From contig NZ_JASBRH010000032.1 of assembly GCF_029961155.1 (NCBI RefSeq), positions 1 through 47,133 on the forward strand: a DNA stretch of 47,133 bases, written 5' to 3'. Origin of the DNA: Pontibacterium granulatum. GTDB taxonomy: Bacteria; Pseudomonadota; Gammaproteobacteria; Pseudomonadales; Balneatricaceae. Every line of letters begins with the position of its first letter. Positions within the stretch are counted from its first letter, which is position 1. Positions 1 through 47,133 of this stretch are shown piece after piece. Below the pieces are notes generated by a model, which searched no databases, had not been told where the DNA came from, and saw only the letters and a program-made list of their open reading frames with translations. Position numbers and translations under genes: made by a program.

Positions 1-2
1 CA

Positions 3-77
3 TTGGGTGACCTCACCCCCTGGGAATATCTGGCCAAACATGACCCGCTGGAAAACTCTAATTATGCGTGTAACTAA
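3..77 (+). pseudogene. 3' end of an IS3-family transposase (orfB), cut by window edge
   Basis: The third frame reads LGDLTPWEYLAKHDPLENSN then YACN and a stop. This is the usual C-terminal tail of IS3-family DDE transposases (TPxEY...NSNYA). Only 24 codons are inside the window, so it cannot be said whether the full element is intact. A candidate right inverted repeat follows at about 81-93 (GGGGAGGTTTACA). Family assignment is by motif recall. Confidence 0.6.
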
Positions 78-80
78 TTA

Positions 81-93
81 GGGGAGGTTTACA
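81..93 (+). repeat. Candidate right terminal inverted repeat of the IS3-type element
   Basis: GGGGAGGTTTACA lies 3 nt after the transposase stop and ends in CA, as IS3-family ends do. Read inward it is TGTAAACCTCCCC, which resembles the outer end of the orfA remnant at about 7616-7628. The left end lies outside the window. Confidence 0.4.
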
Positions 94-100
94 ATTAGAT

Positions 101-121
101 ATGCACTCCAGAAGAGTGCAT
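101..121. terminator. Hairpin downstream of the VOC gene
   Basis: ATGCACTC (101-108) and GAGTGCAT (114-121) form a perfect 8-bp stem with a 5-nt loop. It lies about 140 nt beyond the stop of the leftward VOC gene. There is no strong T run, so it is only a weak terminator candidate. Confidence 0.3.
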
Positions 122-258
122 TTCCATCCCGACCCCGAATATACTTGAAGGGTAATCCTCCCATTTTTCGCGTTACCGCATCCGGCATTAACGGAAATCA
201 ATCTGAACTAGAAGCACCTATACAATCAGCAACACGTTTGACAGTGTCCAATCACTCT

Positions 259-786
259 TTAGTTATACGCACCTGAAGCGTAGTGCAGCTCGTAGCTGTG
301 GCTGTAGATCTCCAGGATATTGCCAAACGGATCTTCCATGTAGATCATGCGGTACGGCTTTTCACCCGGATAGTAGTAACGTGGTTTTGGCATACGTTTC
401 TTGCCACCGGCTGCAACAATGCGCTCGGCCAATCCTTCCACATCCGGATCCTGAACACAGAAATGGAAGACACTGGTTTTCCAGTATTCGAAGTTATTTT
501 CCGGGTTTTCCTGGTTCTTAAACTGAAAGAGCTCTACGCCAACACGATCACCGGTGGAAAGGTGCGCAATACGGAAAGACTCCCAGTTCGGACCAAAAAC
601 ATCGGTGCACATCTCACCGATGGCGCTCTCGTCTTCCACGATTTCGGTTGGTTCCATAATCAGGTACCAACCCAGTACTTCGGTGTAAAACTTCACCGCT
701 GCTTCCAGGTCCGGCACGGAGATGCCGATATGGGAAAATGTGCGTGGATATGGACGAACAGTGGTTTCTTGCGGTGTATGGCTCAT
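259..786 (-). CDS. VOC family (glyoxalase/extradiol-dioxygenase fold) protein
   Basis: This 175-residue protein has the vicinal-oxygen-chelate pattern: HIGISVPDLEAAVKFYTEVL near residues 19-38 (first beta-alpha-beta unit, metal-type His), HFCVQDPDVEGLAERI near 108-123 (second unit), and a final MEDPFGNILEIY with the usual metal-ligand Glu. A single chain with two modules is typical of glyoxalase-like enzymes and extradiol dioxygenases; the substrate cannot be read from the sequence. The ATG at 786 has a strong ribosome site (AGGAGACC), which is also one arm of an inverted repeat at 791-817. It is divergent from a LysR gene at 881, which is the likely regulator. A role in ring cleavage or aldehyde handling is inference only. 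Confidence 0.8.
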   Translation of the reverse strand: MSHTPQETTVRPYPRTFSHIGISVPDLEAAVKFYTEVLGWYLIMEPTEIVEDESAIGEMCTDVFGPNWESFRIAHLSTGDRVGVELFQFKNQENPENNFEYWKTSVFHFCVQDPDVEGLAERIVAAGGKKRMPKPRYYYPGEKPYRMIYMEDPFGNILEIYSHSYELHYASGAYN

Positions 787-790
787 GGGT

Positions 791-817
791 TGGTCTCCTA
801 ATCAATCATTGAGACCA
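791..817. promoter_or_regulatory. Inverted repeat overlapping the VOC gene ribosome site
   Basis: TGGTCTC (791-797) and GAGACCA (811-817) are 7-bp arms separated by 13 nt. On the minus strand the arm nearest the VOC start contains the Shine-Dalgarno AGGAGACC. RNA pairing would hide that site, suggesting translational control; a DNA operator is an alternative. Confidence 0.4.
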
Positions 818-843
818 GTTTAAAAAACACCGCTCAACACTTA

Positions 844-874
844 AAATTATCATTAATCATCAAAATGATAATTT
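844..874. promoter_or_regulatory. LysR-type operator between VOC and LysR genes
   Basis: AAATTATCATT (844-854) and AATGATAATTT (864-874) are perfect 11-bp arms with a 9-nt spacer. The right arm ends 6 nt before the LysR start codon. An AT-rich palindrome between divergent LysR and target genes is the usual regulator site, and here binding would also block the LysR gene itself. Confidence 0.6.
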
Positions 875-880
875 CACATT

Positions 881-1753
881 ATGATAAATCCCGTCTTCCT
901 CAGAACCTTTATGCACCTGGTGAAAACCAATCATTTCACCCGCACTGCTGAACAGCTATATATGACCCAACCGGGCGTCAGTCAGCACATCAAAAAGCTG
1001 GAGGAACACCTCGGCACCCCTCTCTTACACCGGTTTGGTAAATCATTCGAACTCACCGATGCTGGCGAACTTCTGTATCAATTCGGCGTTCAACAAGCGG
1101 AAGCGGAGACTGAGCTACAGCATAAGCTTGCCGGTGATGATCCACATACTGGTGAATGTCGATTGGCCTGTTCAGGCTCAATGGCGATGCAGCTTTACCC
1201 TAACCTGCTGGAACTCCAGAAACGGTATGGCGGATTAACCTTCAGTGTAGAGGCGGCCCCAAAGACTGCGATCATCGAACGCATCAAAAACAACCATTCC
1301 GATTTTGGCATAGTCACCCAGCCGGTAAACGATCCTCTCTTGGATAGCGAACACCTGGGCAAAGACACACTGTGCCTGGTCGTACCCCAAAACACAGAGG
1401 CCAGTTGGAATTCACTGCAAACACTGGGTTTTATAAATCACCCAGACGGCCACCACTACGCCTCCCGCGTGTTGGAAACTAATTATCCAGACTCTTTCCG
1501 TGGTATGGGACAGATCCCGGAGTCGGGTTATATCAATCAGCTCGGTCAGATTCTGCTGCCTGTGGCAAAAGGACTAGGTTTCACGGTAATTCCGAAATCG
1601 TCTCTGGATGCATTTCCGTTTCCGGACCAGCTACAAAGCGCCAGCCTGCCGGTATCCGTGGAAGACGAAGTTTTCCTGATCACCAAGAAACACCGCCCAC
1701 TGCCAAAGCGTTACCAGTTGATTCGTGAATTGCTCATCGATCAGTGGCTATAG
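881..1753 (+). CDS. LysR family transcriptional regulator
   Basis: This 290-residue protein starts with a LysR winged helix-turn-helix (residues about 2-60: FLRTFMHLVKTNHFTRTAEQ then TQPGVSQHIKKLEEHLG). A substrate-binding effector domain fills the rest. It is divergent from the VOC gene, with a perfect 11-bp-arm palindrome between them, so it probably controls that gene and itself. There is no clear Shine-Dalgarno before the ATG; the palindrome occupies that space, so translation may be weak. The effector is unknown. Confidence 0.9.
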   Translation: MINPVFLRTFMHLVKTNHFTRTAEQLYMTQPGVSQHIKKLEEHLGTPLLHRFGKSFELTDAGELLYQFGVQQAEAETELQHKLAGDDPHTGECRLACSGSMAMQLYPNLLELQKRYGGLTFSVEAAPKTAIIERIKNNHSDFGIVTQPVNDPLLDSEHLGKDTLCLVVPQNTEASWNSLQTLGFINHPDGHHYASRVLETNYPDSFRGMGQIPESGYINQLGQILLPVAKGLGFTVIPKSSLDAFPFPDQLQSASLPVSVEDEVFLITKKHRPLPKRYQLIRELLIDQWL

Positions 1754-1884
1754 TCAGTCCACTATGTGACCACCTCATCCCTCGCTGGTACCAACACGTG
1801 ATTCCCAACTGGGCCTATAGCTGCCTTCGTAGCGTCCCTATAGTTTTCTGTCACAGCACATACTGAATTGCTGGTACAACATGC

Positions 1885-3093
1885 ATGCAGGGACACCCGT
1901 TGACTGAGATAACCCGCCCGCGGCATATTCTGCCGATCATCATCCTGGCCCAGTTCTTGGGCACCTCCACCTGGTTTGCAGGCAATGCAATCCTGCCCGA
2001 GCTGCAAAGCGAATGGCTGCTGAGTGATTACGCTCTGGCACCACTGACCAATTCCGTGCAATGGGGATTTATCTCAGGCGCGCTACTGTTTGGCTTTCTT
2101 GCGCTGTCAGACCGAATCTCACCACGGGTGCTGTTTTTCCTCTGCGCGACACTGTGCGGTGCAAGCAGCCTTATCATCTCCAACTCGGCACAAACACTGG
2201 ATCAGGTCCTGTGGTTACGCTTTTTCAGCGGCATGATGCTCGCCGGGATCTACCCGGTTGGGATGAAGATCGCCACTGGTTGGTATCCACAAGGACTTGG
2301 GCGTGCATTGGGTTATCTGATCGGGGCCTTGGTGCTTGGTACCGCAACCCCGCATCTGCTCTCCAGCTTGCCCAATACGTCCTGGCGTGAAGTGATGGCA
2401 CTGGTTGGCGTGGCAGCCGTTACCGGCGGTGCGCTGATCCTGTGTTTTGTGCCGGATGGCCCTAACCTGACCCAAGGCGCGCCGATTAACTTGCGGGCAC
2501 TGGCGGAAATCGTACGCTGCAAACCACTGCGCGCGGCGGTTGGCGGATATCTAGGCCACAGCTGGGAGCTGTATGCGATGTGGGCGTTGGCCCCGATCTG
2601 GTTGTTGGCCTGGAATCAGTCTCACGAACAATCCCTAAACAGCGCGTTCTGGACCTCTATGATCATCGCAACCGGTGCATTTGGGTGTGTGGTTGCCGGA
2701 ATCTGGTCACGTACCTACGGCAGCCTAGCGATCGCCAAGAACATGCTGATTGTGTCAGGGATCTGCTGTCTGGTGTCACCATTGATGATGCTGGCACCAA
2801 TCTGGCTGGTACTGCCGTTCTGGTTTATCTGGGGATTCTCGGTGGTGGCAGATTCGGCGCAGTTCTCAGCACTTTCGGCACAAACAGCACCATCCAGTGT
2901 GCTGGGTTCTGCTCTGACGCTGATTAATGCATTGGGGTATGTGACCACGGCGCTCGCAGTTGAGCTGATCGCCGTATTGATCGGTACAGTTCCTGTAGGG
3001 TGGTTGGCGTGGTGTTTATTGCCCGGCCCAATCCTTGGGATCTGGAGCTTACGCAGTCTGAAGCAAAGTACTGAGGTTACTGCTTCGGCCTGA
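1885..3093 (+). CDS. Major facilitator superfamily transporter
   Basis: This 402-residue inner-membrane protein has about 12 hydrophobic segments. The N-terminus (IIILAQFLGTSTWFAGNAIL) and the loop after TM2 (LSDRISPRVLFFLC) are typical of MFS carriers of the NarK/CynX-like branch. The central loop near residue 195 separates two six-helix halves. The ATG at 1885 is used because an ATG at 1881 is closed by a stop within nine codons; no strong ribosome site is visible. The gene follows the LysR gene in the same direction after 131 nt and may belong to its regulon. The substrate is unknown. Its last codons overlap a small opposite-strand ORF. Confidence 0.85.
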   Translation: MQGHPLTEITRPRHILPIIILAQFLGTSTWFAGNAILPELQSEWLLSDYALAPLTNSVQWGFISGALLFGFLALSDRISPRVLFFLCATLCGASSLIISNSAQTLDQVLWLRFFSGMMLAGIYPVGMKIATGWYPQGLGRALGYLIGALVLGTATPHLLSSLPNTSWREVMALVGVAAVTGGALILCFVPDGPNLTQGAPINLRALAEIVRCKPLRAAVGGYLGHSWELYAMWALAPIWLLAWNQSHEQSLNSAFWTSMIIATGAFGCVVAGIWSRTYGSLAIAKNMLIVSGICCLVSPLMMLAPIWLVLPFWFIWGFSVVADSAQFSALSAQTAPSSVLGSALTLINALGYVTTALAVELIAVLIGTVPVGWLAWCLLPGPILGIWSLRSLKQSTEVTASA

Positions 3094-3208
3094 TACCTTC
3101 TTGCGCCAACAAACGGATCAGCTCGTCATCAGCATTTCGACCGGAGCTTAGCGCCATCAGCAGTAAGACGCAGAAAGCGGGAAGCATGAGGAGAAAAAGC
3201 ATAGCCAT
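3077..3208 (-). CDS. Small single-pass membrane protein (43 aa), hypothetical
   Basis: An ORF too short for routine listing reads MAMLFLLMLPAFCVLLLMAL, then a polar tail SSGRNADDELIRLLAQEGIR and PKQ. It has a good ribosome site (AGGACCTGAC before the ATG at 3208). The layout is one transmembrane helix (residues 3-20) followed by a charged, probably cytoplasmic, amphipathic helix. This resembles small phage-shock-like or SHOCT-like membrane proteins, but no family is recognised. It overlaps the 3' end of the MFS gene by 17 nt on the opposite strand. Comparative sequence data would be needed to prove expression. Confidence 0.5.
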   Translation of the reverse strand: MAMLFLLMLPAFCVLLLMALSSGRNADDELIRLLAQEGIRPKQ

Positions 3209-3447
3209 GTCAGGTCCTGTCTTTTTATTGGATTAATTAGACCGCTTCAGATAGCCAACTTCGGGAAAGGGTGACAGATCCTTCCCTGGATCAAGGATCT
3301 CATTCCATCTAGCAAGGTGTACGTTCAAGTCTATTCAACGCACCCCAACTTTCTATAGGAAAAATTCCTAATTTTTGAGTGCGTAGATAGATATTGGAGA
3401 AACAGGTAACGCCAATGTGGTTAATTGCGTAAAACAGGAGTGGAAAA

Positions 3448-4704
3448 TTAGAGATCGAGCGTGGAGGTGCCTTCACGGATCGCCAGCTGATACAGACTCA
3501 CTTTATGCACCTTGAGGACTTCATAGATGCTGCTGTCGAGCTGGCCACCACTTACCATGTCATCCATGATCGCTAACACCTGATCCACGCCCAAACGCCC
3601 ACGATATGGGCGTTTCTGACACAGCGCTTGGAAGATATCGGCAATAGACAGTATACGTGTCGGAATATCGATCTGATCGGCATGCCAGCCGTACGGGTAA
3701 CCGGAACCATCCAACTTTTCGTGATGTTCCGCCGCCCACTTGGCAATCAGGGTATTGGGGAATATCGCCTGCAATACGCGACGGCTGTCCAATGGATGGC
3801 TGCGCATCTGCGCCAGCTCTTCCGGTGTTAAAGCACCGGGTTTCTCCAAAATTTCGTCCGGCGTGCGCAGCTTACCCACATCGTGCAGCAAACCGGCGAT
3901 ACGCAGCAGACGTTTTTCGTACTGATCGCAGCCCACTAGCCCCGCCAGTGAGTACGCGATATCGGCTACCCGCAAACTGTGGTAGTGCGTAAAAGGACTT
4001 TTGGCATCCACCACTTGGGAGATCAGCTCACCCAGTGACTCAATCTCGTCAAAGCTGAGAGAGACCCGGTAGTCAGCGGAAGACAAGGTTTCAAAGATCG
4101 CATCGTCCAGAAACTCATCGCGCAATTCCAGCCAGAAGCTGTCTTTCAGCGCGGCCTGCTCCAGCGCCACAAAGAGTTTTTCTGAGAACAACGTCCCGAC
4201 GTGCGGACGCAACTCCTCAAGGATTGCCTGACGTTCCAGCAACACCATGTGCAATGGGTTCTTCTGGATAAAAGAGACGTACACAACATCCAGACGATCC
4301 GCCAAAAAGATCAGGTTGGCGTATTCGCCAGTCGCTTGATCCAGCGATTCAGGTATATGTTCCCAACGGGTGTGGTGGTAGCGCACGGCTTCAGCATAAC
4401 GCTGAAACGGAGGAAAACTGCTAAGGAAGTGTTCACCGCGAACACAGTGCTCTTCGGCACCGTTCCATTCGAGTTCACCGACTATTTTCTTGTGAACGGC
4501 CGTGGATGATACGCCACTGTCGTGCAGCATACCGGCGAGCAGGATGAAGTGGCGGCGTTTTCGTGTCCAGCCCAGCAGATGGGCCACACGGTGACAGATC
4601 AGACCCACACGGCGTCCGTGGCTCTTATCGTTTACGCCCACGTAGTCCAACGCCTTTGTCACGGCGTGTGCAGCGCGGCCAACGTCAACGTCCATGCCCA
4701 GCAT
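3448..4704 (-). CDS. HD-GYP domain protein with two HD modules (c-di-GMP phosphodiesterase-like)
   Basis: The C-terminal half is a full HD-GYP domain: AGLLHDVGKLRTPDEIL (metal-binding HD and Lys), HHEKLDGSGYP (GYP signature) and ADIFQALCQKRPYRG. The N-terminal half is a second, weaker HD module (LAGMLHDSGVSS, then HH in VRYHHTRWEH). This tandem layout occurs in HD-GYP phosphodiesterases that degrade c-di-GMP. The start is uncertain. The first ATG in the long frame is at 4704, but in-frame TTG codons at 4725 (behind GGAAGG) and 4737 are possible. The gene stands alone, convergent with the MFS gene and about 280 nt from the next gene, so it is probably monocistronic. Confidence 0.85.
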   Translation of the reverse strand: MLGMDVDVGRAAHAVTKALDYVGVNDKSHGRRVGLICHRVAHLLGWTRKRRHFILLAGMLHDSGVSSTAVHKKIVGELEWNGAEEHCVRGEHFLSSFPPFQRYAEAVRYHHTRWEHIPESLDQATGEYANLIFLADRLDVVYVSFIQKNPLHMVLLERQAILEELRPHVGTLFSEKLFVALEQAALKDSFWLELRDEFLDDAIFETLSSADYRVSLSFDEIESLGELISQVVDAKSPFTHYHSLRVADIAYSLAGLVGCDQYEKRLLRIAGLLHDVGKLRTPDEILEKPGALTPEELAQMRSHPLDSRRVLQAIFPNTLIAKWAAEHHEKLDGSGYPYGWHADQIDIPTRILSIADIFQALCQKRPYRGRLGVDQVLAIMDDMVSGGQLDSSIYEVLKVHKVSLYQLAIREGTSTLDL

Positions 4705-4984
4705 ATTATTTACGGGGGTATCCAAGTTGCCTTCCAACGTCCATTACTCGATTACACAGTCATTCCTTTGAGCTCAGACAACGCTGACCAAGAACTAGCC
4801 TCCGGCCACTGAACACAAATTGAAACAGATTCTAACACCACGAAACTCGCACTAACCAGCATTAGCACTAAATTGCGACCAAATAATTAAAACAGTTCAA
4901 GAATCCACATACAAAAACATTGCAGCAAAAATGCGGCCTGTGCAGTGCCGCATTTACAGGTATTCGCCGGTATCTACCGCATGC

Positions 4985-5968
4985 CTATTCGGCATTCACC
5001 ACCGATGTCGGTTCTTCCGCAATACACTTCAGGAACCAATCCCTAAAGGTACAAAAGGCTTCGTTATCCTTCTTGTTCTCTGAGTAGGTCAGATAATGCA
5101 GTTTCTCCCGGAATCTCGCTTCCGCGTCACCCGCGCGTACCAACCAGCCCTGCTCGATCATCGGTGCCACCAGTTGATGCCAGCCCAGGCTCACGCCCTG
5201 ATGGTTCAGCGCCATCTGGATCAGCATGTTGTAATCGTTGGCGTTAAAAAGGTGGCGCTCCCCTTCGATACCCACGTCGATATCAATGCCGAGGGTGTTG
5301 AACCACACCCCCCAATCTACGTGTTCCGCGATCTGCGAACGGCCGTACGGGCTCAGATTAAGCAAGGTCGTATGCCTTAAGCCTTCCAGTGTCGCGATCT
5401 CCGGATTTTGTTTGAGATACAACGGCGAACACACCGGGAAGATCAGGTCATAAAAGAGTGGAATCGAGTGGTAGCCCTCACGCGGGTCACTCGCCTTATT
5501 GATAAACACATCCGGATGAACGCCCGGTTCCATCTGCAGGAAGTTGTTGGTGGTTACAACATTCACGTCGATATCCGGGTTCGCCGCAAAGAAGCTCGGC
5601 AAACGGGAGGACAACCAGAACGCTGAAAAGGCAGGTGAACAGCAAATTGTCAGTTCCTGTTTCTGCTTGCCGCTGTTTTCTATGCGCTGCGCCGCCTGCG
5701 CGATGTTCACAAACGAAAGGTAGGCCGCATCGTAGAAGATAGTGCCCGCTTCGGTCAGCTCAACTGCTCTGCCTGCGCGCTTGAACAACTCCACGCCCAA
5801 AGAGGCTTCCAACTCACGAATCTGGCGACTGATCGCCGCCTGCGTCACACAAAGTGCCTCCGCTGCACGGGTAAAATTTTGATACTTCGCCGCAGCCACA
5901 AAGGACTTCACGGCCCGTAACGACGGCATTTTCACCAATATCTGGTCGGGTTCGACGTGTTTAACCAT
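4985..5968 (-). CDS. LysR family regulator, GcvA-like
   Basis: This 327-residue protein has an N-terminal winged helix (PSLRAVKSFVAAAKYQNFTR then AAEALCVTQAAISRQIRELE) matching the GcvA/AmpR branch of LysR regulators. A periplasmic-binding-fold effector domain follows. It is transcribed away from the Rieske oxygenase gene across 269 nt containing a palindrome (6035-6050), so control of that oxygenase is the obvious inference. The ATG at 5968 is listed, but the ATG at 5929 (MPSLRAV) is preceded by a slightly better ribosome-like GGTGA and gives the usual GcvA N-terminus. The co-effector is unknown. Confidence 0.9.
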   Translation of the reverse strand: MVKHVEPDQILVKMPSLRAVKSFVAAAKYQNFTRAAEALCVTQAAISRQIRELEASLGVELFKRAGRAVELTEAGTIFYDAAYLSFVNIAQAAQRIENSGKQKQELTICCSPAFSAFWLSSRLPSFFAANPDIDVNVVTTNNFLQMEPGVHPDVFINKASDPREGYHSIPLFYDLIFPVCSPLYLKQNPEIATLEGLRHTTLLNLSPYGRSQIAEHVDWGVWFNTLGIDIDVGIEGERHLFNANDYNMLIQMALNHQGVSLGWHQLVAPMIEQGWLVRAGDAEARFREKLHYLTYSENKKDNEAFCTFRDWFLKCIAEEPTSVVNAE

Positions 5969-6034
5969 AACTTCAGGTATTCAATTCTCTAAATAAAAAG
6001 TCGCTTTACCGGTTTTCGGCCCGTTAATACACTG

Positions 6035-6050
6035 ATTTCCAAGTTGAAAT
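6035..6050. promoter_or_regulatory. Candidate LysR binding palindrome before the Rieske gene
   Basis: ATTTC (6035-6039) and GAAAT (6046-6050) form a short dyad, and a related half-site ATTTCAA lies at about 6075. Both lie between the divergent GcvA-like regulator and the oxygenase gene. LysR proteins bind such interrupted dyads; support here is position only. Confidence 0.4.
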
Positions 6051-6237
6051 AAACCTACGGTCTGTAAGTAAACGGATTTCAACCGGCGGCGACTCAACGG
6101 GATGCGACGCCAAAATGACTGACAGCGCCAGCAGATCACTGAGCGAAAATACTATAGTTTCAGTGTAACTGCGAAGGCCAACAAAACCACAACAATAAGA
6201 ATGCCTACCGCAGCGTAGTGTCATGGGAGTAACTGAG

Positions 6238-7446
6238 ATGACAAGCAAAACCAAAACTCTGGAGCTGATTAATCAGCGTAAACCTCGCCACGCTCTGAGC
6301 CGCGAACTGTACCGTGATGATGAGGTTTATCAGCAGGATCTGGAGCAGATCTGGCATAAGGAGTGGATTTTTGCCGGTCATACGTTCGAGATCGAAAAGG
6401 CCGGTGAGTACATGACCATTCAGGTGGGCGACTATCCGGTGGTGATCGTACGTGATGACAATGGCGATGTTCGCGCTTTCCACAACGCGTGCCGCCACCG
6501 CGGTTCACGTGTATGCGCTGAGTCCAAAGGTAAAGTGGCCAAGCTGGTATGCCCTTACCACAAATGGCCGTTCGGCCTGGACGGCAAACTGCTGTTCGCG
6601 GCGAACATGGGCGAGAAGTTCAACAACGACGATCACGGTCTGATGCCTGTGCATTGTGAAGTCGTTAACACCTACATCTACATCTGTGTGGCTGATGAAG
6701 CGCCGGACTTCGAACAGTTCCGTAAGGACCTGAGCCCGTTCATTACCCCGCACAACCTGGAAAACTGCAAAGTTGCCTTCGAATCCAACCTGGTTGAAAA
6801 AGGTAACTGGAAACTGGTGTTCGAGAACAACCGTGAGTGCTACCACTGTGACGGCAACCATCCTGAACTGCTGAACTCCTTCGTAGAGAACCTGTCTGTT
6901 GCCGGTGTCGGCGGCGATGACGATCCAGAGCTGGTTGCACACTGGGACAAGTGTGAAGCAGCAGGCCTGCCAAGCCGTCTGGTGATGGACGCAGATGGCC
7001 AGTACCGTATGACCCGAATCCCACTGTCTGCAAAAGCAGTGAGCTACACCATGGATGGGACACCTGCCGTGAACGGCCGCCTGGATGACACAGACGTAGA
7101 AGACATCGGCGCCCTGCTGTACTTCAACTACCCATCCACCTGGAACCACTTCCTGGGCGACCACGCACTGAGCTTCCGCGTACTGCCACTGAGTTCCGGT
7201 GAAACCCTGGTAACCACCAAGTGGATCGTGCCGAAGGATGCGGTAGAAGGTGTGGACTACGACCTGGATACGCTGACCAAAGTTTGGCTGGCGACCAACG
7301 ACCAGGACCGCCAGCTGGTTGAGGAAACTTTCCGCGGCGTAAGCTCCCCGTCTTACATCCCAGGCCCATTCTCTGACATCGCTGAAAACGGTGTATGCCA
7401 GTTCGTGGATTGGTACTGCGATACAATGAAAAACAAGCTGAGCTGA
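6238..7446 (+). CDS. gbcA: Rieske non-haem iron oxygenase alpha subunit, GbcA-like (glycine betaine demethylation)
   Basis: This 402-residue oxygenase has a Rieske 2Fe-2S motif Cys85-x-His87-x17-Cys105-x2-His108 (CRHRGS ... CPYHKW). Mononuclear iron ligands follow at His203 and His208 within NNRECYHCDGNH. The C-terminal block (SYTMDGTPAV, YPSTWNHFLGDHALSFRVLP, ETLVTTKWIVPKDAVEG) matches, from memory, GbcA-type enzymes. GbcA removes one methyl from glycine betaine to give dimethylglycine and formaldehyde, using electrons from the reductase GbcB. The ATG at 6238 follows GGGAGTAACTGAG and is preferred over the ATG at 6223. No reductase gene is in the window. Stachydrine- or carnitine-type oxygenases are less likely alternatives. 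Confidence 0.75.
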   Translation: MTSKTKTLELINQRKPRHALSRELYRDDEVYQQDLEQIWHKEWIFAGHTFEIEKAGEYMTIQVGDYPVVIVRDDNGDVRAFHNACRHRGSRVCAESKGKVAKLVCPYHKWPFGLDGKLLFAANMGEKFNNDDHGLMPVHCEVVNTYIYICVADEAPDFEQFRKDLSPFITPHNLENCKVAFESNLVEKGNWKLVFENNRECYHCDGNHPELLNSFVENLSVAGVGGDDDPELVAHWDKCEAAGLPSRLVMDADGQYRMTRIPLSAKAVSYTMDGTPAVNGRLDDTDVEDIGALLYFNYPSTWNHFLGDHALSFRVLPLSSGETLVTTKWIVPKDAVEGVDYDLDTLTKVWLATNDQDRQLVEETFRGVSSPSYIPGPFSDIAENGVCQFVDWYCDTMKNKLS

Positions 7447-7450
7447 TTGG

Positions 7451-7579
7451 TTAAAGGTTCAGATTGCCAATCCCTAACTCTTTCACCACTGAAGCGACGG
7501 TGTAGCCGGGCTGATTCGCCCGCTTCACCGCTTCGCCGCGAAACTCTTCCTTATAGGAATAGTACTTGCGTTTAGCCAT
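7451..7579 (-). pseudogene. Truncated IS3-family transposase orfA (N-terminal 42 residues)
   Basis: The minus strand reads MAKRKYYSYKEEFRGEAVKR then ANQPGYTVASVVKELGIGNL, followed by a stop. This is the N-terminal helix-turn-helix start of IS3-type OrfA proteins (MAKRKYYS.EFK.EAV..A). It has its own ribosome site (GGAGGTGTATC). The remainder of orfA and all of orfB are missing. The broken end is only 4 nt from the stop of the Rieske gene, so the deletion junction falls immediately after that gene. Confidence 0.75.
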
Positions 7580-7628
7580 GATACACCTCCACAGTAGGGA
7601 TATAGCTAACTATCGGCGGTGTCTACTA
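7451..7628 (-). mobile_element. IS3-family insertion sequence remnant (left end)
   Basis: The truncated orfA plus its leader up to the AGTAGACACC-like end at about 7619-7628 (minus strand) look like the left end of an IS3-type element. Its outer end loosely resembles the inverted-repeat candidate at 81-93 (8 of 13 positions). It is non-autonomous as seen. Confidence 0.55.
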
Positions 7629-7781
7629 ATCCTGGGTAACCCGGAAATAAAGCGCCGCCAGTTTCGCAGATATAAATGGCGTGCCCCTCTATTTCGGCTG
7701 TTTTTTTAAGAACAGCCACTTTACAACCTTGAGCTAGACTAAAATTGCAATTGATTATGCTTACATACAACAGTCGGTGAA

Positions 7782-8912
7782 TTAGGCTTTAATATCCTCA
7801 TCAACTAGATCACGGACGATTTTTTGTGCTTGTTCCTTACGCCCACGAAGAGCAGCGACACAGCTTCTATCAAGCTTGCCCGATTCAACCATTCTTTCTA
7901 ACTCGTCGAGAGCATTTTCAACATTCCACGGCTCTTTATAAGGGCGACTACTTGTAAGAGCATCAAAGATATCAGCCACAGTTATAATCCGGGCTTCGAT
8001 TGGTATTTGGTCTCCCTTAAGCCCTCTCGGATAACCCGAACCATCAAGGTATTCATGATGACAAGAAACAATGTTTAACATTATTTTTGAGTCTGCCAGA
8101 TGGCCAATATCATACTCATTTAGAACCTTATTGAGTATTTCTTCCCCCTTTTCAACATGGGTCTCCATTAGTTCACGCTCTTGTTGCGTAAATCGACCTT
8201 GCTTCAGCAATACACTGTCAGGTATGCCTATTTTTCCAATATCATGAAGCGGTGCAAAGAGGTATAAGTGCTCTATAAACTCATCATTAATATGATGTGA
8301 TTTCGCCAACTCTCGGCCAATCAAGCGTGAAAATTGCGCCATACGGTCAAGATGTTTGCCCGTTTCAAAGTCCCGAAGGTCGGCAAACTTGCGCGCAGCC
8401 AATGCCGTCGCCATCAATGAGTTAACTGCAATCAACTCGGATGAGATCGCCATCGTGATCAAGTTAACATATAGTATAAGGTCACGCTGGGCCCTTGGAT
8501 CAAACGCACCCGATTCAAAACTATCGAAGAAAACAAACCCTATAAAGTGTTCCCCGCTATACATTGGGACTGTAAATGATGAACAGTAATTTTGTTGAAG
8601 GAGCCATCGGGAATGCTCAGTATTGGGAACAAATGAGTACTGGACATCATCAACCACCCGACATGAAGCCGTCTCAGAGAGACTTTTCAGCGACTGAGAG
8701 TCTGATAGTTTAAACTCATAGTTAGTGATTGCACTCCCCTTGATCGTTGAATTAAAAAACGTCTTTAGCAAGTCTGTCTTAGGGTCATAAATAGCACATG
8801 CAATTCGATCTAATGATGCAACTTTATTGATTGCCGATTCATGAATACTCTCCAAACGCGCCGTTAGATTGGGAAGGCTTGAGATAAGCTTATCCAGTAC
8901 AATTGCGTTCAT
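7782..8912 (-). CDS. GAF-like sensor with HD-GYP domain (c-di-GMP phosphodiesterase)
   Basis: This is a 376-residue protein. Residues about 15-160 look like a GAF sensor (DRIACAIYDPKTDLL; SSFTVPMYSGEHFIGFVFFD). Residues about 175-370 form a complete HD-GYP domain: HDIGKIGIPD with metal-binding His-Asp and Lys, HHEYLDGSGYPRG with the GYP signature, and VADIFDALTSSRPYK. HD-GYP enzymes hydrolyse c-di-GMP to pGpG/GMP. The ATG at 8912 follows TTGGAATATAGT; the upstream TTG is less likely. It is the last gene of the leftward signalling island, 144 nt after the diguanylate cyclase, so synthesis and breakdown of c-di-GMP are encoded side by side. Confidence 0.88.
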   Translation of the reverse strand: MNAIVLDKLISSLPNLTARLESIHESAINKVASLDRIACAIYDPKTDLLKTFFNSTIKGSAITNYEFKLSDSQSLKSLSETASCRVVDDVQYSFVPNTEHSRWLLQQNYCSSFTVPMYSGEHFIGFVFFDSFESGAFDPRAQRDLILYVNLITMAISSELIAVNSLMATALAARKFADLRDFETGKHLDRMAQFSRLIGRELAKSHHINDEFIEHLYLFAPLHDIGKIGIPDSVLLKQGRFTQQERELMETHVEKGEEILNKVLNEYDIGHLADSKIMLNIVSCHHEYLDGSGYPRGLKGDQIPIEARIITVADIFDALTSSRPYKEPWNVENALDELERMVESGKLDRSCVAALRGRKEQAQKIVRDLVDEDIKA

Positions 8913-9056
8913 ACTATATTCCAATTATCAGTTAGCTTGCTGGAGATACCGAGGGCATCGGCGCCCTTTGCATCACAACCTAAATGCCATAACAGCATAA
9001 AAATTGATAAGTTCGCTCTATCAGTGGCCTTGGGAAAACAGTTTTTTCTATGCTCT

Positions 9057-9998
9057 CTACGGTAATTCATCAACCACCCCACCCTCTAACGCTTCGCTAT
9101 GCCTTAGTACACAATTCCTGCCGGAAGACTTAGCGGCGTATAAACTTCGGTCCGCATGCTTGAATAGCTTCTCAGTCACACCATCTGCAGCATTGACAAC
9201 CGCTACGCCCACTGACACTGTAAGCCACTTTGAGACATTTGAAGACTCATGCGGCAACTGCAACGCTTCAATAGCCTGCACTGTCTTCGCTAATTGGTGA
9301 TCTAACTCTTTAGCTTCTATATCCGTGCACAGTATAACGAACTCCTCCCCACCATACCGTGCAACAAAATCAGTTGCTCTGCGAAAGTGCTCCCGTAAAA
9401 CCTCAGACACCTTTTTAAGAGCTTTGTCTCCTTCGGCATGGCCGTAACGGTCATTAAATCTTTTAAAGAAATCTATATCCAGGATAGCGAGTGAAACACG
9501 GGAGTTTGTTCTGGCGCTACGTCTCCAGACCCTATCAAACATTGTGGCAAACGAACGACGGTTATTGAGTCCTGTTAAATAGTCAGTATCAGCAAGAGTT
9601 ATAAGCTGTTTGAGTAACTCCGCTTGCTTTAAGGTGTTTTTGACACGAAGCCTCAAAACAACTGGATCAAAAGGCCTGTGTATATAGTCAGCCACCCCTA
9701 ACTTTAAAGCCCGTACTTCATCGTCTACATCGACACTATTGGCGATCATCAAAACAGGTGTATCTTTATACCTGCAAGCGTGATGAACACTTTTCAGTAC
9801 ATCAAAATTGCTCACCACGGACATATTCTCGCCCAAGATCACCAAGTCAAACAAAAGTTCTGATTCCAACATATGGAGTGCTTGCTCTCCATTTTCAGCC
9901 AATACGACCTGGTAACAGTCAGAAAAGAGACTTTTAAAGGCGACACGACGTTCCAAACCGCTGTCAACAACCAATATCGTATACAAGCTTTCATCCAT
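9057..9998 (-). CDS. Diguanylate cyclase with degenerate receiver domain
   Basis: This 313-residue protein has a REC-like domain (residues 5-125) and a C-terminal GGDEF domain. The GGDEF active site is intact (GGEEF at 216-220), with the product-inhibition I-site RATD at 207-210 in the classical position five residues upstream. It should therefore make c-di-GMP with feedback control. The REC domain lacks the phospho-acceptor: where DLILLD is expected it reads DLVILG (Gly56). The conserved Thr and Lys are replaced too (MIAN at 84-87; HRPF at 107-110). The ATG at 9998 follows AGGGGGCGTGAGTTT and is preferred over the upstream start at 10043. The layout resembles PleD/WspR but with no phosphorylation control visible. 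Confidence 0.88.
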   Translation of the reverse strand: MDESLYTILVVDSGLERRVAFKSLFSDCYQVVLAENGEQALHMLESELLFDLVILGENMSVVSNFDVLKSVHHACRYKDTPVLMIANSVDVDDEVRALKLGVADYIHRPFDPVVLRLRVKNTLKQAELLKQLITLADTDYLTGLNNRRSFATMFDRVWRRSARTNSRVSLAILDIDFFKRFNDRYGHAEGDKALKKVSEVLREHFRRATDFVARYGGEEFVILCTDIEAKELDHQLAKTVQAIEALQLPHESSNVSKWLTVSVGVAVVNAADGVTEKLFKHADRSLYAAKSSGRNCVLRHSEALEGGVVDELP

Positions 9999-10149
9999 AA
10001 ACTCACGCCCCCTTGTGAAGGTAACATATTTAAAATCTAACAAGCGCTCTGCGACGCGAACTAAAACATGTTCTTAGCTGTTAAAGCACGTTCAGAACAC
10101 ACATAAGACTCACATCTTGTTACCATCAAAAGTCTTTAATAAAAAACAC

Positions 10150-12249
10150 TTAATTCAAATCACCACTTAACAAATAAAGATTCTTGATTAAGTGCTTTCC
10201 CACTATCCAAACATCCAATTTCGACAATGCAGCTAGGTAAGGCTCAGGCTTTGAAAAATAGTACCCTTGACCAATACGGCAACCATTTTCTAAAAGCAGC
10301 TGGTATTGTGTCGATGTCTCAATACCTTCTGCAATGACTTCTAGATTTAATGCCCCAGCAATTGACAAGATCGCCTTAATAATATGCATACCACACGAAT
10401 CTGAAATCTCGTCTATAAAACTCTTATCTATCTTAAGTGCATCGACACTCAAGTCTTTCAAATACGATAATGATGAATAGCCAGTCCCAAAATCATCAAT
10501 GCTTATTTTCAAACCTAGGCAACGCAGCTTTTCCAACGTTGTCGCAACATCAGGTGTAATTCCCAAAATGACACTCTCTGTAATTTCAAGCTCAATATCG
10601 CTGGCGTCTACGTCATTAAAATCCAACAACTCAGATACATATTCAACTAGGTTAGTTTCACCGAAGTGCTGTGCAGTAATGTTAACTGCAATTGGACAGT
10701 ACACACGTCCCGTCTTTCGACATTCGGCGATTAGCTCCACCACCTTTCGAAGCACGTAACGATCCAGCTCACAGCCGAGGCCCGTCTGCTCTGCTACAGG
10801 AATAAACTCCCCTGGGGGTATAAACCCACCATTAGATATAGGCCAACGCAATAGAGACTCATATCCCACAATACACTTGGTCATCAGATCGACCTTGGGC
10901 TGCAAATAAACGTGTAACTCATCATTAGCCAGAGCGAAACGTAATTGTTGTTCCATCCGTACACGACTTTTAAAGGATTCGTGTTGAGACGTCTCAAACA
11001 GAACCACTTTGGCATGGTTGTGATGCCCATGGATAATGGCCGACTCTGCCTGGCTAATGAGCACACTAATATCTTTACTGTCGTTAGGATAAAACGATAT
11101 GCCCGCCGAGACGTCCGAGCGAAGTACCTCGCCCTCCAACTCATAAGGCATCTCAAGCTGCTCAACGATGTGAAGCGCTTCATTACGCGCATGATCCAGC
11201 GAATGAGCGGGCATAACGACGATGAAAGCCGATGCATCAGTGCGCCCAACCAAGGCATCAGACGGTAGATATCGAATAAGCCTGCGCGCGGCCTCAATAA
11301 TCAACTTATCCGCTGTGTCGTGATCAAACATATGACTTACAATCTGGAGATGATTAAAGTCTAGGTAAATCAATGCACACAAGGTGTTTGCTGGGTATCG
11401 GGTATAGAACTCCTTTATCAGAGATTTTCGATTTAGCATTTTGGTTAGTGGATCATGATGCTTCAGAAACTGTGCCGTTAAGAGAGCCTGCTCTCGCTCA
11501 GTTACATCGATACCAACCGCTTGAATTTCATCTGCCGCTGGGGACAAGCTAAAGCCCCACTCTATGTAATGAGACTCACCTTTACAGGTAAGATGACTGG
11601 TATATTTTTGTTGTAGGGACGAAATGTTCCTCCCACGGGCGAAAGAGCCCAGCAACACAGAAATATCCTCGTCATTAAAGAGTGTGTTGCATTTGTATCC
11701 GATCACTTCATCAATCGAGCATTCAAGCATTTGTAATAGTGCGGTACTGACAAAGGTAAGGGACAAGTTCTTATCAATACGACAAACCAGCTCTCGCTCA
11801 TCCTCCACTATATTCTGGTAACGGAATTCAGCCACTTCAGTTCGTTGTTGTAACTGTTGGAAGTCACTAAGATCATGACAAATACCTACAAACATAGGGC
11901 TGCCATCCGCATCAGAGCGCCCCAATGAGAGGCGCATCGGAAACGCTGTGCCATCCTTACGCATACCTTCAACTTCACGCCCTTTACCCAATACCTTTTT
12001 TTCGCCGGTCAGGAGATGATGCTTTATATACGAATTATGTTGGGCCCTATGGGGCATCGGCATGAGAAGACAAACGTTCTCACCCTCCATTTCCTCCCGG
12101 GCATACCCAAACAACGTCAGGGCTGAATCAGACACTGACTGGATAATGCCGTTGCTGTCGATTATAACGATCGCATCAACAGCAGCTTCGAGCAGCGCTG
12201 TGAGAACACTCTCTGGTTGGCTTTGGCTTATGCTGGCATTAAGTACCAT
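10150..12249 (-). CDS. PAS-PAS-GGDEF-EAL protein, putative haem-PAS c-di-GMP phosphodiesterase
   Basis: This is a 699-residue protein. PAS1 (residues about 12-125) resembles FixL: PHRAQHNSYI places a His (71) where FixL binds haem, and Arg91 aligns with FixL's ligand-sensing Arg. PAS2 spans about 135-255. The GGDEF domain is degenerate (RTDASAF at the signature). The EAL domain keeps ESLLRW, the ITES glutamate, IDDFGTGYSSL and EGIE, so it should be an active phosphodiesterase. This layout recalls EcDosP. The start codon ATG overlaps the stop of the upstream chemoreceptor (TGATG), implying coupled translation. Haem binding is inferred from two residues only. Confidence 0.85.
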   Translation of the reverse strand: MVLNASISQSQPESVLTALLEAAVDAIVIIDSNGIIQSVSDSALTLFGYAREEMEGENVCLLMPMPHRAQHNSYIKHHLLTGEKKVLGKGREVEGMRKDGTAFPMRLSLGRSDADGSPMFVGICHDLSDFQQLQQRTEVAEFRYQNIVEDERELVCRIDKNLSLTFVSTALLQMLECSIDEVIGYKCNTLFNDEDISVLLGSFARGRNISSLQQKYTSHLTCKGESHYIEWGFSLSPAADEIQAVGIDVTEREQALLTAQFLKHHDPLTKMLNRKSLIKEFYTRYPANTLCALIYLDFNHLQIVSHMFDHDTADKLIIEAARRLIRYLPSDALVGRTDASAFIVVMPAHSLDHARNEALHIVEQLEMPYELEGEVLRSDVSAGISFYPNDSKDISVLISQAESAIIHGHHNHAKVVLFETSQHESFKSRVRMEQQLRFALANDELHVYLQPKVDLMTKCIVGYESLLRWPISNGGFIPPGEFIPVAEQTGLGCELDRYVLRKVVELIAECRKTGRVYCPIAVNITAQHFGETNLVEYVSELLDFNDVDASDIELEITESVILGITPDVATTLEKLRCLGLKISIDDFGTGYSSLSYLKDLSVDALKIDKSFIDEISDSCGMHIIKAILSIAGALNLEVIAEGIETSTQYQLLLENGCRIGQGYYFSKPEPYLAALSKLDVWIVGKHLIKNLYLLSGDLN

Positions 12250-13808
12250 CAATTCGACCTCCGAAAACCACCCACCAACTCGCTCATGCTGTTGGCTACA
12301 ACATGTAACTGTTCGAGCTTATTCGAGGACTCATTTACTTCCGTCAAACTATCGCTCGTAAGGCCTGCAATGTTCACCACTTGTCGATTAATCTCCTCCG
12401 ACACATGTGCTTGTTCTTCAACGGCAGCAGCCATTTGGGTCGTCATGTTGGCGATTTCACTCATCATGCCGGAGATATCAACTAACCTCGCCTCTACATC
12501 TAGAACTTTCTCCAACCCCGCTTCAGCCGCACGCTCACCATCCTGCGCCACTAACACCGATTGATTAGCACGCTTGGTTAGCTTCTCAATAATTTCATAG
12601 ATCTCTTTGGTTGAATCTTGAGTTCTTTGGGCCAGCTGCCGCACCTCATCCGCAACAACAGCAAAGCCACGGCCATACTGACCTGCGCGCGCAGCTTCAA
12701 TAGCAGCGTTAAGCGCCAGTAAATTAGTCTGATCGGCGATCTCTTCGATCACTTGTGCAGCACGTTCGATAAGTGCAGTCTGATTTGCTAAATCAATCAC
12801 CGATTCACTTACCACCCCCACGGTGTCACGTAATCCTTCTATCGACTGCCGCGTCGTTCGGGAAATTTCACACCCATGGGACGCCGATTGACTTGATTGT
12901 GCCGCCATTACCGCCGTCTCTTGTATATGGCCTGATACCTCAGTGATAGTGCAGGTCATTTCATGCATAGCGGTAGCGACTTGCTCTGTTTCCATTTGTT
13001 GTGACTGCATCGCCGTACATACCGCCTGGGACTTTACCAAACCGTCTTTAGTGTTATTGGCGACAATCTCTGACGCATCCTGAATACGAGTTAATACCGT
13101 TTCTAAATGTGACTGCTCGCTTAAGATTGCCACGCGTAAATATCCCTCTAAGCCACTGCTGTCCGTATAGGTTTTCACAGCGAGAGGGTGTTGAAAGGCC
13201 TGAGGGACTATCGACAGAGATGCATTGATGTTGCGTCTCCGTCGATTTTGCAAATATGCCAATAACAGAACTGCCACACAGCCCAACAACGAAGCTGCAC
13301 CTACGGCATAACCACTGATTAGTAGGCTTGTGGCCATCAGCACCGTCAATGCCATAATGCTCCATTCTCCCACCTCCGCAGGCAGATGGTGGCGTAACTT
13401 TCCTTTATTAACGGACGCATAAACCTTTTCAGCACGTTCTACATCATCGCGCTTTGGACAAACCCGAACCGATTCGTATCCAACCGTACGACCGTTTTCA
13501 GTGATGGGGGTAACATATGCGTTGACCCAATAATAATCCCCGTTCTTACAGCGATTTTTCACCAATCCCATCCAGGGCTTACCAACCACTAGATGCTCCC
13601 ACATCGTTCTGAACGCAAGGGACGGCATATCAGGATGACGCACTATATTGTGAGGCTGCCCTATCAGTTCATCACGAGAATATCCGCTTACATCGATGAA
13701 AGCTTGATTGCAATGCATGATGTTTCCGTTGAGGTCTGTGCTGGATATTAAGCGCTGCGTTTCAGAAAACCGCTGCTCACGATCAGTGATGGGAAGGTTA
13801 TTTCGCAT
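12249..13808 (-). CDS. Aer-like PAS methyl-accepting chemotaxis protein (redox/energy taxis)
   Basis: This is a 519-residue protein. The N-terminal PAS (residues 8-115) follows Aer closely: [52 protein letters not shown]. In Aer this domain binds FAD and reports redox state. Two hydrophobic segments (about 140-185) form a membrane hairpin, followed by a signalling domain with the conserved hairpin tip ([40 protein letters not shown]). The ATG at 13808 (MRNNLP, the usual Aer-type start) is preferred over the codon at 13838. It overlaps the downstream haem-PAS/EAL gene by one base, so redox taxis and c-di-GMP turnover are translationally linked. Confidence 0.9.
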
Positions 13809-14354
13809 TATTGATACCCTATTGTCTTTAAAAGACATACTTCAACAAGCTTCCGCGTAATCCCTTCCGCTTCGCTTACTACTATTTCCCTGCAAATCTT
13901 AGTTGCAAGCGCAGGAAATCTATCTAATGACGCAAGCAGTAATTCAGTAATCGACTAACTCCAAATTTGGAAATCAGAAATTCCCCCTGGCTTTAGTGAA
14001 TCTAGCTCGCTGCTATTGTGTGCAGCCTTTTCCACCTTCAACGCAAAAAGGGCTTCAATCCCACCGTATGGATGATTCATAAAGGCGACCCTCTAATTCG
14101 CCACGTACTTTTCGTCAACACAATGAGATATAGCTTCATCAATTTCATGAGGATGAGCCTAGCGAAAAAACAACAGCCCTATACGACATTTGCGACAATT
14201 AAAGCATATCAGACACAGCTAATGCAACCCAGATGATTAGCAACCAACCCTGCTGATGAAAACCCTGCCTTACACCCGGCATGCACACTTTGAAGCTTTC
14301 TTCTTAAGGCTTTCTTAACACTTCAAAACAGGACTCATTGCTGAGTAACTGCTA
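13809..14354. other. 546-nt region with no recognised gene
   Basis: Between the chemoreceptor start and the IS5 remnant, frames are short and unlike any known protein. A 72-codon frame at 14018-14236 has no ribosome site or recognisable composition. The stretch is probably the promoter of the signalling operon plus decayed sequence. Confidence 0.5.
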
Positions 14355-14731
14355 GATGAGATTCCGAAGAAGCAATCATTAGTAATCAGACACTTGGTGG
14401 TTACAAAAGAAGGCACGCTGATCAATAGCGTCTGTCACCGACAAGCACAAAATAACAGCGCGTAAGCCAGAGGCGCACCAAACCTAGAATGACAATCGAT
14501 GGAACTTTGCTTGAAGGTCAAAATTGGCTTGGATGTTAAAGCTGGTCAAACGTACAGCTTCACGACGACCTAGAATGAGCACTCAACTGGGCTGAACGCC
14601 GACTCAATGACAATAGGTATGTATTGAACGAGAGTGGCAATCGTGGTGCAGTGATACGCGAAGAGCTTTAAACCTTAAAAGCTGATTGGCATTTTGCCGA
14701 AGTGCCTGGCAGGCGCAGTGAGATGAGGAGG
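14355..14731 (+). pseudogene. Decayed IS5-family transposase
   Basis: One frame from 14355 can be followed through stops as the middle of an IS5-type DDE transposase. Recognisable pieces are an IRHL segment, KEGTLINSV (IS5: KEGTLVDAT), ARGAPNLE (ARDPEMHQ), LCLKVKIGLDVKAGQTYSFT (YFGMKVHIGVDxxxGLxHxxT) and NEHSTGLN. After a frame change, KADWHFAEVPGRR matches KADWHIAEMPGKR. In-frame stops occur after NNSA, after NLE, after SFTTT and after GMY, and a block is deleted between IRHL and KEGT. It is clearly dead. The match is from memory of IS5 proteins. Confidence 0.7.
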
Positions 14732-15040
14732 TATTCATGTGTAGTAATTCAGTCCAGATGTATGCCGCTGCACGACACAGGAATCCAATCGGTTAAACAG
14801 CCCTTATGAATTTTGTTTGATGCCCTCCAACACCTTCCCACGCTAGCCGATTTGGAGTGGCCAGTACGTACGCTCTGGATGCGGGAGCCTGGCCCAATCC
14901 TCTCAAAGGTCGTGGTCCTATCTTCAAGCAAACCTGCACTTTATGGTTTTGCGCTCATGTTTTGTAATAATTGGTTCACAAACCAAAACCCTGACATGGA
15001 TAATGCGTTCACAATAAATACAATACACGTAGGTTCTAAT
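14732..15040. other. 309-nt leader region before the AGCS transporter
   Basis: No gene is recognised. The open frame of the transporter extends upstream through this stretch to 14813, but that extension is not like the family. It probably holds IS5 remnant edges and the transporter's promoter. Confidence 0.4.
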
Positions 15041-16432
15041 ATGAAAGAAAGTTTGAGCTATATAGCCGACTTTACATCGTCCATATCAAACTTCGTTTGG
15101 CCACTGTTTCTCCCCCTTCTTATCGTAAGCAGTCTCTTTATCGCGTATACCACCTTTACCCTTCTTGTAAAAACCGATCGGAATTCCAAGACGATCTCGT
15201 TTAAAAAAATGATCGGTCCAGCATCGATTTCGTTGGGTGCCAAAATTGGCACGGGGGCCATCATCGGGGTGCTGGGCTCACTGAACAAACTATCAGATGC
15301 CGGACAGGGTTTTATTGAGGGAATCGTCCTGTGGGGGATTCTGGGCGCCTGTATGCTGATACCGCTAACCTACTCCGAAACGTTTATCAGCCGCCGACTC
15401 CAACAGTCCCCTGTTGAGTACATCAGGCACAACATCAGCAGACATGCCGCGTTTTTTTATTCCGTCTCATTGGTGGTGCTGTATATCTTCGGTTTTGGCG
15501 GGTTCCAGTTTAACGGTATTGATACAGTCACCAGCATTGTGGTGAGTAAAACCGGAGGTGAAACACTCACAGAAATGCAGCGTTATCTGTTTGTTATCAT
15601 CCCGATCATTCTGATTGCCAGCGGTATCATCCTGACTAAGAAACACTCCCTGTTTATCAATTCGTTGTCAGGTATGATCGGCTTGGCGGTGGTGTCCTAC
15701 TTTATCTTTTTCTTCATCTTCCTTGGCCTGACAGCTGAACATATTCCAGTATTTCTGAGCCGAGCCTGGGAGGGTTTTACCAATCCGTTGACCATGGCGG
15801 TCGGCGCACCTATCGGGCTGATTTTCGGCTTGCAGCGAATTATTCAAACATCGGAAGCCGGCTTGGGCACCTCGCCTCTCGCAGCAGCGGAAGACAAAGA
15901 TATGAGCCCACACAATGCTGCAATGACCCAGGTAATCCCAACAGCGATCACCGTTGCAGTGTCACTGCTCATTACCTCCTACATCGCCTCCTATGGCATA
16001 GCTCATCACCTCATCATGTTTCCAGCTGACGGAATTTCGCGCCTGTCAGGGTTCTTTAACACGGCTATCAGCGTCACTGGCAGCTTTGGCTTGGTAGTGA
16101 TGTCAGTCTTTGCCATTCTATCAGGCATAACCACCCTACTTGGCTCTTACTTTTTCCTCACGCAGCTATTCATCAACAATCGTGAAAACACCAATATCGC
16201 TATCTACATGGCATTGATTGTAATTGCCGGAACATTGGCGGTATTTGGCTTCAATATTATCTTCGATGTGGTGGATATCCTGCTGTTTGCGGTGAGTGGA
16301 CTTAATGTGATGGCATTGACCCTTTACCTGATCGCATTCGTTAGAGGGAAAGAGCATGCCGTTTCCGCTGAGGGGCAGGCAGAACAGGAAAGTAATATTG
16401 GTTATACGTCAGCCAGAGCGAGTATTGACTGA
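15041..16432 (+). CDS. Sodium:alanine/glycine symporter (AGCS) family-like transporter
   Basis: With the ATG at 15041 (AGGT ribosome site 6 nt upstream) the protein is 463 residues, the usual AGCS length; in-frame starts at 14813 and 14996 add sequence unlike the family. About 10-11 hydrophobic segments are visible. Family hallmarks are GTGAIIGVLGSL (AGCS: GxGNIxGVA) near residue 70 and GLQRIIQTSEAGLGTSPLAA near residue 265 (AGCS: RGLFSNEAGxGSAP). Substitutions in both motifs show it is a divergent member, so substrate (alanine or glycine with Na+) is uncertain. It stands alone, downstream of the dead IS5 element. Confidence 0.75.
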   Translation: MKESLSYIADFTSSISNFVWPLFLPLLIVSSLFIAYTTFTLLVKTDRNSKTISFKKMIGPASISLGAKIGTGAIIGVLGSLNKLSDAGQGFIEGIVLWGILGACMLIPLTYSETFISRRLQQSPVEYIRHNISRHAAFFYSVSLVVLYIFGFGGFQFNGIDTVTSIVVSKTGGETLTEMQRYLFVIIPIILIASGIILTKKHSLFINSLSGMIGLAVVSYFIFFFIFLGLTAEHIPVFLSRAWEGFTNPLTMAVGAPIGLIFGLQRIIQTSEAGLGTSPLAAAEDKDMSPHNAAMTQVIPTAITVAVSLLITSYIASYGIAHHLIMFPADGISRLSGFFNTAISVTGSFGLVVMSVFAILSGITTLLGSYFFLTQLFINNRENTNIAIYMALIVIAGTLAVFGFNIIFDVVDILLFAVSGLNVMALTLYLIAFVRGKEHAVSAEGQAEQESNIGYTSARASID

Positions 16433-16637
16433 CAATTCACCTAGGCTCATGCAGCAAAGGCAACCGGCTCATATTGAGAGCGCGGGATAACGGTTGCTGA
16501 TGTCCGCTCCGAACGAAAGCACAGAATGACGCTAGTGCTACCTTGCTTTCTCAGGCTCGGGAACGAAATTTACAAACTAGCCATTCGCAGCGGACATTAG
16601 CACCGTTTCGCACATCCTTAGGGCATGCTGGCTGTGA

Positions 16638-17102
16638 CTATTCCTGAATCGTATGTTTTATATAGGCCCGGCACACATTACGAGTCAGGTTCATTAACAG
16701 GATAAATGATTGTTCACCATCGATTTCCGGCAGGGAGGCAAACAGGGCGTTGTCGATATACAGAATCACAGACCCCGCCGTCGGTGTAACATCACCAATG
16801 ACCGGATGCATCGAGATCATGCTGATAAAACCAACACATTCGCCGGGCCTGAGAACATTAACCATCTGGTTTTTTAGCTGCCGGCCACAATAGAGCGTGC
16901 TATCGCCTTCGATGAGTATATAAAACCCTTTCGGATACTGGCCTTCCTGAAACAGCAGATCGCCGGGCTCAGTACGGTATATTTCACACTTATCTAGCAG
17001 ATGTCCGACAAAATCCTGGTCCAGAGCACCGAACACCGACAACTCCCGAAGGTGCTCGGCGGCGTAATCCTGATCAAACTGCGCTCTGGTCAACTGCTCC
17101 AT
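16638..17102 (-). CDS. Stand-alone cyclic-nucleotide-binding-fold protein
   Basis: This 154-residue protein consists of one Crp-type cupin/cNMP domain: LRELSVFGALDQDFVGHLLD, EPGDLLFQEGQYPKGFYILI, and LRPGECVGFISMIS. There is no C-terminal helix-turn-helix, so it is not a Crp/Fnr transcription factor. The phosphate-binding-cassette Arg and Ser/Thr (PRxA[TS]) are absent (HPVIGDVTP instead), so nucleotide binding is doubtful. The start is supported by GAGG eight bases upstream. It is divergent from nothing and precedes no partner, so its role is unknown; it may be a protein-protein sensor. Confidence 0.75.
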   Translation of the reverse strand: MEQLTRAQFDQDYAAEHLRELSVFGALDQDFVGHLLDKCEIYRTEPGDLLFQEGQYPKGFYILIEGDSTLYCGRQLKNQMVNVLRPGECVGFISMISMHPVIGDVTPTAGSVILYIDNALFASLPEIDGEQSFILLMNLTRNVCRAYIKHTIQE

Positions 17103-17252
17103 GGTAAGTGCCTCATATACTCTGACTGCAGTTTAGTTAAGTCACCACCGGGTTGTATAGCAACAGCGGCTTATCTCCAATGCTATACACAAGGGCAGTG
17201 CAGCTGTTCTAGTTGCGTGCCCGTAAACCCTTACAATCCAAGTGCCTGCAGA

Positions 17253-17921
17253 TTAAGAATTGCGCCACGATACGATCAGAAACGCCCCCGTATCCAACTT
17301 TGCATCTTTACCCTGTTCTTCAATCTTCCTCGCGACCTCTGGATCGTCATCCTTCGCAAAATGCACGGCAGTAAATGCTTCTCCTCTCATCGGCGCCATA
17401 TCCAACAACTCTTGCGGGCGGCGAAAGAAGGCATGATTAAAGACGGATTCACTGTCTTGCTTAGCCCGATCCTTACGACGGGTTGCCCACGGGCTTAATC
17501 GGTTTAGCGTTGCTACAACCACCAGCCCACCCGGTTTCGTCACCCGAAATAGCTCCGCAATCGCTTGTTCTCCATCCTCGATAAACTCCAGGGCAGTGAT
17601 CGATACCGTCTTATCAAATGACTCATCCACAAAAGGAAGATCACAGATATCCGCAGCGAGAAATTCGTGCCGGGGCAGCCTTTTTTGTGCACGTTCCAAC
17701 ATCGGTTGTGAGATATCGATCCCGGTAATCTGGGCGCCGTTCTCGGCAATCGGCTGTGTGAAAATACCACTGCCACAGCCGGCATCCAGGATTAGCTCCC
17801 CGGCTTGAGGCTGAAGCAGATTCATCACCCATTCCAGCTCAACTGATTTAACCAACGCACCGATGGGCGTCTGAAACCATTGTTCATAAGGATCGGGCCA
17901 GTTATCAAAAAGCTGGGACAT
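17253..17921 (-). CDS. Class I SAM-dependent methyltransferase
   Basis: This 222-residue protein has the Rossmann methyltransferase motifs: motif I LILDAGCGSGIFTQPI (about 40-55), the acidic end of strand 2 ITGIDIS, motif II AADICDLPF, and post-motif KPGGLVVVATLN. This is the Methyltransf_11/UbiE-like layout and the substrate cannot be told. The ATG at 17921 follows AGAGG at 8-nt spacing and is preferred to a GTG two codons upstream. It lies 150 nt upstream (in transcription) of the cNMP-fold gene in the same direction, possibly co-transcribed. Confidence 0.85.
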   Translation of the reverse strand: MSQLFDNWPDPYEQWFQTPIGALVKSVELEWVMNLLQPQAGELILDAGCGSGIFTQPIAENGAQITGIDISQPMLERAQKRLPRHEFLAADICDLPFVDESFDKTVSITALEFIEDGEQAIAELFRVTKPGGLVVVATLNRLSPWATRRKDRAKQDSESVFNHAFFRRPQELLDMAPMRGEAFTAVHFAKDDDPEVARKIEEQGKDAKLDTGAFLIVSWRNS

Positions 17922-18420
17922 GATCACTACCTCTCATCAATTCAGATCGAGTATTACAGAGTCCAAAGGGAGAACAAGATCCAGATGAGTAGCCTGAAAT
18001 AGGCCTGTTGAGTATCACGTTGCGCCATAAAATTCCTCGGGAGCCCTTTCAACGCCACAACAACCTTCGAGCCTCCCCTGATAGCCTTTCGCAGTTACGC
18101 AGCTGAATGTCGCATTCCACAACATAGGGTTATATATACCCTGATTACCCCCAAAAACACCCGCAACCAATAACTCAAGGTTATGGTTTTTACGGTAAAT
18201 ATGTCGTTGGACGGTATTTCGTAAAGTCCTTAACTTAATACAGGTACAGGCACTGCAGCGGCCTTGATTGGCGCGGTCTGGACCGGTTTGAACTCGCATT
18301 CTCTCCACCAGATTCATACCTTCAAAACCGCTTTTGGCAGCCCCCGCTTCCCAACAGAAAGTCAGGGACACTGCCGCAGAGGGTGCACAAATAATAAACA
18401 TAAGAAAAACAGAGGGCAGT
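17922..18420. promoter_or_regulatory. 499-nt intergenic region carrying the proVWX promoter
   Basis: No gene is recognised between the methyltransferase start and proV. A dyad AGGGT-N7-ACCCT lies at 18126-18142, and GAGGGCAGT before 18421 is the proV ribosome site. The size suggests several regulator sites (GlxA-type or osmotic), none of which can be assigned. Confidence 0.4.
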
Positions 18421-19599
18421 ATGACAGACACCACAGATATTCTGTCTATCAGAAACGTCTACAAAGTGTTTGGCGAGCAGCCGGACACTGCAATGCAGAT
18501 GCTTCGCAACGGCGCGACTAAAGACGAGATCTTTGAGAAAACCGGTCAGACCGTCGGTGTTTTCGATGCCTCCTTCTCCGTAAAAAAGGGTGAAATTTTC
18601 GTCATCATGGGCCTTTCCGGTTCTGGCAAGTCCACCATGGTACGTCTGCTTAACCGTCTGATTGAGCCGACTGCCGGCACGATCGAACTCAACGGCAAAG
18701 ACATTACCGGCCTGGGTGATGCGGACCTGTTGGACGTTCGCCGGAAAGAAATGAGCATGGTCTTCCAGTCTTTCGCGCTGATGCCGCATATGAGCGTACT
18801 GGAAAACGCCGCGTTTGGTCTGGAGATCTCCGGCGTTGATAAGAAAGAGCGTAACCGCCGCGCGCAGGAAGCGCTGGAGCAGGTAGGCCTGGGTGAACAT
18901 GGCGCAAGTTACCCGCACCAGCTTTCCGGCGGTATGCAGCAGCGTGTGGGCCTGGCCCGTGCACTGACCAATGATCCAACCATCCTGCTTATGGACGAAG
19001 CATTCTCCGCACTGGATCCACTGATCCGATACGAGATGCAGGGCGAACTGATCCGCCTGCAGAAAGAGCAGGAACGTACCATCATCTTTATCTCCCACGA
19101 CCTGGACGAAGCGATCCGTATCGGTGACCGCATCGCGATCATGGAAGGCGGCCGCGTGGTACAGATCGGTACCCCTGAAGAGATCATGCGTAATCCGGCC
19201 GATGATTACGTGGAAACCTTCTTCAAAGGCGTGGATGTGAGCAAGATCCTGAAAGCAGGCGATGTGGCCTGCCCCACCAGCGGCTGCACCATCCGTATCA
19301 ATGGCAGTGTTCAGCCTTTCGACTCCGCCAACAACGACTTTGGTTACCTGCTGGATAACAGCGACAAACTGCAGGGCATCGTACCGCTCACCGGTCTCGA
19401 CGCTGCACAAACCAATGTCGACCACCTCATGCAGCAACGTGTTGATCAGCACGCCGCCGTTTACAGCGATGACATGGTGAAAGATATCGTGAAGAAAGTT
19501 GCCAATGCCGAGTACCCGGTACCGGTGATCGAGCGCAACGGCACCTTCTGCGGCGTGATCTCCAAGGATCGCCTGTTACAGACGCTGAGCCACACATAA
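18421..19599 (+). CDS. proV: Quaternary-amine ABC transporter ATPase ProV
   Basis: This 392-residue ATPase (E. coli ProV is 400) has Walker A GLSGSGKST (64-72), the signature LSGGMQQRVGLARAL and Walker B ILLMDEAFSALDP. The typical ProV N-terminal extension (NVYKVFGEQPDTAMQMLRNG) and a C-terminal regulatory region of CBS type (to VISKDRLL) are also present. It powers uptake of glycine betaine-like solutes with ProW and ProX, which follow directly. The ATG at 18421 (behind GAGGGCAGT) fits the family; the longer frame upstream does not. The GbdR-type regulators nearby and lack of obvious osmotic genes suggest a catabolic uptake role. Confidence 0.95.
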   Translation: MTDTTDILSIRNVYKVFGEQPDTAMQMLRNGATKDEIFEKTGQTVGVFDASFSVKKGEIFVIMGLSGSGKSTMVRLLNRLIEPTAGTIELNGKDITGLGDADLLDVRRKEMSMVFQSFALMPHMSVLENAAFGLEISGVDKKERNRRAQEALEQVGLGEHGASYPHQLSGGMQQRVGLARALTNDPTILLMDEAFSALDPLIRYEMQGELIRLQKEQERTIIFISHDLDEAIRIGDRIAIMEGGRVVQIGTPEEIMRNPADDYVETFFKGVDVSKILKAGDVACPTSGCTIRINGSVQPFDSANNDFGYLLDNSDKLQGIVPLTGLDAAQTNVDHLMQQRVDQHAAVYSDDMVKDIVKKVANAEYPVPVIERNGTFCGVISKDRLLQTLSHT

Positions 19600-19619
19600 G
19601 AACAAGAAGGTGAATAAAA

Positions 19620-20555
19620 ATGATCGAAGTTAGCCTGTTAGACCCATTTGACTACCTGAGCATCCCACTGGGTGAGTGGGTCGAAGCAATCCTGCAGTAC
19701 CTGGTACAGAACTTCCGCGGTTTCTTCCGTGCGATCCGCTGGCCGATTGATCAGGTGCTGGACGTATCCGAAACAATCCTGAAATCGATCCCACCACTGA
19801 TCGGCATCATCCTGTCCTCCTTGCTGGGTTGGCAGTTGGCCGGGAAGAAGATGGGTGTCTTCTGTGCGATCACCCTGTTCTTCTTAGGGATGATCGGTGT
19901 GTGGTCCGAGTCCATGACAACCCTGTCTCTGGTACTGACCTCCCTGTTCTTCTGTGTGGTGATTGGTGTGCCGCTGGGCATCCTGTCCGCACGCAGCGAC
20001 CGCATCGAAAAGATTGTCCGTCCGATTCTGGATGCGATGCAGACCCTGCCAGCATTCGTATACCTGGTACCGGTCGTAATGCTGTTCGGCATCGGTAACG
20101 TGCCGGGTGTCCTGGTAACCATCGTCTTCGCCCTGCCGCCGCTGGTGCGCCTGACCAACTTAGGGATTCGTCAGGTACCTGAAGACAAAATCGAAGCGGC
20201 CCGTGCCTTCGGCTGCACCCCACGCCAGATGCTGTTCAAAGTGCAGCTGCCCCTGGCTACCCCAACCATCATGGCGGGTGTGAACCAGACGCTGATGCTG
20301 TCTCTGTCCATGGTCGTAATCGCATCCATGATCTCTGTAGGTGGTCTGGGTCAGATGGTACTGCGCGGTATTGGCCGTCTGGATATGGGTCTGGCGACCG
20401 TTGGCGGTGTAGGTCTGGTACTGCTCGCTATCTTCCTGGACCGCCTGACTCAGGCAATGGGTGAGCGCACCGATGCGTCTAACACACTGCACTGGTACGA
20501 GACCGGCCCTGTCGGCTTCGTGGTTCGCGCCTACCGCGGCATACAGGCTAAGTAA
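19620..20555 (+). CDS. proW: Quaternary-amine ABC transporter permease ProW
   Basis: This 311-residue inner-membrane permease begins 20 nt after proV. It has about six to seven membrane segments and the binding-protein-dependent permease motif near residues 185-205 ([20 protein letters not shown], the EAA loop that contacts the ATPase). The N-terminal PLGEWVEAI ... [12 protein letters not shown] is typical of ProW/OpuAB. The ribosome site GAAGGTGAATAAAA precedes the ATG. It forms the channel for substrate delivered by ProX. Confidence 0.95.
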
Positions 20556-20636
20556 ACGAATTCAAGCATTCAAATACTCGAAATCTTAAGTTCCGACAAA
20601 CAACTCAAAAATAAGCACAAGAATGAGGATGTAGCG

Positions 20637-21659
20637 ATGATGCTTTCACGCGTTAAAGAACTGACCAAATCAATCGCAAAACTGACGGTAGCGGGCTCTT
20701 TCGCCGCTATGGCACTGACCGCAAACGCTGAATCCATGCCGGGTAAAGGTGTAGAAGTCACTCCAATCTTTCCAAGCATTGCGGAAGAGCGTTTCCGCGG
20801 CGAAATCGCGATTGCGGGTCTGGAAGCCCTGGGCTACGAAGTTGAAGAGCCGAAAGAGACAGAATACGCCACCATGATGCTGGCCCTGTCTTACGGCGAT
20901 GCAGATTTCAGCGTACACATGTGGGATATCCTGCACGATACGTTCTACGAGAACGCTGGCGGCGACCGTACCATGGTTAAAGCAGGTGATGTAATCCCGG
21001 GTGTACTGCAGGGTTACTTGATCGACAAGAAAACCGCTGAAGCGCACAACATCACCAAGTTGACCGACCTGAAAAAACCAGAAATCGCCAAGCTGTTTGA
21101 CGCAAACGGCGATGGCAAAGCAGACCTGACCGGCTGTAACCCGGGCTGGGGCTGTGAACTGGTCATCAACCACCACATGTTGGCGTACGACCTGAAAGAC
21201 ACCGTAACCCACAACCAGGGTTCCTACTTCGCACTGATGGCGGACACCATCACCCGTTACAAAGAAGGTCAGCCAATCCTGTACTTCACTTGGGTACCAC
21301 AGTGGATCGCGGGTGTACTGGTTGAGAATGAAGACGTTGTTTGGCTGGAAGTACCTTACACCTCCCTGCCTGATGGCAACAACGACGTAAACACCAGCTT
21401 CCAGGGAAAAAACCTTGGCTTCGCGGTAGACCAGGTTCAGGCAGTATTGAACAAAGAGTTTGCCGAAGAGAACCCTGCCGCGACCAAATTCTTGTCTCTG
21501 GTACAGATCACTGCAGGCGATGAAAGTGCGCAGAACCTGAAGATGCAGAATGGCGAAAAGTCTATGAAAGACATCAAGCGTCATGCAAAAGAGTGGATCT
21601 CTGCACACCAGGACACATTCGATAGCTGGCTGGCAGAAGCGCGCGCGGCTGCTAAGTAA
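20637..21659 (+). CDS. proX: Glycine betaine-type periplasmic binding protein ProX
   Basis: This 340-residue protein has a Sec signal peptide (cleavage after TANA near residue 31). The three tryptophans forming the aromatic cage in E. coli ProX are all conserved: Trp96 (HMWDILHD), Trp171 (GCNPGWGCE) and Trp219 (YFTWVPQW). DANGDGKADLTGCNPGWGCE is nearly identical to ProX. It therefore binds a trimethylammonium- or dimethylammonium-type solute, though glycine betaine itself is not proven. It is the third gene of the operon and is followed by a terminator at 21679-21702, which may raise its expression relative to the downstream catabolic gene. Confidence 0.95.
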   Translation: MMLSRVKELTKSIAKLTVAGSFAAMALTANAESMPGKGVEVTPIFPSIAEERFRGEIAIAGLEALGYEVEEPKETEYATMMLALSYGDADFSVHMWDILHDTFYENAGGDRTMVKAGDVIPGVLQGYLIDKKTAEAHNITKLTDLKKPEIAKLFDANGDGKADLTGCNPGWGCELVINHHMLAYDLKDTVTHNQGSYFALMADTITRYKEGQPILYFTWVPQWIAGVLVENEDVVWLEVPYTSLPDGNNDVNTSFQGKNLGFAVDQVQAVLNKEFAEENPAATKFLSLVQITAGDESAQNLKMQNGEKSMKDIKRHAKEWISAHQDTFDSWLAEARAAAK

Positions 21660-21678
21660 ACATAACGTCACGGCTCAC

Positions 21679-21702
21679 AAAGGCACCGCAAGGTGCCTTT
21701 TT
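21679..21702 (+). terminator. Rho-independent terminator after proX
   Basis: AAGGCACC pairs with GGTGCCTT around a short loop, followed by TTTTT. It separates the transporter operon from the MmgE/PrpD gene 27 nt later; some read-through is likely because no other promoter space exists. Confidence 0.8.
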
Positions 21703-21728
21703 GCCCTCTGTCTCAGGAAACAACAACG

Positions 21729-23063
21729 ATGTCTCTGTTCAGCTTTATTCAAGATCTCAAATACAGCGATATCCCGGAACACACCCGTTATCTGGTCAGC
21801 ACCTCGCTGATGGATATTCTGGGTGTAGTGGCCGGTGCAAAAGAGAACGAAACCACTACCAACATCCGTAGCTATGCGGCAACCCACTACCCAGCCACCG
21901 ATTTGAGCTGCCGTCTGTTGTTTGATGGACGTGCGGTGCATCCGATGGGCGCTGCCTGGGCGGGCGGTTTCAGTGCCGACAGCCTGGATGCCCACGAAGG
22001 TCACTTCACCTCCAAAGGTCATGCGGGTGCGACCGTGGTCCCTGCCCTGCTGGCACTGGCCGATGCGTGTCGGGCACAAGGCCGTGAGATCAGCGGTGAA
22101 GAGTTCCTGACCGTGCTTGCTATCGCCTACGAAACAGGTTTGCGTGCAGGTGTCGCTTTGATGGACACGGCTGCCGAATACCATGCATCCGGTGCCTTCT
22201 CAGGTCTGGGTGTGGTGTGTGGTGCGGCGCGTTTGCTCGGAATGGATGAGGAGCAGTTCCTGCATGCCCTAGGTATTGCCGAATACTTCGGCCCACGCTG
22301 CCCAATGATGCGACTGGTGGATTTCCCTTCCATGCTGCGTGATGCGCACGGTGCGGGCGCCTATGCCGGTGTAAATGCCGTGTTTATGGCGCAGGCGGGT
22401 ATCACTGGTGCACCGGCTGAAACAGTAGCCGAAAACAAAATTGCCCATTGCTGGAACGATCTGGGTGAACGCTGGGAGATCGATGCCCAGTACTTTAAGC
22501 CGTGGCCGGTATGCCGCTGGGCACAGCCATCGCTGACAGCTGTCACCGCAATGCTGGAACAGCATCCTGAAATCACGGGCGGTAACGTTGAACAGATCCG
22601 CGTAGAAACCTTCCACGAATCAATGCGCCTTCAGGGCCACTTCCCGGCCAACGCCGATGAAGCACAGTATGGTCTGGCATTCCCATTGGCGGCTCTGATC
22701 GCCCGCGGTCAGGTAGGGCCTGCCGAAGTCACCGGCGATGCCATCACCGCAGAGGATATTCTTTCCGTGAGCCGCAAGGTTGAGATCGTTGAAGCAGATG
22801 ACCTGTCGGCTCGCTTCCCGGAAGAGATCCTGTCTCGTGTAACCATTCAGCTGAAAGATGGTCAGGAAATTGTCAGCCCGATCACCCAGGCTAAAGGTGA
22901 CCCGGCAACCGCAATGACGCGTGAGGAGTTTCTTGCCAAATTCCACCTGCTGGGCAGCGTGAGTTTCCCTGCAGCACGGCTGAATCAGATCGTGCATGCG
23001 ATCGATTCCCTACCAAAAGCGACAGACTGCTCTATGCTGTTTGAGCTGATCATGCAGCCGTGA
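21729..23063 (+). CDS. MmgE/PrpD family protein
   Basis: This 444-residue protein of the 2-methylcitrate dehydratase (PrpD) / MmgE / cis-aconitate decarboxylase superfamily shows DILGVVAGAKE near the N-terminus, SADSLDAHEGH (family DD/H active-site loop), GHAGATVVPALLALA and WPVCRWAQPSLTA. The ATG at 21729 follows AGGAAACAACAACG; the codon at 21693 lies in the terminator. Superfamily members dehydrate or decarboxylate tricarboxylates, but several are of unknown function. It sits between a betaine transporter and GlxA-type regulators, not in a methylcitrate operon, so the substrate here probably derives from the imported amine. This is inference. Confidence 0.85.
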   Translation: MSLFSFIQDLKYSDIPEHTRYLVSTSLMDILGVVAGAKENETTTNIRSYAATHYPATDLSCRLLFDGRAVHPMGAAWAGGFSADSLDAHEGHFTSKGHAGATVVPALLALADACRAQGREISGEEFLTVLAIAYETGLRAGVALMDTAAEYHASGAFSGLGVVCGAARLLGMDEEQFLHALGIAEYFGPRCPMMRLVDFPSMLRDAHGAGAYAGVNAVFMAQAGITGAPAETVAENKIAHCWNDLGERWEIDAQYFKPWPVCRWAQPSLTAVTAMLEQHPEITGGNVEQIRVETFHESMRLQGHFPANADEAQYGLAFPLAALIARGQVGPAEVTGDAITAEDILSVSRKVEIVEADDLSARFPEEILSRVTIQLKDGQEIVSPITQAKGDPATAMTREEFLAKFHLLGSVSFPAARLNQIVHAIDSLPKATDCSMLFELIMQP

Positions 23064-23069
23064 GAGGAT

Positions 23070-23101
23070 CACTGCCCGACCACGACACGTGGATGGGCAG
23101 T
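23070..23101 (+). terminator. Hairpin after the MmgE/PrpD gene
   Basis: ACTGCCC (about 23070) and GGGCAGT (about 23101) enclose an inner CCACG/CGTGG stem, then TTATATA. It is a plausible but not canonical terminator. Confidence 0.4.
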
Positions 23102-23165
23102 TTATATACCAGCATGTCGCTTTAAGTCAGGTATCACAGCTGGATCTGCTTTAATTTATTGTTGT

Positions 23166-23180
23166 ACAGATCGGATCTGT
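23166..23180. promoter_or_regulatory. Palindrome before the first GlxA-type regulator gene
   Basis: ACAGATC (23166-23172) and GATCTGT (23174-23180) are perfect 7-bp arms with one central base, 24 nt before the start codon. It is a candidate operator for self-control of the regulator pair. Confidence 0.4.
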
Positions 23181-23203
23181 GATCTGGAATTGAGGCCCTA
23201 TCT

Positions 23204-24250
23204 ATGACCAATTGCTCCACCAAACGCGATTTCAGCAAAGCGAACAGTGATTCCAACAAAGCCTATGTGAATTCGGACGCTTCGGCAGAGCAACCCATCC
23301 GCGTAGGCTTCATCCTGCAGGAACACTTTTCGATGGTGGCATTCACCGGTGCCTTGGACGTACTGGTAACAGCAAACCTGGTCCACACCAGCCCGATCTT
23401 TGAATACCGCACGCTGGGTATCGACTCCCGGATGGTAGTCAGCGATCTGGGTATCAACATCTCCACCGACGGTACCGTAGAAAGCCTGCAGATCCAGCAT
23501 CGGGGCGATCTGGATATTCTGATCGTCTGTGGCGGCTTCCGTTCTTCGCTGGAGATCAATTCAAAACTGAACACCTGCCTGAAGGCGGCCGATAAACAGG
23601 GTCTGATCCTGGGCGGATTGTGGAACGGCGCCGTGGCCCTCGCCCACGCCGAACTGCTAAACGGCCAGGAATGTGCTGCCCATCCAGACAACCACGCCTT
23701 TATGCGTGAAACCTTCAACCGGGTAAACGTCTCCAAAAACACGTTGGTTGTGAGTAACAAACGTGCCACCTGCTCGGGACCGGTGAGTGCGCTGGAGATG
23801 ATGCTGAAGCTGATCAGTCAGCTGAAAGGCACCGACCTGGTGCGTGCGATCCGTGAAATCCTGAGCTGCGATCAGGTCGCTGAGGCCCAGGATTCCGTTC
23901 CGCTGCAGCTGGGTGATGACCCAACCCTGCCGGAATCTCTACGCAGCGTTATGGAGCTGATGCGCAACAACATCGAAGAACCACTGGGTCTCGAAGAGCT
24001 GGCGAGTTGTATCAACATCTCCCGCCGTCAGATGGAACGTCTGTTCCAGACCCATCTGGATAGTAGCCCCTCCCGCTACTATCTTGAGCTGCGTATTACC
24101 CACGCACGCCGCTTGCTGCTACAAACCAATGAGAGTATCACCAACGTCGCGATCGCCAGTGGTTTCGTCAGCACCAGCCACTTCAGTAACTGTTTCAAAG
24201 ACTACTTTGGCGTATCGCCGAGCGCTGCTCGGGCCAAGCAGCAGAGCTAG
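23204..24250 (+). CDS. GlxA family (DJ-1/PfpI-AraC) transcriptional regulator 1
   Basis: This 348-residue protein has an N-terminal DJ-1/PfpI-like sensor (VGFILQEHFSMVAFTGALDV; DILIVCGGFR) and a C-terminal AraC DNA-binding domain (GLEELASCINISRRQMERLF; IAIASGFVSTSHFS region). The layout is that of GbdR, CdhR and ArgR, which sense amines and amino acids. The 'nucleophile elbow' reads GLWNGAVALA, lacking the Cys present in the GbdR-like gene of this window, so it is a binding sensor only. It is followed after 11 nt by a second regulator of the same class. The start has GAGG upstream. Confidence 0.9.
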   Translation: MTNCSTKRDFSKANSDSNKAYVNSDASAEQPIRVGFILQEHFSMVAFTGALDVLVTANLVHTSPIFEYRTLGIDSRMVVSDLGINISTDGTVESLQIQHRGDLDILIVCGGFRSSLEINSKLNTCLKAADKQGLILGGLWNGAVALAHAELLNGQECAAHPDNHAFMRETFNRVNVSKNTLVVSNKRATCSGPVSALEMMLKLISQLKGTDLVRAIREILSCDQVAEAQDSVPLQLGDDPTLPESLRSVMELMRNNIEEPLGLEELASCINISRRQMERLFQTHLDSSPSRYYLELRITHARRLLLQTNESITNVAIASGFVSTSHFSNCFKDYFGVSPSAARAKQQS

Positions 24251-24261
24251 CGATTACATCA

Positions 24262-25227
24262 ATGAACGCAGCCCTGACACCTACCCAGGTCAGTTTTATC
24301 CTGCTGCCGGGATTTGCGCTCACCTCGTTTTCCCTGGCGGTCGAAGCGTTGAGCGTTGCTAATTGGCTGGATGATCAGACACTGTACCAGTACACCATCT
24401 GTTCTCCGGAAGCTGTAAACGTGGGCGATGTCATCACCAGCTCAAACCAGGTACCGGTGAACGTCACCACCACCCTGGATCAGTGTCTGAACAGCGACAT
24501 CGTATTCGTTTGCGCTTACCGTGATGCCGCACGTTACGATAACGCGGAACTCAACCGCGCACTGAAAATGATTCAGCGTAACAAGGGTAAAATCGCCGCA
24601 CTCAGCAGCGGTGCGTTTATTCTCGCCCGAGCCGGATTCCTGGAAGGTAAAAGCTGTACAACCGTGCCGGAATACCGCACCACGTTCTCGGAGCTGTTTC
24701 CATCCATTCCTCTGCAGGAAAACTTATTTACTGTTACTGGTGACCTGCTCACCAGTGCTGGCGGGACGGCCACTCTGGACATGATGCTATACCTGATCGG
24801 CCTTGATCACGGTAAAGAGTTCATCCACCGTGTGGCGCAGCAGTTTATGCAGGATCGCGTACGCAGCAGTGAAGAGATGCAAAGCACCCATCGCCAACTG
24901 AGCCTACGTATCAAATCCCCGTGTTTGGGTGCTGCAGTAGAGTTGATGGAAAAGCACATCGCTGAACCCTATTCCATCTCCACGCTTGCCAGCCGGATTG
25001 GCACCACCCCACGCAATTTGGAGATCGTGTTCCGCAAATACGAAGATACCACCCCCGGTCGTTACTACCTGCGTCTGCGTTTGCAGCAAGCCAAAAAGAT
25101 GCTGGAGGAAACCCACCTCAGTATCGCCAACATAGCGCAAGCGACGGGTTTCAATTCGCAGAGTCACTTCGGTAAATGCTTCCGTGAACAGTTCGGCAAA
25201 CGTCCATCAGAACTGCGCCAGAGCTAA
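24262..25227 (+). CDS. GlxA family (DJ-1/PfpI-AraC) transcriptional regulator 2
   Basis: This 321-residue protein has the same architecture as its upstream neighbour: sensor domain (SFILLPGFALTSFSLAVEAL; DIVFVCAYRD) and AraC domain (ISTLASRIGTTPRNLEIVFR; IAQATGFNSQSHFGKCF). The elbow position reads ALSSGAFILA (Ser for Cys). The two genes are clearly different in sequence, so they are not a recent duplication. They may act together, or one on the upstream transporter operon and one on the downstream oxygenase gene. No strong ribosome site precedes 24262; the 11-nt gap suggests translation coupled to the first gene. Confidence 0.9.
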   Translation: MNAALTPTQVSFILLPGFALTSFSLAVEALSVANWLDDQTLYQYTICSPEAVNVGDVITSSNQVPVNVTTTLDQCLNSDIVFVCAYRDAARYDNAELNRALKMIQRNKGKIAALSSGAFILARAGFLEGKSCTTVPEYRTTFSELFPSIPLQENLFTVTGDLLTSAGGTATLDMMLYLIGLDHGKEFIHRVAQQFMQDRVRSSEEMQSTHRQLSLRIKSPCLGAAVELMEKHIAEPYSISTLASRIGTTPRNLEIVFRKYEDTTPGRYYLRLRLQQAKKMLEETHLSIANIAQATGFNSQSHFGKCFREQFGKRPSELRQS

Positions 25228-25277
25228 CCCCATTTTCCTTCCTCTAGTACGCACAAATTCCGTCAAATTCTCGTTTC

Positions 25278-25357
25278 AAGAACAGGGTTCTTCGCTTTTG
25301 TGATATAGGCCACCACCCCACTTCAGAGAAACTGGTCACCACACAATAAGAACAGGG
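25278..25357. promoter_or_regulatory. Imperfect direct repeats upstream of the 2OG oxygenase
   Basis: AAGAACAGGG occurs at 25278-25287 and again at 25348-25357, exactly 70 bp apart. Each is followed by a similar tail (TTCGCTTTTGTGA ... GGCCAC and TCGCTTTCGCGTGA GGCCAC). AraC-type activators bind direct repeats, so these are likely sites for the adjacent GlxA regulators. Confidence 0.55.
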
Positions 25358-25414
25358 TCGCTTTCGCGTGAGGCCACGTGTTACGGGCGCCCCAGACAAT
25401 CAAGGTGAATTACA

Positions 25415-26416
25415 GTGACTTATGCTACTTCTGCCGCAGAGACCTCTTACCAGGACGTTCGTCTTCACAGCAAAACCGTTTCCTTCAGCGAAATCCCGAT
25501 TGTGGATGTAGGTCCGTTGATCGACGGCAGCGACCCACAGAAAGTGGCTGACGAGATCGGCCATATCTGCGAAAACATCGGCTTTCTCTACATCAAAAAC
25601 CACGGTGTGGCGAAAGAGCTGATCGAAGCGGTGTACGCCCAGACCGAAGCGTTTTTCGACCTGCCACTGGCAGAGAAAGATAAGCTGAATATCATCAACT
25701 CCGGTCAGACTCTGCGAGGTTATATACCGATGTACGGCGAGAACGTAGACCCGGAAAACACCCGTGACTTCAAAGAGTGTTTTGATTTCGGCAAGCATGA
25801 GCAGGAAGTCGCCCCGTTCTTCGGCCCGAACCTGATGCCGGAACAGCCGGAAGGTTTCCGCGAAACCATGGATCAGTACCACGGAGAAATGATGAACCTG
25901 GCCCGTAAGCTGATCAGCGCCATCGCCCTTAGCCTGGGATTACCAGCCGACTACTTTGAAAAACTGCAGCAGAAACCGATCACCATCCAGCGCCTGCTGC
26001 ACTACCCACCGCAGGAAGGTGAGATTAGCCAGGAAGAGATCGGTATCGGCGCACACACCGACTACGGCTTCCTAACCATCCTTTCCCAGGATGCCGTAGG
26101 TGGCTTGCAGGTACAAAACCGCGAAGGTGACTGGGTGAACGCTCCACCGGTAGAAGACACCTTTATCGTAAACATCGGTGACCTGGTGCAGACCTTCACC
26201 AACGACCGCTATATCTCCACCATGCACCGCGTTATCAACGCCAGCGGCAAAGAGCGCTATTCCGTACCGTTCTTCATCGACCTGGATTTTGATGCGGAAG
26301 TGAGTGTGGTGCCAACCTGCCAGAGCGAAGAGAATCCGGCTAAATACGAGACCTACACCTGTGGCCAACACAAGTACAAACGTTTCGTAGACAGCTACGT
26401 ACACCTGACGAACTGA
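25415..26416 (+). CDS. Isopenicillin N synthase-like 2-oxoglutarate/Fe(II) oxygenase
   Basis: This 333-residue protein has the DIOX_N segment (IPIVDVGPLIDG; GFLYIKNHGV) and a C-terminal 2OG-Fe(II) domain with all catalytic residues: His214-x-Asp216 (AHTDYGFLTI), His271 (STMHRVIN) and the 2-oxoglutarate-binding Arg281-x-Ser283 (RYSVPFF). Such enzymes hydroxylate or oxidatively cleave small molecules. It begins with GTG behind AAGGTG. It follows the two GlxA regulators, with direct repeats in its promoter, and ends at a strong terminator. With the betaine-type ABC importer upstream, hydroxylation or N-dealkylation of the imported amine is a reasonable guess but not shown. Confidence 0.88.
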   Translation: MTYATSAAETSYQDVRLHSKTVSFSEIPIVDVGPLIDGSDPQKVADEIGHICENIGFLYIKNHGVAKELIEAVYAQTEAFFDLPLAEKDKLNIINSGQTLRGYIPMYGENVDPENTRDFKECFDFGKHEQEVAPFFGPNLMPEQPEGFRETMDQYHGEMMNLARKLISAIALSLGLPADYFEKLQQKPITIQRLLHYPPQEGEISQEEIGIGAHTDYGFLTILSQDAVGGLQVQNREGDWVNAPPVEDTFIVNIGDLVQTFTNDRYISTMHRVINASGKERYSVPFFIDLDFDAEVSVVPTCQSEENPAKYETYTCGQHKYKRFVDSYVHLTN

Positions 26417-26459
26417 GTCAAATAAATCGTTTCTTTAACGTACTGCTAGAACCCTCTTT

Positions 26460-26486
26460 AGGCCCGACTTAGCTCGGGCCTTTTTT
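26460..26486 (+). terminator. Rho-independent terminator after the 2OG oxygenase
   Basis: AGGCCCGA and TCGGGCCT form a perfect 8-bp stem with a 6-nt loop, followed by TTTTTT. It closes the proV-to-oxygenase region. Confidence 0.85.
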
Positions 26487-26568
26487 ATATAAGGGTCCCG
26501 TCCTGAATAACCTTGACACTTTTCGAGCATCAAATCGGAAGGTGTTATGAAATCATTTTATGATCGCG

Positions 26569-27597
26569 TCACTGGTAAGCAAGGAGAGCCAACCCACCGA
26601 TATAACAAACCATCACTATAAAACTTTCTAAACCTATATTAGCGATTCCATGACGTTCACGATGAATTAACCCCATGAGCAACACCCCGGTCATCAGGAT
26701 TGTCATTGCCAGCCAAAACAATTCGTTACGCGTTATATCGCTGTAAATTGAACCCTGTCGGTAGCTAATATCAGAAACACTGATGAACAAGGTATCAAAG
26801 GTATTTCCACCAATAATATCGCCCACAGCAAGCGTTAAAGACCGCATCCTAACCGCAGTAACAGCAATCACCAGCTCAGGTAAAGATGTGGATACCGCAA
26901 CCAGCACGCCCCCGACAATACTTTCTGACAATCCAGTCGTTCCGGCAATTGCTATGCCAGCGTGTCCGAGTGCCCACCCTGATACTGCTACGATTGCAGA
27001 ATAAAGTAGGAACTTGATCCAAAGTACGCCCAGAAAACTATGTTTTCGCTTATTGGGGCGCTGATAACTTTCTACGCGCGTATCTCTGGTTCGCTTCGGG
27101 AACCACATCGGCATTTTGTGGGTTCGGGATAAAACATAAATGCCAAATATATAGGTTCCAACAATGGCGAACGAAGCGGGGTGTATCGCATATACAGCAA
27201 AATCAGGCATGGCGAATGCCGCGAGAGGTATTGAAAGCAACACGATAAGAAACGCTGCCATCATGAGGTTTTCAGCAGAGGCAGCTGCATGTTCGAGATT
27301 GGCCTTCCGATAGACCATATCTGCAACAACAAGAAAGAATGTCTGAGCCGCTATCCCCCCAAGAGCATTACTTACAGCAAGTTCAGCATGACCTTGAGAC
27401 GCGGCCGTCACCGAGGCGGTAATGCCCGATAGGGATGTCGATGCGCCGATAAAGACCGCCCCCATTAACGCCTCCCCCATACCTGTATCGGAGGCAAGTT
27501 GCCGAGCTACTTTGGTCATCTGAACACCGAAATATCCAATCACGCCCGCAGCAACGATGAAAATAGCGATCCCTAAAGTTAGCGATAAGTCATCCAT
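26569..27597 (-). CDS. CaCA family sodium/calcium exchanger-like protein
   Basis: This 342-residue membrane protein has two inverted alpha repeats: MGAVFIGASTSLSGITASVT ... SNALGG (near residues 46-80) and GGVLVAVSTSLPELVIAVTA ... GDIIGGNTFDT (near 227-270). These are the ion-binding helices of the Ca2+/cation antiporter superfamily. The first repeat has SLSG where most members have SLPE, losing the acidic residue, so ion choice may differ. A basic loop (about 165-190) separates the halves. It is monocistronic and convergent with the oxygenase gene; no functional link to its neighbours is apparent. Confidence 0.82.
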   Translation of the reverse strand: MDDLSLTLGIAIFIVAAGVIGYFGVQMTKVARQLASDTGMGEALMGAVFIGASTSLSGITASVTAASQGHAELAVSNALGGIAAQTFFLVVADMVYRKANLEHAAASAENLMMAAFLIVLLSIPLAAFAMPDFAVYAIHPASFAIVGTYIFGIYVLSRTHKMPMWFPKRTRDTRVESYQRPNKRKHSFLGVLWIKFLLYSAIVAVSGWALGHAGIAIAGTTGLSESIVGGVLVAVSTSLPELVIAVTAVRMRSLTLAVGDIIGGNTFDTLFISVSDISYRQGSIYSDITRNELFWLAMTILMTGVLLMGLIHRERHGIANIGLESFIVMVCYIGGLALLAYQ

Positions 27598-27924
27598 TTC
27601 ACTTTATACCAATGGCCATTGATCAAAATGGAGGGATATAAATCTTATACAGAGTAAAGGTTAGCATCGGCAATCAGATATAGGCACGGCACGCCACAAA
27701 ATACGTTGTCACATCAAAACCATGCGGCAGGAAAGAATAGCTGTATCACAGTATGAATTATGAACACGTGTACCGAGCTGGTATTCACCTGACAGTGATT
27801 AGGAAAGGATAGATAGGCCCAGGAATCCTGGGCCTTCAGAATAGATGAAGAACCCTACCAATATGGTTACCAATTACCCGCGTAACAATACGGGTTATTG
27901 AGTAAACTGGTGCGCGATTTCAGT
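27598..27924. other. 327-nt intergenic region with a hairpin
   Basis: No gene is recognised. AGGCCCAGGA (27815-27824) and TCCTGGGCCT (27826-27835) form a perfect 10-bp inverted repeat about 90 nt beyond the gbdR stop. It could end the gbdR transcript although no T run follows on the minus strand. The rest is the exchanger promoter region. Confidence 0.4.
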
Positions 27925-29052
27925 TCAGGACTTATCCTTTAAATTCACCGAACCAAAGGTCGATTCTTTCTTAGCTTCGCTAAATACCTCTGAAGAACGT
28001 GTGTCTTGCAAAGGCTGCACTTGCTTGCGTTTTGGCAGCGGAGGCTGTGTATCCAGCTCAGGCAGTGGTGCGCCTTTCTTCACAGCCGCGCGTTCTTCGC
28101 TTGGTGGAACCCCCATGTGCTCGCGGTAACACTTGCTGAAATGCGGTGTCGAGACGAAACCACAGGCGGCTGCGACTTCAACGATTGGCATCGTGTTCTG
28201 CATCAGCAACTGGCGTGCGCGTAACAGACGAAGTTTGAGGTAATACTTGGAAGGCGAGCAATCCAGGTATTTCTGGAAAAGACGCTCCAATTGGCGACGA
28301 GAAAGGCCCACATATTCGGCCAGCTCGTCCATCTCGATCGGCTCTTCGATGTTCGCTTCCATCAAGGCCACCACCTCTACCAGCTTCGGCTGCGAAGTGC
28401 CCAGTACGTGACGCAGCGGTACCTTCTGCTGGTCACTTTCGTCACGGATGCGATCACAGATAAACATCTCGGAAATCGCGGCAGACAGGCGGTAACCGTG
28501 TTCCTGCTTGATCAGCTTCAACATCATATCCAGCGGCACCGTGCCACCACTGGCGGTAAAGCGGTTACGGTCCAGACTGAACAGGCTGCTGGTAAAGCGT
28601 ACATGCGGAAAGGCTTCCTGCATGGCGGCCAGGTATTCCCAGTGCACGCTGCAGTCGTAGCCGTCTAACAGACCTGCGGTCGCCAGCGCATGGGCACCGG
28701 TGCAGATACCACCCAGGTTACACCCTTTGCGGTCCATCTCCTTTAACCAGTTCAGATGGGTCTTGTCGTAGGATTTAGCAACGTTCACGCCGCCGCACAC
28801 GATCACTGTATCCAGGCCAAGGTTATCCAAAGCACCGGCATCGGGTGTGATCTTGATGCCATCACTTGCGCTGACCGGCTCACCGTCCAGCGTTAAGGTA
28901 TGCCATTCATATAGCTGTTCACCACTTAACTGATTGGCCATTCGCAACGCCTCAACGGCTGAAGCAAGCGAGATCATGGTGAAGTTGTTGAGTAGGAGGA
29001 AACCGACTGAACGTACAGTGCGCACGTCAGAACCGGATGAAGGGTTTGCCAT
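27925..29052 (-). CDS. gbdR: GbdR, regulator of glycine betaine catabolism
   Basis: This GlxA-type activator is 375 residues from the ATG at 29052 (a GTG at 29064 is also possible). SVGFLLLNNFTMISLASAVE, ALRMANQLSGEQLYEWHTLT and LDGEPVSASDGIKITPDAGA match, from memory, Pseudomonas GbdR, which senses glycine betaine and dimethylglycine and activates gbcA, dgc and sox genes. The sensor elbow keeps GGICTGAHALA (Cys present). The AraC domain (MDELAEYVGLSRRQLERLFQ; AACGFVSTPHFSKCYREHMG) is followed by a non-conserved Lys/Pro-rich tail of about 50 residues. It is upstream of sdaA in the opposite reading sense of control: both are leftward and sdaA lies behind it. Two palindromes lie before its start. 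Confidence 0.88.
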   Translation of the reverse strand: MANPSSGSDVRTVRSVGFLLLNNFTMISLASAVEALRMANQLSGEQLYEWHTLTLDGEPVSASDGIKITPDAGALDNLGLDTVIVCGGVNVAKSYDKTHLNWLKEMDRKGCNLGGICTGAHALATAGLLDGYDCSVHWEYLAAMQEAFPHVRFTSSLFSLDRNRFTASGGTVPLDMMLKLIKQEHGYRLSAAISEMFICDRIRDESDQQKVPLRHVLGTSQPKLVEVVALMEANIEEPIEMDELAEYVGLSRRQLERLFQKYLDCSPSKYYLKLRLLRARQLLMQNTMPIVEVAAACGFVSTPHFSKCYREHMGVPPSEERAAVKKGAPLPELDTQPPLPKRKQVQPLQDTRSSEVFSEAKKESTFGSVNLKDKS

Positions 29053-29118
29053 ATTTAAGCCCACGTCGGCGCTGCCACCACCCAGGCAGACCGCTCTATT
29101 TTTTGTAATTATCCTTAT

Positions 29119-29165
29119 AGATCAGGATCCTTCCTGATCTAATGCGCCCTGTCGCATAATGCGAC
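29119..29165. promoter_or_regulatory. Two palindromes upstream of gbdR
   Basis: AGATCAGGA (29119-29127) and TCCTGATCT (29132-29140) form one dyad; GTCGCAT (29151-29157) and ATGCGAC (29159-29165) form another. Both are perfect and lie in the gbdR promoter region. They are candidate sites for autoregulation or catabolite control. Confidence 0.45.
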
Positions 29166-29193
29166 GGCTAAATAAATAATATGCGCAAATCAA

Positions 29194-29225
29194 AAAAGCC
29201 ACTACTTTTCACAGCAGTGGCTTTT
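29194..29225 (-). terminator. Terminator after sdaA
   Basis: AAAAGCCACT and AGTGGCTTTT form the stem and a T run follows on the minus strand. It ends the leftward sdaA transcript and separates it from gbdR. Confidence 0.8.
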
Positions 29226-29245
29226 GTTTTTGTTAAATCGCTCGT

Positions 29246-30625
29246 TTAACACTCAATGGCGTTTACTGCGAGACCTCCGCGAGAGGTCTCTTTGTATTTG
29301 TCCTGCATGTCCATACCGGTGTCGCGCATGGTTTTGATCACCTTATCCAACGAGATGAAGTGGTCACCGTCTCCACGCAGGGCCATCTGCGTCGCGTTGA
29401 TCGCTTTCATCGCTGCGATGGCGTTACGCTCGATGCATGGCACCTGTACCAGACCGCCCACCGGGTCACAGGTCAAACCCAGGTTATGCTCCAAGCCAAT
29501 CTCTGCTGCGTTTTCTACCTGCTGCGGCGTACCGCCCAGCACTTCACTCAGCCCTGCAGCCGCCATTGCACACGCAGAACCGACTTCGCCCTGGCACCCT
29601 ACTTCAGCACCCGAGATGGACGCGTTCTTCTTACACAGGGAACCGATTGCTGCGGCAGCCAACAGGAAATCCACTACACACGCTTCGGTTGGGTTTGGCG
29701 TGAACTCCATGTAGTACATCAGTACCGCAGGGATGATGCCCGCCGCACCGTTCGTTGGCGCCGTTACCATACGACCACCACCCGCATTCTCTTCGTTTAC
29801 GGCCAGCGCGTAAAGGTTAACCCAGTCCATCGCACCCAGCGTAGAGCTGATCACATTAGGCTTGGTGGAACGGATCAGGGATTTGTGCAGGCTCATCGCA
29901 CGTCGCTTAACGTGCAGGCCACCTGGCAGCGTACCCTCTTTGTGCAGACCGTTGGCGATACACTCTTTCATCGCCGCCCAGATATCCATCAGGCCGTCGC
30001 GTACGTCCTGCTCGCTGCGCCAAACCTTCTCGTTTTCCATCATCAGTTCGCTGATGCGCAGGTTGTTCTCCTGACACATTTTCAGCAGCTCGACTGCGTT
30101 GTTGAAGTCGTAAGGAACCTCTACCTGCGGCACAACGTGAGCGTCTGCCGTTGCTTCGCTCTCGTCGATAACAAAACCACCCCCGATGGAGTAATAGGTA
30201 TTTTCGTACAGCACCTCATCGTTCGCGCCAAATGCGATCAGACGCATGGCGTTCGGGTGATACGGCAGATTCTCCTCAAGCAGGTTCATATCCCGCTCCC
30301 AGATGAACTCGATGTCGTACGTGTTGAGGAACTTCAGGGTATTGGTTTCCTGCAACGTAGCGACTGCTGGCAGGATGATATCCGGATCGACGCTGTGCGG
30401 GCGTTCACCCATCAGACCAATCACCACAGAGTTATCGGTACCGTGACCAACACCGGTGGCGCTTAGAGAACCGAATAGATCGGACTGAATACGTTTCACC
30501 TCGGCGGCTTTGCCGAGGGTTTCAAGATGGGTGGCGAACTCTGCTGCCGCCAGCATTGGACCTACAGTATGAGAACTGGATGGGCCTACGCCTATTTTAA
30601 AAAGATCAAACACACTGATAGACAT
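29246..30625 (-). CDS. sdaA: L-serine dehydratase, iron-sulfur type (SdaA)
   Basis: This 459-residue single-chain enzyme (E. coli SdaA is 454) deaminates L-serine to pyruvate and ammonia. The N-terminus [20 protein letters not shown] is diagnostic. Cysteines for the 4Fe-4S cluster are seen in [20 protein letters not shown] and LTCDPVGG ... QVPCIERN. The start follows GGAGGCAGT. Lying next to gbdR fits its role at the end of the glycine betaine pathway: betaine to dimethylglycine, sarcosine, glycine, serine, then pyruvate. In pseudomonads sdaA-type genes are in the GbdR regulon. Confidence 0.95.
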
Positions 30626-30968
30626 ACTGCCTCCGCGACTATATGTAGCGCTGATTATTATTGTGATTAAGGGAGGATTATGCGCTCACCAGAAAACGGA
30701 GGATGTCAGAATACGACCTGTTGTTTTCTTTAAGCGTTTTGTTGGATGAAAGGTTTTTGCGTGGCGCAAAACAGTATTTTCATACGGGTACTTGAAGGGA
30801 ATCCAGTCTCGCTCGCTGGCGGTGCCGAACACGTTAGGCATCGTTACGCCATAGCTAAGCGACGATTCTCGTGCTCTCAAAACAGAAAAAGCCGGCGCTG
30901 ACGCCGGCTCAAGGTTTCACTGGGAGGGACAGTTCCCGAAACCATTCCAGGATGGGGAGATCCCGAAA
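30626..30968. other. 343-nt intergenic region between sdaA and the RidA gene
   Basis: It holds the sdaA promoter and the terminator of the RidA-side operon (30885-30910). A 64-codon minus-strand frame at 30686-30880 has no ribosome site or family resemblance, so it is not called. Confidence 0.5.
30885..30910 (-). terminator. Terminator of the leftward ALDH-dipeptidase-BCCT-RidA operon
   Basis: AGCCGGCG (30890-30897) and CGCCGGCT (30902-30909) form a GC-rich stem with a CTGA loop; the minus strand continues with TTTTT. It marks the 3' end of the operon. Confidence 0.85.
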
Positions 30969-31361
30969 TCAGGCTTGTGGTACCGCTGCGTAAGCTACGA
31001 TCTCACACAACATCTCTTCACGTGCCAGACCAGCAACGATCATCGCTGCGCGGTTCGGGTACGGTGCTTCGAAGTATTCGGCGTATACCTTGTTGAATAC
31101 TGGCAACTGAGAGCGATCGGTTACATAGATCAGTACCTGAGTCACATCGTCCATGGTCAACTCTGCCGCTTCGATGGTGTGCTTAAAGTTTTCCATGGTC
31201 TGACGCGCCTGGGCTTCGATCCCCCCTTCAACGACATTGCCCTCTGCATCGATAGGGATCTGTGCGGTAGACAGCGTACCGTTGGCGATGATCGCCCACT
31301 CAAGAGGCGCTTTAGACGCGAACAGGTCAGTTTTAACGGGTGTTTTCATAAGTATTTTCAA
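30969..31361 (-). CDS. RidA/YjgF/Rid family protein (imine/enamine deaminase-like)
   Basis: This 130-residue Rid protein has GNVVEGGIEAQARQTMENFK, IEAAELTMDDVTQVLIYVTD and PYPNRAAMIVAGLAREEMLC. RidA enzymes hydrolyse reactive enamine/imine intermediates; the catalytic Arg normally sits in the R-A-x-x-x-V segment near residue 105, and NRAAMIV fits. The C-terminal EIVAYAAV matches the E-x-x-A ending. It is the last gene of a leftward catabolic operon, so it probably clears an imine formed in that pathway and is not the housekeeping copy. The ATG lacks a strong ribosome site (AAAATACTT upstream), so the start is less certain. Confidence 0.88.
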   Translation of the reverse strand: MKILMKTPVKTDLFASKAPLEWAIIANGTLSTAQIPIDAEGNVVEGGIEAQARQTMENFKHTIEAAELTMDDVTQVLIYVTDRSQLPVFNKVYAEYFEAPYPNRAAMIVAGLAREEMLCEIVAYAAVPQA

Positions 31362-31393
31362 CGTTTTACTAAAAGAACAAAAAGGAAGATCGC

Positions 31394-31432
31394 TGCCACA
31401 CAGTCCCGTCGGAGCACAATGTGTGGCAGCTT
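31394..31432 (-). promoter_or_regulatory. Intercistronic hairpin between BCCT and RidA genes
   Basis: GCTGCCACACA and TGTGTGGCAGC form a perfect 11-bp stem with a 17-nt loop. No immediate T run follows, so RNA processing or 3'-end protection of the BCCT message is more likely than full termination. Confidence 0.5.
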
Positions 31433-31454
31433 TTCAGAGAGTTTAGCGTGCGTC

Positions 31455-33026
31455 TTACAGACCCTGCTCGTCAGCCATCTTGTTCGCGATCTGCGGTGCG
31501 GTCCAAAGAGATGGCAACAGAACCAGGGATACCGGTACAGCAGTCACCACGATGAAGGACTGCAGTGCAGAGATACCACCGGAACCGATAGAGATCAGGA
31601 TTGCCGCCATCAGACCCATCATCACACCCCAGAAAACACGTACGCTGGTCTGTGGGTGGTCGGTACCGGTCATTACCATGGATACCGCGTAGGTCATGGA
31701 GTCACCGGTCGTTGCGACGAAGATTGTAGTCAGGATCAGGAACAGTACAGAGATCAGGAAGCCCATCGGCAACTGTTCTGTGATCGCCAGCAGCGCCGCC
31801 GGCAGGTTGAAGCCTGTGAACGGCTCGGAGATCACACCCGGGTTGCTCAGCTCGAAAGACAAACCTGCACCACCAACAATGGTGAACCAGAAGCAGGTGA
31901 TGATCGGCGCAACAACGGAGATCAGCAGTACCATTTCACGGATCGTGCGACCACGGGAGATACGTGCCACGAACATCGCCATCAGCGGACCGTAACCCAG
32001 GAACCAACCCCAGAAGAACACCGTCCACCAGTCCAGCCAACCTGGGTTAGCACGGAAGGTCGCCATCGGAATAAACTTATCCAGGTAAATACCGAAAGAG
32101 TGCAGGTAACCATCAATAATGAAGCTGGTTGGACCGAACACCAGGATGAACAGCATCAGCGCAACAGCCAGGAATACGTTTGCACGGCTCAGAATCTGGA
32201 TACCCCGGTTCACTCCACTGACTGCGGACACAGTGTACAGACCGATCAGACCAACCAGGATAAATACCTGTGTAGTGTAGGTATTTGGGATACCGAACAG
32301 CTTTTCCAGACCGAAGCTCACCTGCAGCCCCAGGAAGCCGATTGGACCTACGGTACCGGCAACCACAGCCAGTACGCAGCTGGAGTCAACGATCGCACCC
32401 AGCGGGCCCTTCATTACACGGTCGCCCAGTACCGGGTACAGCAACGTGCGCGGTTTCAGCGGCAGACCTTTTTCGTAGTGCAGGTACATGAATACGATAC
32501 CTGTCAGGCTACCCAGGATCGCCCACGCCAGGAAGCCCCAGTGCATAAAGCTCTGAGCGAGTGCGTTGTATGCGGCCTGTACGGTGCCGGTTTCTGCACC
32601 TTCACCGGCAAACAACGGTGGAGGAGAGGTAAAGTGTGCCATCGGCTCTGCCGCCGCCCAGAACACACCGCCACCCGCCAGCAGCGTACACATGATGATG
32701 GAGATCCATTGGAACGTGGAGATATCAGGCGTTTTCGTACCGCCCATAACCACGGCGCCGGTACGGCCAATCGTCAGGAACAGACCAATAACGAAGGTCA
32801 GCAGCAGCAACACCTGCCAGTAGGCGCCGAACATCTTCGTAGACATCCCGAATGCCGCGTTCACCCAGCCTGACACCAAATCGATGTCATACAATGCAAA
32901 CGCTGCGAACAGAGCGAGTACACCTCCGCTGATCAGGAACACGGGCATATCCACGCCTGACAGCATTGATTTATTTGGCATTTCCATCTCCGTTGTAGAA
33001 GTGGCTGCCTGAGTAGTTGTATTCAT
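31455..33026 (-). CDS. BCCT family betaine/choline/carnitine-type transporter
   Basis: This 523-residue carrier has about 12 membrane segments. The BCCT signature is recognisable but altered: WWTVFFWGWFLGYGPLMAMF followed by VARISRGRTIREMV; classical members have WTxFYWAWW. ATTGDSMTYAVSMVMTG matches the end of the BCCT core. Substitution of the second Trp pair and GYGP suggests a subgroup with a different ligand from BetT/CaiT. The start follows AGGAGACTATT. It lies in an operon with ALDH, a dipeptidase-like protein and RidA, so it probably imports the substrate of that pathway by Na+ or H+ coupling. Confidence 0.88.
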   Translation of the reverse strand: MNTTTQAATSTTEMEMPNKSMLSGVDMPVFLISGGVLALFAAFALYDIDLVSGWVNAAFGMSTKMFGAYWQVLLLLTFVIGLFLTIGRTGAVVMGGTKTPDISTFQWISIIMCTLLAGGGVFWAAAEPMAHFTSPPPLFAGEGAETGTVQAAYNALAQSFMHWGFLAWAILGSLTGIVFMYLHYEKGLPLKPRTLLYPVLGDRVMKGPLGAIVDSSCVLAVVAGTVGPIGFLGLQVSFGLEKLFGIPNTYTTQVFILVGLIGLYTVSAVSGVNRGIQILSRANVFLAVALMLFILVFGPTSFIIDGYLHSFGIYLDKFIPMATFRANPGWLDWWTVFFWGWFLGYGPLMAMFVARISRGRTIREMVLLISVVAPIITCFWFTIVGGAGLSFELSNPGVISEPFTGFNLPAALLAITEQLPMGFLISVLFLILTTIFVATTGDSMTYAVSMVMTGTDHPQTSVRVFWGVMMGLMAAILISIGSGGISALQSFIVVTAVPVSLVLLPSLWTAPQIANKMADEQGL

Positions 33027-33168
33027 AATAGTCTCCTGACGGGGCTCTTATATTTATGATTTCTCAGTCAGAGTGCTTTGGAACCTGTGCAGCAACCCGG
33101 TGCACCAGAGGCGCTGCATAGTTTCCAGTTTCGGTAAAACCGGTATTAAATGAGTACTTCAGGGTGAA

Positions 33169-34170
33169 TCAACGCTGTGGCCGCAACGCATCATCCAGGA
33201 AGCTCAGCCAGTTCAGGCCCATAATTTTTGCCACTTCCTCATCACTGAAGCCGCGAGCTTGCAAGCCTGCTGTGATGTTCGGAAAATCCCGGCTGTCACG
33301 GAACCATGACAGCGGGCGTGGCCAGTCCGCATTGGACTTGGAGCCTTCACCGTAATCTTTCTCTTTCGACCAGCGACCGTTGCGCATCCATTCAAGGACA
33401 GACAGCGGCTGATCCTGGCACAAGTCGGTACCGATACCGATGCGGTCTACGCCCATCAGGTCAGCCGTGCTGGCCACCATGTCGCAGAACTCTTCCAGGG
33501 TGCAGTCTGGCCCGTTCTTCAGGTGGAACGGATAGAGACTGAAGCCCAGCAAACCGCCAGATTCACCCAGTGCTTTCAGCACGGTATCGGACTTGTTACG
33601 CAGTGCCGGATGAAAGCTGGTTGGGTTGGCGTGGGAGATCACAATCGGACGTTCCGACAGCTCAATCGCATCCAGCGTGCTGCGTTCGCCGCTGTGACTC
33701 ATATCCACCACCATGCCAACGCGGTTCATCTCTTTGATGACCTGTTTACCGAAGCGGGTTACACCGCTGTCTTCGGCTTCGTAGCAACCACACGCCAGCA
33801 GGCTCTGGTTGTTGTAGGTTAGTTGCATGATCATCAGGTTCAGCTCGCGCATAACCTCAACCATGCCGATGTCATCTTCAATTGGAGAACAGTTCTGCGC
33901 ACCAAACATGATGCCAACCTTGCCCAGTTCTTTCGCACGGCGGATGTCGTCCGTGCTTTTTACCGGCATGATCAGATCAGGATTGTTCTCGAAGTGGCGG
34001 TTCCACTCGGAGATACGCAGCAGTGTCTCGCGAATCTGTTCGTGGTAAACGATGGTGACATGCACCATCGTTACGCCACCTTCGCGCAGCTGTTCGAAGA
34101 TCTGACGGTTCCAGTTGGAGTACTGGAGTCCGTCGACCACGATCAGCTCTTTATGCAGATTAGGTGTCAT
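33169..34170 (-). CDS. Membrane-dipeptidase (M19) family protein with incomplete metal site
   Basis: This 333-residue TIM-barrel protein is of the renal dipeptidase family. Conserved: His159 (VVDMSHSG), His180 (VISHANP) and Asp249 (IGIGTDL), equivalent to His198, His219 and Asp288 of human renal dipeptidase. Missing: the N-terminal His-x-Asp pair (VDGLQY where VDGHND is expected, residues 12-17) and the bridging Glu (FGAQN, Gln92). So only part of the di-zinc site remains. Pseudomonas PA5396, beside the dimethylglycine genes, has the same changes from memory. An amidohydrolase acting on a non-peptide is likely. The ATG at 34170 is preferred over 34191. It begins 13 nt after the ALDH gene. Confidence 0.85.
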   Translation of the reverse strand: MTPNLHKELIVVDGLQYSNWNRQIFEQLREGGVTMVHVTIVYHEQIRETLLRISEWNRHFENNPDLIMPVKSTDDIRRAKELGKVGIMFGAQNCSPIEDDIGMVEVMRELNLMIMQLTYNNQSLLACGCYEAEDSGVTRFGKQVIKEMNRVGMVVDMSHSGERSTLDAIELSERPIVISHANPTSFHPALRNKSDTVLKALGESGGLLGFSLYPFHLKNGPDCTLEEFCDMVASTADLMGVDRIGIGTDLCQDQPLSVLEWMRNGRWSKEKDYGEGSKSNADWPRPLSWFRDSRDFPNITAGLQARGFSDEEVAKIMGLNWLSFLDDALRPQR

Positions 34171-34183
34171 AGGCCTGCTCCGA

Positions 34184-35626
34184 TTAAGCACGCATGTAGG
34201 TAGTTTTAACTACGGTGTAGAACTCTTTCGCGTACGTACCCTGTTCGCGTGGACCGAAGCTGGAATCTTTACGACCGCCAAACGGTACGTGGTAGTCAGT
34301 ACCCGCCGTTGGCAGGTTCACCATCACACAACCGGTCTTGGCGTTACGTTTGAAGTCAGTTGCGTACTTCAGGGACTCAGTGCAGATACCGCCGGTCAGA
34401 CCGAAGTTGGTGTCGTTCAGAGTGGCCAGCGCTTCTGCGTAGTCCTTCACCTTGATGACACATGCGATTGGCGCGAATGCCTCTTCACGGTTGATGCGCA
34501 TGTCGTTGGTGGTTTCGGTGAACAGTGCAGGCTGCATGTAGTAACCTTCCGTCTCTTCTTTCAGGACGTCACCGCCGTATACCAGCTTGCCACCTTCAGA
34601 TTTAGCCAGCTCCAGGTATTCCAGGTTCTGTTCCATCTGACGCGCATCAGCAACCGCACCGATGTGAACACCCTCTTTCAGTGGGTGACCCACAACCAGT
34701 TTCTTCATGCGCTCAACAACCGCTTCTACAAAACGATCGTGGATGCCTTCAGTGACGATCAGACGGGAAGACGCAGTACATTTCTGGCCGGTACCACCGA
34801 ATGCACCGTTAACTGCACACTCAACCGCGTTATCCAGATCCGCATCGTCCAGCACAACCAGTGCGTTTTTAGAGCCCATTTCCAGCTGGCATTTAACCAG
34901 GTTCACAGCAGTAGCCGCAGCTACTTTGCGACCGGTTTCCAGAGAGCCGGTAAATGTCAGCGCGTTGATGTCGCGGGAGTTTATCAGCACATCACCCACT
35001 TGGGAGCCCGGGCCCATGACCAGGTTGAAAGTGCCCGCTGGCAGACCCTGACGGGAGATAATCTCAGTCAGTGCCCATGCGGATGCTGGAACCTGGTTTG
35101 CAGGTTTCCAAACAATTGCGTTACCGAAAGCCAGTGCCGGAGCGATTTTCCAAGCGCCCGTCGCAGTAGGGAAGTTCCATGGAGTGATGATGCCAACAAC
35201 ACCGACAGGCTCACGGCGCGTTTCAATCTCGACGCCTGGACGCACGGAATCAGCAGTTTCACCCATCTGACGCAGGACTTCTGCTGCGTAGTAGTGGAAG
35301 AACTGACCGGAACGGTAAGTCTCACCAACGCCTTCCGCCAGGGTTTTACCTTCTTCGCGGGCCAGAATCGCACCCAGCTCATCTTTGCGTGCGATCAGCT
35401 CATCACCGATTGCCATCAGTACGGAGTAGCGCTGCTCCAGACCGCTCTTCTGCCACTCTTCCTGACCTTTCTGTGCGGCAGCGATAGCAGCTTCGGTCTG
35501 CGCCTTATCAGCCTGCGCGTAGTGACCAATTACATCACTGGTGTCGGCCGGGCTGATGTTTGCCACGGTACCAGTACCTTCTACCCACTCACCGGCGATG
35601 TAGTTACGAAAAACTGAATCAGACAT
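34184..35626 (-). CDS. NAD(P)-dependent aldehyde dehydrogenase (semialdehyde type)
   Basis: This 480-residue ALDH has the catalytic Glu in LEMGSKNALVVLDDADLDNA (usual ELGGK), the nucleophilic Cys in GTGQKCTASSRLIV, the NAD fold segment ITPWNFPTATGAWKIAPALA, and the C-terminal FGGRKDSSFGPREQGTYAKE. The ending and the MGSKN variant are typical of the alpha-ketoglutarate-semialdehyde dehydrogenase branch, so a short carboxylated semialdehyde is the likely substrate. The ATG at 35626 has GAGGTAAAC upstream. It is the first gene of the leftward operon, divergent from a LysR gene across 143 nt with palindromic sites. Confidence 0.92.
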   Translation of the reverse strand: MSDSVFRNYIAGEWVEGTGTVANISPADTSDVIGHYAQADKAQTEAAIAAAQKGQEEWQKSGLEQRYSVLMAIGDELIARKDELGAILAREEGKTLAEGVGETYRSGQFFHYYAAEVLRQMGETADSVRPGVEIETRREPVGVVGIITPWNFPTATGAWKIAPALAFGNAIVWKPANQVPASAWALTEIISRQGLPAGTFNLVMGPGSQVGDVLINSRDINALTFTGSLETGRKVAAATAVNLVKCQLEMGSKNALVVLDDADLDNAVECAVNGAFGGTGQKCTASSRLIVTEGIHDRFVEAVVERMKKLVVGHPLKEGVHIGAVADARQMEQNLEYLELAKSEGGKLVYGGDVLKEETEGYYMQPALFTETTNDMRINREEAFAPIACVIKVKDYAEALATLNDTNFGLTGGICTESLKYATDFKRNAKTGCVMVNLPTAGTDYHVPFGGRKDSSFGPREQGTYAKEFYTVVKTTYMRA

Positions 35627-35699
35627 GTTTACCTCCACAAAGTTGATGGATTCATCTTATTGCCCATGATTTAATAATAAAAATTAATAAATAATATCC

Positions 35700-35755
35700 A
35701 GTGATAAGGTTCTTTTATCACTATGATTAAAGTGCCTGATATAGCGTTTGATAAG
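35700..35755. promoter_or_regulatory. LysR operator region between ALDH and LysR genes
   Basis: AGTGATAA (35700-35707) and TTATCACT (35715-35722) are perfect 8-bp arms with a 7-nt spacer; a further TGATAAG half-site lies at 35749-35755, 15 nt before the LysR start. The same half-site appears in a palindrome at 36935-36953. Confidence 0.65.
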
Positions 35756-35769
35756 AGAGAGATCACCCC

Positions 35770-36669
35770 ATGTTGCCCGAACTGAAGATCACCCAGTTGA
35801 GACACTTTGTCTGGGTTGCAGAGCTAAAGGGATTTCACGCTGCAGCCGAAAAAGCGCACCGCACCCAGCCTGCCATCTCCCTGTCGATCAAGGATCTGGA
35901 GAACAAACTGGGCGAGCCTTTATTTGAAAAACGCAACGCCAAAGCAACCAATGCGGAGCTAACGCCCTTTGGTAAACACTTCCTGCCGCAGGCCAAAGAG
36001 CTGATTGCACACCACGACCGGATCGCCAAGGACATGACGCTGATGGCGGAACACAAAACCGGCCACCTGCGACTGGCGTCGGTACCGTCGATTGCCAGCC
36101 GTATGCTGCCGGAGATCCTCTCCAACTTTGTCGAGAATGCCCCCAACCTGCATATCAGTTTCTATGACGATAATGCGGGGGCTGTGCTGAACATGGTGGA
36201 GAACCAACAGGTGGATTTTGGTATCGCCAGCCTGTTGCATGCAGAAGAACACAGCGACAAAACCTTCATCCCGATCTGGGAAGATAACGTGGGTGTGGTG
36301 TGCCGCACCGATCATCCCCTGGCAAAATTCGATGAGCTGCACTGGGACCAGCTGCGCGAACATCGCCTGATCAGTAACGGTACATCGCGCTTATTGGAAG
36401 ATTCAGAAGCAGAACCGCTGCTGGGACACTCACAGTTCTATATCTCCAACATGATTTCGTTGGTGGCGATGCTGGAGGCTGGCATGGGTGTCACCACCCT
36501 GCCCTGGTTTGCCTTCCCGCAGGAAAGCACCAAGCTGAAGTTTATTCCGCTGACGACGCCGAATGTGGTGCGCCATATTGGCATTATCCGGATGAGTAAC
36601 AAATCGCTCACGCCCGCAGCGGAATCGTTAGTGCAGTTTATTTTGGAGAATAGCGGAGACGCTGAGTAG
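35770..36669 (+). CDS. LysR family regulator of the ALDH/dipeptidase/BCCT operon
   Basis: This 299-residue protein has an N-terminal winged helix (ITQLRHFVWVAELKGFHAAA; HRTQPAISLSIKDLENKLGE) and an effector domain (GHLRLASVPSIASRMLPEIL). It is divergent from the aldehyde dehydrogenase gene, with a strong TGATAA-type dyad between them. The same dyad recurs 1.2 kb to the right before the two-gene operon at 37267, suggesting one regulon covering both arms. The ATG at 35770 has weak ribosome complementarity (GAGAGAGATCACCCC). Confidence 0.92.
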   Translation: MLPELKITQLRHFVWVAELKGFHAAAEKAHRTQPAISLSIKDLENKLGEPLFEKRNAKATNAELTPFGKHFLPQAKELIAHHDRIAKDMTLMAEHKTGHLRLASVPSIASRMLPEILSNFVENAPNLHISFYDDNAGAVLNMVENQQVDFGIASLLHAEEHSDKTFIPIWEDNVGVVCRTDHPLAKFDELHWDQLREHRLISNGTSRLLEDSEAEPLLGHSQFYISNMISLVAMLEAGMGVTTLPWFAFPQESTKLKFIPLTTPNVVRHIGIIRMSNKSLTPAAESLVQFILENSGDAE

Positions 36670-36680
36670 GGCCTTGCTTT

Positions 36681-36750
36681 TGTAGCAGCCCGCTCCGAGG
36701 GCGACATTGAACAACCGTCTATAATGTCGCCCTCGGAGCGGGCTGCTACA
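36681..36750. repeat. Perfect 28-bp inverted repeat
   Basis: The arms 36681-36708 and 36723-36750 are exact reverse complements over 28 bases (TGTAGCAGCCCGC... / ...GCGGGCTGCTACA) with a 14-nt loop. It starts 12 nt after the LysR stop. No T run follows, so it may be a mobile REP-like palindrome that also blocks read-through. Confidence 0.85.
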
Positions 36751-36777
36751 GATACCTCTCTCCTCAAGAACCGCATC

Positions 36778-36861
36778 GTTGGGCATCGCGTTGCGATGGC
36801 CAACCTACAAACCTATTCTCAAGCCCTCCTGTAGGTTGGCCATTGCGCAGCAATGCCCAAC
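36778..36861. repeat. REP-like branched palindrome, copy 1
   Basis: Arms 36778-36809 and 36830-36861 (32 nt each, from GTTGGGCAT to GGCCAACCTACA) pair with five mismatches. The mismatches fall in an inner hairpin that each arm can form alone: ATCGC/GCGAT in the left arm, ATTGC/GCAAT in the right. A second copy lies at 39885-39968 in the opposite orientation. Confidence 0.85.
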
Positions 36862-36934
36862 ACAAAAAAATCCTCAAACACTCCTCCCAACCCAACACCC
36901 ATAACCTTAGAAAAAATAATACCTTTAACAACTT

Positions 36935-36953
36935 TGATAAGCATCACTTATCA
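36935..36953. promoter_or_regulatory. LysR-type dyad upstream of the orphan two-gene operon
   Basis: TGATAAG (36935-36941) and CTTATCA (36947-36953) flank a 5-nt spacer. The half-site equals that found between the ALDH and LysR genes at 35700-35755, pointing to shared control. Confidence 0.6.
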
Positions 36954-37266
36954 GCCGATATAACCTTTTGATTTGTGTGAGCTTAAATCTTTGGCGCAAG
37001 ATAAAACGGTCCCCAGCGACTGGCCAAGGTAGTTTCTGGTGATGCTCAAGGGCTCTGGATGAACACCTTGATTTGTTAGTACCTGATTCAGGGTTAATGA
37101 TTAACCATACAGGTGCGGCTCTCTCTGCGAACAATAACGAGTAAACGCGAAACCAGCAGAGGTAAAGAGAACGTCGGTTTCCAACACATCTATGCTGCTG
37201 CCGGATCAACAACGCCGGCCCATTAACAACACAATACAGATGTGTAGCAATTAGAGGATCATAATA

Positions 37267-38976
37267 ATGACAACGCCTGCAGCTATCCAAACCTCTCTGC
37301 GAGGTGACAACGCATTGCCGCTGCGTCCTGCCAGTCAGGTCATGGATCTGGAGCGCCTGGGGTCGATGCATCAGAGCCGCCTGAGCTTCATGCGCACCCT
37401 TATCCGTCGCATCATGCGCGAACGCTGGCAGATCGAACCTGCCCGCTTCGAACTCGACAACGAAGGTTACGGCACCGTGGTATACGAGGTGCGCGCACCA
37501 CACGGTCTGTTCAGCTTCGTACTGTTCTCTGATTACCTCTCGCCGGAAGAGCGGAACGACCGTGTAATCGCTACCAAATGGGACCTGACCATGGCCCTGG
37601 TAGAGGGTGCGGTCGACGATATCTATCTGGAAAAGCTGCGCCAGAACGTACCTAAACAGGAAGCCGGTCGTGTTGATGCCCGCGTTTTCGTTCTGTCCCG
37701 TGCGAACCGCAGTGCCCGTAACTTCGACTACGTGGTTGATCAGCTGTCCAAAGGGGACCAGCCGGACGTAGAGAAAATCGCCAAGGTCGGTTACCTGTAC
37801 CGCACCACCGCCGTATACGGCAGCGGTAAGCTGGGCATGGCGGATTGGGAAAAAGTCCGCACCAAACACAAAGATTTTGCACGCCCATTTGCCGGTGAAA
37901 TGTTTGTCTGCCTGATGCTGCGTAACTTCAGCCTGCTGCAGGCGGAGCACATTGCTCGCCACCGTTCTCCAGATTCCTACCAGCCGATGGATGCAGATAT
38001 CAAACGTTACTTCGGTATCGGTAACTCCACTGGTCTGGGTATGGCGCCTTACTTGGTTAACCACCCACTGCTGATCAATCAGTGGATCGAGATGCGAGAA
38101 CTGGCGCTGGCTCGCATCCGCGTGCTGGGTAACATCAATGACCGTGTCCGTCACCACCTGGATGAACTGATCGAGCGCTGTGCACTGCACACCGCTGAAA
38201 CGTTCACCGAAGACGCGTGGCAGACCGAAAACAACAAGCTGGTCCTGGCTGACCTGGAAGCACTGAAAGGTTACATCGCCAACGACTTCAGCGACTGGAA
38301 CAACCTGCTGGCCTGGAGCGAAGAAAACTGCTCCGTACAGGGTCAGGAGATGCTGGTATCTATCCTGCTGGAACTCTACCCAGAGCTGGTGGAAGACCTG
38401 GAGGAATACCACAACGCAGAAGAGTTCCTGGACCTAGATCCTCTGATGCCGCTGCAGGAACTCAAGTCAGTCATCGAAACACGTTACGACTGGGCTCTGA
38501 AGATCGACTTCAGTGCGGACGGCGCACGCGAAACCTGCTGGTACCGCTCTGAGGAGAAGATGGAGCCACGTCTGGGCAGCATTGCAGATGTTGAAGCCAA
38601 AGATAAGCAGATGGCACTGGGTGTTGGTTACGCGGTACGTAAGTGCTACGACCAGCTATGCGAATACGTACAGGAGCATCCGGAACACACCACCGCTCGC
38701 TTTATGGTGGCGCGTCCGAAAATGCGCGGCATCGTGCGCCGTATCCAGAGCATGAACCGTTGTGTTTACGGTGATATCCAGGCCAACCTGCTGGATCGCG
38801 AGATCCTACCGATGCACCTGCTGCGCTGCAAACTGGCGTTCTTCGGGGTAAGTAAGTTCGATCCACGTTCCCGTCTGTGGGTACGTAACACCATGTTCCA
38901 GGGCGCACCGCTGCTGGAAGATATCGGACAGACTTTTAACGATGACTGGTTCATGCCTCTGGCGCCAAAGCAGTAA
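37267..38976 (+). CDS. Conserved hypothetical protein (569 aa), orphan
   Basis: I do not recognise a domain in this 569-residue soluble protein. It has no signal peptide or membrane segment. Visible features are a basic N-terminal region (SRLSFMRTLIRRIMRERWQI), the segment YGTVVYEVRAPHGLFSFVLF, AHRA/SRANRSARNFDYVVDQL, YFGIGNSTGLGMAPYLVNHP with a Gly-rich turn, a run of acidic helices (ELVEDLEEYHNAEEFLDLDP), and two Cys-containing stretches near the C-terminus (SMNRCVYGD; LLRCKLAFF). The start follows GAGGATCATAATA. It is co-transcribed with a DUF3726-like gene 12 nt downstream, ending at a strong terminator. Codon use is like its neighbours. A LysR-type dyad upstream matches the one at the ALDH operon, so an enzyme of that pathway is plausible. 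Confidence 0.85.
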   Translation: MTTPAAIQTSLRGDNALPLRPASQVMDLERLGSMHQSRLSFMRTLIRRIMRERWQIEPARFELDNEGYGTVVYEVRAPHGLFSFVLFSDYLSPEERNDRVIATKWDLTMALVEGAVDDIYLEKLRQNVPKQEAGRVDARVFVLSRANRSARNFDYVVDQLSKGDQPDVEKIAKVGYLYRTTAVYGSGKLGMADWEKVRTKHKDFARPFAGEMFVCLMLRNFSLLQAEHIARHRSPDSYQPMDADIKRYFGIGNSTGLGMAPYLVNHPLLINQWIEMRELALARIRVLGNINDRVRHHLDELIERCALHTAETFTEDAWQTENNKLVLADLEALKGYIANDFSDWNNLLAWSEENCSVQGQEMLVSILLELYPELVEDLEEYHNAEEFLDLDPLMPLQELKSVIETRYDWALKIDFSADGARETCWYRSEEKMEPRLGSIADVEAKDKQMALGVGYAVRKCYDQLCEYVQEHPEHTTARFMVARPKMRGIVRRIQSMNRCVYGDIQANLLDREILPMHLLRCKLAFFGVSKFDPRSRLWVRNTMFQGAPLLEDIGQTFNDDWFMPLAPKQ

Positions 38977-38988
38977 GGAGTAGTAACA

Positions 38989-39738
38989 ATGCATATCTCT
39001 ATGAACGAACTGAAAGCTGCACTGCGCCGCTGCTTTGAAGCAACCGGATATTTCGTGGGTAACTACGAAGACGCTGCGAACATGATCCTGTGGTTGGAAA
39101 AGCACGGCCTCAACGGTCTGCAGGAGCTGGAACGTGCACTGCCTTACATCGGCGAAGACAGCGACAAACCGCTGAGCAGTGTTGTTTACGAAGACAGTAC
39201 CTCCGCAATCATCGACAGCCACGGCCGCAGCGCGCTGAACTGCATCGCGGCATCCGTTGATCTGGCCCACGCGAAGGCGCTGGAGAGTGGTATTGCGACA
39301 GTAACCGTGCACAACTGCCACAACCGTATGTTCATCCTGAAAGCCCTGACCGACTGCGGTCGTCGTGGCATCAGCGTAGCGGCGTACTGGCAGAACGGCA
39401 GCGACACCGTGACCGAACACACCGCTGCGATCAAGGCGGGTCAGCGATACCCAAGCTACAGCGAAGCGACCACCTCACTGGAAACCAGCGAAGTGGATGC
39501 ACAGGCACTGACTATCATCTGCAGCTCCCGTGTGGATCTGACCTCCTCCCTGCAGGAGTCCCGCGGCAACCGTGCAGCGCGTTATATCAGCGCTGATCAG
39601 GTTGCTGCAAACAAGGACCTCACCGTAGAAAACGGCGTCGACATCGACGATGCACTGTGGGCAGAGATCAACCGCCTGGGTGCGAAAGTGCTGGTCACCA
39701 ACAGCGAACAATCCCGCCAGGGTGCGGGTGGTCGCTAA
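38989..39738 (+). CDS. DUF3726-like protein (249 aa)
   Basis: This 249-residue protein begins MHISMNELKAALRRCFEATG ... DAANMILWLEKHGLNGLQEL, which I associate from memory with DUF3726, a family of unknown function. The N-terminal half resembles dehydrogenases of the malate/lactate (LdhA-like, YlbC) type that begin with a regulatory helix layer (ALRRCFEATGYFVGNYEDAA), but this is weak. The C-terminal half (VDIDDALWAEINRLGAKVLV) looks structural. The ribosome site AGGAGTAGTAACA is strong. It probably forms a complex with the 569-residue protein upstream, since the gap is 12 nt and both end at the same terminator. Confidence 0.8.
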   Translation: MHISMNELKAALRRCFEATGYFVGNYEDAANMILWLEKHGLNGLQELERALPYIGEDSDKPLSSVVYEDSTSAIIDSHGRSALNCIAASVDLAHAKALESGIATVTVHNCHNRMFILKALTDCGRRGISVAAYWQNGSDTVTEHTAAIKAGQRYPSYSEATTSLETSEVDAQALTIICSSRVDLTSSLQESRGNRAARYISADQVAANKDLTVENGVDIDDALWAEINRLGAKVLVTNSEQSRQGAGGR

Positions 39739-39843
39739 CAGCGTTCTCTCCTATCAGCTCGGAAACAAGCTGAGTTCTGTCAGTGGCCGGTTTCAAGCAC
39801 GCCGGTCACGCCTATCATTTTGTCCGAATATTGGACTTCGCCA

Positions 39844-39871
39844 TACGCCCTCAACGTGAGGGCGTTTTTTT
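39844..39871 (+). terminator. Terminator of the orphan/DUF3726 operon
   Basis: ACGCCCTC and GAGGGCGT pair around AACGT and are followed by TTTTTTT. Confidence 0.9.
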
Positions 39872-39884
39872 TGGTTCTGATAAA

Positions 39885-39968
39885 CGTTGGGCATTGCTGC
39901 GCAATGGCCAACCTACATGTGATTGAAAATATTGATCCGTAGGTTGGTCATTGCAACGCGATGCCCAA
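39885..39968. repeat. REP-like branched palindrome, copy 2
   Basis: Arms 39885-39916 and about 39938-39968 share the sequence of copy 1. The left arm has the ATTGC/GCAAT inner hairpin and the right the GCGAT type, so this copy is inverted relative to 36778-36861. The loop sequence differs from copy 1. Confidence 0.85.
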
Positions 39969-40047
39969 CATTACCGTTCCTAAGCACGAAAGGACGAAAG
40001 ATCGAAAGGACTTTAGAGTTCCATTTACAGCTCAGCTGATGCCAAAA

Positions 40048-41475
40048 CTACAAACCAACCTTTTTAAGTTTGTCGTAAAGATTTGCCCGCGAAATGCCCA
40101 ACAATTTTGCCGCTTCTGTTTTGCGTCCGCGGGTATATGCAAGCGCCTCCATGATAGCTGCGCGTTCAGCATCAAGAATTGCGTCAGCCAAAGGGCGTGG
40201 TCTATGTTGCGGACGAAAACTCGGCTCTTCCATCAAAGGCTCCATAGACTTTACCGATGGTACGGAATTGCTCAACAATGGTCGCAAACACTCAGCATCA
40301 ATCTCAGGGGCGTCGCTCAAGACACAGGCCCGTTCGATTACGTTGTGCAGTTCCCTGACATTACCGGGCCAACTCTGCCTACAGAGCAGCTGGAGTGCAT
40401 CCGGTGTCAGCTCCTTGGCCGGCAGCTCCAGTTGCGCCGAAACCTCATCCACAAAGCGTTCACCCAAGGCCTCAATATCAGTCAATCGATCACGCAGCGG
40501 CGGCAGGTGGATCGGCAACGAACTTAAGCGGTAATAGAGGTCGGCGCGGAAGTGGCCACTCTCAACCCTCTCCATCAGGTTCCGGCTGGTGGCCGCGATG
40601 ATCCGCACATCCACTTTCTTCAACGTGTTTGAGCCAACCGCTTCGAACTCTTTCTCCTGCAGCGCGCGCAGCAACTTGGCCTGCAGATCCACCGGCATAT
40701 CGCCGATCTCGTCTAGAAATAACGTGCCACCGTCCGCGAGCTCGAACTTACCGACCCGCCCCTCCTTGGCCGCACCGGTATAGGCTCCTGGGGCCACGCC
40801 AAAGAACTCGGCTTCAATCAGGTTCTCCGGTATAGCGGCAACGTTGATACTGACAAAGGGTCCGGCGCTGCGGCTGGACAGGTCATGCAGAGCATGGGCA
40901 AACAGCTCCTTGCCGGTACCGGTTTCTCCAGTGAGTAGCACGGAGATATCGAAGCGGGCGGCTTGGCGCACCTGTTTTTTAACTGCCTGCAGGGCATCGC
41001 TACGACCAACAATCTGCGACAATCGGTAGCGGGAGCTACGCTCCAGCGCCAGCTTGTTGCGGGCATCCCTCAGTTGGTTCTGCAGCTGGTTGTACTTGGT
41101 GAGCAAAGGTTTGATATGGCCGACACTTTCACTGGCAACAAAACCAAAACCACCCACCACCTTACCGCGTTCATCCTGCAGCGGAATCGCACTGATCACG
41201 ATCCACTGCTCTTTGATAAACAGCAAATTCAGGAAGATCGGCTCACCACTGGCGATTACACCCGGCAGGTAACTGTTCGGCACAATGTCCGTAATGTGAT
41301 TGCCGATCGGTGACTCATCCAGCTCCAGAAAGTTGTAATACGCTTCGCTGATCCACGTCACCGTCCCCTTAATGTCCACTGCAATCGCATGTTCATAGAA
41401 CTGCTCAAAGGATTCAGTGAAAAATGCGAGTGCCTGCTGCTTGATATCTTGCTGGCCGATTTCATCCCAACGCAT
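40048..41475 (-). CDS. Sigma54-dependent PAS-AAA+-Fis activator
   Basis: This 475-residue protein has a PAS sensor (about 20-125: HAIAVDIKGTVTWISEAYYN), an AAA+ domain with Walker A GETGTGKE, the sigma54-contact loop GAYTGA (a variant of GAFTGA), Walker B GTLFLDEIGDMP and the R-finger region FRADLYYRLSSLPIHLPPLR. A C-terminal Fis helix-turn-helix follows (RGRKTEAAKLLGISRANLYD). The ATG at 41475 has GAGGTTAATCAAT upstream and is preferred to 41541. It is divergent from the acyl-CoA synthetase operon; the gap holds palindromic activator sites and a -24/-12 promoter. The PAS domain probably senses a small acid or its CoA ester. Confidence 0.93.
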   Translation of the reverse strand: MRWDEIGQQDIKQQALAFFTESFEQFYEHAIAVDIKGTVTWISEAYYNFLELDESPIGNHITDIVPNSYLPGVIASGEPIFLNLLFIKEQWIVISAIPLQDERGKVVGGFGFVASESVGHIKPLLTKYNQLQNQLRDARNKLALERSSRYRLSQIVGRSDALQAVKKQVRQAARFDISVLLTGETGTGKELFAHALHDLSSRSAGPFVSINVAAIPENLIEAEFFGVAPGAYTGAAKEGRVGKFELADGGTLFLDEIGDMPVDLQAKLLRALQEKEFEAVGSNTLKKVDVRIIAATSRNLMERVESGHFRADLYYRLSSLPIHLPPLRDRLTDIEALGERFVDEVSAQLELPAKELTPDALQLLCRQSWPGNVRELHNVIERACVLSDAPEIDAECLRPLLSNSVPSVKSMEPLMEEPSFRPQHRPRPLADAILDAERAAIMEALAYTRGRKTEAAKLLGISRANLYDKLKKVGL

Positions 41476-41512
41476 ATTGATTAACCTCAGCGAAAAACCA
41501 TGTCTACAAAGT

Positions 41513-41552
41513 AAGACATTTACGTCTTCATATAAAGACATTAAATGTCTTT
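41513..41552. promoter_or_regulatory. Activator binding sites (UAS) for the sigma54 activator
   Basis: AAAGACATT (41534-41542) and AATGTCTTT (41544-41552) form a perfect 9-bp-arm palindrome. A weaker copy, AAGAC ... GTCTT, lies at 41513-41528 and a half-site AAAGACA at about 41556. They lie about 85 bp before the -24/-12 element, the usual range for a UAS. Confidence 0.7.
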
Positions 41553-41626
41553 AAAAAAAGACACCTCAGACAATCCAACCGACAATAAAATACAAATACT
41601 CATAAATATCAATTAGATATAAACAG

Positions 41627-41642
41627 TGGCACACCCCCTGCA
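41627..41642 (+). promoter_or_regulatory. Sigma54 (-24/-12) promoter
   Basis: TGGCACACCCCCTGCA matches TGGCACG-N4-TTGCW with the correct GG-to-GC spacing (10 bases between). The transcription start would be near 41654, 25 nt before the ATG at 41679. Confidence 0.75.
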
Positions 41643-41678
41643 ATTTCATTGGCAAAATAACAACAAGACTGATGTGTC

Positions 41679-43214
41679 ATGAATATTGCTGAAATTCTCC
41701 GTCGCGCCGACGCGGCCTATACCGATCAACCGGCTATTGTCCTCGGTACCCAGCCCTATCTCACCTACCGTCAGCTTTACCGCCGCGTTGCTGTACTCGC
41801 ACACCACCTGCGTGAGCAGTTCTCTTTACAGCCAGGTGATCGCGTCGCGCTGGTGATGGAAAACCGCCCGGAATATGTCGAGGCAATGTTTGCAGCCTGG
41901 CATGCGGGCCTGGTGGTGGTACCGATGAACGCCAAACTCCACCCAAGCGAGTTCCACTACATCCTGCAAAACAGTGACGCAGCGCTGTGCTTCACCAGCA
42001 ATAAGCTGCACCAACAGCTGTTAGACAGTGCGGGCACGGCCAAGCGCACCCAGCTGATCAACGTGGACAGCAAGCAGTATCTGAGTCTGAGCGAAGGTGA
42101 ACCGCTAGCACTGGAGCCAAAAGATAGCGATGACCTGGCCTGGCTGTTCTACACCAGTGGCACCACCGGTCGCCCAAAAGGCGCGATGCAAAGCCACCGC
42201 AACCTCCACGCCATGCTCAACGGTTTCCTCAGCCAGATTAAATCGGTTGCTTGCGGCGACGCGGTGTATCACGGCGCCCCGATGTCTCATGGCGGCGGCT
42301 ACTACATCCTGCCGTTTATCGCCAAAGGTGGCATTCAGTTGATTCCACCGAGCGGTGGTTTCGACGTACCCGAGCTGCTATCCATGCTGCGCGAACAACG
42401 CAGTGTCTCCTTTTTTGCCGCTCCAACCATGGTCAAACGACTGGTTGAATACCCGGACGCCCAACCGGCAGATTTCGAGAATCTGGACACCATTATCTAT
42501 GGCGGCGCCCCCATGTATCAGACCGATCTGCAGCGCGCTCACCAAGTGTTGGGCAATAAGCTGGTGCAGATCTACGGTCAGGGCGAATGCCCGATGAATA
42601 TCACTGTACTGGACCGCTATCAGCACGCGGAATCACTCAATGGTCTGCAGCTGCAGCGCCTGGCATCGGTTGGCCTCCCCCACTTCGGCATCGAACTGAA
42701 GATAGTTACAGCGGACAACGCAGTTGCAGACACGGGTATTGCGGGCGAGATCTGCGTACACGGCGACGCGGTGATGCTTGGCTACTGGCACAACGATCAG
42801 GCCACTTCAGAAACCCTGCGCGACGGCTGGCTCTATACCGGCGACATCGGCTATCTGGACGAGCAGGGCTTTCTCTATCTCACCGACCGCTCCAAGGACG
42901 TGATTATCAGTGGCGGATCCAACATCTACCCACGCGAGGTTGAAGAGGTACTGCTGCAGCACCCTGACGTCCGTGAAGTCTCGGTAATCGGTATCCCGGA
43001 TGCGGAGTGGGGTGAGCTTGTCGTGGCCTATGTATCACCGACGCCGGGCACAGAACTCAACAACGACAGGCTCGAACAGTACTGCCTGGAAAAGATGGCG
43101 CGCTTCAAGCGGCCCAAGCTGTACCGCTTCCTGGACAAATTACCGAAGAACAGCACCGGCAAGATCCTGAAAACCGCCCTGCGCCAACACTTCGACTGCA
43201 CAAATAAAAGCTAA
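41679..43214 (+). CDS. Acyl-CoA synthetase (AMP-forming, class I)
   Basis: This 511-residue ANL-family ligase has the P-loop-like motif LFYTSGTTGRPKGAM (about 165), the A5 motif YGQGECPMNIT, motif YTGDIGYLDEQGFLYLTDRS, the hinge KDVIISGGSNIYPREVEEVL and the C-terminal catalytic Lys in LPKNSTGKILKTAL. It activates a carboxylic acid to its CoA thioester through an acyl-AMP. With thiolase and 3-hydroxybutyrate dehydrogenase following, acetoacetate or another short beta-keto/hydroxy acid is a likely substrate, but medium-chain acids are possible. It is the first gene after the sigma54 promoter. Confidence 0.9.
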   Translation: MNIAEILRRADAAYTDQPAIVLGTQPYLTYRQLYRRVAVLAHHLREQFSLQPGDRVALVMENRPEYVEAMFAAWHAGLVVVPMNAKLHPSEFHYILQNSDAALCFTSNKLHQQLLDSAGTAKRTQLINVDSKQYLSLSEGEPLALEPKDSDDLAWLFYTSGTTGRPKGAMQSHRNLHAMLNGFLSQIKSVACGDAVYHGAPMSHGGGYYILPFIAKGGIQLIPPSGGFDVPELLSMLREQRSVSFFAAPTMVKRLVEYPDAQPADFENLDTIIYGGAPMYQTDLQRAHQVLGNKLVQIYGQGECPMNITVLDRYQHAESLNGLQLQRLASVGLPHFGIELKIVTADNAVADTGIAGEICVHGDAVMLGYWHNDQATSETLRDGWLYTGDIGYLDEQGFLYLTDRSKDVIISGGSNIYPREVEEVLLQHPDVREVSVIGIPDAEWGELVVAYVSPTPGTELNNDRLEQYCLEKMARFKRPKLYRFLDKLPKNSTGKILKTALRQHFDCTNKS

Positions 43215-43253
43215 GGGACTGAATTACAGGTTCCCCAACGAATTGAGGTAACA

Positions 43254-44408
43254 ATGAAAAACGCGCATATCCTGGGTGTGGGCCATACCCCGTTCGGCAA
43301 ACACGACGCCAATCTAGAAGAACTGATCCGACTAGCAGTGACCGAAGCATTGGACGATGCAGAAGTCGATGCGGCGGATGTCGATGAAATCTTTGTGGGA
43401 CACTTTAACGCGGGGCTCAGCAAACAGGAGTTTGTCAGCTCGCTGGTACTGCAGGTGGACCCTGCCCTGCGCTTTAAGCCTGCTCACCGCCTGGAAAATG
43501 CCTGTGCCAGCGGTTCAGCCGCAGTCCATGCTGCGGTACGTGCTATCCAGTCCGGACAGGCACAGCGCGTGCTTGTCGTGGGCGCAGAGAAAATGACCGA
43601 TTGCCCCGACATCGGCGGCGCTCTGGCGCGTGCCAGCTATCTGGCAGAGGAATCACGCTTTGACAGCTTCGCCGCGGTATTTGGCCATATTGCGGACCAC
43701 TACTTCGAACGCTACGGCGAACAGCTGGATGCCCTGGCACAAATCGCTGTGAAGAATCATGCCAACGGCTTGAATAACCCCTACGCCCAGCTGCGGAAAG
43801 CATTCGACTATGAATTCTGCCGCTACCCATCGGACAAGAATCCACAGGTTGCCGGGCAGCTGAAACGTACCGACTGCTCTCTGGTATCCGACGGCGCCGC
43901 AGCGCTGGTGCTCACCGCTGAAAACCTGGTTCCAGCTCACAAACCAACGGCTCGCTTCAGCAGCATCGCCCAGGTCAACGACTTCCTGCCGATGTCACGC
44001 CGCGACCTGTCAAAACTCGAAGGCTGTGAAGCGGCCTGGAAAAAAGCCTTCCAACAGGCGGATCTCTCACTGGATCAACTGGACTTTGTTGAAACCCACG
44101 ACTGTTTCACGGTCGCCGAACTGATGCAGTACGAAGCGATGGGGCTGACGGCTTACGGCGAGGGTTATGTTGCTCTGGCTGAAGGCTGGACCGCTCCCGA
44201 TGGTTATCTGCCGGTCAACCTGTCCGGCGGCCTCAAATCCAAAGGTCACCCGATCGGCGCTACCGGCGTTTCGATGCATGCACTCTCGGCGTTGCAGCTG
44301 ACCGGCCGGGCCGGCGCCATGCAGCAATCCGATTGCCGTTACGGTGGCGTCTTCAACATGGGCGGTACCGGTGTAGCCAACTACGTCAGCATCCTGGCCG
44401 CGGCCTAA
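43254..44408 (+). CDS. Thiolase family acyltransferase (SCP2-thiolase-like)
   Basis: This 384-residue thiolase has the nucleophilic Cys84 in ENACASGSAAVHAAV, HDCF motif (VETHDCFTVAE, about 281) and GHPIGATG (about 333). The HDCF motif and lack of the C-terminal Cys-x-Gly of classical thiolases (NMGGTGVANY instead) place it in the SCP2/SCPx-like branch. It would cleave a beta-ketoacyl-CoA to acetyl-CoA and a shortened acyl-CoA. The ATG has GAGGTAACA upstream and the gene follows the synthetase by 39 nt. The next gene begins 19 nt later, so all are one operon. Confidence 0.88.
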   Translation: MKNAHILGVGHTPFGKHDANLEELIRLAVTEALDDAEVDAADVDEIFVGHFNAGLSKQEFVSSLVLQVDPALRFKPAHRLENACASGSAAVHAAVRAIQSGQAQRVLVVGAEKMTDCPDIGGALARASYLAEESRFDSFAAVFGHIADHYFERYGEQLDALAQIAVKNHANGLNNPYAQLRKAFDYEFCRYPSDKNPQVAGQLKRTDCSLVSDGAAALVLTAENLVPAHKPTARFSSIAQVNDFLPMSRRDLSKLEGCEAAWKKAFQQADLSLDQLDFVETHDCFTVAELMQYEAMGLTAYGEGYVALAEGWTAPDGYLPVNLSGGLKSKGHPIGATGVSMHALSALQLTGRAGAMQQSDCRYGGVFNMGGTGVANYVSILAAA

Positions 44409-44427
44409 GCACAGAGGAGATTTCAAA

Positions 44428-45210
44428 ATGACAGACAAGAAAACAGCACTGGTCACCGGTTCCAGCAGCGGCATAGGCCTGGCAACGGCCAAAGTTCTGG
44501 CCTCTCAAGGTTTCCAGGTAATGTTGCACGGTTTGGAAGACGCGTCCGCAGGTGAACCGATTGCCAACGCAATCACCCAGGAATACGGCGTAAAGACCGG
44601 CTATTGCAGCGCCGACATCTCCAACCCTGCAGAAATCGAAAAGCTGTTCGAAGCAACGGTCGCCCGGTTCGGTGGGATCGACATTCTGGTGAATAACGCC
44701 GGCATTCAGTACACCGCCACTACTGCCGAGTTTCCCCCTGAAAAGTGGGATCAGGTTCTGGCCATCAACCTGACGGCCCCATTCCAACTAACACGGTTGG
44801 CACTGCCTTTGATGAAGCAGGCAGGCTGGGGACGCGTCATCAATATCGCCTCGGTACACGGTCTTGTGGCTTCGGCCAATAAATCCGCTTATTGCGCGGC
44901 AAAACACGGCCTGGTCGGTTTTACCAAGGTCGTGGCGCTGGAGCACGCCGCTGATGGCATCACCGCCAACTGCATCTGCCCGGGCTGGACCGATACCCCG
45001 ATCCTGAACCACCAGTTCAAAGTGTATGCCGAACAGAACCAGGTTTCCGAAGAAGAGGCCAAACGCGGCCTGATCCTGACTAAATCGCCTTACCCTGAGC
45101 TGATCAACCCGGCCGAGATCGGCGCCATGACGGCGTTCCTCTGCAGCGATGTCGCCAAAGCGATAAACGGTGCCGCCATGCCGGTAGATGGTGGCTGGAC
45201 CGCACAGTGA
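44428..45210 (+). CDS. bdhA: 3-hydroxybutyrate dehydrogenase (SDR)
   Basis: This 260-residue short-chain dehydrogenase has the NAD motif TGSSSGIGLA (residues about 10-19), NNAGIQY, the catalytic Ser in NIASVHGLVAS and Tyr-x3-Lys in SAYCAAKHG. VHGLVASANKSAYCAAKHGL and ICPGWTDTPI are specific to D-3-hydroxybutyrate dehydrogenases, which interconvert (R)-3-hydroxybutyrate and acetoacetate with NAD. GAGGAG precedes the ATG. With the CoA ligase and thiolase upstream, imported 3-hydroxybutyrate would go to acetoacetate, acetoacetyl-CoA and two acetyl-CoA. Confidence 0.92.
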   Translation: MTDKKTALVTGSSSGIGLATAKVLASQGFQVMLHGLEDASAGEPIANAITQEYGVKTGYCSADISNPAEIEKLFEATVARFGGIDILVNNAGIQYTATTAEFPPEKWDQVLAINLTAPFQLTRLALPLMKQAGWGRVINIASVHGLVASANKSAYCAAKHGLVGFTKVVALEHAADGITANCICPGWTDTPILNHQFKVYAEQNQVSEEEAKRGLILTKSPYPELINPAEIGAMTAFLCSDVAKAINGAAMPVDGGWTAQ

Positions 45211-45325
45211 TCGGACAGTAACAGGTTCACCCATTTCCCAATTTGGGATAACCAGCAGCCGTCCGGTCAACAGATCACCCGGCGGACTGCTTCAAATTGA
45301 TAGAAAAACCATCAGGAGCGCAATC

Positions 45326-46396
45326 ATGAAAACAATAAAATCCATGCTCTTCACCGCCGTTGTCGCCGGTAACCTTGCAATGACAGCAACTCCGGCGAAT
45401 GCCGGTGACAAGCTATTGCTAAAAACACCGATCGCGTTTGGTTCACACCTGCCCGCACTGGGTTCCAGCATTACCTGGGTATCGGACCAACTGAAACTGG
45501 TGAGTGACGGCCGTATTCGGATGAAGCTGTATGAACCAGGCAAACTGGTCAGCCCTCCCGAAATCCTGGATGCAGTCTCTTCCGGTAAAGTGAACTCCGG
45601 TTACGCCACAGCCGGTTACTGGCAGGGCAAGATGCCAGCCGCAGCGCTTTTCTCCGCCGTTCCGTTTGGCCCTGAAGCGGGCGAATACATGGCATGGCTC
45701 TATTACGGCAACGGTCTGAGCCTGTATCAGGAGATGTACGACGACGCCGGCTATAACGTTCAGGTAATCCCCTGTGCGGTGCTGTCTCCGGAAACCTCCG
45801 GCTGGTTCAAGAAAGAGATCAACTCTATCGACGACCTGAAAGGCCTGAATATGCGCTTCTTCGGTCTTGGCGGATCGGTACTGGAAAAACTGGGTGTGGG
45901 CACCGTCCAGCTACCAGGCGGTGAGATCTTCGGCGCACTGGAGAAAGGCGCGATCGACGCCACCGAGTTCTCCCAGCCGGCGATCGATAAGATGCTGGGT
46001 CTGCATAAAGTTGCCAAATACAACTACTTCCCGGGCTGGCACCAGCAGGCGACGCTGTTCGAGCTGTTAATCAACAAGGATACCTGGAAAGAGATGACAC
46101 CGGGCCAGAAGGCAACCGTGGAAACCACCTGTAAAGCGTCGATGACCCAATCCATTGCCGAGGGTGAATACTCGCAGTTTGATGTGATGGCCAAAGCCCA
46201 GGACAACGGCGTACAGATCCGTTACTGGAGCCAGGAGATGCTGGCAACCTTCGAATCCACCTGGCAGGACGTAGCCGAAGAGAAAAGCGCTGCTGATCCA
46301 TTCTTCAAGAAAGTATGGAATGACATGAGCGCCTTCCGTAAGGGCTACGACTTGTGGGAAGCGAACGCCTTCCTCCCACGCGCCCAACACAACTAA
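45326..46396 (+). CDS. TRAP transporter substrate-binding protein, DctP-type
   Basis: This 356-residue periplasmic protein has a signal peptide (MKTIKSMLFTAVVAGNLAMT, cleavage after PANA). The DctP fold is recognisable in LKGLNMRFFGLGGSVLEKLG, where the Arg binds the ligand carboxylate. The following LPGGEIFGALEKGAIDATEF and YFPGWHQQATLFELLINKDT resemble alpha-keto-acid/monocarboxylate TRAP proteins (TakP-like). The ATG at 45326 (AGGAGCGCAATC) fits the signal peptide; the upstream frame does not. It is followed by two terminators before the membrane subunits, which would give more binding protein than permease. Confidence 0.9.
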   Translation: MKTIKSMLFTAVVAGNLAMTATPANAGDKLLLKTPIAFGSHLPALGSSITWVSDQLKLVSDGRIRMKLYEPGKLVSPPEILDAVSSGKVNSGYATAGYWQGKMPAAALFSAVPFGPEAGEYMAWLYYGNGLSLYQEMYDDAGYNVQVIPCAVLSPETSGWFKKEINSIDDLKGLNMRFFGLGGSVLEKLGVGTVQLPGGEIFGALEKGAIDATEFSQPAIDKMLGLHKVAKYNYFPGWHQQATLFELLINKDTWKEMTPGQKATVETTCKASMTQSIAEGEYSQFDVMAKAQDNGVQIRYWSQEMLATFESTWQDVAEEKSAADPFFKKVWNDMSAFRKGYDLWEANAFLPRAQHN

Positions 46397-46413
46397 AGAG
46401 AAAACCGCTCTAC

Positions 46414-46443
46414 AAAAGCCCCGAAAGGCAGCCGGGGCTTTTT
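46414..46443 (+). terminator. Terminator 1 after the DctP gene
   Basis: AAAGCCCC and GGGGCTTT pair around about 11 nt, followed by a T run. Confidence 0.85.
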
Positions 46444-46478
46444 GCCCGTTTCATGCTCTGCTGTCTTGAGTGTGTTTT

Positions 46479-46503
46479 GGCAGGCTCGGAGCCTGCCTTT
46501 TTT
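46479..46503 (+). terminator. Terminator 2 after the DctP gene
   Basis: GGCAGGCTC and GAGCCTGCC form a perfect 9-bp inverted repeat with a minimal loop, then TTTTTT. It is 35 nt after terminator 1. Confidence 0.8.
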
Positions 46504-46537
46504 CCCGTAAAAATATAACTATAAAAGGTGTTTCCCA

Positions 46538-47065
46538 GTGACTGAATTTGAGCTGCAACCCAAAGTGCGGTTGGCCGACAGCATAGATCGTTTCATACAA
46601 CGGATAGGCTTTACCGTTGCGTGGGTTTATATCGTGTTGGTGCTGGTGATTATTCTTCAGGTTGTTTTGCGCAAGGGTTTTTCCAGTGGCCTGATCGCGT
46701 TGGAGGAGCTGCAGTGGCATCTGTATGCCGTGGGTGTGATGTTTGGTCTGTCATATGCACAGACAACCAATTCCCACATCCGTGTTGACCTGTTTTATTC
46801 CCGCTTCCGTGCCAAGACAAAAAGGATCGTGGAAGTGGTTGGCATACTGACTCTGGTACTGCCGTTTATTGCCGTCGTCTTTTTCCACAGTCTGGATTTT
46901 GTCGCCGACTCCTGGCGTATTAACGAACATTCCGATGCTCCATCCGGTCTTCCGTGGCGCTGGCTGATTAAAAGTACCATTCCTATTACTTTTGCCCTGC
47001 TTGGTCTGGCGGTGATTTCCCGCCTGATCCGTGACCTGACGCTGCTGCTGCGAGGAGATGCTTAA
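46538..47065 (+). CDS. TRAP transporter small permease, DctQ-type
   Basis: This 175-residue protein has four membrane segments (IGFTVAWVYIVLVLVIILQV; ...; a last near 150-165), and ELQWHLYAVGVMFGLSYAQT matches the DctQ core EExxxxL. The start is GTG behind AAAAGGTGTTTCCCA. Its stop overlaps the DctM start (TAATG), so the two permease subunits are translated together. Confidence 0.9.
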   Translation: MTEFELQPKVRLADSIDRFIQRIGFTVAWVYIVLVLVIILQVVLRKGFSSGLIALEELQWHLYAVGVMFGLSYAQTTNSHIRVDLFYSRFRAKTKRIVEVVGILTLVLPFIAVVFFHSLDFVADSWRINEHSDAPSGLPWRWLIKSTIPITFALLGLAVISRLIRDLTLLLRGDA

Positions 47066-47133
47066 TGGACATCAATGAGATTCTTGTCATTGCGATGTTC
47101 CTGTCGTTCATCGCACTGTTGTTTACCGGTATC
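47065..47133 (+). CDS. TRAP transporter large permease, DctM-type (partial)
   Basis: The first 23 codons (MDINEILVIAMFLSFIALLF then TGI) are the hydrophobic N-terminus expected of a DctM subunit, which carries the ion-coupled transport path. The start overlaps the DctQ stop by one base. The gene runs out of the window. Confidence 0.85.
   Translation, partial: MDINEILVIAMFLSFIALLFTGI

What the first reader, a model, noticed from the sequence alone, without database searches (positions are those of the whole stretch)
30969..39738. Candidate undescribed catabolic system: BCCT/ALDH/dipeptidase-like/RidA arm plus orphan 569-aa and DUF3726-like arm
A LysR gene sits between a leftward operon (ALDH, divergent M19 'dipeptidase', BCCT carrier, RidA) and a rightward operon of an unrecognised 569-residue protein and a DUF3726-like protein. 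Both arms have TGATAA-type dyads upstream. The chemistry fits: a betaine-like carrier, an unknown enzyme pair, an amidohydrolase-like protein, an imine-clearing RidA and a semialdehyde dehydrogenase of the ketoglutarate-semialdehyde branch. This would suit ring opening of an N-methylated heterocycle. Five catabolic genes plus one regulator is also the count I recall for a reported homarine operon (homABCDER), but I cannot confirm gene identity from memory.
Basis: partly seen in the sequence, partly recalled or inferred. Interest (0 to 1): 0.9.

Follow-up and report, generated by a model that had tools for sequence, protein, structure and literature searches.

The report
Homarine-type breakdown operon, RidA variant
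A marine bacterium carries a conserved seven-gene set that probably breaks down homarine, a ring-shaped algal osmolyte, using a key protein of a shape with no known match and an alternative last step that would release methylamine.

Summary
In detail: RidA, BCCT, M19-like and ALDH leftward; LysR, a 569-aa orphan and DUF3726 rightward; TGATAA-N7-TTATCA dyads before both arms. The neighbourhood is conserved: in 69 loci with wide flanks, ALDH occurs in 62, M19 in 67, DUF3726 in 67, LysR in 60, BCCT in 49. The 569-aa family has no Pfam, NCBIfam or PDB relative; its model (pLDDT 90) matches no solved fold. DUF3726 is a shrunken relative of Ldh2/DpkA imine reductases. Some relatives add an Ldh2 gene (five enzymes plus LysR) and some a probable N-methylglutamate dehydrogenase. 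This fits the reported homarine pathway (homABCDER is recalled; that paper could not be read). New point: RidA and Ldh2 never share a locus (45 RidA, 20 Ldh2, 36 neither, 0 both, of 101). In 20 of 24 RidA genomes no candidate methylglutamate dehydrogenase was found. The window's genome shows no Ldh2, no such dehydrogenase, no gmaS, no methylamine dehydrogenase. Proposed mechanism: the 569/DUF3726 pair opens the ring, ALDH oxidises, M19 deformylates, RidA hydrolyses the N-methylimine to 2-oxoglutarate plus methylamine, where Ldh2 strains reduce it to N-methylglutamate.

The parts
30969..31361 (-). RidA-family protein (likely start 31349); proposed hydrolase of the N-methylimine
   Evidence: PF01042 E 2.3e-22; Arg of the PNRAA stretch conserved at >=95% of 45 cluster RidAs
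31455..33026 (-). BCCT carrier, proposed uptake of the betaine-like substrate
   Evidence: PF02028 E 5.8e-152
33169..34191 (-). M19-like amidohydrolase (likely start 34170), proposed N-deformylase
   Evidence: PF01244 E 2.9e-82; best solved relative 2i5g 'amidohydrolase' E 3.6e-74; altered metal site
34184..35638 (-). aldehyde dehydrogenase (likely start 35626), proposed C5-semialdehyde oxidation
   Evidence: PF00171; best NCBIfam models NF042993 and NF052305, 2-oxoglutarate semialdehyde type, both below cut-off
35702..35720 (.). TGATAA-N7-TTATCA dyad before the left arm, probable LysR operator
35770..36669 (+). LysR regulator
   Evidence: PF00126 and PF03466
36935..36953 (.). TGATAA-N7-TTATCA dyad before the right arm, probable LysR operator
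37267..38976 (+). 569-aa orphan of a family without a known fold, proposed ring-opening enzyme
   Evidence: no Pfam or NCBIfam hit; 57-row alignment; pLDDT 90.4; no Foldseek PDB match at E<=0.001
38989..39738 (+). DUF3726 protein, shrunken Ldh2/DpkA-fold partner of the 569-aa protein
   Evidence: PF12525 E 1.4e-25; Foldseek match to Ldh2 structures E 3.4e-12; natural fusion with the 569 protein in Mesorhizobium

Best explanation
This is a LysR-controlled operon pair for breaking down homarine (N-methylpicolinate) or a very close N-methylpyridinium carboxylate. BCCT imports it. The 569-aa protein with DUF3726 opens the ring between C5 and C6, leaving an N-formyl-N-methyl group on C2 and an aldehyde at C5. 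ALDH oxidises the aldehyde. The M19-like amidohydrolase removes the formyl group, giving 2-(methylimino)glutarate. RidA hydrolyses that imine to 2-oxoglutarate and methylamine; strains that have Ldh2 instead reduce it to N-methylglutamate, which N-methylglutamate dehydrogenase turns into glutamate. Shown: the genes, their conserved linkage, the operator-like sites, RidA/Ldh2 exclusion within loci, and failure to find the downstream enzymes in the own genome. Inferred: the substrate and every chemical step.
For: Linkage across 69 wide-flank loci, BCCT in 49 of them; betaine-type ABC genes beside the Aminobacter locus. A Marinomonas cluster Ldh2 has delta1-piperideine-2-carboxylate reductase as its closest solved relative (E 3.2e-49); that enzyme type makes N-methyl-L-amino acids (PMC6110843 passages). 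Divergent SoxA/SoxB genes (probable mgd) lie directly downstream of DUF3726 in L058, L068, L091 and L097, and after BCCT in L093. Nine of 10 genomes with mgd-type but no gmaS are non-RidA, so their N-methylglutamate would have to come from elsewhere, such as this pathway. RidA 45, Ldh2 20, both 0, of 101 loci. SoxA paralogues under the curated sarcosine-oxidase cut-off (1164 bits): 10 of 15 Ldh2 genomes, 4 of 24 RidA genomes (Fisher p 0.0024). Own genome: one ordinary SoxA at 1484.8 bits, no Ldh2 in a search that rings in 46 of 59 genomes, no gmaS over cut-off, no methylamine dehydrogenase light chain. 32 of 37 operator-like sites flank the LysR gene, 1.5 expected if uniform. Mgd takes part in homarine catabolism (PMC13390433 passage).
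Against: No substrate was tested and the homarine paper could not be read. 36 of 101 loci show neither RidA nor Ldh2 (18 of 69 with wide flanks), so a third solution or an unlinked gene exists. Only 8 of the 20 Ldh2 genes lie directly downstream on the same strand; 8 lie upstream and 4 on the opposite strand, up to 7.4 kb off. NCBIfam's best model for the two Ldh2 proteins scanned is L-sulfolactate dehydrogenase, below cut-off. Thirteen of 24 RidA genomes have some Ldh2-family gene elsewhere, mostly weak. Four of 24 RidA genomes have mgd-type genes. In Mesorhizobium the adjacent transporter is annotated as branched-chain type, and Phaeobacter shows no adjacent BCCT. L059 and L060 show LysR-569-DUF3726 without ALDH or M19 in 10.8 kb upstream (1.9 and 8.2 kb downstream held), although the L059 genome has a second 569 copy. 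The 569 protein shows no cofactor or metal motif that I recognise, so oxygenative opening is a guess from the recalled product. Whether RidA accepts an N-methylimine is unknown. Genomes are related, so the Fisher values overstate independence.
Confidence: 0.55

Rival explanations
1. The cluster degrades another N-methylated compound (for example trigonelline, a proline-type betaine or N-methylpyridone); RidA is only a general imine guard and Ldh2 has an unrelated role.
For: The substrate was not tested. RidA proteins are generic imine hydrolases by established knowledge. 36 of 101 loci have neither gene, and 12 of 20 Ldh2 genes are not directly downstream on the same strand.
Against: RidA and Ldh2 never share a locus, although the RidA label needs 9 changes on the tree, or 5 between RidA and Ldh2 when loci with neither are left out. 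Mgd-type genes next to some clusters point to N-methylglutamate, which fits a 2-carboxylated ring better than the alternatives.
Confidence: 0.25
2. The window cluster is exactly the published hom system, and RidA merely assists it; N-methylglutamate is still made by an unlinked enzyme.
For: The core genes are shared with Ruegeria.
Against: The window's genome has no Ldh2 at E<=0.001 in a search that rings in 46 of 59 genomes, and only one SoxA, an ordinary one.
Confidence: 0.15
3. The 569/DUF3726 pair is an NAD(P)H-dependent ring reductase, with ring opening by hydrolysis rather than oxygen.
For: DUF3726 has the Ldh2 fold. The 569 family has no invariant Cys and one invariant His in 57 rows, so no obvious metal site.
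Against: DUF3726 has His at the column aligned to the Ldh2 SHG His in only 22 of 51 sequences and is about 100 columns shorter. Hydrolysis of a reduced ring would give a six-carbon acid, not a glutamate skeleton.
Confidence: 0.2

Closest known systems
Homarine pathway, homABCDER (Ferrer-Gonzalez et al. 2026, Nat Microbiol 11:1531; seen only as a citation and one sentence in PMC13390433)
   Same: Five enzymes plus LysR in the TM1040 locus, matching the recalled count; link to Mgd in some relatives; present in 52 of 54 Ruegeria-group genomes
   Different: The window has RidA in place of Ldh2 and no Mgd was found in its genome; hom gene identities were not read
Trigonelline pathway, tgn genes of Acinetobacter (recalled, no call)
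   Same: Logic of ring opening to an N-methylformamide aldehyde, then ALDH, then amide hydrolysis
   Different: tgn uses a two-component flavin monooxygenase (recalled); the 569 family has no recognisable relative
[quoted passage not shown] PDB 1wtj, 2cwf, 2cwh)
   Same: Closest solved relative of a cluster Ldh2; fold shared by DUF3726
   Different: The window has no Ldh2, and DUF3726 is shorter and lacks a conserved His at the aligned column
2i5g amidohydrolase (P. aeruginosa PA5396, organism and name recalled)
   Same: Best solved relative of the M19-like protein
   Different: Its function is unknown to me

Membership tests
Homarine (hom) operon | Five catabolic genes plus one regulator (recalled) | tested here: inconclusive
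   TM1040 locus has ALDH, M19, 569, DUF3726, Ldh2 and LysR, plus BCCT; the published gene identities could not be read
Homarine (hom) operon | Product reaches glutamate through N-methylglutamate dehydrogenase (Mgd) | tested here: not met
   Own genome has one ordinary SoxA (1484.8 bits, cut-off 1164) and no second SoxA-type match at E<=1e-60, and no gmaS over cut-off. Mgd-type genes adjoin the cluster in relatives such as L058 and L097
Homarine (hom) operon | Growth on homarine | not testable with these tools
   -
Conserved LysR-ALDH-M19-569-DUF3726 cluster | All core genes linked | tested here: met
   Window; linkage counts over 69 loci
M19 membrane dipeptidase | Two-metal site with HxD and bridging Glu (recalled) | tested here: not met
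   D20 in 89, Q23 in 87, Y24 in 87 and Q99 in 89 of 89 full-length cluster M19s
Ldh2/DpkA reductase (DUF3726) | Fold | tested here: met
   Foldseek E 3.4e-12 to 6.3e-8 for 27 chains
Ldh2/DpkA reductase (DUF3726) | Conserved active-site His (recalled) and full-length nucleotide domain | tested here: not met
   His in 22 of 51; 232 columns aligned over 340 template columns
RidA | Conserved substrate-binding Arg (recalled) | tested here: met
   R122 (L039 ORF numbering) conserved at >=95% of 45 cluster RidAs

The most novel reading that the evidence does not exclude
Two chemically distinct endings exist for one ring-cleavage pathway: Ldh2 plus Mgd keeps the methyl and nitrogen as glutamate, while RidA releases methylamine and 2-oxoglutarate. 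The ring itself is opened by a two-protein enzyme with a fold that has no detected match among solved structures. RidA-type marine bacteria would then be a methylamine source from homarine.
Probability: 0.35. Interest if true: 0.75.

Novelty: new variant of a known kind. Interest (0 to 1): 0.55.

Why it matters
Homarine is an algal osmolyte found at high concentration in diatom cells (passages of PMC12817926). If the RidA ending is real, the same substrate feeds either glutamate or free methylamine depending on the bacterium, which bears on marine methylamine budgets. The 569-aa family is a widespread, unnamed protein with no detected structural relative, sitting where a ring-opening enzyme must be; this makes the chemistry directly testable.

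Tried and rejected
Rejected: ordinary dipeptidase (altered metal residues). Set aside, not excluded: proline-type betaine as substrate. Few gene families recur beyond the core and I identified no proline-betaine demethylase among them, but I ran no such query.

Led nowhere: sequence relatives of the 569 protein in the PDB, Pfam for 57 members (best E 0.014), viral structures (best E 0.054), PHROGs. SAR11 could not be tested by name. A natural 569-DUF3726 fusion in a source allowed for structure prediction was sought and not found.

Cuts. A first score cut for mgd (750 bits against L058) misses a second mgd type: seven non-RidA genomes and two RidA genomes have gmaS but no hit over that cut; with it, mgd-type is in 8 of 15 Ldh2 and 4 of 24 RidA genomes (Fisher p 0.031). 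I repeated the test with TIGR01372 scores. Under its curated cut-off: 10 of 15 against 4 of 24 (p 0.0024; 9 of 14 and p 0.0048 without G417, whose matches are cut by contig ends). With a line of 1345 bits, chosen after seeing the scores: 14 of 15 against 4 of 24 (p 4.7e-6; 13 of 14 without G417); four of those 14 (G190, G395, G411, G416) are over the curated cut-off and may be ordinary sarcosine oxidase. The PF02975 search had no positive among its 14 control genomes, but rang in 3 of 24 queried genomes. TIGR01372 rang in 0 of 14 control genomes and 49 of 59 queried.

Rows dropped: L001-L017 (short copies, most of loci fetched larger) from the 101-locus counts; L038 from the tree (score under 300); 5 of 102 M19 rows under 281 aa and then 8 short copies, leaving 89; L042 not held.
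Full report
Observation. The two TGATAA-N7-TTATCA dyads are the only exact ones in the window; none appears in 100 shuffles.

Conservation. Homologues of the 569-aa protein occur in 16 of 369 sampled genomes of the class, own genome included, 29 of 398 of the phylum, own included and searched with the Mesorhizobium fused protein, 52 of 54 genomes of the Ruegeria genus group, and 168 of 72,556 plasmid records. I compared 101 loci (6 plasmid, 15 unnamed-genome, 80 named, many of them metagenome assemblies). In the 69 with more than 7 kb on the left and 5 kb on the right of the middle of the 569 gene, ALDH was present in 62, M19 in 67, DUF3726 in 67, LysR in 60 and BCCT in 49, counted within 8.5 kb. 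Gene order varies: the leftward/rightward split of the window recurs in Marinobacterium, Amphritea, Neptunomonas and some Pseudomonas; Halomonas, Vibrio and alphaproteobacteria mostly have one rightward operon. Domibacillus has a rearranged set (L108). In Mesorhizobium the 569 and DUF3726 proteins are one fused chain, which suggests that they work together.

The pair. None of 57 members of the 569 family matches Pfam better than E 0.014. The AlphaFold model has pLDDT 90.4 and pTM 0.91. Foldseek finds no PDB match at E<=0.001; the best is 0.62. DUF3726 models at pLDDT 89.7 and matches 27 chains, all of the Ldh2 kind by their titles, at E<=0.001. It is shorter by about 100 columns, has His at the column aligned to the Ldh2 SHG His in 22 of 51 sequences, and has a C-terminal tail (S242, A246, G247 invariant in 51) without a counterpart in that alignment. 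I read it as a subunit derived from an imine reductase, not as a reductase.

The other enzymes. The ALDH resembles 2-oxoglutarate-semialdehyde dehydrogenases, below their curated cut-offs. The M19-like protein's best solved relative is 2i5g; of 89 full-length cluster M19s, Q99, H166, H187 and D256 are kept in all and Q23 and Y24 in 87. An N-deformylase role is inferred.

Two endings. RidA lies in 45 of the 101 loci, Ldh2 in 20, both in none, neither in 36. In Marinomonas (L046) Ldh2 takes RidA's place after BCCT. Of the 20 Ldh2 genes, 8 lie directly downstream on the same strand, 8 upstream, 4 on the opposite strand. On a quick 569 tree of 101 rows the RidA label needs 9 changes, 6 forced by strong branches; 5 if loci with neither gene are left out. 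The Marinomonas Ldh2's closest solved relative is the piperideine-2-carboxylate reductase, an enzyme type that makes N-methyl-L-amino acids (PMC6110843, passages only); NCBIfam's best model for two Ldh2 proteins is L-sulfolactate dehydrogenase, below cut-off. A divergent SoxA/SoxB set, in L058 below the sarcosine-oxidase cut-off (860 against 1164 bits), lies directly downstream of DUF3726 in L058, L068, L091 and L097 and after BCCT in L093. In five other genomes the same type lies within about 10 kb of gmaS (G371, G372, G047, G390, G155), so I call it mgd-type by inference. The SoxA genes beside the clusters of L020 and L101 are ordinary (1356 and 1459 bits).

Genome test. Of 59 genomes, mgd-type by the first cut occurs in 4 of 24 RidA, 8 of 15 Ldh2 and 7 of 20 other genomes; mgd-type without gmaS in 1, 6 and 3. 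By TIGR01372 scores, 8 RidA genomes have no SoxA at E<=1e-60, 12 have only ordinary ones of at least 1440 bits, and 4 have an mgd-type; under the curated cut-off the counts are 10 of 15 Ldh2 against 4 of 24 RidA (p 0.0024; kinship is not corrected). Other cuts are told under Tried and rejected. Eleven of 24 RidA genomes have no Ldh2-family gene at all, 13 have one, mostly weak. The window's genome (75 contigs, completeness 100) has no Ldh2, one ordinary SoxA, no gmaS over cut-off and no methylamine dehydrogenase light chain. Methylamine made there would probably leave the cell.

Control. Sites with at most one mismatch to the dyad number 37 in the 101 loci; 32 lie in the flanks of the cluster LysR, 1.5 expected if uniform (base composition of the gaps not corrected). 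They occur there in 24 of 43 RidA loci that have LysR; 19 show none. The spacing fits a T-N11-A LysR box (recalled rule).

Link to homarine. A 2026 paper (PMC13390433, two passages seen) states that Mgd takes part in homarine catabolism and cites the homarine paper, which is not held. The name homABCDER and N-methylglutamate as a product are recalled, from no call. Ruegeria pomeroyi consumes homarine quickly (PMC12817926, passages). Searches for homABCDE and DUF3726 found no paper. A search with homarine and RidA among four terms listed 15 of 132 papers, none holding both; one with homarine and membrane dipeptidase among five terms listed all 11, none holding both. Whether the homarine paper already describes a RidA branch is unknown to me.

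Verdict. Probably a variant of a recently described pathway, with a well-supported conserved core, an unproven substrate, an enzyme pair whose main member has no known fold, and a new, testable idea about the last step.

Noticed in passing
window 36681-36750 and 36778-36860: Two inverted-repeat elements in the LysR-569 gap; 81 matches in the own genome, self and both strands counted, so a repeat family of the REP kind.
   Followed up: partly
window 27925-29064: GbdR regulator of choline and betaine use (574 bits, cut-off 480), about 2 kb from the RidA gene. A Rieske-like gene (6223-7446) and a serine dehydratase-like gene (29246-30625) were named by eye only.
   Followed up: no
window 40048-46396: Sigma-54 regulator followed by CoA ligase-, thiolase-, SDR- and TRAP-like genes (by eye), apparently another catabolic cluster.
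   Followed up: no
L059 and L060: LysR-569-DUF3726 without ALDH or M19 in 10.8 kb upstream; the L059 genome has a second 569 copy beside an Ldh2 gene.
   Followed up: partly
L021 11869-14403: 569 and DUF3726 fused into one chain in Mesorhizobium.
   Followed up: partly
L108, L099 and L090: The cluster in Bacillota (Domibacillus) with changed gene order, and in a contig labelled Anaerolineae, which may be misbinned.
   Followed up: no
L155: Marinobacterium jannaschii: an mgd-type operon with formyltransferase- and FolD-domain genes and an Ldh2 nearby, although its 569 cluster is of the RidA type.
   Followed up: partly
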